DNA from: an uncultured Faecalibacterium sp.
Lineage (GTDB): Bacteria; Bacillota; Clostridia; Oscillospirales; Ruminococcaceae
DNA length: 40,193 nt
Assembly: GCA_944385995.1 (NCBI GenBank)
Contig: CALWZL010000016.1
Location: forward strand, 1-40,193
Reading direction: 5' to 3'
Notes under the pieces: generated by a model
What the model saw: only the letters and a program-made list of their open reading frames with translations
What the model was told of the DNA's origin: nothing
Database searches by the model: none
In this document: positions 1-40,193 of the stretch, piece by piece
Position numbering within the stretch: the stretch's first letter is position 1
How the letters are laid out: each line of letters starts with the position of its first letter
Position numbers and translations under genes: made by a program

Positions 1-76
1 GAGGATTAGCTCAGCTGGTTAGAGCACCTGCATCACACGCAGGGGGTCTGGGGTTCGAGTCCCTAATTCTCCACCA
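1..76 (+). tRNA. tRNA-Val (anticodon CAC), first base cut off
   Basis: The cloverleaf can be read directly. The anticodon arm is CCTGC-ATCACAC-GCAGG, giving anticodon CAC, which reads the valine codon GUG. The T arm contains GGTTCGAGTCC, and the encoded CCA end is at 74-76. The acceptor stem pairs fully only if one more G lies just before base 1, so the gene is missing its first nucleotide at the window edge. Any promoter or upstream tRNA lies outside the window. Confidence 0.93.
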
Positions 77-84
77 ATTCAAAA

Positions 85-113
85 GGCGCTGCCAGCTTGG
101 CAGCGCCTTTTTT
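85..113 (+). terminator. Rho-independent terminator after the tRNA
   Basis: There is a perfect 9-bp stem, GGCGCTGCC (85-93) with GGCAGCGCC (99-107), a 5-base loop, and then six T. It ends the tRNA transcript just before the degV promoter. Confidence 0.9.
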
Positions 114-115
114 GC

Positions 116-144
116 TTGACGCGGCCGGGAAACCGTGCTACACT
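116..144 (+). promoter_or_regulatory. Promoter of degV
   Basis: TTGACG (116-121), a 17-base spacer and TACACT (139-144), with a TG one base before the -10 box (extended -10). This is a good sigma-A type promoter placed about 60 bases before the start codon. Confidence 0.75.
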
Positions 145-204
145 CACTTGCGGGAATGGAAGAGAGCAAAAAGATCCGAGATCTGTGAAAGGAGTGGAAA
201 TGAA

Positions 205-1074
205 ATGCAACCCTATGTGATTTTTACCGAATCCACAGGCGATCTGACGCCGGCTCTGATCGAGCAGGCCGGCCTGCAGGTCCTGCCCATGAATTTCAAC
301 CTGGATGGGCAGAGCTATCTGGATTATCCCGACGGACGGGAGATCAACTCCCATACCTTTTATGAGAAGCTGCGGGCGGGCAGCACCTGCACCACCAGTC
401 AGGTTTCTCTGGCCGAGTATCAGGACGCCTTCACGCCGGTGCTGGAAGGGGGACAGGATATCCTGTACCTGGCTTTTTCCAGCGGTTTGTCCGGCACCTA
501 TCAGTCCAGCTGTGTGGCGGCTGAGATGCTCCAGGAGAAATTCCCGGACCGGCGGATTGTGAGTGTGGATTCCCGTCAGGCCAGCATGGGCGAGGGCCTG
601 TTTGCCTATCTGGTGGGCTGCAAGCGGCTGGGCGGCGCCGACATGGACACGGCCGCAGCCTATGCCCGGGAGCTGGCGCCCCAGGTCTGCGCCTGGTTCA
701 CGGTGGACGATCTGATGTTCCTCAAGCGGGGCGGACGCCTGTCCGGCGCGGCCGCTGTGGCCGGCACCTTGCTGGGCATCAAGCCGGTGCTCCATGTGGA
801 TGACGACGGTCATCTGATCGCCATGGAGAAGGTCCGGGGCCGCCGCGCCAGCCTGGATGCACTGGTCAAACACTTCCAGGCCACCGCAAGAGATATCACC
901 GGCGGCACCGTCTTTATCAGCCACGGCGACTGTCTGGAGGACTGCCAGTATGTGATGGACAAGCTCCGGGCACTGGGTGTCACCGATCTCCATCAGGGCA
1001 ATATCGGCCCGGTCATCGGCGCCCACAGCGGCCCTGGTACCGTCGCCCTGTTCTGGGTGGGCGGTCCCCGCTGA
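205..1074 (+). CDS. DegV family fatty-acid-binding protein
   Basis: This 289-residue protein has the usual DegV length and pattern: an early FTESTGDL segment, a TSQVS segment, LAFSSGLSGTYQS, VDSRQASMGEG, and LKRGGRLSG followed by LLGIKPVL. DegV proteins bind a fatty acid between two domains. In Firmicutes some (FakB) present fatty acids to the kinase FakA, so a role in uptake of exogenous fatty acids is possible but not shown here. The ATG at 205 was chosen because GGAG lies 10 bases upstream and the family begins at this point; an ATG at 200 is out of frame. The gene is alone, with its own promoter and terminator. There is no fakA beside it. Confidence 0.92.
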   Translation: MQPYVIFTESTGDLTPALIEQAGLQVLPMNFNLDGQSYLDYPDGREINSHTFYEKLRAGSTCTTSQVSLAEYQDAFTPVLEGGQDILYLAFSSGLSGTYQSSCVAAEMLQEKFPDRRIVSVDSRQASMGEGLFAYLVGCKRLGGADMDTAAAYARELAPQVCAWFTVDDLMFLKRGGRLSGAAAVAGTLLGIKPVLHVDDDGHLIAMEKVRGRRASLDALVKHFQATARDITGGTVFISHGDCLEDCQYVMDKLRALGVTDLHQGNIGPVIGAHSGPGTVALFWVGGPR

Positions 1075-1100
1075 ATTTCTGTCAATAGCAAAGCCTGGAC

Positions 1101-1138
1101 GGGCTGCCCTCCTTCGGGAGTGGCAGCCCGTTTTTTGT
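1101..1138 (+). terminator. Terminator of degV
   Basis: GGGCTGCC pairs with GGCAGCCC and the inner CTCC pairs with GGAG around a TTCG tetraloop. A run of T follows from 1131. Confidence 0.9.
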
Positions 1139-1155
1139 TTGGGGCAGAGCGCAAC

Positions 1156-1194
1156 AAAAAAGGCCGCCGCGCCATTGCCCTGGGCGCGGCGGCC
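1156..1194 (-). terminator. Terminator of the minus-strand secreted protein gene
   Basis: A 12-bp perfect stem (1162-1173 with 1183-1194, GGCCGCCGCGCC) is followed, reading the minus strand, by six T (AAAAAA at 1156-1161 on the plus strand). It lies just past the stop at 1267. Confidence 0.88.
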
Positions 1195-1266
1195 AACCGG
1201 ATGGGTCCCGGCTGATCCGACTATTTCACTGGGTTGATGCTGACAGGAAGTGTGGGGGAGGAAAAC

Positions 1267-1812
1267 TTAGGACTGGGAAACCATCCGAATCAGGGCCGCG
1301 CCGTCTGCCATATAGACATCCATGTGGGCCCACTGGCCGTCGCTGGAGACCTCCAGTTTGGTCTCGCTGCCGTCGGTGTTGACCAGGTACAGGTCATAGC
1401 CCTCGACGCTGGAAGCGGGCAGCATGACGCTGGCGGATACATTCTGCATGGCCTCGTACTCCGAATTCAGGCAGGACACCGTCATGACCCGCTCGCCGTT
1501 GTCCAGGCGGCCCTGATAGACTTCCAGACCGCCGAAGTTGGCGGTGGCGTTGTTCACCTTGGTCAGGCCGCTCTTGCCGTTGACATCACCGCACTCGGCA
1601 CAGATGGTGTAGACGTTGGTGGCACCGTAGGGGCTGGAGAACTGGACCACAATCTCGGCCCGGGCGGTGCCCTCGCAGTCGTTGGCCTGATGGTACAGGA
1701 TGTTGGCGCTGTAGTGGCTGGTGCTCTCGGCTGCAAAGCTGGAGACGGCGCCGCCGACCAGGACGCAGGCGGACAGGCTGAGCATGGCAATGGTTTTCAT
1801 CATGTTTTTCAT
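1267..1812 (-). CDS. Small secreted protein of unknown function
   Basis: The 181-residue product begins with a clear signal peptide: MKNMMK, a hydrophobic stretch of about 15 residues, then SSFA-AES as the likely cleavage site. The mature part is about 155 residues, polar and probably beta-rich, with four cysteines (DCEG, a CAEC pair and SCLN) that could form disulfides or a metal site. I do not recognise a family. The ATG at 1812 follows AGGTG at about 8 bases. An in-frame GTG at 1824 behind GGGGAG is an alternative start that adds four residues. The gene stands alone and ends in a strong terminator. No membrane anchor or sorting motif is visible, so it is probably released or held non-covalently at the surface. 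Confidence 0.7.
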   Translation of the reverse strand: MKNMMKTIAMLSLSACVLVGGAVSSFAAESTSHYSANILYHQANDCEGTARAEIVVQFSSPYGATNVYTICAECGDVNGKSGLTKVNNATANFGGLEVYQGRLDNGERVMTVSCLNSEYEAMQNVSASVMLPASSVEGYDLYLVNTDGSETKLEVSSDGQWAHMDVYMADGAALIRMVSQS

Positions 1813-2027
1813 AGTATCTTTCACCTTTCTCCCCTTGTGGGGTTTTGATTGGAATGACGGTTCAGAGGGCGGAACGCTTTGAGCGGCCGCATCACCACCT
1901 TTCCGGCTGCACAGATTGTTCTGGCGCCTGGTTCTCTGCTGTGTTCAATATCAGAATACCACCTTCAGCTTGAGTTAAGATTGACATAACCTGGACTTTT
2001 CCTTGAGTTTTGGGGCAGAGGGGAAGG

Positions 2028-4094
2028 TCAGTCTTTCTTGACCGCCACCAGAACGCGAATCTTGCCGCCGGCGGTACAGCCGAGATGGTCATACCAGCCG
2101 ATCAGGTAGTAATCCTGGGTGTTGATCTGGGACAGGGTGGTGGAGAAGTACTGGCCCTTGTACCACAGATAGACCTGCATGTCGTCGGCGGTCTCATAGA
2201 GGGTGTCGCCGCTTTTGACCGAGGCGGCCCCCAGCTGGTCGATCATCACCGGCATCAGCTGGACCATGGATTTGACGGTGCCGCTGGCGCTCTTGCCCAC
2301 CGCGACGCCGCCCGCGACAACCGGGTATTTCACCGAGGTTTGCAGGACGGTATTTTCGCCGTCGATGTAGCAGATATAGCTGGCGCCCTTGCCCAGGTAG
2401 CCCAGGATGCTGCTCAGTACGCCGCTGGTGTTGTCGGAGGCCAGGGTCAGCAGATAGCTCACAATGCTGCTGGGACTGCTGGTCAGGCTCTCCCAGAGGG
2501 TGCTGGCAATGCTGCCGTCGATGATGCCGTAGAGAATTTCACTGGTGCTGGGCAAAATGCTGTCGGCCAGACTTTCCAGGCTGTCGGTGGAAGCCGTGGT
2601 GGTGTCGGAGGTGTCGTCCACCAGGTTCACCAGGTTCCGCACATCATCCAGGACGCCATAGGTCCACAGGTCGCCGGTGACATCGTCCAGAATCAGGCGG
2701 TCAATCTCGCCCTGGTCGTTGGTGGTGTAATAGCGGACATCGTCAGCTTGCAGGATAACCCCTGCTAGGCGGCTGGGACGAATCGTCCCAGCTACACCCT
2801 CCCCAGTCGTATCCAGAATTTCCACGTCGTTGGCCAGGGGCGTGCCGGAAAGGGCGGTGCCGGTCTCGTTGAAGGTGCCGCTGGTGGATTTCTCGTCCAG
2901 GGTCTGGATGCTCTCGCCGTTTTCGTCCACCGTGATTTCCACCAGCCAGCCGGCGGGGAAGTTCAGGCTTTTGTCCACGCTGACGGTGCGGGTGACGCCG
3001 TCGCTGCAAGCCACCGTCACGCTCTGGAGCACGTCGGCGCCGTTTTCTTCCACCAGGCTCCGGGATGAGGACTGCACCACCCCGTAAAAGACCTGGTCCG
3101 CTGCCTCGCCGGTCAGAACCCGGACCACTTCGTCGTCCATGCCCAGCAGCAGGGTGACCACCTGGCCCACGCCGCCGCCGTTCAAAGAGGAGAGGACCGA
3201 TGCCGCCGCCGAAGTGCCGATGGTGTATTCGGTGCCGGCCACCGTGACGGTGGTGGGAGCGCTGGCCGAGGGACCTACAGCGGTGATCCGGCCGGCGGCC
3301 TTTTTGGAGTAGATCCAGACGGTTTGGGTGTTCTGGTTGTAGTAGTAGACATCGTACTGGTTCAGCTGGTCGGAGGAGGAGACCTCGTCGTTGCGGTAGA
3401 CCGAGGCAGGGGTAAAGGGCAGCTGGGTATTTTCACCGGCCACGAAGGGACCTTCCAGGTTTCCCATCAGGATGGAGGAGACATCGGCCCGGCCGTCGGT
3501 GACGGTGATGCCCAGGGTGTCGGCGTAGAGCTGGCCGTCGGCGGTCTGGGCGGTGAGGGCGTTGTAGAGCAGCTGGGCGCCCTGGGCGGCGGTGAGGGTG
3601 TCGCCCTGGCCGCAGGCCAGGTCATCCCGCAGACCCAGTTCGTTGGCCTTGTTCAGCTGGGCGGTGGGGAAGGTGCCGCTGAGGGTGGTGACATCGTAGC
3701 CCAGCAGGTTGAGGGCGGCGGCGCAGGCTTCCTCCAGGGTGACGGGGGTGTCGGGACGGAAGCTGCCGTCGGTATAGCCGCTCATCCAGCCCTGCTGGAC
3801 CGCGATGCGGATATAGGGGGCCAGGGCGTCAGAACCACTTACGTCCGAGAACAGGGTCCCGGTGGTTCCCAGAGAGGCGGCGCTCTCGCGGTAGGGGGAG
3901 AAGGCCGTCAGAAGCTGTGCCAGCTGACCCCGGGTCAGGGCGGTGTCGGGGTTGGCGGCCTGGTCGGAGGTCAGGCCGCCGAGGATCATGGCGGTCTGGA
4001 CCGCCGTATTGGAGCCGCTGGCCGATGCAGGGATCACCAGCATGGTACATGCGAGGCAGAAAGCCAGCAGCAGCGCGCAAAATCGTTTTCTCAT
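2028..4094 (-). CDS. Secreted SLH-domain protein, last gene of the efflux operon
   Basis: The 688-residue product has a signal peptide (MRKRFCALLLAFCLACTML, cleavage near ASASG) followed by S-layer-homology-like repeats in about the first 180 residues. The visible SLH signatures are LTRGQLAQLL, FSDVSGSDALAPYIRIAVQQGW and SGYTDGSFRPDTPVTLEEA. SLH domains hold proteins to secondary cell-wall polymers. The remaining 500 residues are rich in Thr, Ser, Val and Asp and look like extracellular beta-structure; I recognise no enzyme motif. The start at 4094 was chosen because GGGAGGAAAT lies about 10 bases upstream; the open frame before it lies inside the permease gene. It begins 22 bases after the permease stop, so it is probably co-transcribed. 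No clear terminator follows it. Confidence 0.85.
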   Translation of the reverse strand: MRKRFCALLLAFCLACTMLVIPASASGSNTAVQTAMILGGLTSDQAANPDTALTRGQLAQLLTAFSPYRESAASLGTTGTLFSDVSGSDALAPYIRIAVQQGWMSGYTDGSFRPDTPVTLEEACAAALNLLGYDVTTLSGTFPTAQLNKANELGLRDDLACGQGDTLTAAQGAQLLYNALTAQTADGQLYADTLGITVTDGRADVSSILMGNLEGPFVAGENTQLPFTPASVYRNDEVSSSDQLNQYDVYYYNQNTQTVWIYSKKAAGRITAVGPSASAPTTVTVAGTEYTIGTSAAASVLSSLNGGGVGQVVTLLLGMDDEVVRVLTGEAADQVFYGVVQSSSRSLVEENGADVLQSVTVACSDGVTRTVSVDKSLNFPAGWLVEITVDENGESIQTLDEKSTSGTFNETGTALSGTPLANDVEILDTTGEGVAGTIRPSRLAGVILQADDVRYYTTNDQGEIDRLILDDVTGDLWTYGVLDDVRNLVNLVDDTSDTTTASTDSLESLADSILPSTSEILYGIIDGSIASTLWESLTSSPSSIVSYLLTLASDNTSGVLSSILGYLGKGASYICYIDGENTVLQTSVKYPVVAGGVAVGKSASGTVKSMVQLMPVMIDQLGAASVKSGDTLYETADDMQVYLWYKGQYFSTTLSQINTQDYYLIGWYDHLGCTAGGKIRVLVAVKKD

Positions 4095-4116
4095 CTTGTC
4101 TATTTCCTCCCGGTTC

Positions 4117-5316
4117 TCAGTCATAGCGCAGGGCCTCGATGGGGTTGAGCCGCGCCGCACGCTTGGCAGGCAGGTAGCCGAACAGGATGCCGATGCCCAC
4201 CGAAACGCCAAAGGCAATGACCACCGAGCTGAGGGATGGGCTGACGGTCAGTTCCATGTCGGTCAGGACCATGGGCAAAATCTGGTTGGCGATGGCGGAG
4301 ACCAGATAGCCCAGGGCGATGCCCACCAGACCGCCCAGGGCCGAAGTGGTGGCCGCCTCGATGACGAACAGCGTCAGGATGGAGCGCTCTTTGGCGCCCA
4401 GGGCCTTGCGGATGCCGATCTCCCGGGTGCGCTCGGTGACCGACACCATCATGATGTTCATGATGCCGATGCCGCCCACCAGCAGGGAGATGGCCGCGAT
4501 GGCCGTCAGGATGGTGATGACCATATCCACCATCGAGGTCATGGTGTCCAGCATTTCGCTCATGCTGGTGACAAAGAAGCCTTCGTCCGAGTTGAGCAGC
4601 TTTGTCAGGGCGGCCTCAATGACCTCCACCCCTTCCGCGGCGTCGTTCTCGTCCACCAGAGTGACCACATAGGAATTGGCCGAGGTGCTCATGGTGATCC
4701 GAAGGGCGGTGGTATAGGGGATAAAGACGCAGTCGTCGTCGCTGCCCTCCTGGGAGGAGAGGTCCGAGACCTGGGCTTCCAGGACGCCCACGATGGTGAA
4801 TTTTTCAGGGCCCACCTTGATGGTCTGGCCGATGCCGTTGCCGCCGTAGGCCACCCGGTTCAGGTAGTCGCCGATGACGCAGACCTTTTTGTTGTCCTCC
4901 AGATCCACATACTGGATGCCCCGGCCCTCGGCGATGGTGTAATCCGCCATCCCCAGATAGGTCTCGCTGACGCCGCTGACACTGGTTTCGCCGTAGGTGT
5001 CGGTGTCGATCTTGACCGAGCCGTCCAGGCTGACCATGGGGGAAATATCCTCAAAGAGATTGGGGTTTTCCTCCACGATGTTGTAGACATCCTCAATGGA
5101 GACCATCCGGGAGCCGTAGCCCATGATGCTGACGGTCAGGGTGTTGGTGCCCATGGAGGAAAAGCTGTCCTCCATGCTGGCGGTCATGCCGTTGCCCAGG
5201 CCCACGATGACAATCACGGCCATGATGCCGATGATGATGCCCAGCATGGTCAGCAGGGTGCGGAATTTGTTGCTCCAGATGTTTTTCAGGGCCTGGCGGA
5301 AGGTCTCATAGATCAT
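4117..5316 (-). CDS. MacB/FtsX-type ABC transporter permease
   Basis: The 399-residue membrane protein has the MacB-like layout. One membrane segment lies near the N-terminus (after NIWSNKFRTLLTMLG), then comes a large extracellular domain of about 210 residues, then three membrane segments in the last third. The conserved TERTREIGIRKALGAK loop and a C-terminal PAKRAARLNPIEALRYD tail are typical of the MacB_PCD/FtsX family. Such permeases couple ATP hydrolysis to movement outside the membrane, exporting peptides, lipids or antibiotics or passing force to partners. Its ATG overlaps the stop of the ATPase gene (ATGA at 5313-5316), which suggests coupled translation. The exported substrate cannot be read from the sequence. 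Confidence 0.93.
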   Translation of the reverse strand: MIYETFRQALKNIWSNKFRTLLTMLGIIIGIMAVIVIVGLGNGMTASMEDSFSSMGTNTLTVSIMGYGSRMVSIEDVYNIVEENPNLFEDISPMVSLDGSVKIDTDTYGETSVSGVSETYLGMADYTIAEGRGIQYVDLEDNKKVCVIGDYLNRVAYGGNGIGQTIKVGPEKFTIVGVLEAQVSDLSSQEGSDDDCVFIPYTTALRITMSTSANSYVVTLVDENDAAEGVEVIEAALTKLLNSDEGFFVTSMSEMLDTMTSMVDMVITILTAIAAISLLVGGIGIMNIMMVSVTERTREIGIRKALGAKERSILTLFVIEAATTSALGGLVGIALGYLVSAIANQILPMVLTDMELTVSPSLSSVVIAFGVSVGIGILFGYLPAKRAARLNPIEALRYD

Positions 5317-6053
5317 GGGGTGGCCTCCTGTTCCGGCGTGTAATGGGGATGAGCCACCGCGTCGGGGGAGTGGGCGTCCCCGTCATAGACGATGTGGCCG
5401 TCCTCCAGCCGGATGATCCGCTCGGCCTGGACTGCAATGGAATTGTCGTGGGTAATCAGGACCACCGTGTTGCCCTGCTGGTGCAGCTTTTGGAGCATCC
5501 CCAGCACCTCCCGGCCGGTGTGGCTGTCCAGGGCGCCGGTGGGCTCGTCGGCCAGAATCACCGCCGGGTCTCCGGCCAGGGCCCGGGCAATGGAGGCCCG
5601 CTGCTGCTGGCCGCCTGAGAGCTGGCTGGGCTTGTTGTGGAGCTTTTTGCCCAGGCCCACCCGCTCCAGAGCGGTTTGGGCCCGCTGGTGCCGTTCGGCG
5701 GCGGGGACCCCGGCATACACCAGGGGAACCTCCACGTTTTCCATCAGGTCCAGCTTGGGCAGCAGGTTGTACTGCTGGAAGATGAAGCCCAGCATCTCAT
5801 TGCGGATCTCGGCCAGCTCGTTGGTGTTCATGCCGCCCACGTCCCGGCCGTTCAGCTTGTAGGTGCCCTCGGTGGGGACATCCAGACAGCCGATGATGTT
5901 CATGCAGGTGGATTTGCCCGAGCCGGACTGGCCCACAATGGCCACAAATTCGCCCTGGTTGATCTGCATTGAGATGTGATCGGCGGCCTTTACCAGGGTA
6001 TCGCCCATCTGGTAATACTTGCAGACCGCGTCGAATTCAATCAGTGCGCTCAT
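5313..6053 (-). CDS. MacB-type ABC transporter ATPase
   Basis: This is a 246-residue ATPase with all the expected motifs: Walker A GQSGSGKST (41-49), Q-loop in FIFQQYNLLP, signature LSGGQQQR (145-152), Walker B VILADEPTGALD (165-176) and the switch His in LITHD (His202). The FQQYNLLP and DEPTGALD wording is typical of the LolD/MacB/FtsE branch, which partners FtsX-type permeases. Overlaps of 4 bases on both sides (with the adaptor at 6050-6053 and the permease at 5313-5316) show a tightly coupled operon. Confidence 0.95.
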   Translation of the reverse strand: MSALIEFDAVCKYYQMGDTLVKAADHISMQINQGEFVAIVGQSGSGKSTCMNIIGCLDVPTEGTYKLNGRDVGGMNTNELAEIRNEMLGFIFQQYNLLPKLDLMENVEVPLVYAGVPAAERHQRAQTALERVGLGKKLHNKPSQLSGGQQQRASIARALAGDPAVILADEPTGALDSHTGREVLGMLQKLHQQGNTVVLITHDNSIAVQAERIIRLEDGHIVYDGDAHSPDAVAHPHYTPEQEATP

Positions 6054-7744
6054 CGCATCCCACCTCCCGGTGCTCCGCCGCCGGCCGGCATGCCGCCGCC
6101 CATGCCGCCGGGCATCATCATGCCGCTGCCGCTGCCCGAAGTGATGGTGGCGGCGTCTGCATCATAGGCGACCGTATCCCCCTCCTGGAGGCCGCTGGTG
6201 ATGGCGATGTAGTTGTCATCGCTGACGCCGGTCTCCACCTTGACGTAGACATAGCCCGCAGGGGCGCTCATGTCATCCGCTGCGTTGGCGGCGCTGGGGG
6301 AATCTTCGGTCACCAGGACGTAGCCGCCCCGGACTACGGCGGCATTGGGAACCGACAGGGCGTCGTCGGCGCTGTCCACCACAATCTGGGCGGTGGCATT
6401 CATGCCGGGCATCAGTTCGCCGTAGTCATCGATCCGAATGGTGACCGGATAGGTGGTGGTGCCGCCGGTGGTGGTGCCCGCCGAGGAGACGTTGGTCACC
6501 ACTCCCGAGAAGGTTTGGTCCGACAGGGCGTCGGCGGTGATGGTGACATCCTGGCCCTCCTGGATGGAGAGGATTTCCAGCTCATCCACCGCCAGGGTCA
6601 TTTCCAGATAACTCAGGTCGTGGATGACACAGAGGGTCTCGCTGGAGGAGGTGTCGGTGCCGATGGTTTCGCCGGCCTGGATGTTCTTCTGGATGATGGT
6701 GCCGCTGATGGGGGCGGTGATGGTGTAGTCCTCCAGGGAGTTTTCGGCGTCGTCGACCGACAGTTCGGCGCTGCGGAGGTTGTCGGAGGCGTTCTCCACC
6801 TGACGGGTCAGGCTGTCACTGGTGAGCTGGAGGATGGGGGTGTTGGCGCTGACGGTATCCCCTTCCTGGACGCAGAGGGCCGCCACGGTGCCGCTGGTTG
6901 AGGCGGTGAGGGTCTGGCTGTTCTGATAGCTGAACCGGGCCGAACCCAGGGCGCTGACCCCGTTCACCGAGGCGGTGGCGGCCTGGGACGAAGTCAGGCT
7001 GCCGCTGGTGTTGGGGACGGCGATCACCACCGACCGGACCAGCATATTGCCGGTGCTGGCGGTATCCTCCCCCGAGACCGACCGGACGGTGCCGCTGATG
7101 GTCTCATAGGTGCCGTCCAGGGTGACGGTGGCGGACTGTCCCACCGAGAACCCGGCGGCGTCCGCGGCGGGGAAACTGAGGGTCAGCAGCAGGGAGGAAT
7201 TATCCCGGATGACGGCCACCTCCTGACCGGCCGTGACGGCATCCCCGGGGGCCGCCTGGATGGATATGACGGTGCCGCTGATGTCGGTGCGGACGTACTG
7301 GGCGCTGAGGGCGTCCTCATAATCCCGCTGGGCCTGGTCGAGGGAAAGCTGGGCTTTTTCGACGCTGTTGACGGCGTCGGAGCTGTCAATGGTGTACAGG
7401 ACAGCGCCCTCTTCCACCGTGTCTCCCTCCTGGAAATCGGCGGTCAGCACGTCGCCCCGGACCAGGGATTTGACCTCGTAGGTTTCGGCCGCCTGGATGG
7501 TGCCCGACTCGCTGAATACATTCACAATGCTTCGCCGCTCGGGCTGGATCTCGATGTACTGGACTTCGCCGGAGACCTGACGGGCGGTGAGTCTGGGCAG
7601 GAGGACGGCCGCCCCTGCTGCCGCTGCACAGACCAGCAGGGCGGTCTGTTTCCAGTGGCGCTTGAGAAATGGCTTGAGGCCCTTTCCGCCCGGCGCGGCG
7701 GGATGCGGCGCGGTCGGGTCCTCCTGTTGTCTTTTTCTGAACAT
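6050..7744 (-). CDS. HlyD/MacA-type membrane-fusion adaptor of the efflux system
   Basis: The 564-residue protein has a short cytosolic N-terminus, one membrane segment (about residues 33-51), and then repeated lipoyl/barrel-sandwich elements such as VKSLVRGDVLTADFQEGDTVEEGAVLYTID. A coiled-coil hairpin (VEKAQLSLDQAQRDYEDAL) and beta-barrel parts of the RND/MacA adaptor family follow. It is longer than typical MacA (about 370-400), with a second biotinyl-lipoyl-like section near residue 290 and a Gly/Met/Pro-rich tail (MMMPGGMGGG and beyond). In Gram-positive bacteria such adaptors work with MacB-like permeases without an outer-membrane channel. AGGAGGGG precedes the ATG by about 10 bases. 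It is the first gene of the operon, downstream of a promoter with a putative response-regulator site. Confidence 0.9.
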   Translation of the reverse strand: MFRKRQQEDPTAPHPAAPGGKGLKPFLKRHWKQTALLVCAAAAGAAVLLPRLTARQVSGEVQYIEIQPERRSIVNVFSESGTIQAAETYEVKSLVRGDVLTADFQEGDTVEEGAVLYTIDSSDAVNSVEKAQLSLDQAQRDYEDALSAQYVRTDISGTVISIQAAPGDAVTAGQEVAVIRDNSSLLLTLSFPAADAAGFSVGQSATVTLDGTYETISGTVRSVSGEDTASTGNMLVRSVVIAVPNTSGSLTSSQAATASVNGVSALGSARFSYQNSQTLTASTSGTVAALCVQEGDTVSANTPILQLTSDSLTRQVENASDNLRSAELSVDDAENSLEDYTITAPISGTIIQKNIQAGETIGTDTSSSETLCVIHDLSYLEMTLAVDELEILSIQEGQDVTITADALSDQTFSGVVTNVSSAGTTTGGTTTYPVTIRIDDYGELMPGMNATAQIVVDSADDALSVPNAAVVRGGYVLVTEDSPSAANAADDMSAPAGYVYVKVETGVSDDNYIAITSGLQEGDTVAYDADAATITSGSGSGMMMPGGMGGGMPAGGGAPGGGMR

Positions 7745-7803
7745 ACTGTGTTGCCCCTCCTTTTGGGTTTGCCAGGGGGGCCGGTTCCCTCTGGACAGTT
7801 TGC

Positions 7804-7858
7804 AGTATACCGGACGATTCTTAGGATTCGCCGTAAAAAAATCTTAAGACGCCTTAAG
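7804..7858 (-). promoter_or_regulatory. Promoter of the efflux operon with OmpR-type direct repeat
   Basis: Read on the minus strand, two CTTAAG boxes (7853-7858 and 7843-7848) lie 10 bases apart. They are followed by 33 bases and then the -10 box TATACT (7809-7804). There is no good -35 box, as expected for an activated promoter. The same arrangement occurs before the response-regulator gene. Confidence 0.7.
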
Positions 7859-7883
7859 GAGGGTGAAGATTCTATGAACCCGC

Positions 7884-7928
7884 AAAAAAGCGGCGCAGCA
7901 GGCGGGGATTTCCCATCTGCTGCGCCGC
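7884..7928 (-). terminator. Terminator of the two-component system operon
   Basis: Arms GCGGCGCAGCA (7890-7900) and TGCTGCGCCGC (7918-7928) form an 11-bp stem. On the minus strand it runs into six T. It separates the kinase gene from the efflux operon promoter. Confidence 0.88.
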
Positions 7929-7938
7929 TGGGGGCGTG

Positions 7939-9249
7939 TCATTCGGATGCAAGGGGGAACAAAAGGGTGATGGCGTACTGCCTGCCGTCGCGCTGGATGC
8001 GGGTTTCGGCGTGCATTTTCTCCATCATGGTCTGGATGCTGACAAGACCCACCTTGGTGCTCTCGGCGGAGTCGGTGTCGGACAAGATGGTGTTGGCAAA
8101 GGTCAGGCCCGCACCGTTCGCCTCCCGCACAAAGGTCACCGACACCGGATGGTCCGGGTCGGCGTATTTGAGGAGGTTGGAGGTGATGTTGTCCAGAATC
8201 CGCCGGATGTAGGGCTCGTAGACCGTCAGAGACAGGTCCTCGTCGCCCAGGTCGAGGGTACAGAAAAAGCCGTGCTGCTGAATCTGATCCACCAGTTCGG
8301 CCAGGGGCCCCTCGAAAATCTGGGAGAGCGGCGCCGGCGGGTCCAGGGTGACGGCGGTGTCCCGGGTGACCAGGGCATACTCGAAGAGATTGTCGGACAG
8401 GTGCTTGATCTGGCGGGCTTTCCGGTCGATTTTGGCCAGATAGTCCCTCAGCTGCCCCTCGTCCTGGTATTTGTGATACCGGACAATCTCGGTGTAGAGC
8501 AGCAGGGTGGTCAAGGGGGTGCGCAGGTCGTGGGACATCTGGGTGATGAGATTTTTGACCTTGGCGGAGGTTTCGGCCTCCTGCTGGTGCTGTTGGCGGA
8601 GGGTCAGCCGCATGGCATCCAGACAGGAGGCCAGGGTGGTCAGCTCATCGCTGCCCTGCACCGTGATGTTGTGGTCCAGATCGCCGCAGGCCATGGCCTG
8701 AATCTCATCGCTCAAAAGGCAGATGTACCGGACAATCCGGCGGCATCCCAGCAGAAAAACGGCCAGAAACAGCCCCAGACAGAGCACCAGGAGAATGCTG
8801 GAGCCCAACATCTCATAGGTGCGCATGGTGTTGGAGTAGAGGAGGGCTTCCAGATCGCCGTCCGAAAAATGGATGGTGGCGTAGGGCTGCCAGTCGTAGA
8901 AGGGGACCCGCTGATCCTGTTCGCCCTGGATTTCCCGCTTGGGGGCAAAGGAGCTGTAGACCAGCACATGATCCCGGTAGAGCTCCAGAAGGGTGAAGTT
9001 GTGTTTCTGGACCCATTCGGTGATCTGGTGGGCATCCCTGCTGGACAGATGTTCCTCGGTGACAAAGTCCTGAAATTCCTCCACCAGCCGGGTGGTCTCC
9101 TGCTGGATGAAGTCGGACTGATCGGCATAGGCGGTCAGGGTGAAGCGGAGCGCGCACCGCAGCACCGCAAACAGCAGCAGGCAGCCCAGACCGGCCACCA
9201 TCAAAAGCCGGATGAACTGGGAGGTGATTCCGTGACGCTGTTTATCCAT
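7939..9249 (-). CDS. Sensor histidine kinase, partner of the OmpR-type regulator
   Basis: The 436-residue membrane kinase has TM1 at about 13-35, an extracellular sensor of about 110 residues, TM2 at about 148-168, and a HAMP-like linker. The HisKA box MSHDLRTPL carries the phospho-acceptor His240, and the N box is LDNITSNLLKYAD (Asn354, Asn358). The usual DxGxG G1 box is not recognisable; the segment reads LTFANTILSD, then KVGLVSIQTMMEKM. Such reduced ATP lids occur in some Firmicutes kinases, but this may mean weak kinase and stronger phosphatase activity (inference). The start at 9249 overlaps the regulator stop by 8 bases and has GGAGAGGA upstream. It probably phosphorylates the regulator encoded just before it. 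Confidence 0.93.
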   Translation of the reverse strand: MDKQRHGITSQFIRLLMVAGLGCLLLFAVLRCALRFTLTAYADQSDFIQQETTRLVEEFQDFVTEEHLSSRDAHQITEWVQKHNFTLLELYRDHVLVYSSFAPKREIQGEQDQRVPFYDWQPYATIHFSDGDLEALLYSNTMRTYEMLGSSILLVLCLGLFLAVFLLGCRRIVRYICLLSDEIQAMACGDLDHNITVQGSDELTTLASCLDAMRLTLRQQHQQEAETSAKVKNLITQMSHDLRTPLTTLLLYTEIVRYHKYQDEGQLRDYLAKIDRKARQIKHLSDNLFEYALVTRDTAVTLDPPAPLSQIFEGPLAELVDQIQQHGFFCTLDLGDEDLSLTVYEPYIRRILDNITSNLLKYADPDHPVSVTFVREANGAGLTFANTILSDTDSAESTKVGLVSIQTMMEKMHAETRIQRDGRQYAITLLFPLASE

Positions 9250-9967
9250 GGTCGTCCTCTCCGCCGGCAAAACGGTAGCCCTTGCCCCAGACCGTGCAGA
9301 TGCGGCGGGGGGTCTGGGGGTCCCGCTCGATTTTGGTCCGCAGGTTTCGGATGTGGACCATGACGGTACCGTTGGACACATAATAATAGGGCTCGTTCCA
9401 GACCAGTTCATAGAGGGTCTGGACCGGGAAAATCCGGTGCGGATTCTGCATCAGGAGCCGGAGGATTTTGTATTCGGTCTCGGTGAGGTTGACTTCCTGG
9501 CCGTCCACCCAGACCCGGTTGCAGTCCAGCTCCAGTTCCACCCCGTGGGAGGAAATCCGCTTGACCTCAGGAACGGCCCCCGGCCGGGTTTTGCCCTGGT
9601 AGACGCAGTACCGGCGCAGCAGGGCCTTGACCCGGGCGCTCAGCTCGGCAAAGGAAAAGGGCTTGGCCAGATAGTCATCCCCGCCCGCCGTCAGTCCCAG
9701 CAGTTTGTCCGACTCCTGGGACTTGGCGGTCAGAAACAGGATGGGCACCGTGGAAATTTTCCGCAGTTCCTCGCAGACCCGCAGGCCCGACATCCCCGGC
9801 ATCATCACATCCAGAATCACCAGGTCCACCTCGGGAGAAAACCGCTTGAGAGCCTGGGTGCCGTTTTCGGCTTCCAGGATGCGGTACCCCTCGCCGGCCA
9901 GCAGAATCCGAACGCCGTCCCGGATCTCGGCGTCGTCCTCTGCAATCAAAATCGTTTGTTCTGCCAT
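9242..9967 (-). CDS. OmpR/PhoB-type response regulator
   Basis: The 241-residue protein has a receiver domain (acidic pair EDD at 10-12, phospho-acceptor Asp53 in VILDVMMPG, conserved Lys in YLAKPFSF). A linker and a winged-helix DNA-binding domain follow, with TETEYKILRLLMQNPHRIFPVQTLYELVW and GYRF near the end. It forms an operon with the histidine kinase (8-base overlap). GAGGAAGCG precedes the ATG. The direct repeat before this gene and before the efflux operon suggests that it activates both (inference from matching spacing). Confidence 0.95.
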   Translation of the reverse strand: MAEQTILIAEDDAEIRDGVRILLAGEGYRILEAENGTQALKRFSPEVDLVILDVMMPGMSGLRVCEELRKISTVPILFLTAKSQESDKLLGLTAGGDDYLAKPFSFAELSARVKALLRRYCVYQGKTRPGAVPEVKRISSHGVELELDCNRVWVDGQEVNLTETEYKILRLLMQNPHRIFPVQTLYELVWNEPYYYVSNGTVMVHIRNLRTKIERDPQTPRRICTVWGKGYRFAGGEDDHG

Positions 9968-10001
9968 CTTCTCGCTTCCTCTCTGGGTAATCCTGAATTT
10001 A

Positions 10002-10056
10002 AGTATAGCGGAGAGATCTTGTGATTTCCATGAAATTTTTCTTAGGAAATCTTAAA
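10002..10056 (-). promoter_or_regulatory. Promoter of the two-component system with OmpR-type direct repeat
   Basis: Reading the minus strand: TTTAAG (10056-10051), four bases, CCTAAG (10046-10041), 33 bases, TATACT (10007-10002). Spacing of boxes and -10 is identical to the efflux operon promoter, and no -35 consensus is present. Confidence 0.7.
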
Positions 10057-10087
10057 CAGAACCGCCGGACAAGGCCCGGCCCCAAAC

Positions 10088-10125
10088 AAAAACCGCCGCA
10101 TCGGGTTTGGACCCGGTGCAGCGGT
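10088..10125 (-). terminator. Terminator of the putP-like gene
   Basis: The inverted repeat 10092-10106 with 10111-10125 (ACCGC and CGCATCGGGT paired with their complements, minor mismatch) ends in five T on the minus strand, just beyond the stop at 10147. Confidence 0.8.
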
Positions 10126-10146
10126 TGCGGGAGGATAAAATGCAGT

Positions 10147-11661
10147 TTACCGGTTGTAGGACTCGAACTGTGCCACAATCTCCTGATCGGGAGCGGGGGT
10201 CAGCAGAGACACCACCACAATGGCCGCGCAGGCGCACAGGAAGGCGGGCAGCAGCTCATAAATGGCCCAGACACCGCCCATGGGCGCCACTAGGAACTTC
10301 CAGACAAAGACCATGACGCCGCCCACCAGCATGCCTGCCAGGGCGCCCCACTTGGTGGAGCGCTTCCAGAACAGGGCCAGCAGCATGGTGGGGCCGAAGG
10401 TGGCGCCGAAGCCGGCCCAGGCGAAGGAGACCACCCGGAACACCGAGCTGTTGGGGTCCCGTGCCAGGAAGGCGGCCACCAGGGAGATCAGTACCATGAC
10501 GCCCCGGGCCACAATCATACCCTTCTTGCCCTTCAGGTCCAGCTTGAGGAAGTCGCAGCCGATGTCCTGGGACACCGAGGAGGAAGCGGCCAGCAGCTGG
10601 GAATCGGCGGTGGACATGGTAGCCGCCAGAATGCCCGCCAGGATGACGCCGGCCAGCAGAGCAGGGATGACGCCGTACTGACTGATGAGCTGGGCGACGT
10701 TGACCACGATGGTCTCAGGGTCGGCCAGAGATTCCATCACGCCGGCATGGGTCATGCCATTGCCCACCACGCCGATCAGAATGGCTACCCCCATCGAGAT
10801 GACCACCCAGGAGGAAGCCACCCGGCGGGAGATGGTGAGCTTGCGCTCGTCCTCAATGGCCATAAACCGGAGCAGGATGTGGGGCATGCCGAAATAGCCC
10901 AGGCCCCAGGCCAGCAGAGAACAGATGGTCAGCAGGGTATAAGGATTGGAGCCGCCGGTGGCAGGGTCGTAGATGCGGGCCAGAGACAGATAACCGGCCA
11001 TCGACTGGGCGTTCTCCATCACAGCGGACATGCCGCCGGCCTGGGTGACGCCGAAGCCCAGCACCACCACCAGAGCGATGGTCATGATGATGGACTGAAT
11101 CAGGTCGGTGAAGGAGGCGGCCAGGAAGCCGCCCAAAACGGTATAGGCCACAATGACGCCGGCCGAAACCAGCATGGCGGCCAGATAGTTCACCCCGAAC
11201 AGGGTGGAGAACAGCTTGCCGCAGGCCGCAAAACCCGAGGCGGTGTAGGGGATGAAGAAGATGATGATGACCAGGGCGGCCAGCGCAGAGAGCAGATAGC
11301 TCTGATCGCCCCAGCGCTTGGAGAAGAACTGGGGCACTGTGATAGCTCCCAGCTTGTAGGAGTAGCGGCGGATTCGCCGGGCCACAATCAGCCAGTTCAG
11401 GTAAGTACCGATGGCCAGACCGATGGCGGTCCAGCTGGCTTCTGCCAGGCCGGTGAGGTAGGCCACGCCGGGCAGGCCCATCAGCAGCCAGGAGGACATA
11501 TCACTGGCCTCGGCGCTCATGGCGGTGACCAGGGGCCCCAGCTTCCGCCCGCCCAGGTAAAAGTCGTCGACCGAATTGTTTTTCTTGGAATAGACCACGC
11601 CCACCCAGAGCATTCCGCCCAGGTAGAGGACGATGGCCAGCAGGATCAATGCCTGTGCCAT
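10147..11661 (-). CDS. putP: Sodium/solute symporter, PutP (proline) type
   Basis: The 504-residue, strongly hydrophobic protein of the sodium:solute symporter family probably has about 13 membrane segments. PutP-like segments are visible: VDDFYLGGRKLGPLVTAMSAEASDMSSWLLMGLPG near the start (the SDMSSW stretch lines one Na+/substrate path), then GAITVPQFFSKRWGD, VAYTVLGGFLAASFTDLIQS, and ISQYGVIPALLAGVILAGILAATMSTADSQLL. Members import proline or a similar amino acid with Na+. Proline is the best guess, but the substrate is not proven. The start has AAAGGGG upstream. It is a single gene with its own promoter and terminator; the TetR gene upstream reads the same way. Confidence 0.92.
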   Translation of the reverse strand: MAQALILLAIVLYLGGMLWVGVVYSKKNNSVDDFYLGGRKLGPLVTAMSAEASDMSSWLLMGLPGVAYLTGLAEASWTAIGLAIGTYLNWLIVARRIRRYSYKLGAITVPQFFSKRWGDQSYLLSALAALVIIIFFIPYTASGFAACGKLFSTLFGVNYLAAMLVSAGVIVAYTVLGGFLAASFTDLIQSIIMTIALVVVLGFGVTQAGGMSAVMENAQSMAGYLSLARIYDPATGGSNPYTLLTICSLLAWGLGYFGMPHILLRFMAIEDERKLTISRRVASSWVVISMGVAILIGVVGNGMTHAGVMESLADPETIVVNVAQLISQYGVIPALLAGVILAGILAATMSTADSQLLAASSSVSQDIGCDFLKLDLKGKKGMIVARGVMVLISLVAAFLARDPNSSVFRVVSFAWAGFGATFGPTMLLALFWKRSTKWGALAGMLVGGVMVFVWKFLVAPMGGVWAIYELLPAFLCACAAIVVVSLLTPAPDQEIVAQFESYNR

Positions 11662-11727
11662 AGTGTTGAAACCCCTTTCTTTCCCACGCCCGCCGACAGA
11701 GCCCTCCTTGGGTTTTGCGTACCCGGC

Positions 11728-11751
11728 GGAACAATATGTTCCATTATAGCA
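11728..11751 (-). promoter_or_regulatory. putP promoter (extended -10) with adjoining palindrome
   Basis: On the minus strand TGCTATAAT (11751-11743) is an extended -10 box. A perfect 6-bp inverted repeat, GGAACA-ATA-TGTTCC (11728-11742), touches it on the downstream side at the expected transcription start, where a repressor would block initiation. The -35 region is poor. Confidence 0.6.
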
Positions 11752-11789
11752 CGGGAAAAAGGAGAAGAAAATGCAGAACGGTGTATAGA

Positions 11790-11811
11790 ATCTATTCCAT
11801 ATAAAATAGAT
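11790..11811. promoter_or_regulatory. Operator-like inverted repeat upstream of the putP promoter
   Basis: ATCTATT (11790-11796) and AATAGAT (11805-11811) form 7-bp arms around 8 bases, about 40 bases upstream of the putP -10 box, in AT-rich DNA. This position suits an activator or a second repressor site. The binding protein is unknown. Confidence 0.4.
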
Positions 11812-11890
11812 GAAATTTTCGATTTTTGATGAAAATACGATTGAAATAACCGTACGAATTTTATTTTTAAGATTTGTACATTTTACCGAA

Positions 11891-12481
11891 TTATTTTGTC
11901 TTGGCCCGGAAACTGCCGAAAAACAGGGGCATCATGGTCCGTCCGTACTGCTGCAAGGAGTAATCTCCCTCGGACAGACACCAATCATAAATCAGGGCCC
12001 GCTCGCACAGCGCATAGACCCGGACCATCTCGCTGACCGTCACATCGTCCCGCAGTTCGCCCCGCTGCTGGCCTTCCAGTACAATGCTCCGCAGCAGTTT
12101 GTAATAGATGCGGTTGTGGTCCAGCAGATGCTTGTCGCCCCGGGTGACCAGCTGGGAGGAATAGAGCCGGGCCAACAGGTCCAGGGAGATGGAGTTTTCG
12201 ATCATGGCGAACAGTTCCCGGTTGAGATACATCAGCTGGTCAAACCGGTCCATGTCCGGGTCGAGGGTGGAGGAGAGCTCCTCGTATTTCCGGTCAAACA
12301 GATAGGACAGGGAGGACAACAGGGCGTCCTTGCCCTCAAAATAGTGGTAAAAAGACCCCCGGGAAGTGCCGGACGCCGCGATGATCTCCTCCACGGTGGT
12401 GTCATCGTATCCCTGACGGTAAAACAGATCCCAGGCCGCCTCAATGATTTTTCCTTTGGTGTTGCTGCTTTTTCTGGCCAT
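11891..12481 (-). CDS. TetR family transcriptional regulator
   Basis: The 196-residue protein has the TetR DNA-binding domain at about residues 8-55 (KGKIIEAAWDLFYRQGYDDTTVEEIIAASGTSRGSFYHYFEGKDALL), followed by an all-helical ligand/dimer domain. The ligand is unknown. It lies between the putP-like gene (same strand, downstream) and the secreted GH16 gene (divergent), so either could be its target. Palindromes at 11728-11742 and 12658-12667 are possible operators. The ribosome-binding site is weak (AAAGG about 11 bases upstream), behind a GC-rich hairpin in the leader. Confidence 0.92.
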   Translation of the reverse strand: MARKSSNTKGKIIEAAWDLFYRQGYDDTTVEEIIAASGTSRGSFYHYFEGKDALLSSLSYLFDRKYEELSSTLDPDMDRFDQLMYLNRELFAMIENSISLDLLARLYSSQLVTRGDKHLLDHNRIYYKLLRSIVLEGQQRGELRDDVTVSEMVRVYALCERALIYDWCLSEGDYSLQQYGRTMMPLFFGSFRAKTK

Positions 12482-12498
12482 GCGCCGCCGCCTTTCCC

Positions 12499-12519
12499 GC
12501 CGCCCGGACCCGGGCGGCG
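12499..12519 (-). other. GC-rich hairpin in the leader of the TetR mRNA
   Basis: GCCGCCCG and CGGGCGGC form an 8-bp stem with a 4-5 base loop, between the promoter and the weak ribosome-binding site of the TetR gene. On the plus strand it is followed by TTTT, but no plus-strand gene ends here, so a leader structure is more likely than a terminator. Confidence 0.45.
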
Positions 12520-12544
12520 CTTTTGGTTGATGTGGTTGTCTTTT

Positions 12545-12573
12545 ATTCTAACGGACCGGCCGGCCCAAATCAA
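12545..12573 (-). promoter_or_regulatory. Promoter of the TetR gene
   Basis: On the minus strand TTGATT (12573-12568), a 17-base spacer, TAGAAT (12550-12545). The spacer contains the palindromic GCCGGCCGG stretch. Confidence 0.6.
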
Positions 12574-12644
12574 GCGCACCGCCCCGGTGCGGTTGAGCCG
12601 TCCCCGTCCGGCGGGGAGACGATGGACTGACTTCAGACAAAAAT

Positions 12645-12694
12645 CAGATAGATTTAGCAGATATCTGGTATAAAAACATCTGGCCGTTCAGATA
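12645..12694 (+). promoter_or_regulatory. Putative control region and -10 box of the GH16 operon
   Basis: CAGATA occurs at 12645, 12658 and 12689, and inverted (TATCTG) at 12662. The second and inverted copies form the perfect palindrome CAGATATCTG (12658-12667). An extended -10 box TGGTATAAA (12666-12674) overlaps the palindrome. No -35 box is seen. The repeats probably bind a regulator, with the neighbouring TetR or the locus AraC as candidates. Confidence 0.5.
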
Positions 12695-12781
12695 CAATAA
12701 AAACACAAAAATGAACAGAATTTAACGGCATCGTTGAAACTGTTCAGGCGAAAAAGTTCAAAAAGGAGGAATCACACAGTG

Positions 12782-15139
12782 ATGAAATCAAAAAGGCTGG
12801 CGGCAGCGCTGACGGCGGTTTCCCTGATGATGGGATTCTGCGGGATGGCCGGACCAGACGCAGCGCGGGAAACCGCCCAGGCGGAAATCCAGCAAAATTC
12901 TGCCCAGGCGCCTGCCCCGGGGAGTACACTGTCCTATGATGGCTATACCCTGCGGTGGGAGGATGACTTCAATGGTTCAGAGCTGAACCGGGACGACTGG
13001 AATGTCGAGCTGCATGAGCCGGGCTGGGTGAACAACGAGCTGCAGGCTTATGTGGATTCGCCCGAAAATATCTATGTGAAGGACGGCAGCCTGGTCCTGA
13101 AACCGGTGGAACAAAAGAACGCCGACGGGACGGTGTCCTATACGTCGGGCCGGGTGAATACACAGAACAAGCACGACTTCAAATATGGCATTTTTGAGGC
13201 GCGGGTCAAGGTGCCCGAGGGCCAGGGTTTTTTGCCGGCCTTCTGGATGATGCCCACCAACGAAAACCTGTACGGCCAGTGGCCCCGGTGCGGTGAGATT
13301 GACATCATGGAAGTGCTGGGCAACGACACCGACAAATCCTATGGCACCATCCATTACGGCAATCCCCACAGCGAGAGCCAGGGGAGCTGTCAGCTGGCGT
13401 CGGGAAGCTTTTCGGATTCCTACCACACCTTTGCGGTGGAGTGGCTGCCGGGCCAGATCAGCTGGTATGTGGACGGTCAGCTGATTCACACCGAAAACGA
13501 CTGGTACACGGCCACCGAAGGCCAGGGCGAGGTCACCTATCCCGCGCCGTTTGACCAGCCCTTCTACCTGATCCTGAATCTGGCGGTGGGCGGCAACTGG
13601 CCGGGCAATCCCGACGAAACAACCGACATCGCCAATTCTGCCCTCTATGTGGACTATGTCAAAGTCTACCAGAAGGACAGCTATGATGAGGACGTGGCAA
13701 AACCGGAAAAGACGGTGGTTTTGCGGGACCCGGACGCGGAAGGCAACTACATTGTCAACGGGGATTTTGCGGTACAGGAGAGCCTGTCGGATGATGAAGG
13801 CTGGATTTTCCTCACCACCCTGGGCGGCGAAGCGGAAGCTGCGATTGACGGCAATGCACTTTGCATCACCACTGCCAACCCGGGCACCGTGGATTACAGC
13901 GTCCAGCTGGTCCAGCCCAATCTTCCCCTGAAAGAGGGCGGCGTCTATCAGGTCAGCTTTGACGCTTCCGCCGCCGCGCCGCGCACCATGAAGGTGGATG
14001 TCTCCGCCCCGGACCGGTCTTATCAGCGGTATCTGGAGGACACGGTGGTCCAGCTGACCCCTGAAACCCAGACCTATACCTATACGTTTACCATGACGGC
14101 AGACGATGACGCCAATGGCCGTCTGGAATTCAATCTCGGTGCGGCTGGCTCGGATGCTTCGGTCTCGATTCGCAATGTCTCGGTGAAAAAGACCGGGCAG
14201 ATGGATCTGAGCAAGGAAGAAAAGACGGTTCTGGCCGACGGCAACTATGTGTACAACGGCGGCTTCCAGGAAGGTGAAGGCCGTCTCGGCTACTGGAACA
14301 CCTGGAAGCTGGGCGATTCCCAGATCCGCGTGACCAACGACAACAATGTCCGCCGTCTGGAAATTACGGCCGGCAAGTGGACATCTCCTTTGAACCCGGT
14401 TGTGGTTTACCAGAAAGATCTGGCCCTGACTGCCGGCGATTATGCGTTGAGCCTGGATGCAGAAGGCCCCGCTGGCACACACATTGCAGTTTGGGCTGCG
14501 GGCCGCCGCTTTGAGGCTGAGCTGAACGGCGCCGATACAGCCTATGACTACAAGCTGTCGTTGGAAAAGGAACCGATTTGCCGGGACATTGCCTTTGTCA
14601 TCAGCGAACCGGGCGTATACTACATCGACAACGTGCGGATGGAAGAGGACAGCCTCATCAAGAACGGCAGTTTCAATGCAGGCTTTGCAGGATATGAACT
14701 GTATGCCTATACCACATCCGATGTCAGTTATGTGGTGGACAGCCTCAACGAGGACTATGCTGCCGACATCACCATCCAGAACACCGGCGATGAGGCCTGG
14801 AAAATCCAGCTCAAGCAGAACAACATCGAGCTGGAGGAAGGGCAGTGGTATAAACTGTCCTTCAAGGCAAAATCTTCTTTGAACCGCCAGCTGATGTTCG
14901 CGATTCAGCGGGATGGCACAGTGGACAATGACTGGACCCCGTATTCCGGCGAAACGATGGTCCAGCTGGGTCAGGACTATCAGACTTATGAGGTCGTGTT
15001 CCAGATGTCGTACCCCACCGATCTGAAAGCGGTCCTCAGCATTTCGATGGGCGCGGTAGGCGGTGAGCAGATCAGCCAGCAGCACCGCATCTGCATCGAC
15101 GAAATCCGACTGGACAAGGTGGACGCTCCCACCGTCTGA
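12782..15139 (+). CDS. Secreted GH16 endo-beta-glucanase with three C-terminal binding-like modules
   Basis: The 785-residue protein has an N-terminal signal sequence, then a GH16 catalytic domain (about 50-300) with GEIDIMEVLG (Glu172, Asp174, Glu177). This ExDxxE form marks the laminarinase-like branch, which hydrolyses beta-1,3 or mixed beta-1,3/1,4 glucan. Three modules of about 140-160 residues follow (about 322-460, 475-620 and 625-785), each opening with a form of YIVNGDF and resembling CBM4/9-type beta-sandwiches. It has no cell-wall sorting motif, so it is released or held by its modules. AGGAGG (12764-12769) precedes both a GTG (12779) and the ATG chosen. It probably starts breakdown of glucan outside the cell and feeds the ABC importer in this locus. 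Confidence 0.92.
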   Translation: MKSKRLAAALTAVSLMMGFCGMAGPDAARETAQAEIQQNSAQAPAPGSTLSYDGYTLRWEDDFNGSELNRDDWNVELHEPGWVNNELQAYVDSPENIYVKDGSLVLKPVEQKNADGTVSYTSGRVNTQNKHDFKYGIFEARVKVPEGQGFLPAFWMMPTNENLYGQWPRCGEIDIMEVLGNDTDKSYGTIHYGNPHSESQGSCQLASGSFSDSYHTFAVEWLPGQISWYVDGQLIHTENDWYTATEGQGEVTYPAPFDQPFYLILNLAVGGNWPGNPDETTDIANSALYVDYVKVYQKDSYDEDVAKPEKTVVLRDPDAEGNYIVNGDFAVQESLSDDEGWIFLTTLGGEAEAAIDGNALCITTANPGTVDYSVQLVQPNLPLKEGGVYQVSFDASAAAPRTMKVDVSAPDRSYQRYLEDTVVQLTPETQTYTYTFTMTADDDANGRLEFNLGAAGSDASVSIRNVSVKKTGQMDLSKEEKTVLADGNYVYNGGFQEGEGRLGYWNTWKLGDSQIRVTNDNNVRRLEITAGKWTSPLNPVVVYQKDLALTAGDYALSLDAEGPAGTHIAVWAAGRRFEAELNGADTAYDYKLSLEKEPICRDIAFVISEPGVYYIDNVRMEEDSLIKNGSFNAGFAGYELYAYTTSDVSYVVDSLNEDYAADITIQNTGDEAWKIQLKQNNIELEEGQWYKLSFKAKSSLNRQLMFAIQRDGTVDNDWTPYSGETMVQLGQDYQTYEVVFQMSYPTDLKAVLSISMGAVGGEQISQQHRICIDEIRLDKVDAPTV

Positions 15140-15165
15140 GTCAAAAAGCAACCGATCCATTTCAA

Positions 15166-15202
15166 GGGACCCCAGCTGTTGGCCAACGGCTGGGGCCCTT
15201 TT
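15166..15202 (+). terminator. Hairpin terminator between the two GH16 genes
   Basis: CCCCAGC and GCTGGGG, extended by GTT/AAC inside and GGG/CCC outside, form a strong stem followed by TTTT. No new promoter is obvious before the second GH16 gene, so this may act as a partial terminator that lowers expression of the second gene. Confidence 0.7.
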
Positions 15203-15253
15203 GGGCCGGTATCTCCCGAACAAAAAACATCTCAAACAAGGAGGAACGATTCG

Positions 15254-16048
15254 ATGGAAATCAAAACCACAGCGCCGGCAGCAGAAGCACGCCTGTCCTA
15301 TCAAGGCTACACCCTGCAATGGGAGGATGACTTCGACGCCCCCGAGCTGAACCGGGCAGACTGGAATGTGGAGCTGCACCAGCCCGGCTGGGTGAATCAT
15401 GAGCTGCAAGCCTACATAGACGCTCCCGAGACCATTTATGTGAAAGATGGCAATCTCGTGCTCAAGCCGGTGGAAAAGAAAAACCAGGATGGGACGGTAT
15501 CTTATTTCTCGGGCCGGGTCAATACCCAGCACAAACACGACTTTCAGTATGGCATTTTTGAAGCCCGAATCAAGGTGCCGGAAGGCCGGGGATTCCTGCC
15601 GGCGTTCTGGATGATGCCCACCGAGGAGGAGCGGTACGGCCAGTGGCCCCGGTGCGGCGAGATTGATATCATGGAGGTGCTGGGCCATGATACCGCAAAG
15701 ACCTATGGAACCATCCATTACGGCAATCCCCACCGGCAGAGCCAGGGCAGCTTTGCCCTGCCGGAGGGCAGCTTTTCGGCCGAGTACCACAACTTCGCGG
15801 TGCAGTGGGAGCCGGGCCGGATCAACTGGTATCTGGACGGGGCGTTGTTCTTCACCGAAAGCCAGTGGTATTCGGTCACCGAGGGCCGGGGCCAGGTCCC
15901 CTATCCGGCCCCCTTTGACCAGCCCTTCTACATCATCCTGAATCTGGCGGTGGGCGGCGACTGGCCCGGCAGCCCCGACGAGACCACCGATATGGACCGG
16001 GCCGCCCTTTGGGTGGACTGGGTCAAAGTCTATCAGAAAGAAATCTAA
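15254..16048 (+). CDS. GH16 endo-beta-glucanase without signal peptide (probably cytosolic paralogue)
   Basis: The 264-residue protein is a bare GH16 domain with the same catalytic motif GEIDIMEVLG (Glu136, Asp138, Glu141). It aligns end to end with the catalytic domain of the upstream gene with most residues identical (for example PAPFDQPFY and ILNLAVGG in both), so the pair arose by duplication. AGGAGG lies 9 bases before the ATG, and the protein starts MEIKTTAPAA with no hydrophobic stretch. It is therefore expected to stay in the cytosol and cut imported oligosaccharides, unless it leaves by an unusual route. It has no binding modules. Confidence 0.9.
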   Translation: MEIKTTAPAAEARLSYQGYTLQWEDDFDAPELNRADWNVELHQPGWVNHELQAYIDAPETIYVKDGNLVLKPVEKKNQDGTVSYFSGRVNTQHKHDFQYGIFEARIKVPEGRGFLPAFWMMPTEEERYGQWPRCGEIDIMEVLGHDTAKTYGTIHYGNPHRQSQGSFALPEGSFSAEYHNFAVQWEPGRINWYLDGALFFTESQWYSVTEGRGQVPYPAPFDQPFYIILNLAVGGDWPGSPDETTDMDRAALWVDWVKVYQKEI

Positions 16049-16060
16049 CGCTTGCAAATT

Positions 16061-16089
16061 GCCCCCGGCTGTCTGAAACAGTCGGGGGC
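16061..16089. terminator. Hairpin between convergent GH16 and GH3 genes
   Basis: GCCCCCGGCTGT pairs with ACAGTCGGGGGC (one G-T pair). It lies between two converging stops (16048 and 16108). No T-run follows on either strand, so it is a weak or partial bidirectional terminator. Confidence 0.5.
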
Positions 16090-16107
16090 ATGGTTTATAC
16101 CGGCGGT

Positions 16108-18537
16108 TTATCCCCGCAGGTAGCTGGCCAGAGCAATCAGCCGGCCGGCACAGGTGCGAATTGCCTCTTCGGAAAGGTCGCCCCGGGTCCAGGCGGCGCG
16201 GATGTCGGCGTCGTCATGGGGGTTGCCCGGCATGATGACATCGTTGCCGGCCCAGGCGCATTTCCAGGGCGTGCTGCCGTCGGCAGGCACGGTGGTGTTC
16301 CAGTCCGACATGATGAGGCCTGCAAAGCCCCATTCCTGCCGTGCCACCACGGTGCACAGATCCCGGTTGTTGGCGGAGTAGACGCCGTTGATCCGGTTAT
16401 AAGAGGTCATGATGGCGGCGGGCGCTGCCTCCTTGACGGCGATTTCAAAGCCGAGGAGATAGATCTCCCGGAGCGCCCGCTCCGAGATCTGGACATCCAC
16501 GCCCATCCGGTTGTCCTCCTGGTTGTTGCAGGCGAAATGCTTGATGGTGACACCGCACCGGCCGTCTTTCTGGACGCCCCGGGTGACGGCGGCCGCCAGC
16601 AGGCCCGAGAGAAGCGGGTCTTCCGAATAATATTCAAAGTTGCGCCCGCAGAGGGGATTGCGCTGGATGTTCATGCCGGGCGCCAGCCACAAATCCACCC
16701 CCAGCTCCTGCATTTCGCAGGCGATGGCCTGACCGAATTCCTCCATCAGGCCGATGTCCCAGCTCTGGGCCAGGGCGGTGCCCACCGGGAAGGCGGTACA
16801 GAACTGATACCAGGTATCGGCGTTTTCATGCTGGACGGGTGTCTCCAAAAATCCGTTTTCCAGCGAGCCCAGAACGCCAACGCCGTAGACCCGCCCGGTG
16901 GCCCGGTCGGTCTGATAGCTCTGACGGAGCCGCAGGCCCGCGGGTCCGTCGGCCATGATAAGGGAGGGGATGCCCCTGGTATCCTCCAGAGCCTCGGAAG
17001 TCTCGCCCGCCGAGCCGGGAACCCGGACGCCCGCCGAACCGAGGGTACTGGTGCCCTTGGTGATGTTGCCGTAGAGCAGCGGAATCAATTCCTCCACAGG
17101 GCCTTCTGCCTGGGGCTGCCTGGTACAGGCCCGCTGGGGTTCGGGCTGGGGCAGAAAGTCATAGACCGGCAGCCCGTCGGCAGGAGCCGCATTTGGGACG
17201 GCATCGGGGGCGCCCAGCTCCTCAAAGGGAACCTGCAGGGGACAGATGGGATGGGTCTGCTCAATCACCGTATCCTGTGCCACCCGGATCAGGGCGCAGA
17301 GGGTCAGCGAAGCACTGCTGTTCCCAATCCAGACGCCGTACAGGCCCTGCTCCACCGTCCAGCCGTTCGTTTCAGCGGAGAAGGAAGCAAATGCTTTCTG
17401 GGGGACCGGGATGGTCAGGGTCTGGCTTTGCTCGGGGGCCAGCAGCAGGGTTTTGGCAAAGCCGGCCAGCCTGCGCAGTTCCCGGGCCCCGCCGTTCTGG
17501 GGGCAGGAAATGTAGATCTGCGCCACCTCCCGGCCCGAGAAACAGATGCCGGTGTTTTTCACGCTGATATCTACTTCGACGGCCCGGGGCAGTACCCGGA
17601 GCCCGGCCATCTGAATCGCAAAACTGGTGTAGGACAGGCCGAATCCGAAGGGAAACAGCGGCTGAATTCCGAAGCGGTCAAAATACCGGTAACCCACATA
17701 AATCCCTTCCCGATAGACGGATTTGCTCAGATCGCCGCTGAGGGCGCCGAAATGGTCGGCGCCCGGATAATCGCTGTAGCGCTTGGCCCATGTGGTGGTC
17801 AGCTTGCCTTCGGGATTGACCTTTCCCAGCAGGATGTCGGCCACCGCTTCGCCGCCCTGCTGACCGGGCTGGGAAATCTGCAAAACTGCTTCGATATGGG
17901 TGGCCACATCCAGCAGGCGGGTCAATTCGATGGGGCCGCCGGCATTGAGCAGCAGGACAATGGGAAGGCCCAGGCGGTCCAGGGTGCGCAGTTCCTCCCA
18001 TTCCTGATCGCTGAGGTAGTAATCTCCCTTTTCCAGCCGGCGGTCCTTGCCCTCGCCTGAAATGCGGCTGAGGATGTAGATTACCACGGCGGCGCCCTCC
18101 ACATCCTGGGGAAGGATGGGCCGGCCCTGGGGCAGAACAAAGGGGTGGGAGGCGTAGGCGTCGAAGGGATTTTCCACCTGCCGGGCGGCCTCCAGCACCT
18201 GGGATTTCCAGGCCCGGCGGGCAGCACGGTAGCGGGCCTCGTAGTCGGTGATCCAGCCTTCGTTGGTGATGGTGAGGCCCGCCGACTGCAGGCCATCAAA
18301 GACAGAGACGTTGGCGCGGTTATTGACATCGCCCGAGCCGATGCCGCCCTTGACGGTCCGGCTGGCGCCTGTGCCGAACAGCGCCACCGAGACAGCCGGT
18401 TCAAGGGGCAGGACGCCGGTGTTTTTCAGCAGGACGATGCCCGATGCAGCGGCCCGGCGGGCCAGGGCGGCATGCGAACGCTCACGGGCAGAGGGCAGCG
18501 CCTGAAGGGTGCCGCTGTGGTTGGATAGATGTGTCAT
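16108..18537 (-). CDS. GH3 beta-glucosidase with circularly permuted domain order
   Basis: The 809-residue protein has no signal peptide. The parts of a GH3 enzyme are present in swapped order. The alpha/beta domain comes first (SGIVLLKNTGVLPL; acid/base candidate Glu162 in ISGEGKDR), then an Fn3-like domain (FSGREVAQIYIS, about 330-400). The TIM barrel comes last (MADGPAGLR, KHFACNN, SYNRINGVY and nucleophile Asp745 in IMSDWNTT, followed by NDVIMPGNP). Reversed GH3 enzymes are known from Ruminococcus albus and relatives, so this is a real architecture. It should remove glucose from imported beta-gluco-oligosaccharides. The start at 18537 has AGGAGG 7 bases upstream. No promoter is visible, so it probably depends on read-through from the ABC operon. 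Confidence 0.93.
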   Translation of the reverse strand: MTHLSNHSGTLQALPSARERSHAALARRAAASGIVLLKNTGVLPLEPAVSVALFGTGASRTVKGGIGSGDVNNRANVSVFDGLQSAGLTITNEGWITDYEARYRAARRAWKSQVLEAARQVENPFDAYASHPFVLPQGRPILPQDVEGAAVVIYILSRISGEGKDRRLEKGDYYLSDQEWEELRTLDRLGLPIVLLLNAGGPIELTRLLDVATHIEAVLQISQPGQQGGEAVADILLGKVNPEGKLTTTWAKRYSDYPGADHFGALSGDLSKSVYREGIYVGYRYFDRFGIQPLFPFGFGLSYTSFAIQMAGLRVLPRAVEVDISVKNTGICFSGREVAQIYISCPQNGGARELRRLAGFAKTLLLAPEQSQTLTIPVPQKAFASFSAETNGWTVEQGLYGVWIGNSSASLTLCALIRVAQDTVIEQTHPICPLQVPFEELGAPDAVPNAAPADGLPVYDFLPQPEPQRACTRQPQAEGPVEELIPLLYGNITKGTSTLGSAGVRVPGSAGETSEALEDTRGIPSLIMADGPAGLRLRQSYQTDRATGRVYGVGVLGSLENGFLETPVQHENADTWYQFCTAFPVGTALAQSWDIGLMEEFGQAIACEMQELGVDLWLAPGMNIQRNPLCGRNFEYYSEDPLLSGLLAAAVTRGVQKDGRCGVTIKHFACNNQEDNRMGVDVQISERALREIYLLGFEIAVKEAAPAAIMTSYNRINGVYSANNRDLCTVVARQEWGFAGLIMSDWNTTVPADGSTPWKCAWAGNDVIMPGNPHDDADIRAAWTRGDLSEEAIRTCAGRLIALASYLRG

Positions 18538-18565
18538 AACAACCTCCTGAAGATGAGATGGAGAG

Positions 18566-18604
18566 GGAAAAGCCGCCATAGTCCTCTGCTATGGCGGCTT
18601 TTCC
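18566..18604. terminator. Bidirectional terminator between the permease and GH3 genes
   Basis: A perfect 16-bp inverted repeat (18566-18581 with 18589-18604; core AAAAGCCGCCATAG) with a 7-base loop, giving TTTT on both strands. Because GH3 lies downstream on the same strand, it probably reduces GH3 transcription. Confidence 0.85.
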
Positions 18605-18656
18605 GACGCTGTGTAAAGAAGATGAAGATGAAGAAGGAGAAACAGATGAAGTGATT

Positions 18657-19502
18657 TTATTCCTTGACGCCGCCCAGGGTAATACCGGCAATGATGTACT
18701 TGGAAAGCAGCAGATAGACCAGGATGATGGGGACGATGGCGACCATAATCATCATGTAGATCTTGCCCATATCAAAGTTCATGTAGTCTGCGCCGCGGAG
18801 GGTAGCGATCAGGATGGGAACGGTCATCTTGTCCTTGGACTGGATAATCAGGGCGGGAACGAAGTAGTTGTTCCAAGAACCCACAAAGGAGAAGATGGCC
18901 TGCACCGCAATGGCGGGTTTCATGATGGGAAGGACGATCCGGTTGAAGGTATGGAACTCGCCCGAGCCATCGATCCGTGCGGCCTCCACCAGAGACAGAG
19001 GCAGAGAGGACTTCAGGTAACTGTACATGAAGTAGAAGACTGCCGGCGATGCGATGGAAGGAATAATCAGGGGCCACAGGGTATCATACAGACCCATATT
19101 GGTCACCAACCGCAGGAAGCCCATGGCGGTGACCTGGGTGGGCATGACCAGGATGGCCATGATGAAGGTAAAGGCAAACTTTTTCAGCTTGAAATTGTAG
19201 GCATACAGGCCGTAGGCCGTCAGCGCCGAGAAGTAGGTGCAGAGGGCGGCGGAGCTGGAAGAGACAATCAGGCTGTTGAGGATGCCTTTGAACATGGGGA
19301 AGCTGCCGTCGTTGGCGACGTTTTTCAGATTCTCCAGGAAGTAGTTGCCCGGCAGCCAGGAGAAGCCCTTTTGAAGGTCTGCGTGGGAACGGGTGGAGTT
19401 GACGATCAGGATATAGAAGAAGAACAGGCACAAGAAGGACAGGATGGCCAGAACAATATAGGCGAGGACGGTCTCACCGGTTTTGGTTCTGTGATGTCTC
19501 AT
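18657..19502 (-). CDS. Sugar ABC transporter permease (MalG type)
   Basis: The 281-residue protein has six predicted membrane segments and the ATPase-docking EAA loop EAARIDGSGEFHTFNRIVLPIMKP in the C-terminal half, typical of the CUT1 carbohydrate uptake family. It ends in GITLGGVKE, as MalG-like subunits do. Together with the MalF-type permease (4-base overlap) and the lipoprotein it forms an importer, probably for beta-gluco-oligosaccharides given its neighbours. No ATPase gene is in the locus. Confidence 0.94.
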   Translation of the reverse strand: MRHHRTKTGETVLAYIVLAILSFLCLFFFYILIVNSTRSHADLQKGFSWLPGNYFLENLKNVANDGSFPMFKGILNSLIVSSSSAALCTYFSALTAYGLYAYNFKLKKFAFTFIMAILVMPTQVTAMGFLRLVTNMGLYDTLWPLIIPSIASPAVFYFMYSYLKSSLPLSLVEAARIDGSGEFHTFNRIVLPIMKPAIAVQAIFSFVGSWNNYFVPALIIQSKDKMTVPILIATLRGADYMNFDMGKIYMMIMVAIVPIILVYLLLSKYIIAGITLGGVKE

Positions 19503-20446
19503 ACCTTGGCGCCCCCTTTCTGTTTGGCAGGTTTGACAGCGGTATCATCACTGCCGTTGGTCATCCGGTAGACGAAGAAGCACAGGATGCCGCTGACAAT
19601 GAACAGGAATACCGACAGTGCACCGGCCATGCCGTAGTTGCGGCTCTTGAGGTGGTTGTTCAGGAACATGATGAGGGTCATGGAGGTGCGGTCGGGAGAA
19701 CCCTGTCCGTTGGTGAGGATCTGGGGCACGTCGAACATCTGCAGGCCGCCGATGATGGATGTAATCAGGGTGTAGGCCAGGATGGGACGGATCAGGGGCA
19801 GGGTGATGGAGAAGAACCGCTTGACGCTGCCGCAGCCGTCCAGCTCGGCGGCCTCAAAGATTTCGGGGCTGATGCCCATGATGGCCGCCATCAGCATGAT
19901 GGTGGTGTTGCCGAACCACATCAGGAAGTTCATCAGGCCGATCAGGGAGCGGGTGCCGAAAGCGGTGCCCATAAAGTCAATCGGCTCGCTGGTGATGCCC
20001 AGACTCATCAGGATGGAGTTGATGGGGCCGCTGTTGGAGAACAGAGCGAAGAACAGCATGGCGAAGGCCGACGCCATAATCAGGTTGGGCAGGTAGATGA
20101 CCACCTTGAAGAACTGCTTGCCCCGGATTTTCAGCCGTATATCGGTGAACCAGTTGGCCAGCAGCAGGGCGATGACGATCTGGGGGATAAAACCGATCAG
20201 CCACAGCAGGAGGGTATTCCCCGCATACTTGAGCAGGTCCGATTCCAGAAGGCTCTTGTAGTTCTCCAGGCCAATGAAGGTGGGGCCGATCTCCTTGATG
20301 CCGGAACGGTAGTACTCATAGAAGCTGTAGCGGATGGTGTCCACCAGAGGAATCAGGGAAAAGATGAAGAAGCTCAGAAAGAACGGGATGATAAAAATAT
20401 ATCCCCATTTGGCATAGCTCAGGTGTTTGCGTTTTGGTTGTTTCAT
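19499..20446 (-). CDS. Sugar ABC transporter permease (MalF type)
   Basis: The 315-residue CUT1 permease begins with a membrane segment after KRKHLSYAKWGYIF and has its EAA loop at EAAELDGCGSVKRFFSITLPLIRP. The end is hydrophilic and lysine-rich. It overlaps the MalG-type gene by ATGA (19499-19502) and follows the lipoprotein gene after an intra-operon hairpin. It forms the membrane channel with the MalG-type subunit. Confidence 0.94.
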   Translation of the reverse strand: MKQPKRKHLSYAKWGYIFIIPFFLSFFIFSLIPLVDTIRYSFYEYYRSGIKEIGPTFIGLENYKSLLESDLLKYAGNTLLLWLIGFIPQIVIALLLANWFTDIRLKIRGKQFFKVVIYLPNLIMASAFAMLFFALFSNSGPINSILMSLGITSEPIDFMGTAFGTRSLIGLMNFLMWFGNTTIMLMAAIMGISPEIFEAAELDGCGSVKRFFSITLPLIRPILAYTLITSIIGGLQMFDVPQILTNGQGSPDRTSMTLIMFLNNHLKSRNYGMAGALSVFLFIVSGILCFFVYRMTNGSDDTAVKPAKQKGGAKV

Positions 20447-20465
20447 AGGTCACCGATCCTTTCTC

Positions 20466-20498
20466 ATAAAAGACCGCCGCCGCGGCGTCCACGGCGGC
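20466..20498 (-). terminator. Intra-operon attenuating hairpin between lipoprotein and permease genes
   Basis: On the minus strand GCCGCCGTGG pairs with CCGCGGCGGC (10 bp, one G-T) over a 3-base loop, followed by GGTCTTTT. It is placed between the binding protein and the permeases, where partial termination or 3' protection commonly makes the binding protein more abundant. Confidence 0.7.
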
Positions 20499-20523
20499 CG
20501 GCCTTCCAAAAGAGAGGCAGCTC

Positions 20524-21933
20524 TTACTCTGCCCACTCGACTGCGGTGATATCAGGGTAGCGCTCCATGATAGCAGTCTCGAAGTTTTCCTTGGCGCGGT
20601 CGAAATCAACGTTGCCCTGGAAGTAGTCGCTGAATGCGTTCTGAATCAGCTCGACACAGCCCTGGTCGTAGGAGGACAGCGGGGCGATCTTGATGTTTTC
20701 GGCCACCGGAGCAAAGTACTCGTAGGCGTTCTGGCCGCCCAGGAAGCTGGATGCAAAGCTGTCGTCGGTGGCTGCATCCCGCATCCCGCTCATGGTGTTG
20801 GTGAAGTCCAGATAGTCCTTGGAAATCTTCAGCAGGTTGTCCTTGTTGGCGGTGAGGGCCAGGATGATGTCCCGGACGTGCTCCAGGTTGTCGGTGCCGG
20901 TGCAGGCGTGGATGTAGGAGCCGCCCCAGTTGTATTCCTGGGGAGGATTGGTGACAGCCCAGGAGCCTTCAGGGCCGTCCCAGTTGGGGGCCAGGGTGAA
21001 GTCGATGCCCCAGGCCGGCAGCAGGAAGGCAAAGACCTTGGAGGCGGAGCCCATGGCCTTGTTCCAGTCGTCATTGAACTGGCCCTTGACGGTCTTGTCC
21101 AGATAGCCGGCGTCCAGCCACTCCTTGGAGTCGCTGATCCAGTTCATGATCTGCTGGTCCACCTTGCAGACCGTCTCGCCGGGAGCCACCCAGGACTGGC
21201 TGATGCTGTTGCCGTACAGCCGGAAGGTGTCGGCGTAAGAGGAGAAGGTGAAGTAGCCTTTGGCCTTCAGTTCCTCAGCGGTGGCCTTGAGGGTGTCCCA
21301 GTCCTTGACCTTTTCGCCCACGGCGGCGGGGTCGTCGGTGCCGAATACATCCTTGGCAATGTCCCGGCGGTAGACCAGCAGGCCCGGGCAGCACTGCCAG
21401 GTGGAACCGCGCTGGACGCCGTTCTGATCCGAAGCGGTGGTCTTGGTGAAGGCATACTGGTCGGCCAGGTCGGTGTCGGGATCGATGCCCAGATCGGTCA
21501 GGGGCATGGCCACATCGGCGTCGGCGTCGGTGTACTTGTAGACGTAGTCGGTCTCGGACAGGAAGATGTCCACCTTGTCGTCGGTGGAGCCGGAAGCCTG
21601 GTTCAGCAGGGCCTCGTCCAGCTTCTGCTGGTAGACACCATCCTGGTTGGGGTTGATGATCCAGTGAATCTCGGTGCCGTCCTTCAGGGTGGTGACGGTA
21701 CCATCGGACGAGGTACTGGCGACCTCAGAATAAACAGCTTCCAGACGGGTGCGGAATTCGTCGTTCCAGCTGTAGATGTTGATGACCTTGCCCTCAGCCG
21801 AAGCCTCTGCGCTGCTGCCCGATGCGGCGGTGGAGTTGCTGCCGCATGCAGCCAGAACGCTGGCAGCGCCTGCGATGCCTGCGCCCTTCAGGAAAGAGCG
21901 GCGGCTGATGGCACGGGATTTGTTTTGATTCAT
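20524..21933 (-). CDS. Sugar-binding lipoprotein of the beta-glucan locus importer
   Basis: The 469-residue extracellular solute-binding protein has the N-terminus SRRSFLKGAG (twin arginine at 11-12), a hydrophobic core and lipobox LAAC, with Cys30 as the lipidation site. A Ser/Ala-rich linker follows. The rest has the type 1 CUT1 binding-protein feel (VINIYSWNDEFRTRLEAVYSE at the mature start; Trp-rich middle for sugar stacking). It should capture beta-gluco-oligosaccharides released by the GH16 enzyme. The start at 21933 was chosen for AGGAGG about 9 bases upstream and the lipoprotein signal; the longer open frame runs into promoter sequence. It is the first gene of the importer operon. Confidence 0.93.
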   Translation of the reverse strand: MNQNKSRAISRRSFLKGAGIAGAASVLAACGSNSTAASGSSAEASAEGKVINIYSWNDEFRTRLEAVYSEVASTSSDGTVTTLKDGTEIHWIINPNQDGVYQQKLDEALLNQASGSTDDKVDIFLSETDYVYKYTDADADVAMPLTDLGIDPDTDLADQYAFTKTTASDQNGVQRGSTWQCCPGLLVYRRDIAKDVFGTDDPAAVGEKVKDWDTLKATAEELKAKGYFTFSSYADTFRLYGNSISQSWVAPGETVCKVDQQIMNWISDSKEWLDAGYLDKTVKGQFNDDWNKAMGSASKVFAFLLPAWGIDFTLAPNWDGPEGSWAVTNPPQEYNWGGSYIHACTGTDNLEHVRDIILALTANKDNLLKISKDYLDFTNTMSGMRDAATDDSFASSFLGGQNAYEYFAPVAENIKIAPLSSYDQGCVELIQNAFSDYFQGNVDFDRAKENFETAIMERYPDITAVEWAE

Positions 21934-21996
21934 AGTACGTACCTCCTCTGTGATCTCACGGCCCGGGCCTTGATGCCCGGCGCCCTTTGTGCCCTT

Positions 21997-22050
21997 ATTA
22001 TAGCGGAAAAAGTCCGGCGGAATATATAATGATTCCATAAAAAATATCAA
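21997..22050 (-). promoter_or_regulatory. Promoter region of the importer operon
   Basis: Two candidates on the minus strand: TTGATA (22050-22045), 18 bases, TATATT (22026-22021); and a perfect TATAAT (22002-21997) with a poor -35 box. A leader stem CCGGGC/GCCCGG follows. The gap to 22190 is the shared control region of the divergent phosphorylase operon. Confidence 0.5.
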
Positions 22051-22143
22051 ATCCTTGACAAGGTTTTGGATAGATCGCAAATAACGGTCATGATTCTGAC
22101 ACTTTTGCGCATGGTTTTGATTTTGGTTGAGGAGCAGTTTCCA

Positions 22144-22154
22144 TATAATATAAT
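22144..22154 (+). promoter_or_regulatory. -10 region of the phosphorylase operon
   Basis: Overlapping TATAAT boxes at 22144-22149 and 22149-22154, about 40 bases before the start codon. No -35 box sits at 16-18 bases (nearest TTGGTT at 22123 gives 15), so activator dependence is likely. Confidence 0.5.
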
Positions 22155-22190
22155 AGGAGTCGACATCTTACCATAGAAAGGGGAGGCATC

Positions 22191-24893
22191 ATGAACCATC
22201 TGGATTTCGTGGACGAGTACGGCAGCTTTGCCATTCACAAGCCGGAAAATATCAGTTATCTGTACTTTCCGCTGGCCGCAGAGACAGGGCTGAAAAGTTC
22301 CATTACCCCCAACCTGGGCGGCGACGCCAAAATCGATCAGGAGACATTCCTGCTGGAGCCGGTCAGCGCTGAAAATCTGCACAATAACCGCGCTGTGCGG
22401 AATTTCTGGCTGGTGGATGAGGACGGGCAGGTTTTTTCGGCGGCAGGCGCTTCGGCCGAACAGGAAGCGGCCCGGTTTACTTCCGCCCAGGACGACAGCT
22501 CCATCACGGCGGGGCTGATGTGGCAGACCCTTCGGCGCACCTCGGCAGGGATGGGCCTGCGCACCGGGATCACGGCGTTCTGCCCCCGGCAGGACAATGT
22601 GGAGATTCTCTGTGTGACGGTGCAGAATCAGGACGACCAGCCGCACCAGCTGACGCCGGTGGCCGCCATTCCGCTGTATGGCCGCAGCGCCGACAACATC
22701 CGGGACCACCGCAATGTGACTTCCATGCTGCACAGGATCTGGACCACCGAAAACGGGGTTATGGTCCGGCCGACCATGTCCTTTGATGAGCGGGGGCACC
22801 GGCCCAACCATAAAGTGTACTATGTATCCGGCTTTGGGCCTGACGGTCAGAAACCGGAGGCTTTCTACCCCACCGTGGAGGCATTTCTGGGAGAGGGCGG
22901 CACCTATCTCCATCCCCGCGCCGTCTATGAGCAGTACCCCGGTGTCGGGGCGGGCAGCAGGGCAGAAGGCCGGGAGGCCATGGGGGCCTTCCGGTTCCCG
23001 GCGGTGACCCTGGACCCCGGGCAGGAAGCCCACTATGTTCTGATGCTGGGGGTGGAGGACAGCGAAGAAGCTGTCCAGGCCGTTTGGAGCAAATACCACA
23101 CTTGGGAGCAGGTCCAGGCTGAACTGGCCGATACCCGCAGCCACTGGAACGAAAAAGTCAATGTCTCCTTCCATACCGGGGACCCGGACTTTGACCATCT
23201 GATGAAATGGGTCTGTTTCCAGCCTTTCCTGCGGCGGCTCTTCGGCTGTTCCTTCCTGCCCCACCACGACTATGGCCGGGGCGGCCGGGGCTGGCGGGAT
23301 CTGTGGCAGGACTGCCTGTCCCTGCTGCTGATGGACCCCGGCGACGTGGGCCGGATGATTGAAAAGAACTTCGGCGGCGTGCGGATGGACGGCACCAACG
23401 CCACCATCATCGGGGCCGGCGACGGCAACTTCATCGCCGACCGCAACGGCATCGCCCGGGTCTGGATGGACCATGCCCTCTGGCCCCAGATGACCACCAA
23501 GCTTTACATCGACCAGACCGGCGACGTGGAGATTCTCAACCGGCAGGTCCCGTATTTCAAGGATGCCCAGGCTGTGCGGGGAACCCAGATCGACGGTCAA
23601 TACCAGCCGGAACAGGGATGCTGGCAGCGGACAAAGGACGGCGAAGTCTATACCGGCACCATCCTGGAACATCTGCTGGTGGAGCAGCTGGCAGCCTTTT
23701 ATGAGGTGGGCGAACACAACATCTGCCGCCTCCGGGGCGCAGACTGGAACGATGCGCTGGATATGGCGGCAGAGCGGGGCGAAAGCGTGGCCTTCACCTG
23801 TGCCTATGCCGGCAACCTGCGGGAGCTGGCCGGGATGATTCGGCTTTTGGAGGATACCACCGAGGCCCGGACCACCCAGGTACTGGAAGAACTGGTGGTG
23901 TTGTTCGGCGATCAGACCGAAACGTTCGACGATGCCCGGGCCAAGCAGAAAATCCTGCATCAGTATGCCGCCAGCTGCGCCCATCAGGTCAGCGGCAAAC
24001 GGGTGGAGGTGTGCCTGTCTGACCTGGCCGACAGCCTGGAGCAAAAGGCCGATTGGCTCACCGGCTGGCTGCAAAAGCACGAGTGGATTGACGCCGGGGA
24101 GGAAGAAGGCTGGTACAACAGCTATTATGACAACCACGGCCGGGCCGTGGAGGGCATTTTCCCCGACGGAGTGCGGATGATGCTGACCGGCCAGGTGTTT
24201 GCCATGATGGGCGGCGTGGCCACCGAACAGCAGATCCGGCAGATCACCGCCAGCGCCGACCACTACCTGTACCGGAAGGACATCGGCGGCTACCGGCTGA
24301 ACACCGATTTTCACGAGCTCAAGTTCGACCTGGGCCGGATGTTCGGCTTTGCCTACGGCGAAAAGGAAAACGGCGCTGTCTTTTCCCACATGGCGGTGAT
24401 GTATGCCAATGCGCTCTACCGCCGCGGTTTTGTGCAGGAGGGCTGGAAGGCCCTCAAGACCCTGGCAGACACGGCCCTGGACTTCGATACCAGCCGGATC
24501 TATCCCGGCATTCCTGAATATTTCCGGGCCGACGGACGGGGAATGTACCACTATCTCACCGGCGCCGCCAGCTGGTACATGATGACCATGATAACCCAGG
24601 CCTTCGGCGTCCGGGGCGAGGCAGGCGATCTGCTGCTTCAGCCCAGGCTGACCGCAGCCCAGTTTGACGCCGACGGCAGCGCCGCCGTCCGTGTGACCTT
24701 TGCAGGCCGCCGGCTGAACATCTGCTATCAGAATCCGGGACATCTGGAGTACGGACAGTACCAGATTCAGAAGGTCCTCTGCGGCGGCGCCGAGCTGTGT
24801 GCAGGCAGTTCGGACAGCGTGACAATTCCCCGCAGGGTGATCGAGGCCCTCCCGGCGGGACAGGAGCAGGTGTTCCGTGTATCCCTTGGATGA
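22191..24893 (+). CDS. GH94 phosphorylase, laminaribiose phosphorylase type
   Basis: The 900-residue cytosolic enzyme has the GH94 plan: N-terminal beta-sandwich, helical linker, (alpha/alpha)6 barrel and C-terminal sheet. The segments HHDYGRGGRGWRDLWQD and RGADWNDALDMA with ERGESVAFT match what I know of laminaribiose phosphorylases. Asp521 in the WND motif is the expected general acid. The enzyme would split a beta-1,3-linked disaccharide with phosphate into glucose 1-phosphate and glucose, saving one ATP. Longer beta-1,3-oligoglucan as substrate cannot be excluded. GGGGAGG precedes the ATG by about 4-5 bases. It is followed closely by the cellobiose-type phosphorylase. Confidence 0.88.
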   Translation: MNHLDFVDEYGSFAIHKPENISYLYFPLAAETGLKSSITPNLGGDAKIDQETFLLEPVSAENLHNNRAVRNFWLVDEDGQVFSAAGASAEQEAARFTSAQDDSSITAGLMWQTLRRTSAGMGLRTGITAFCPRQDNVEILCVTVQNQDDQPHQLTPVAAIPLYGRSADNIRDHRNVTSMLHRIWTTENGVMVRPTMSFDERGHRPNHKVYYVSGFGPDGQKPEAFYPTVEAFLGEGGTYLHPRAVYEQYPGVGAGSRAEGREAMGAFRFPAVTLDPGQEAHYVLMLGVEDSEEAVQAVWSKYHTWEQVQAELADTRSHWNEKVNVSFHTGDPDFDHLMKWVCFQPFLRRLFGCSFLPHHDYGRGGRGWRDLWQDCLSLLLMDPGDVGRMIEKNFGGVRMDGTNATIIGAGDGNFIADRNGIARVWMDHALWPQMTTKLYIDQTGDVEILNRQVPYFKDAQAVRGTQIDGQYQPEQGCWQRTKDGEVYTGTILEHLLVEQLAAFYEVGEHNICRLRGADWNDALDMAAERGESVAFTCAYAGNLRELAGMIRLLEDTTEARTTQVLEELVVLFGDQTETFDDARAKQKILHQYAASCAHQVSGKRVEVCLSDLADSLEQKADWLTGWLQKHEWIDAGEEEGWYNSYYDNHGRAVEGIFPDGVRMMLTGQVFAMMGGVATEQQIRQITASADHYLYRKDIGGYRLNTDFHELKFDLGRMFGFAYGEKENGAVFSHMAVMYANALYRRGFVQEGWKALKTLADTALDFDTSRIYPGIPEYFRADGRGMYHYLTGAASWYMMTMITQAFGVRGEAGDLLLQPRLTAAQFDADGSAAVRVTFAGRRLNICYQNPGHLEYGQYQIQKVLCGGAELCAGSSDSVTIPRRVIEALPAGQEQVFRVSLG

Positions 24894-24946
24894 AACAGGC
24901 AGGAATGATTTTTGATAAAGCCCAAAAGGCAGAAAGCAATACAGCT

Positions 24947-27358
24947 ATGAGATATGGATATTTTGACGACAAAGCCCGCGAATATGTAATCGACCGCCCC
25001 GACACCCCCGCCCCCTGGGTCAACTACCTGGGTTCGCCGGCCTACGGTGCCATCATTTCCAACAACGCCGGCGGCTACAGCTTTGAGCGGTCGGGCGCCA
25101 ACGGACGGATTCTCCGGTATGTGTTCAATCAGTTTGACCAGCCGGGCCGGTACATCTATCTGCGGGACGATGACAACGGGGATTTCTGGTCTGCTTCCTG
25201 GCAGCCGGTGGGCAAGGACCTGAAGGACTATCACAGCAAGTGCTGCCACGGCATGGGCTACACCCGGATGGAGGCCAGCTATGCCGGCATTGGATCGGAG
25301 GCGGTCTACTATGTGCCCCAGGGAAAATCCTATGAGGTGTGGGCCCTCACCGTCACCAACGATTCGGACCGGGTCCGCAGCCTGACGCTGACCGGCTATG
25401 CCGAGTTCACCAACCACAGCAACTACGAACAGGACCAGGTCAACCTCCAGTATTCCCTTTTCATCGGCCGGACCCTGTTTGAGGGCAATCGGATCACCCA
25501 GCAGATCCACGGCAATCTGGATGCCCTGGCCCAGGGGGAAGATGTGGACGACAAGACCGTTACCGAGCGGTTTTTCGGTTTGGCCGGCGCGCCGGTGTCC
25601 TCCTACTGCGGCGACAAGACCGCCTTTTTGGGTGCCTATCACGGCTATGGCAATCCCCAGGGTGTGGCATCCGGCGACCTGGGCAATGCAGAGAGCTACA
25701 ACGAGAACAGCTGCGGCGCCCTCTCCTGCAAGGTGAAGCTGGCCCCCGGCGAGAGCAAAACCGTTCTCTTTGTGGTGGGGATGAAGCCCTCGGCAGAGGC
25801 GGCGGCCATTCTGGCCGGCTACACCGACCCCGCCGCCCAGGTCCGGCAGGAAGTGGAAGCCCTCAAGGCTGAATGGTACGGCCGGTTCAGCCATCTCCAG
25901 GTCAACACGCCCGACCCCGCCTTCAATACCATGCTCAACACCTGGAACGCCTATAACTGCTTCATCACCTTTATCTGGTCCCGTGCAGCGTCTCTCATCT
26001 ACTGCGGCCTGCGAAACGGCTACGGCTACCGCGATACGGTGCAGGATATCCAGGGCATCATCCATCTGGAGCCGGAGATGGCCTGTGAGAAGATTCGCTT
26101 CATGCTGTCGGCCCAGGTGGACAACGGCGGCGGCCTGCCTCTGGTCAAGTTCACCCATAACCCTGGCCATGAGGATACCCCCGACGATCCCTCCTATGTG
26201 AAGGAAACCGGACATCCCGCCTACCGGGCCGACGATGCCCTGTGGCTGTTCCCCACTGTCTACAAATATGTGGCGGAAAGCGGCAACCTTGCCTTCCTGG
26301 ATGAGGTGATCCCCTTTGCCAACAAGGACGAGGGGACCGTCTATGAACACCTCAAGCGGGCGGTGGAATTCTCTCTGAATCATCTGGGCCCCCACGGCCT
26401 GCCCGCCGGCCTGTATGCCGACTGGAATGACTGCCTGCGGCTGGGCGCCAACGGTGAGTCCGCCTTTGTGGCCTTCCAGTTCTATTACGCCATGCGGATT
26501 CTGCGGCAGTTTGCCGCCCACCAGGGCGCGGACCAGGATGTCCGCTGGCTGGATGAAAAACTGGCCGAATATCAGGGCCGCATCCAGGAGCTGTGCTGGG
26601 ACGGCGACCGATTCATCCGCGGCTTCACCGAGGCAGGGGAGCGGATCGGCGAAGCCGCCGCACCCGAGGCCAATTTCTGGCTCAATCCCCAGAGCTGGGC
26701 TGTCATCAGCGGGCTTGCGGACCGGCACCAGGCCGACACCATCATGGAAGGGGTGAGCCAGCGGCTGAACACCGCTTACGGCGCCGTACTGATGGACCCG
26801 CCCTACCATGCCCACGCCTTTGACGGCGCGCTGGCCGTGATTTACAACCCCGGCACCAAGGAAAACGCCGGCATCTTCTCCCAGTCCCAGGGCTGGCTGA
26901 TTCTGGCCGAGGCGCTCTGCGGCCATGGCCAGCGGGCCTTCGGCTACTTCACCGAAAACGCCCCCGCCGCCCAGAATGACCGGGCCGAAATCCGCCGTCT
27001 GGAGCCCTACTGCTATGGCCAGTTCACCGAAGGGCCTGCCAGCAAACACTTTGGCCGTTCCCAGGTCCATTGGCTCACCGGTACCGCCTCCACCGTGATG
27101 GTGGGCTGTGTGGAGGGCATTTTGGGCCTGCGGCCGGATCTGGATGGCCTGCGTCTGGCACCGGCTGTCCCCAGCGAATGGGATGCTTTTTCCATCGAGA
27201 AGGACTTCCGGGGCCATCGCCTTCACATTCGGGTGGAAAACCCCGACCATCGTGAATCCGGCTGCCGCAGCCTGACCCTCAACGGCCAGACGCTGCCCGA
27301 AAACTACATCCCGGCGGCCCTGCTGAAGGATGAAAACGACATCGTCCTGACCCTGTAA
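24947..27358 (+). CDS. GH94 phosphorylase, cellobiose phosphorylase type
   Basis: The 803-residue enzyme starts MRYGYFDDKAREYVI and continues PWVNYLGS and AGGYSF, the typical opening of bacterial cellobiose phosphorylases (about 810 residues). The general acid is Asp495 in YADWNDCL, near the known position in the Cellvibrio enzyme. Expected reaction: cellobiose plus phosphate gives glucose 1-phosphate and glucose. The start was placed by family similarity; its ribosome-binding site is weak (AAAAGG about 18 bases upstream). In-frame ATGs at 24890 (overlapping the upstream stop as ATGA) and 24905 are alternatives that add 19 or 14 residues. It is co-transcribed with the laminaribiose-type enzyme. 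Confidence 0.87.
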   Translation: MRYGYFDDKAREYVIDRPDTPAPWVNYLGSPAYGAIISNNAGGYSFERSGANGRILRYVFNQFDQPGRYIYLRDDDNGDFWSASWQPVGKDLKDYHSKCCHGMGYTRMEASYAGIGSEAVYYVPQGKSYEVWALTVTNDSDRVRSLTLTGYAEFTNHSNYEQDQVNLQYSLFIGRTLFEGNRITQQIHGNLDALAQGEDVDDKTVTERFFGLAGAPVSSYCGDKTAFLGAYHGYGNPQGVASGDLGNAESYNENSCGALSCKVKLAPGESKTVLFVVGMKPSAEAAAILAGYTDPAAQVRQEVEALKAEWYGRFSHLQVNTPDPAFNTMLNTWNAYNCFITFIWSRAASLIYCGLRNGYGYRDTVQDIQGIIHLEPEMACEKIRFMLSAQVDNGGGLPLVKFTHNPGHEDTPDDPSYVKETGHPAYRADDALWLFPTVYKYVAESGNLAFLDEVIPFANKDEGTVYEHLKRAVEFSLNHLGPHGLPAGLYADWNDCLRLGANGESAFVAFQFYYAMRILRQFAAHQGADQDVRWLDEKLAEYQGRIQELCWDGDRFIRGFTEAGERIGEAAAPEANFWLNPQSWAVISGLADRHQADTIMEGVSQRLNTAYGAVLMDPPYHAHAFDGALAVIYNPGTKENAGIFSQSQGWLILAEALCGHGQRAFGYFTENAPAAQNDRAEIRRLEPYCYGQFTEGPASKHFGRSQVHWLTGTASTVMVGCVEGILGLRPDLDGLRLAPAVPSEWDAFSIEKDFRGHRLHIRVENPDHRESGCRSLTLNGQTLPENYIPAALLKDENDIVLTL

Positions 27359-27371
27359 ACCCGGGACAAAC

Positions 27372-27427
27372 AAACGCCGCAGGATACGGCCTTCTGAACA
27401 GGAGGCTTGTACCCTGCGGCGTTTTTT
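27372..27427 (+). terminator. Terminator of the phosphorylase operon
   Basis: AACGCCGCAGG (27373-27383) pairs with CCTGCGGCGTT (27413-27423) across a 29-base loop, then T-run. It also serves the convergent AraC gene region only weakly on the other strand. Confidence 0.8.
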
Positions 27428-27442
27428 GGCGTTGCAGTGCAT

Positions 27443-28240
27443 TCATAGGTTGGGGATGCTGCCGGATGGTGCGGTGCGTCCACTCCGGGAAGGCTCGGCG
27501 TTCCACTCCACCATATAATAGGTGTCGCGGTATTTCTTGGGGGTCATCCCCACCACTTCCCGGAACTGCTGAATGAAATGGCTCTGGGAAGAGAAAGACA
27601 GGCGGTTGGCAATCTCAATCATCGAGTCGTTGCTGAACCGCAGCAGATTCTTGGCCATATCAATTTTGCGGTTGCGGATGTAGGCGCTGACCGAGACGCC
27701 CGTCTCTTTCTTGAACAGACGGGATAAGTAACTGGCCGAAACTCCCAAAGCGTCCGCCAGATCTTTGATGGTGATCCGCTCTTTGATGTGGGCGTAGATG
27801 TATTCCTTGCAGGCGTTGATGTGCTTGGAATTGGTGTTGTTGTGGTGGTAGCGGCGCATCTTTTCGGTGTAGTCCATCACCATTTCGTCGTGCAGGCGTT
27901 TGACGGCTTCGGCGGTGTGGATGTCATCCAGCTTCTGGACATAAAAATCACTCAGCCGGAACGCCTGCTCCAGCTCCATGCCGTGCTGACGGCACATCCG
28001 CGTCACCATGGCCGCGGTGACCACAAAGTGGTATTTCAAGTTGGTAATGGGGTCTTTGGACAAAACGCCGACTCCAACCGTATCCATAAAGCGGCCCTGT
28101 TCGCAATTTTTTCGGACAGCATCCACATCGCCGTTGGCCACGGCACGGTAGAACAAAAATTCCTCGCTGGGTTCACGGTGCTCCATCTCATCGATGTCAT
28201 CGTTAGCCTCGATTACAAGCCATTCATCTTTGTAGCTCAT
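27443..28240 (-). CDS. AraC family transcriptional regulator of the beta-glucan locus
   Basis: The 265-residue protein has an AraC-type double helix-turn-helix in the last 110 residues (ITIKDLADALGVSASYLSRLFKKETG and SMIEIANRLSFSSQSHFIQQFREVVGMTPKKYR). The N-terminal part is helical, not a cupin: EEFLFYRAVANGDVDAVRK, then ITNLKYHFVVTAAMVTRMCRQHGMELEQAFRLSDFYVQ. This occurs in many Firmicutes regulators of sugar loci. The ATG at 28240 follows GGGAG; the longer open frame upstream runs over its promoter. It probably activates the phosphorylase and importer promoters, which lack -35 boxes (inference). Confidence 0.92.
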   Translation of the reverse strand: MSYKDEWLVIEANDDIDEMEHREPSEEFLFYRAVANGDVDAVRKNCEQGRFMDTVGVGVLSKDPITNLKYHFVVTAAMVTRMCRQHGMELEQAFRLSDFYVQKLDDIHTAEAVKRLHDEMVMDYTEKMRRYHHNNTNSKHINACKEYIYAHIKERITIKDLADALGVSASYLSRLFKKETGVSVSAYIRNRKIDMAKNLLRFSNDSMIEIANRLSFSSQSHFIQQFREVVGMTPKKYRDTYYMVEWNAEPSRSGRTAPSGSIPNL

Positions 28241-28336
28241 TGTTGCATCTCCCTGAACCGCCAGTCTCCGCTCCGTCAAATAAAGTGCGCATCTGCATGC
28301 AATCCCCGCATACCAGCGACAATATCCATTAGATAT

Positions 28337-28365
28337 AATATAACACAGAGCGCAAAACTTCTCAA
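28337..28365 (-). promoter_or_regulatory. Promoter of the AraC gene
   Basis: On the minus strand TTGAGA (28365-28360), 17 bases, TATATT (28342-28337). Because this promoter is intact, the junction with the mobile element must lie to its right, in about 28366-28461. Confidence 0.65.
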
Positions 28366-28439
28366 GCGTCTGCACCGGGAGCGACTTCAGATCGACTTCC
28401 AGGGAGAGGACACAAAAGGGTCCGCTGGCCGAAAAACGC

Positions 28440-28480
28440 AAAAAATCCGAACTTTCTCTTTTCAGAAAAAGTTCGGATTT
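28440..28480 (-). terminator. Terminator overlapping the 3' end of the recombinase gene
   Basis: AAATCCGAACTT (28443-28454) and AAGTTCGGATTT (28469-28480) form a perfect 12-bp stem that includes the last codons and stop of the recombinase. Six T follow on the minus strand. A third AAATCCGAAC copy lies at 28502-28511. Confidence 0.8.
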
Positions 28481-29958
28481 CCTGGTGCAGTTAAGCAATC
28501 CAAATCCGAACCAATTTCCCTTGTCACAGCCTCTGTAGCTTGGGCAAAGGAAACGGTCTCCGTCCCTTCCTTGTAGTTGAAGGTAATGAGCATTTTGTCA
28601 TCGTACAGGTAGATGGCGTTGATAAAAGTGTCAATCAGCGCCTGACGCTGCTCCTTTTGAGAAAAGTCCAGCTTGCGGAACCGGGTCAGCCAGAACCGTA
28701 CAAAGTCCTCGCTGAGCTTGGGCTTTGCCAGCCGCTCTTCGGCGATCTTGGCTTCCAGGTCTTTCTTCTGGGCTTCGAGGGCTTCCAAACGCTCTTTGGT
28801 GGAGCTGGTCAGGATGCCGGCCTGGATGGCGTTGAGCATATTCTGGATGCCAGCTTCTGTGTCCCGAAGCTGCTTCTCATAAAGTGGCAGGTTGGTATTT
28901 TCTTTGTTTTGCAGCTCCATTACACTGGAAACAATGGAATCAATCACGGTATCGTCCATAATAAGAGCTTTGGTTTTTGCAATCACCAAATCTTCCAGCC
29001 ACTGCTTGCGGACGGTTTTCTTTTGGCAGGACTTTCTCTTTTTAACCGTCGCGCATTTATAGTACCGGTGCACGTCCCCGGAACGGCTGGTACCGCTCTC
29101 CCCGAACATCAAGGAACCGCAGTAACCGCAGAACAGTTTGGTAGTCAGAAGATAGTCATCCTCTGCCTTGCGCCGGGCAGGGGCCTTTTTATTTTTGGCC
29201 ATCTTGATTTGTACATCCTCGAATAGTTCCGGTGACACAATCGGTGGAATGGCATCTGGAATCAAGATATCCCGGTATTTCAGTTCACCTATATAGCGGC
29301 GATTCTTCAGCATATGCTGGACTGTATTATAGCTCATGGGACCGCCGCGAGGATTTTTAACCTGGTGTTCATTCAGCCAGTCCCGTACTTCGGTCATGGT
29401 AGCGCCTTCGTTATACATCCTGAAAGCTTCGGCAATGAGCGGGGCTGTGAAAGGATCGGTTTGAAAACGCTGGTTCTCATCAATCCGATAACCAACCGGA
29501 ACAGCCCCACCGGTAAACTTGCCCTTTAGCGCATTTTCTGTCATGCCGCGAATGACTTTCTCCGAGAGGTCTGCTGAATAGTATTCAGCATAGCCTTCCA
29601 GTACGGATTCCAGAATGATGCCCTCTGGTCCGTCTGAGATGATTTCAGTCGCCGACATCAGCTTGACCCCGTTCTTTTTCAGCTGGGTCTTATAACGAGC
29701 GCTGTCATAGCGGTTCCGGGCAAAGCGATCCAGTTTCCAAACCAGAACCATATCAAACAGCTTTCGCTCGCTGTCCTTAATCATCTGCTGAAACTGGGGC
29801 CGATTGTCCGTTTTGGCCGAGATGGCCCGGTCGATGTAGTGCTTGACCACCGTGATACCGTTCTTCTCAGCATATGCGGTGCACTCGCGAATCTGGCCTT
29901 CGATGGATTCCTCGCGCTGGTTGTCACTGGAATAGCGGGCGTAGATAACGGCGGTCAT
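28462..29958 (-). CDS. Large serine recombinase (integrase of the mobile element)
   Basis: The 498-residue protein has a resolvase domain (residues 1-140; catalytic Ser10 in YARYSSDNQ, VWKLDRFARNRYD), a Recombinase domain (about 155-255) and a zinc ribbon (Cys277, Cys280, Cys302, Cys311). A long coiled coil follows (about 345-425), then a short C-terminal domain. This is the TndX/TnpX-like plan of integrases that move conjugative and mobilisable elements between short attachment sites. The start at 29958 has AGGAGG 9 bases upstream. It reads outward towards the AraC gene, as is usual for an integrase at the end of its element. A likely promoter lies at about 30010-30045 (TTGCAA, 17 bases, TATATC). 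Confidence 0.94.
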   Translation of the reverse strand: MTAVIYARYSSDNQREESIEGQIRECTAYAEKNGITVVKHYIDRAISAKTDNRPQFQQMIKDSERKLFDMVLVWKLDRFARNRYDSARYKTQLKKNGVKLMSATEIISDGPEGIILESVLEGYAEYYSADLSEKVIRGMTENALKGKFTGGAVPVGYRIDENQRFQTDPFTAPLIAEAFRMYNEGATMTEVRDWLNEHQVKNPRGGPMSYNTVQHMLKNRRYIGELKYRDILIPDAIPPIVSPELFEDVQIKMAKNKKAPARRKAEDDYLLTTKLFCGYCGSLMFGESGTSRSGDVHRYYKCATVKKRKSCQKKTVRKQWLEDLVIAKTKALIMDDTVIDSIVSSVMELQNKENTNLPLYEKQLRDTEAGIQNMLNAIQAGILTSSTKERLEALEAQKKDLEAKIAEERLAKPKLSEDFVRFWLTRFRKLDFSQKEQRQALIDTFINAIYLYDDKMLITFNYKEGTETVSFAQATEAVTREIGSDLDCLTAPGNPNFF

Positions 29959-30060
29959 GGCGGGGCCTCCTTTCATTCTCTGTATGTCGATGACGCAGCA
30001 CATTTTCGTATAAGATATAACATGTTTCACGCAATATTGCAAGGCTTTTGAGCGCCGCTT

Positions 30061-30084
30061 GGTGGTGTTCTTTTTGAGCACCAC
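30061..30084. repeat. Hairpin between the recombinase and GH42 genes
   Basis: GGTGGTGTTC and GAGCACCACT form a stem of 8-9 bp (one G-T) around TTTTT, in the 275-base gap between divergent genes. The role is unknown. A perfect GCAATATTGC palindrome sits nearby at 30031-30040. Confidence 0.45.
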
Positions 30085-30131
30085 TGCAAAAGTACACAAA
30101 ACTACCATGCAAAGTTCGGCACTCTGCAATC

Positions 30132-30199
30132 TTGCTTTCCCGGCGCAGAGCTGTTATACTGGGGCAAATAAGTTGCGCAAATGGCGCAAAATGCGCAAC
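30132..30199 (+). promoter_or_regulatory. Promoter and LacI-type operators of the GH42 gene
   Basis: TTGCTT (30132-30137), 17 bases, TATACT (30155-30160). Just downstream lie GTTGCGCAA (30172-30180), GGCGCAA (30183-30189) and TGCGCAAC (30192-30199), giving TTGCGC-N5-GCGCAA. A bound repressor here would block transcription. The same motif recurs at the two other promoters of this locus. Confidence 0.75.
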
Positions 30200-30233
30200 C
30201 AATCTAATACAGAGCAACGCGGAGGCAACAACG

Positions 30234-32225
30234 ATGCAGACAACAAAGCTCCTTTATGGCGGAGACTATAACCCTGAACAATGGCTGGACCGCCCCGACA
30301 TCCTGGCAGAGGACCTTGACCTGATGCAAAAGGCCCACGTGAACGTGGTGTCGCTGGGGATGTTCTCCTGGTCGCTGCTCGAGCCGGAAGAGGGGGTCTA
30401 TCACCTCGACTGGCTGGCCGACATCATCCATAATCTGTACCAGCGTGGTATCTCGACCATCCTGGCCACCCCCAGCGCGGCCCGGCCAGCCTGGATGGCC
30501 TACAAGTACCCCGAGGTGCGCCGGGTGCGTGCCGACCGCGTGCGGGAGCTGTACAACCGCCGGCAGAACTACTGCTATACCTCTCCCGTCTACAGAGAGA
30601 AGGTGCGCGCCATCGACCAGAAACTGGCCGAGCGCTTCGGGCACGACTCCGCCGTCATCCTCTGGCACATCTCCAACGAGATGGGGGGCGAATGCCATTG
30701 CCCGCTCTGTCAGGCTGAGTTCCGCCGCTGGCTGCAGCGCCGTTACGGCACCTTGGACGCCCTGAATAAAGCCTGGAACGCCCGCTTCTGGAGCCACGAC
30801 TACACCGACTGGGACCAGATCGAAAGCCCCGCCCCCCAGGGCGAGAATGCCGTCCAGGGTCTTACTCTCGACTGGAAGCGTTTCGTCAGCAGCCGGCACA
30901 TCGACTTTTTCAAGTTCGAGCAGGACTGTGTGCGCCAGCTTACGCCCAACGCCAGGTTCACCACCAACATGATGTATCGCTTCCACGACATCGATTATTT
31001 CCAGATGGCGAAGGAAGTGGACGTCGTCAGCTGGGACTGCTACCCCACCTGGCACAAATCCACCGAGACGGTGGAGCAGACCGCCCTTGACACCGCCATG
31101 ATGCACGATCTGTTCTACTCCCTCAAGGGCAAACCCTTCCTTTTGATGGAGTCTACCCCTACCTGCGCCAACTGGCAGCCCATTAGCAAACAGAAAAAGC
31201 CGGGCATCTCGATGCTGGCGGCTTTGCAGACGGTGGCGCACGGGGCGGACAGCGTCTGTTATTTCCAGTGGCGGGCCAGCCGCGGCGCAGAGGAAAAATT
31301 CCACGGCGCGGTGATCGGTCATGATGGCCGCAGCGACAGCCGCAGCTTCCGGGAGGCGGCCGGCATCGGCGCGGCGCTGGAAGAACTGGCCGCAGCCGCC
31401 GGAACCGCCCGGCCCCGGCAGGCCGCCATCCTCCACGACTGGGACAACATGTGGGCCATCGAGGGGTCGTCGGGTCCCCGCAACGCCGGCATGGGCTATT
31501 GGAAGGAGCTGGCCCTCCACTACAACGCCCTTTCCCGAGCGGGCATCGCGGTGGATTTTGTCGATCAGACGTGCAGCATCGAAGGCTACGGGCTGGTGGT
31601 CCTGCCGATGGCCTATCTGCTGCGGGAGAGCTTTGCCCGCGCCGTCTGCGACTTTGCCCAAAAAGGCGGCACGGTGGTGGTCACCTATTGGAGCGGCGTG
31701 GTGGACGAGAGCGACCTCTGCCGCCTGGGCGATACCCCCTACGGCCTGACCAAGCTGCTGGGCCTGCGCCGCGCCGAGATCGACGGGATGTACGACGGCG
31801 AGACCCGCCGCTGCGTCCTGGCCTCCGACCGCCTGCAGGAAGTCACCCACGCCTCCACCCTCTGCGAGGTGGCTGCCCTCGACGAGGCCGACCCCGCCGA
31901 GCCTCTCGTCCTCTACGGCGAGGACTACTTTGCCGGCGCGCCGGCGGTAGCCCGTCACCGCTATGGCGGGGGCCGGGCCTACTACCTGGCCAGCCGTTTC
32001 GAGCCGGCTTTCTACGACGCTTTCTATCAGGCGGTCGCCGGCAAAGCGGGGCTTGTCAGCTGCCGGCCGGCCGCCCTGCCCGAGGGTGTGCTGGCCGTCC
32101 GCCGTGGGGAACTGCTCTTTTTGCAGAACTGCAATACCATCCCCGCTCTGCTGCCGGGCGGCGACGAGCTGCCCGGCTACGGCACCGCCGTCTACAAAGC
32201 CGATGGCATGGTACGGGTACTGTGA
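30234..32225 (+). CDS. GH42 beta-galactosidase
   Basis: The 663-residue enzyme has a typical GH42 length and no signal peptide. The opening LLYGGDYNPEQW is characteristic. The acid/base Glu149 lies in WHISNEMGGECHC and the nucleophile Glu306 in PFLLMESTP. Four cysteines, Cys114, Cys154, Cys156 and Cys159, match the zinc site of the family. GH42 enzymes hydrolyse terminal beta-galactose, preferring beta-1,4/1,3/1,6-galacto-oligosaccharides from galactan or milk sugars over lactose. With the adjoining importer it resembles the Bacillus GanA-GanSPQ system. GGAGG precedes the ATG by 8 bases. Codon use is CGC-rich, unlike the left half of the window. Confidence 0.95.
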   Translation: MQTTKLLYGGDYNPEQWLDRPDILAEDLDLMQKAHVNVVSLGMFSWSLLEPEEGVYHLDWLADIIHNLYQRGISTILATPSAARPAWMAYKYPEVRRVRADRVRELYNRRQNYCYTSPVYREKVRAIDQKLAERFGHDSAVILWHISNEMGGECHCPLCQAEFRRWLQRRYGTLDALNKAWNARFWSHDYTDWDQIESPAPQGENAVQGLTLDWKRFVSSRHIDFFKFEQDCVRQLTPNARFTTNMMYRFHDIDYFQMAKEVDVVSWDCYPTWHKSTETVEQTALDTAMMHDLFYSLKGKPFLLMESTPTCANWQPISKQKKPGISMLAALQTVAHGADSVCYFQWRASRGAEEKFHGAVIGHDGRSDSRSFREAAGIGAALEELAAAAGTARPRQAAILHDWDNMWAIEGSSGPRNAGMGYWKELALHYNALSRAGIAVDFVDQTCSIEGYGLVVLPMAYLLRESFARAVCDFAQKGGTVVVTYWSGVVDESDLCRLGDTPYGLTKLLGLRRAEIDGMYDGETRRCVLASDRLQEVTHASTLCEVAALDEADPAEPLVLYGEDYFAGAPAVARHRYGGGRAYYLASRFEPAFYDAFYQAVAGKAGLVSCRPAALPEGVLAVRRGELLFLQNCNTIPALLPGGDELPGYGTAVYKADGMVRVL

Positions 32226-32232
32226 GGGGAAA

Positions 32233-32300
32233 TTGCGCACAGTCCCTTGACAAAGCGCCGTCTTGGCTGGTATGCTGAAGAAAAGCGCAACCGATTGCGC
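32233..32300 (+). promoter_or_regulatory. Promoter and operators of the lacI-type gene
   Basis: TTGACA (32247-32252), 18 bases, TATGCT (32271-32276). TTGCGCA (32233-32239) lies upstream, and the perfect inverted repeat GCGCAA-CCGA-TTGCGC (32285-32300) lies just after the start site. This points to self-repression. Confidence 0.75.
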
Positions 32301-32319
32301 ACACGAGGGAGGGCACGTC

Positions 32320-33345
32320 ATGCCGGCAGAAAACCAACCGACCAAGAAGATCTCCATCGACGAGGTCGCAAAAGCCCTGGGGGTGTCCAAGACCACCGTT
32401 TCCCGTGCCCTCTCGGGCAAGGGCCGCATCAGCGAGGCTACCCGCGGCCGGGTGCGAGACTACATCGCCCAGGCCGGGGCTGAACCGGCGGTGCGCGCCC
32501 AGCCCGCGGACCGCGAGACCCACAACCTGACCATGGTCATCCCCAGCGACTTCGTCCACCTGGACCTGCCCTTTCTGCGCAAGTGCATGGGAGGCATCTG
32601 CACGGCGGCAGCCCAGCGGGGGTACGACCTGCTGCTCTGCTATGTCTCCGGGGCCGACACCAGCCAACTGGAGCGCCAGCTCGACTGCCACAAAATGGAC
32701 GGGGTGATCCTCTCCCGCACCATCCAGAACGATCCCTGTGTCGAACTTCTGCGCCGCCACAAGATGCCCTTTGTCGCCATCGGACGGACCGAGGACCCCG
32801 CCATCCCCCAAGTAGACAACGACCAGGCCGCCGCCAGTCAGGAAATGACCCGGCTGCTGCTTCAGCTTGGCCTGCGGCGGATCGCTCTGCTCACCGGCAG
32901 CCCCAGCTACTACGTCAACCAGGACCGTGCCAAAGGGTACTTTGACGCCCTGGCCGAGCTGGGCATCCAGCCCGACCCGGCCCTCGTCCGCACCGGCATC
33001 GAGAGCGACGCCCAGCGGATCGACGCGCTGGACGCAGTGCTGGAACGACGCCCCGACTGCATCCTCTGCGGGGACGACCGGCTGGCTTTCGATGTGTCGC
33101 TGGAGCTGCAGGCCCGGCGCATCCGGGTGCCGGACTACATACGTCTGGCCAGCCTCTACGACAGCGAGCTGACCGCCGGCCTCAACCCCGCCATTTCGGC
33201 GGTCCACTTCGATGCGGTGGCCCTGGGCGGGGCTGCCTGCCGGATGCTGCTGGACCTGATGGCCGGCAAAGCCGCCGCCCGTCCCCTGGTGATGGGGCAT
33301 CAGGTCGTCCTGCGGGACTCGACCAAGAGCCTGCCCCGGCGCTAA
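32320..33345 (+). CDS. LacI family repressor of the galactoside locus
   Basis: The 341-residue protein has an N-terminal LacI helix-turn-helix (KKISIDEVAKALGVSKTTVSRALSGKGRISEATR, about 9-43) and a periplasmic-binding-protein-like sugar-sensing domain to residue 340. The middle DGVILSRTIQNDP and IALLTGSPSYYVNQDRAKGY are family-typical. The inducer is probably a galactoside or a breakdown product (inference). GAGGGAGGG lies before the ATG. It sits between the GH42 and importer genes, with matching operators at all three promoters. Confidence 0.94.
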   Translation: MPAENQPTKKISIDEVAKALGVSKTTVSRALSGKGRISEATRGRVRDYIAQAGAEPAVRAQPADRETHNLTMVIPSDFVHLDLPFLRKCMGGICTAAAQRGYDLLLCYVSGADTSQLERQLDCHKMDGVILSRTIQNDPCVELLRRHKMPFVAIGRTEDPAIPQVDNDQAAASQEMTRLLLQLGLRRIALLTGSPSYYVNQDRAKGYFDALAELGIQPDPALVRTGIESDAQRIDALDAVLERRPDCILCGDDRLAFDVSLELQARRIRVPDYIRLASLYDSELTAGLNPAISAVHFDAVALGGAACRMLLDLMAGKAAARPLVMGHQVVLRDSTKSLPRR

Positions 33346-33364
33346 ACCCTTTGACCTGCTTTTG

Positions 33365-33397
33365 AGAGCCGTCTGCCGCGCGCAGGCGGCTCTTTTT
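33365..33397 (+). terminator. Terminator of the lacI-type gene
   Basis: AGAGCCG-T-CTGC pairs with GCAG-G-CGGCTCT, followed by TTTTT. Confidence 0.88.
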
Positions 33398-33434
33398 CTG
33401 CCCCGGGTGCGGAATGGACCGGCAGCTCAAAATC

Positions 33435-33602
33435 GTTGCGCATAAATTGCGCGGCCAAACTCAAAAAAGCGGCCCATTATAAGTCAGAATGACTATATTT
33501 TTATTACTATTATAGGTAAATCTGTGCATTGACACTCGAGAAGATTTGCGGTATTCTATAGTTGCGCAAGAGGAACCAGAAAATTGCGCAAAATGTGCGC
33601 AA
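33435..33602 (+). promoter_or_regulatory. Promoter and multiple LacI-type operators of the importer operon
   Basis: TTGACA (33529-33534), 17 bases, TATTCT (33552-33557). Operator copies: GTTGCGCA (33435) and TTGCGC (33447) upstream, GTTGCGCAA (33561) at the start site, and the 19-base inverted repeat TTGCGCA-AAATG-TGCGCAA (33584-33602) downstream. Separate upstream and downstream clusters would allow DNA looping. Confidence 0.78.
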
Positions 33603-33658
33603 CGGCAGTTTCTCAGGAACGGACATTTCATCCAGACACAAGAAGGAGAAGATGCACT

Positions 33659-34951
33659 ATGAAAAAGCTGATTTCCCGCCGTCAATTCCTCGCGGCAATG
33701 GGCGCTGCGGCTGCGGCCGGCGCGCTGACTGCCTGCGGCGGCTCGTCCAACACTGCTTCCAGCAGCGCGGCCCCCGCTTCCTCTGCTGCGGGCGAAGCCG
33801 CCTCCGCCGCTGAGAGCTGGGGCGATGTCGAGCTGACCATGTGGGGCGCTGAGGAAGATCAGGGTATGCTGCGCGAGATGGCCGACGCCTTCATCGAGGC
33901 CAATGCCGACAAGGGCAACATCACCATCAACATCGGCGCCTGCTCCGAGTCCGACGCCAAGGACAACATCCTGGTGGACCCCACTGCCGCGGCCGACGTG
34001 TTCGCCTTTGCGGACGACCAGCTGAACGAGCTGGTGGCCGCCGGCGCTCTGCAGGAGGTGCTGCTCAACCCCGACGAGATCAAGAGCCGCAACCTGGAGG
34101 GTTCGGTCGAGGCTGCCAGCATGGACGGCAAGCTGTACGCCTACCCCATGACCGCCGACAACGGCTACTTCCTCTACTATGACGGCAGCGTCATCACCGC
34201 CGAGGACGCCCAGAGCGTGGACGGCATCCTGGCCGCCGCGGCAGCCGCCGGCCGCACCTTCGATATGACCCTGAACGACGGCTGGTATATTTACAGCTTC
34301 TTCGCAGGGGCGGGCCTGACCGCTACCCTGGCCGACGACGGCGTCAACACCGTCTGCAACTGGAACGAGGAGCCGGGCGCGTCGGTCGCGCAGGCGGTGC
34401 TGGACATCGCTTCGAACGACGCCTTCCGCAACGCGCCCGACGCCGACATCGTCTCGGGCATCGCGGACGGCTCGGTCTGCGCCGCCATCAGCGGCACCTG
34501 GAACGCCATCACCGCCGAGGATGCCTGGGGCGACAACTACCAGGCCACCAAGCTGCCCACCTTCACGATGGACGGCGAGCAGGTGCAGATGGGTTCCTTC
34601 TCGGGCTACAAGCTGGTGGGCGTCAACCCCCACAGCGCCAACGTGGGCGTGGCCATGATGCTGGCCGACTTCATCACCAACGAGGACAACCAGCTCAAGC
34701 GCTTCAACGACCGCAACCTCGGCCCCTCCAACATCAACGTCAACGCCTCGGAGGAGGTGCAGTCCGCCCCGGCCATCGCCGCCCTGGCTATGCAGAGCGA
34801 CTTCTCCGACCTGCAGCGCGTGGGAGCCAACTACTGGGATCCCGCCGCCAGCCTGGGCCAGATCCTGGCCTCCGGCAATACCCAGGGCAAGACCACCCAG
34901 CAGCTGGTGGACGACGCCGTGGCAGGCATCACCGCGCCGGTGGCTCAGTAA
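33659..34951 (+). CDS. Sugar-binding lipoprotein of the galactoside importer
   Basis: The 430-residue solute-binding protein has the N-terminus MKKLISRRQFLAAMG (twin Arg at 7-8) with lipobox LTAC and Cys26 as the lipid site. An Ala/Ser-rich linker follows, then a MalE-like fold (VELTMWGAEEDQGMLREMADAF, GSFSGYKLVGV). By position it corresponds to GanS/CycB of the galacto-oligosaccharide importer. AAGGAG lies about 11 bases before the ATG. It is the first gene of a three-gene operon and the target of the strongest operator cluster. Confidence 0.93.
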   Translation: MKKLISRRQFLAAMGAAAAAGALTACGGSSNTASSSAAPASSAAGEAASAAESWGDVELTMWGAEEDQGMLREMADAFIEANADKGNITINIGACSESDAKDNILVDPTAAADVFAFADDQLNELVAAGALQEVLLNPDEIKSRNLEGSVEAASMDGKLYAYPMTADNGYFLYYDGSVITAEDAQSVDGILAAAAAAGRTFDMTLNDGWYIYSFFAGAGLTATLADDGVNTVCNWNEEPGASVAQAVLDIASNDAFRNAPDADIVSGIADGSVCAAISGTWNAITAEDAWGDNYQATKLPTFTMDGEQVQMGSFSGYKLVGVNPHSANVGVAMMLADFITNEDNQLKRFNDRNLGPSNINVNASEEVQSAPAIAALAMQSDFSDLQRVGANYWDPAASLGQILASGNTQGKTTQQLVDDAVAGITAPVAQ

Positions 34952-35081
34952 TTTCACCCGCTAACTCCCGTCTCCTTCCTTGTGCCCCGCCGGCGCTGCC
35001 CATACGCGGCAAAAGACAAACCCGGCAGCGTCCGGCCTGGGGGCGCGGGGAGACGAAACCTTGCAGAGAGGAGCGATCTTT

Positions 35082-36536
35082 GTGGCACAAACCGTGCTCA
35101 TTCAGCCGCCGCTGCGTGCAGGCGGCAAGGAGCCAAACTTCCTCCAGCGGTTCGGCCATGCCTTTGCGCACGGCGACATCTTCACCAAGCTGTCCTTTGT
35201 GATCTGGGGCCTGGGCTACATCGGCCACGGCCAGCTCATCAAAGCGCTGCTGGTCACCCTGGTGCAGGGATTGGGGCTTTATTACCTGGCAGTGGCGGGC
35301 GTGCCCAACCTGGCCAAGTTCGGCACCCTGGGCACCGTCCAGATGGAGATGGTCTTTAACCCCATCACCCTCAAAAACGAGGTCAACGATTACGACAACT
35401 CCTTCGCCATCCTGCTGCTCAGCGTCATCGCCATGGTGGTCATCGCGGCCATGCTGGCTGCGGCGATGGGGGTGGTGATGTCCAATTTCCACCTGCAGCA
35501 GATCCGCGCCGCAGGCAAAAAGACCAATAACTTCGTACAGGACATCCATATGTTCCTGAACGAAAAGTTCTATGTCACCCTGCTGACCCTGCCGGTGCTG
35601 GGCGTGGTGGTGTTCACCATCGTGCCTCTGTTCATCCTGATCGCAGTGGCCTTCACCAATTACGACCAGCAGCATATGCCGCCCAACGCCCTGTTCACCT
35701 GGGTGGGACTGACCAATTTCTTCACCCTGTTCGGAGGCGGGCAGTCTCTTTCGCTGACCTTCGGCTACGCTTTCGGCAAGATCCTGGTCTGGACTCTGGT
35801 ATGGGCCTTCTTCGCCACCTTCACCACCTTTTTCGGCGGCGTCTTTCTGGCGATGCTCATCAATGACAAAAAGACCAAGTTCCCCAAGCTGTGGCGGACG
35901 CTGTTCATGGTCACCATCGCGGTGCCGCAGTTCGTCACGCTGCTGCTGGTGCGCAACTTCTTCAGCGACAACGGCATCTTCAACACCATGATGTCCAACA
36001 TCGGGGTGACCGACTTTTTGCACACCATCGGCATCCTCAGCCCCGGCATGGACCACATCCCCTTCCTGACCGAGGCTTCCTGGGCCAAAGTGATGATCAT
36101 CCTCATCAATATCTGGGTGGGCGTGCCGTACCAGATGCTGATCGCCACCGGCGTTTTGATGAACATCCCCAGCGATATGCTGGAGGCCGCCCGCATCGAC
36201 GGCGCAAGCCCCTGGCAGCAGTTCATCCACATCAAGATGCCCTACCTGCTCAGCGTGCAGGGGCCGGCCCTCGTCACCGACTTTGTCAAGAACGTCAACA
36301 ACTTCAACGTCATCTACCTGCTGACCCAGGACGTCTACGTCACCACCGACCAGGCGATGGCCTCGTCCAGCGCCAAAGAGGTCGATCTGCTGGTCACCTG
36401 GCTGTTCCGTCTGACGCAGGAGCAGTACAACTACAAGATGGCTGCGGTCATCGGCATCATGGTGTTCATTGTCTGCGCGGTGTTCACGGTGGTGTGCTTC
36501 CGGTTCATCAATAAGAAGGAGGCGGCTTTCTCATGA
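35082..36536 (+). CDS. Sugar ABC transporter permease (MalF/GanP type)
   Basis: The 484-residue permease is longer than usual because of an N-terminal extension of about 150 residues with extra membrane segments, as in MalF and Bacillus GanP/MdxF. The EAA loop reads EAARIDGASPWQQFIHIKMPYLL. The GTG start at 35082 was chosen because GAGGAG lies 8 bases upstream and no in-frame ATG has a ribosome-binding site. The stop overlaps the next gene by ATGA (36533-36536). Confidence 0.92.
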   Translation: MAQTVLIQPPLRAGGKEPNFLQRFGHAFAHGDIFTKLSFVIWGLGYIGHGQLIKALLVTLVQGLGLYYLAVAGVPNLAKFGTLGTVQMEMVFNPITLKNEVNDYDNSFAILLLSVIAMVVIAAMLAAAMGVVMSNFHLQQIRAAGKKTNNFVQDIHMFLNEKFYVTLLTLPVLGVVVFTIVPLFILIAVAFTNYDQQHMPPNALFTWVGLTNFFTLFGGGQSLSLTFGYAFGKILVWTLVWAFFATFTTFFGGVFLAMLINDKKTKFPKLWRTLFMVTIAVPQFVTLLLVRNFFSDNGIFNTMMSNIGVTDFLHTIGILSPGMDHIPFLTEASWAKVMIILINIWVGVPYQMLIATGVLMNIPSDMLEAARIDGASPWQQFIHIKMPYLLSVQGPALVTDFVKNVNNFNVIYLLTQDVYVTTDQAMASSSAKEVDLLVTWLFRLTQEQYNYKMAAVIGIMVFIVCAVFTVVCFRFINKKEAAFS

Positions 36537-37426
36537 CGCAGGCAAGTACAATGGATACCCAAAAGCAGCTGCGGATGGGACGCATCCGGCGCGGCGTGGA
36601 CGGCGCGGTCCGCCATCTGGTGCTGATCGGCCTTTCGGTGGTGTGGCTGGTGCCTATCCTCTGGCTGCTGGTCACCAGCCTGTCCACCTACGCGGGCATC
36701 AATTTCCGCACCTTCTTCCCCGATCACTACACCTTCCAGAACTACATCGACATCCTGTTCCACTCTGACTCGGTGGCGCAGTTCCCCCGGTGGTTCATGA
36801 ACACCTTTGTGGTGGCCTGTTTCAACTGCGTGATCTCCACCGCCTTTGTGGTGATGGTAGCCTACGCCATGAGCTGCTGCAAGTTCAAGAGCCGCCGCCT
36901 GCTGCAAAACCTGTCGGTGACGGTCAACCTGTTCCCCGGCGTGCTGGCCATGATCGCAGTTTATTTCGTCCTGCGCTACCTCAACCTGACCAACTCCTAC
37001 GCCGGCCTGATCATGGTCTATGCCGGCTCGTCCGGCCTTGGGTACCTAATCTGCAAGGGCTTCTTTGACACTGTACCGGTCTCCCTGCGGGAGGCCGCCA
37101 AGCTGGACGGCGCATCGGAAGCGCAGACCTTCTTCCATGTCGTCCTGCCCATGTCCAAGCCCATCCTGGTCTACACCGTCATCAACTCCTTCATGACCCC
37201 CTGGACCGACTTCGTGATGGCCAAGATGATCCTGAACTCGGGCATCAGCGCCGACTGGACCGTCTCGATTGGCCTGTACAACATGCTCTCGCGCACGCTG
37301 GTCAACGATTACTTTGCCTTGTTCTGTGCAGGCAGCGTGCTGGTCTCCATCCCCATCTCGGTGCTGTTCATCATCATGCAGAAGTTCTACGTTGCAGGAA
37401 TCACCTCCGGCGCAGACAAAGGTTAA
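36533..37426 (+). CDS. Sugar ABC transporter permease (MalG/GanQ type)
   Basis: The 297-residue CUT1 permease has six membrane segments, EAA loop EAAKLDGASEAQTFFHVVLPMSKP and C-terminal FYVAGITSGADKG, which is very like MalG/GanQ. It is coupled to the upstream permease by a 4-base overlap. As in the other importer of this window, no ATPase gene is present, so a shared MsmX-like ATPase encoded elsewhere is expected. Confidence 0.94.
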   Translation: MTQASTMDTQKQLRMGRIRRGVDGAVRHLVLIGLSVVWLVPILWLLVTSLSTYAGINFRTFFPDHYTFQNYIDILFHSDSVAQFPRWFMNTFVVACFNCVISTAFVVMVAYAMSCCKFKSRRLLQNLSVTVNLFPGVLAMIAVYFVLRYLNLTNSYAGLIMVYAGSSGLGYLICKGFFDTVPVSLREAAKLDGASEAQTFFHVVLPMSKPILVYTVINSFMTPWTDFVMAKMILNSGISADWTVSIGLYNMLSRTLVNDYFALFCAGSVLVSIPISVLFIIMQKFYVAGITSGADKG

Positions 37427-37458
37427 ACCTTCTTCTTTCTTCTTCATCTCCCCACACG

Positions 37459-37496
37459 CCAAAGCCCCGGGCCGCCTGCAACAAGGCTGCCCAGGG
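37459..37496 (+). terminator. Probable terminator of the importer operon
   Basis: AAGCCC-C-GGGC pairs with GCCC-A-GGGCTT over a 16-base loop, followed by ACATTTT. The T-run is short. A second stem, TTTTTGT/ACAAAAA (37516-37522 with 37532-37538), follows and may back it up in both directions. Confidence 0.5.
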
Positions 37497-37539
37497 CTTA
37501 CATTTTGGGGATAAGTTTTTGTACTTCCCCGACAAAAAG

Positions 37540-38030
37540 TAACGTCAATCATTGTTATCTCGCCCAGAATTTCAAGTTCTCACTTGACGCCCCGCTTTGT
37601 TCATGGTATCCTCTATCCCACACCAGCTGCTTTAGTACGCTAAACAGCCGTCCCGCAGCCACACCGAACCATTTTGCCGCCGTTCACCTACGACAAAATC
37701 CTTTGGTCCCCTGCGGGGCGGCTTTCTTATATTCCGAGAGAATTTGCAGCCGGGCGACCGGCCTGCAATTCTTCATACCCGCACTTTGAAAACTGCATGA
37801 GCCGCCTGGATCTGGATACCGTGCCATGACCCCGCGCAAAACGCGGGCGAGCCGGACAACGCCGCTGCAACACAGGGGCAGGAACGCAGATTCGGTACAA
37901 GCGGCGACTCCCGCAAATAGGAGACACTTCTATTGGTACCTGCACTCCCAGCTTTGGAAACCAAAATCCAATTTGAAATCTGTATTTTCCATTCGGACAG
38001 AAAAAACGATAAGCAAGTATCGACCTGTGG
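37540..38030. other. Non-coding stretch between cargo and mobilisation genes
   Basis: Several short open frames exist here, but none has a ribosome-binding site, codon bias or recognisable motif. Short GC hairpins are visible (CCCCTGCGGGG near 37709, CCGCG-CAAAA-CGCGG near 37832). Base composition is lower in GC than the cargo. It probably belongs to the backbone of the element. Confidence 0.4.
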
Positions 38031-38031
38031 C

Positions 38032-38105
38032 CACAATTTCAAAAATTGAAATTGTGTCTCACTGACCGGTCGTACTTGTTGGGGAGTGCCTTCCCCAAAC
38101 CCTGC
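38032..38105. other. Candidate origin of transfer (oriT)
   Basis: The perfect 11-bp inverted repeat CACAATTTCAA-AAA-TTGAAATTGTG (38032-38056) is followed by GGGGA/TCCCC (38081-38085 with 38092-38096), and then ACCCTG-C (38099-38105). The last is one mismatch from the MOBP nick consensus ATCCTG-C. It lies directly before the mobC-like and relaxase genes, the usual place for oriT. Predicted nick between 38104 and 38105. Confidence 0.45.
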
Positions 38106-38185
38106 TTTTGTTTTGAACCGTTTGCACTTGTTCGATCTATGCTCTGTGCGGCCCTTCCTAGTGCCGCCTAAAGGATTGGAGGCTG

Positions 38186-38626
38186 ATGCTCGCCAAGAAC
38201 GTCGAAAAAATTCTTCCGACCAATCACAATGACAACCCCAACAACCGCACCCACATCATCAAATTTCGCGTGACCGAAAAAGAAAAACTCACCCTCGAAC
38301 TCTGCTGCAAACGGCTCAACATCAGCATGTCAACCCTCATCCGTCAATCTCTGCTGGGGAAACCTGTCCAGCACACCGTTCTTGTTACAGGCAGCGGAGA
38401 GGATGCCCTGAACATTCTCTCTGACCTGCTGGGACAATGCGGCAAAATCGGCGGCAACCTCAACCAACTGGCCCGGCACTTCAACACCGGCGGCCGGGAC
38501 ACAGAGCAGCTTCGCGCTCAGCTTTTGGCAGAGCTGTCTGCCCTCACTTCCTTCCGGCTGGACGCCGAGAAAACGATCGGAGAACTGTATGGCAACCATC
38601 AAGCATACAAGCTCGAAGAACTCTGA
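38186..38626 (+). CDS. MobC-like relaxosome accessory protein
   Basis: The 146-residue protein has an N-terminal ribbon-helix-helix-like region (HIIKFRVTEKEKLTLELCCKRLNISMSTLIRQSLLG) and the MobC motif LLGQCGKIGGNLNQLARHFNTGG. Such proteins bind oriT and help the relaxase nick. GGAGG lies just 3-4 bases before the ATG (AAAGGA further up gives better spacing). It overlaps the relaxase gene by 38 bases. Confidence 0.88.
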   Translation: MLAKNVEKILPTNHNDNPNNRTHIIKFRVTEKEKLTLELCCKRLNISMSTLIRQSLLGKPVQHTVLVTGSGEDALNILSDLLGQCGKIGGNLNQLARHFNTGGRDTEQLRAQLLAELSALTSFRLDAEKTIGELYGNHQAYKLEEL

Positions 38627-40163
38627 CCTCTCGGCGGCGGAGCGCTACCTCACCTTCCAGCACAATGAGTATACCGGCCTGCCCATTTTGGACGAGCATG
38701 GCCGACCCAAACTCCGGGAGGCGTATCTGCTGGACACGCTGGAATGTGGGGAAAATACCTTCGCCATGGCCTGCCTGCTGGCGAACCGAAAGTACGGCAA
38801 GAATGGCAATCCCAGCGATGTAAAAACGCACCATTATATCATCAGCTTTGACCCCCGGGACGCAGCTGACAACGGCCTGACCCTGGAAAAGGCGCAAGCC
38901 CTCGGCCTGCAATTCTGCAAGGAGAACTTTCCGGGCCATCCGGCCATTGTCTGTGCTCACCCGGACGGCCACAATGGAGCTGGAAATATCCACGTTCACA
39001 TTGTCATTGGCAGCCTGCGGATCCGCGAAGTCGAGCGCCAGCCCCATATGGAGAAACCCTGTGACTGGCAGGAGGGCTGCAAGCACCGCTGTACGGCGGC
39101 CATGCTGCGGCACCTCCGCGCCGAAGTCATGGAGCTTTGCCAGAATGCTGGCCTCTACCAAATCGACCTGCTGAAAGGTTCCGGCGACCGCATCACCGAA
39201 CGGGAGTATTGGGCGCAGCGTCGCGGCCAACGCCGCCTCGACTACGCCAACGCCAAGGACGCTGCTTCCGGCCTGCCCATCCGGCAAACCAAATACGAGA
39301 CCGAGAAAGCTGCCCTGCGCAAAAACATCCGTTCCGTTCTGCGAAAGGCGACCAGTTTGGAGGACTTCTCCGCTCAGCTCTTGCAGGAGCATGGCATTGC
39401 TCTCACTGAGAGCCGCGGCCGGTTTAGTTACCGCACCGCTGATCGGACAAACCCCATCACCTCCCGCAAACTAGGCGATGATTTTTCCAAAGAGCAGGTT
39501 TTGATTGCCCTTGCCGAAAATGCCGAACGCCAGAAGACCGCCGCCCTCCGTCGTACTGACCCGAATCCCGATAAGGTCAGCCGCCTAATTGACATTCAGG
39601 CCAAGCTGGCCTCAGGCAAAGGTGCTGGTTACGAGCGCTGGGCCAAGGTGTTTAATCTCAAGCAGTTGTCCAAATCGGTGGCACTTTTGTCGGAGCACGG
39701 CGTAAGCACCGAGGCCGAGTTGGCGCAGCGTATCAACGAACTTCAATCCCAGTACAGTGAAGTGCTCGAGGTGGTCAAAGACCTGGAAACTCGCATCGAC
39801 GAAAACCGGGAACTGAGCCGCCACGTTTCGGCCTACCTCCAAAACCAAAAGATCGCCCAGCGGTCTAAGCACGCCGGGAATCCCGCCGAGTATCAGGAAA
39901 CACACCGCGCCCAGCTGACAGCTTATCAGGCGGCAGCCGCCTATTTTAAGGCCCACAACATCCAAAAACTGCCCAGCCTGAAACAGCTGAAAGCCGAGCG
40001 CGAGGAATTGATTTCTGAAAAGGCCCAGTTCTACCAAAAATACCGCGAAGCGCATAAAGCCTGGCTAGACCTTGCCACCGCACAGCAAAACCTGGAGGCC
40101 CTGGACCGTGCAGAGAGCCGCCGCGAGATGACGAGAGGAGGGTTGCATGAGCTGGACAAATGA
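38589..40163 (+). CDS. MobA/VirD2-type relaxase
   Basis: The 524-residue protein has a relaxase domain in about the first 260 residues. The metal-binding HUH-type motif is GNIHVHIVIG (His135, His137) with His124/His128 in CAHPDGHNG, and His81-His82 in KTHHYIISFDP. The likely nucleophile is an N-terminal Tyr such as Tyr20 in AAERYLTF. The C-terminal half is helical with coiled coils. It should nick oriT and pilot the strand into a recipient, so the element can transfer itself or be mobilised. Its ATG overlaps the mobC-like gene. The end overlaps the next gene by 17 bases. Confidence 0.92.
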   Translation: MATIKHTSSKNSDLSAAERYLTFQHNEYTGLPILDEHGRPKLREAYLLDTLECGENTFAMACLLANRKYGKNGNPSDVKTHHYIISFDPRDAADNGLTLEKAQALGLQFCKENFPGHPAIVCAHPDGHNGAGNIHVHIVIGSLRIREVERQPHMEKPCDWQEGCKHRCTAAMLRHLRAEVMELCQNAGLYQIDLLKGSGDRITEREYWAQRRGQRRLDYANAKDAASGLPIRQTKYETEKAALRKNIRSVLRKATSLEDFSAQLLQEHGIALTESRGRFSYRTADRTNPITSRKLGDDFSKEQVLIALAENAERQKTAALRRTDPNPDKVSRLIDIQAKLASGKGAGYERWAKVFNLKQLSKSVALLSEHGVSTEAELAQRINELQSQYSEVLEVVKDLETRIDENRELSRHVSAYLQNQKIAQRSKHAGNPAEYQETHRAQLTAYQAAAAYFKAHNIQKLPSLKQLKAEREELISEKAQFYQKYREAHKAWLDLATAQQNLEALDRAESRREMTRGGLHELDK

Positions 40164-40193
40164 GGATGTCCGCGATGAAATCTATGAGCAGGA
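40147..40193 (+). CDS. Start of an unidentified gene in the mobilisation operon (partial)
   Basis: GAGGAGGG followed 5 bases later by ATG opens a frame reading MSWTNEDVRDEIYEQ to the window end. The perfect ribosome-binding site and 17-base overlap with the relaxase gene support a real, coupled gene. Only 15 residues are visible, too few to name it. Confidence 0.7.
   Translation, partial: MSWTNEDVRDEIYEQ

What the first reader, a model, noticed from the sequence alone, without database searches (positions are those of the whole stretch)
28440..40193. Galactoside utilisation locus carried on an integrative mobile element
A large serine recombinase on the left and an oriT-like region, MobC-like protein and relaxase on the right enclose a complete GH42, LacI and GanSPQ-like importer set. 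The left flank keeps an intact AraC promoter, so the insertion is clean. This would be transfer of a diet or milk-sugar trait between gut bacteria as a single unit.
Basis: partly seen in the sequence, partly recalled or inferred. Interest (0 to 1): 0.7.

Follow-up and report, generated by a model that had tools for sequence, protein, structure and literature searches.

The report
Mobile tRNA-docking element carrying galactoside operon
A gut bacterium of the Faecalibacterium group carries a sugar-use operon as the swappable load of a mobile DNA element that appears to dock behind a tRNA gene, and nearly the same load sits in a related genus, so this food-use trait seems to move between bacteria.

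Summary
Window 28483-40193 is the left and middle part of an integrative mobilizable element; the contig ends before its right end. It has a large serine recombinase, a five-gene operon (GH42 beta-galactosidase, LacI, binding protein, two permeases; no ATPase), an oriT-like region, a NikA/MobC-like protein and a relaxase. The boundary is GCACCA at 28483-28488, read as the 3' end of tRNA-Leu(CAG). Candidatus Gemmiger faecigallinarum carries the same 11.3 kb order at another site, breaking at the same base: operon 97.2%, mob genes 90.4%, recombinase 80.3% identical, one host stretch 80%. So load and recombinase have partly separate histories. Sixteen elements with this order hold 11 load types. 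In 11 of 11 tabulated relatives with a tRNA at the far end, the tRNA is whole and followed by an element-side hairpin; 7 of those 11 had relaxase hits. Milk sugar is unsupported. In the passages I saw, serine integrases disrupt protein genes and tyrosine integrases use tRNA ends: a new variant of a known kind.

The parts
27443..28243 (-). AraC-family regulator, left neighbour, not part of the element
   Evidence: Pfam HTH_18 9.1e-25; relatives beside tRNA-Leu in G010 and beside the recombinase in G022
28412..28488 (.). 77 bases identical to the end of contig C71, which continues into tRNA-Leu(CAG)
   Evidence: hairpin at 28446-28477
28483..28488 (-). left attachment core GCACCA, element boundary
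   Evidence: alignment to L166 breaks at 28483; same junction with another flank in G022; table of ends
28462..29958 (-). large serine recombinase, 498 aa; last codons read out of flanking DNA
   Evidence: Pfam Resolvase, Recombinase, Zn_ribbon_recom; 25 of 31 genus genomes have a match at E<=1e-60, own genome included
30084..37537 (+). load cassette: operon with its upstream region and terminator-like end
   Evidence: colinear block shared with G004/L164 at 95.6% while its neighbours differ; left junction alignment
30234..32225 (+). GH42 beta-galactosidase, 663 aa
   Evidence: nearest solved structures 5e9a and 4oif, E 1.3e-210 and 2.2e-192
32320..33345 (+). LacI-family regulator
33659..34951 (+). 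sugar-binding protein (SBP_bac_8)
   Evidence: NCBIfam GanS 94.9 bits against cut-off 700
35070..36536 (+). permease 1 (best NCBIfam model MalF, below cut-off)
36533..37426 (+). permease 2 (best NCBIfam model MalG, below cut-off)
37653..38107 (+). oriT-like region; densest conservation at about 38011-38106
   Evidence: alignment of four loci, matches in G011:C95, G023 and G004
38186..38626 (+). NikA/MobC-like accessory mobilisation protein
   Evidence: Pfam NikA-like 2.4e-15
38589..40163 (+). relaxase (MobA/VirD2 domain)
   Evidence: Pfam 7.9e-11; 21 of 31 genus genomes have a match at E<=1e-20, own genome included
40147..40193 (+). probable first codons of a P4/D5-type primase gene, cut by the contig end
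   Evidence: position; similar start to the L179 and L189 proteins; L179 protein: DUF5906, primase_Cterm 103.4 bits against cut-off 108.7

Best explanation
This is an integrative mobilizable element. The serine recombinase inserts the circular form at the GCACCA 3' end of tRNA-Leu(CAG); at the far end the element brings its own hairpin behind the whole tRNA. The relaxase and its partner would nick at the oriT-like site and travel through a helper's conjugation machine. Between recombinase and oriT lies a load slot; here it holds an operon for taking up and cleaving small beta-galactosides, related to chromosomal operons of sister genera. Shown by comparison: left boundary, gene order, load exchange, sharing with another genus. 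Inferred: the tRNA-Leu right junction of this copy, excision, helper-driven transfer, substrate, direction of capture.
For: Same 28483-39761 stretch in Ca. Gemmiger faecigallinarum at another site, 93.5% over 11.3 kb, breaking at 28483. Same junction in G022 with another flank; no GH42 match there at E<=1e-100. C71 joins the flank sequence to tRNA-Leu(CAG). G010, with no recombinase match at E<=1e-60, has tRNA-Leu(CAG) 560 bp upstream of its AraC gene with no element between. 16 elements of the same order, 11 load types. 11 of 11 tabulated relatives with a far-end tRNA: whole tRNA, then hairpin; L076 shows the same. G030b and G029a, with the same load, share the first 65 right-end bases at tRNA-Leu and tRNA-Arg. 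Operon 97.2% identical to Gemmiger, one host stretch 80%.
Against: The right end is missing here. Operon, mob genes and recombinase differ in divergence, so the unit is a mosaic. The mob module also occurs with tyrosine integrases. 4 of the 11 tabulated relatives (three tRNA-Tyr ones and G007) gave no relaxase hit. In 12 of 24 oriented recombinase loci no full MobC-relaxase pair was found. G010's tRNA-Leu has other upstream genes than C71, so it is not a strict empty copy of this site. The C71 tail could also be a right junction with the same hairpin. G022's contig starts inside the recombinase, so its load is unseen. Key genomes are metagenome assemblies; host divergence rests on short stretches.
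Confidence: 0.87

Rival explanations
1. Two elements side by side: the serine recombinase with the operon is one, and the mob genes from about 37500 belong to a tyrosine-integrase element whose integrase lies beyond the contig end.
For: Relatives G002, G001:C7, G006:C27 and G017 carry relaxase and primase beside a tyrosine integrase, three of the four at a tRNA gene.
Against: In L166 recombinase, operon and mob genes lie together as here at another site; 16 recombinase-load-mob elements; G007:C26 has a 91% match to the L179 primase, a serine recombinase and a far-end tRNA-Leu, with no tyrosine-integrase hit in the two fetched stretches, though no relaxase hit either.
Confidence: 0.08
2. A decayed island: the operon is now fixed chromosomal DNA and the mobile genes are no longer active.
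For: G004 keeps the operon at 95.6% beside a truncated recombinase fragment and an oriT block; G023 keeps an oriT with a mobC start broken by early stops.
Against: In the window recombinase, NikA-like protein and relaxase are open and full length.
Confidence: 0.05

Closest known systems
Integrative and mobilizable elements (IMEs), review PMC5704250 (passages seen)
   Same: own integrase, own relaxase and oriT, cargo
   Different: in the passages I saw, site-specific serine-recombinase IMEs disrupt dispensable genes and the tRNA 3'-end entries carry tyrosine integrases; here a serine recombinase uses tRNA 3' ends and leaves the tRNA whole
Recombinase- and relaxase-rich islands of Faecalibacterium prausnitzii, PMC6295017 (passages seen)
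   Same: same genus; recombinase and relaxase families with up to 8 copies per genome, islands flanked by them, ICE/IME named
   Different: the passages I saw give no insertion site, boundary, load slot or galactoside operon
Fructoselysine PTS operon of F. prausnitzii, PMC12136445 (passages seen)
   Same: patchy sugar operon, also in Gemmiger, suggested to be mobile
   Different: the passages I saw name no element, attachment site or recombinase; another operon
GanSPQAB galactan utilisation of Bacillus subtilis (recalled, from no call)
   Same: GH42, class of importer, LacI-type regulator
   Different: no GH53 galactanase among the operon's genes; binding protein far below the GanS cut-off

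Membership tests
Integrative and mobilizable element | encodes its own integration recombinase | tested here: met
   498 aa serine recombinase with the three expected domains, boundary at its 3' end; activity not tested
Integrative and mobilizable element | relaxase and oriT of its own | tested here: met
   relaxase and NikA-like domains; oriT-like block conserved in four loci; nicking not tested
Integrative and mobilizable element | no complete conjugation machine | tested here: inconclusive
   the window ends inside the element; in the complete relative L174, 10 ORFs were scanned (3, 7): none matched a mating-pore family, 3 of the 10 matched nothing, other ORFs were not scanned
Integrative and mobilizable element | excises and transfers | not testable with these tools
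   needs cells
tRNA-targeted genomic island | insertion at a tRNA 3' end with the tRNA kept whole | tested here: met
   11 of 11 tabulated relatives, chosen because a far-end tRNA was found; for the window itself only the left core is seen
tRNA-targeted genomic island | tyrosine integrase (usual, not the only kind) | tested here: not met
   the window's recombinase is of the serine type
GanSPQAB galactan system | GanS-type binding protein | tested here: not met
   94.9 bits against cut-off 700
GanSPQAB galactan system | GH42 enzyme | tested here: met

The most novel reading that the evidence does not exclude
A family of serine-recombinase elements in the Faecalibacterium group acts as a shared shuttle: it docks at the 3' ends of several tRNA genes, supplies the tRNA with a new terminator, and has a fixed slot between recombinase and oriT where sugar operons, defence systems and transporters are swapped between backbones and across genera. 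In this window two generations may be stacked: the galactoside element in front of an older, decayed one whose load is the neighbouring beta-glucan locus.
Probability: 0.5. Interest if true: 0.68.

Novelty: new variant of a known kind. Interest (0 to 1): 0.52.

Why it matters
Faecalibacterium genomes are known to be plastic and rich in recombinases and relaxases, but the passages I saw delimit no element. Here one end, the docking sequence and the load slot can be read, which gives a testable mechanism for the patchy gain of sugar operons in these gut bacteria. It also points to a serine recombinase family that uses several tRNA 3' ends and leaves the tRNA whole, which the passages seen describe for tyrosine integrases.

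Tried and rejected
Native terminator or element end? The hairpin TCCGAAC..GTTCGGA occurs 2-7 times per genome in six genomes searched. In the stretches I looked at it nearly always follows a tRNA gene, with and without elements; it is the right-end sequence in 11 of 11 tabulated relatives, yet it also stays at matching tRNA-Leu loci of G000, G022 and G023. So the C71 overlap can mean an unoccupied site in a mixed population (my preference, about two in three) or the right junction with the same hairpin. Another contig overlap is 65 bases, so I dropped an argument from one fixed assembly word length.

A clean empty-site comparison at the C42 tRNA-Leu failed: upstream is shared with G007 and G004, downstream gave no match. 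Plasmids: no match. Phages: one record, 4% of the query at 75.5%. Viral contigs: none for GH42, three relaxases at 27-29%. Primase in the own genome: no match at E<=1e-15, so the rest of the element was not found. No structure prediction was run.

Full report
What is there. The window is one whole contig (C16, 40193 bp) of a 114-contig genome, 87.7% complete. Of its genus 31 genomes were searched; G004 holds an 8879-base contig with the GH42 match that equals DWWN01000027.1, Candidatus Faecalibacterium faecigallinarum, so I place the window in the Faecalibacterium group. The operon encodes no ATPase; importers of this class often share one from elsewhere (recalled).

The left boundary. The reverse strand reads recombinase end, GGTTCGGATTTGGATTGCTTAACT, GCACCA, flank. 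L166 (Candidatus Gemmiger faecigallinarum, DWVD01000043.1) aligns with window 28483-39761 and breaks at 28483. G022 has the same junction with its own flank beside the same AraC gene; its contig begins inside the recombinase. Of 30 recombinase loci, a part of the list, 26 end in TTCGGAT..ACCA and 25 of those run into a hairpin with TTTT. Of the four misses, L026 shows the same kind of end, L037 and L040 end in TGCA, and L045 (42% identical) has no such end.

The target. Contig C71 of the same genome ends in 77 bases identical to window 28412-28488 and continues into tRNA-Leu(CAG). In G010, with no recombinase match at E<=1e-60, tRNA-Leu(CAG) lies 560 bp upstream of its AraC gene, with two hairpins between; the genes upstream of that tRNA do not match those of C71 or C42. 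Six of these and five others make the table: 11 of 11 have a tRNA (Leu, Arg, Lys or Tyr) whole to CACCA followed by the hairpin; the seventh, L076, looks the same. Seven of the 11 had MobC and relaxase hits; the three tRNA-Tyr ones and G007 had a primase hit but no relaxase hit. G030b and G029a carry the same load and share the first 65 right-end bases at tRNA-Leu and tRNA-Arg, so that hairpin travels with the element. That it serves the tRNA as terminator is inference.

The load slot. I put together 16 elements with recombinase, load and MobC-like gene in this order: 12 of the 24 loci, plus the window, L166, G022:C22 and G001:C56. The other 12 loci had no full MobC-relaxase pair in the stretch and were left out. 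Grouping loads by protein-level similarity over more than 30% of the load gives 11 types, with G029b (31% shared) counted apart. Loads include a PTS/GH1/YdjC set (G001), a type I restriction system (G022:C22), a riboflavin-type transporter component with a GntR/aminotransferase regulator (G011:C95) and the GH42 operon (window and L166). G004 has the operon at 95.6% over 30084-37537 beside a truncated recombinase fragment and an oriT block.

History. Against L166 the recombinase gene is 80.3% identical over 1497 bases, the operon block 97.2% over 7450, the mob genes 90.4% over 1576 (bins). One host stretch matches that genome at 80% over 1855 bases; another match, 72% over 1362 bases, may be a paralogue. 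So operon and mob genes are closer than the host stretch and the recombinase is not. Transfer between genera plus exchange at the recombinase end explains this; movement of one unchanged unit does not. In a draw of 396 family genomes 8 matched the LacI-to-permease DNA at E<=1e-100, the own one included; G004 is not among the 8, so the draw or its first look misses some. Of the seven other loci, all in two other genera, three show all five genes in order (L214, L215, L216); two have GH42 only at 43% beyond the permeases; two start too late to tell. In 7 of 7 I saw no recombinase, MobC, relaxase, primase or tyrosine-integrase hit above 38% over 60 residues; some stretches were short. These genera are a likely source of the operon.

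Function. GH42 is clear. The binding protein hits GanS at 94.9 bits against 700; among solved structures its best hit is a CUT1 binding protein, with maltose-type ones below. I propose small beta-galactosides of plant origin, with low certainty. Nothing points to milk; the names of the relatives suggest poultry (my reading of the names).

Known work. I saw passages found by term in PMC6295017, PMC12136445, PMC8824198, PMC12884075, PMC5357655, PMC5704250, PMC10654092 and PMC8092301, and search listings only for all others. They report many recombinases and relaxases in F. prausnitzii, a patchy fructoselysine operon also in Gemmiger, and serine integrases mostly in protein genes against tyrosine integrases at tRNA genes. 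The listings showed no paper on this element family that I recognised; most subscription papers are not held, so this is weak evidence.

Recounts changed these: recombinase identity given for the whole gene; 10 ORFs of L174 scanned; relaxase hits in 7 of the 11 tabulated elements; five-gene order in 3 of 7 outside loci; the one phage match added. Confidence went from 0.88 to 0.87 because four tabulated elements lack relaxase hits.

Noticed in passing
window 12734-28243; L056 7013-8974: The neighbouring locus (GH16, GH3, two permeases, two GH94, AraC) may be the load of an older decayed element: in G023 the same AraC gene lies behind tRNA-Tyr, the hairpin, a broken mobC start and an oriT.
   Followed up: partly
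L190, L178, L176, L193: Relaxase and primase like the window's kind occur with a tyrosine integrase, three of four next to a tRNA gene; MobC hits in three.
   Followed up: partly
L031, L036 recombinase flanks; L190 after tRNA-Arg: The flank after two serine recombinases (G002, G018) reads like the sequence behind tRNA-Arg at a tyrosine-integrase element, which hints at stacked insertions of both kinds.
   Followed up: no
L069, L070 first bases: Two copies in G030 share 145 bases of flank after the core (all that was compared), with a partial tRNA-Leu-like fragment inside (my reading).
   Followed up: no
L168 6140-9260: In Ca. Gemmiger stercorigallinarum a 79% GH42 gene lies beside two other large serine recombinases.
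   Followed up: partly
L037, L040 recombinase ends: These copies end in TGCA without the final CCA, which may place the crossover before CCA.
   Followed up: no
L066 and L189 (G007:C26): An element about 20 kb long has a serine recombinase and a primase but no relaxase hit; an MFS transporter gene lies near that place.
   Followed up: partly
window 1-76: The contig starts in a tRNA-like sequence (valine by my reading; the tRNA tool listed none) that shares 65 bases with contig C87.
   Followed up: no
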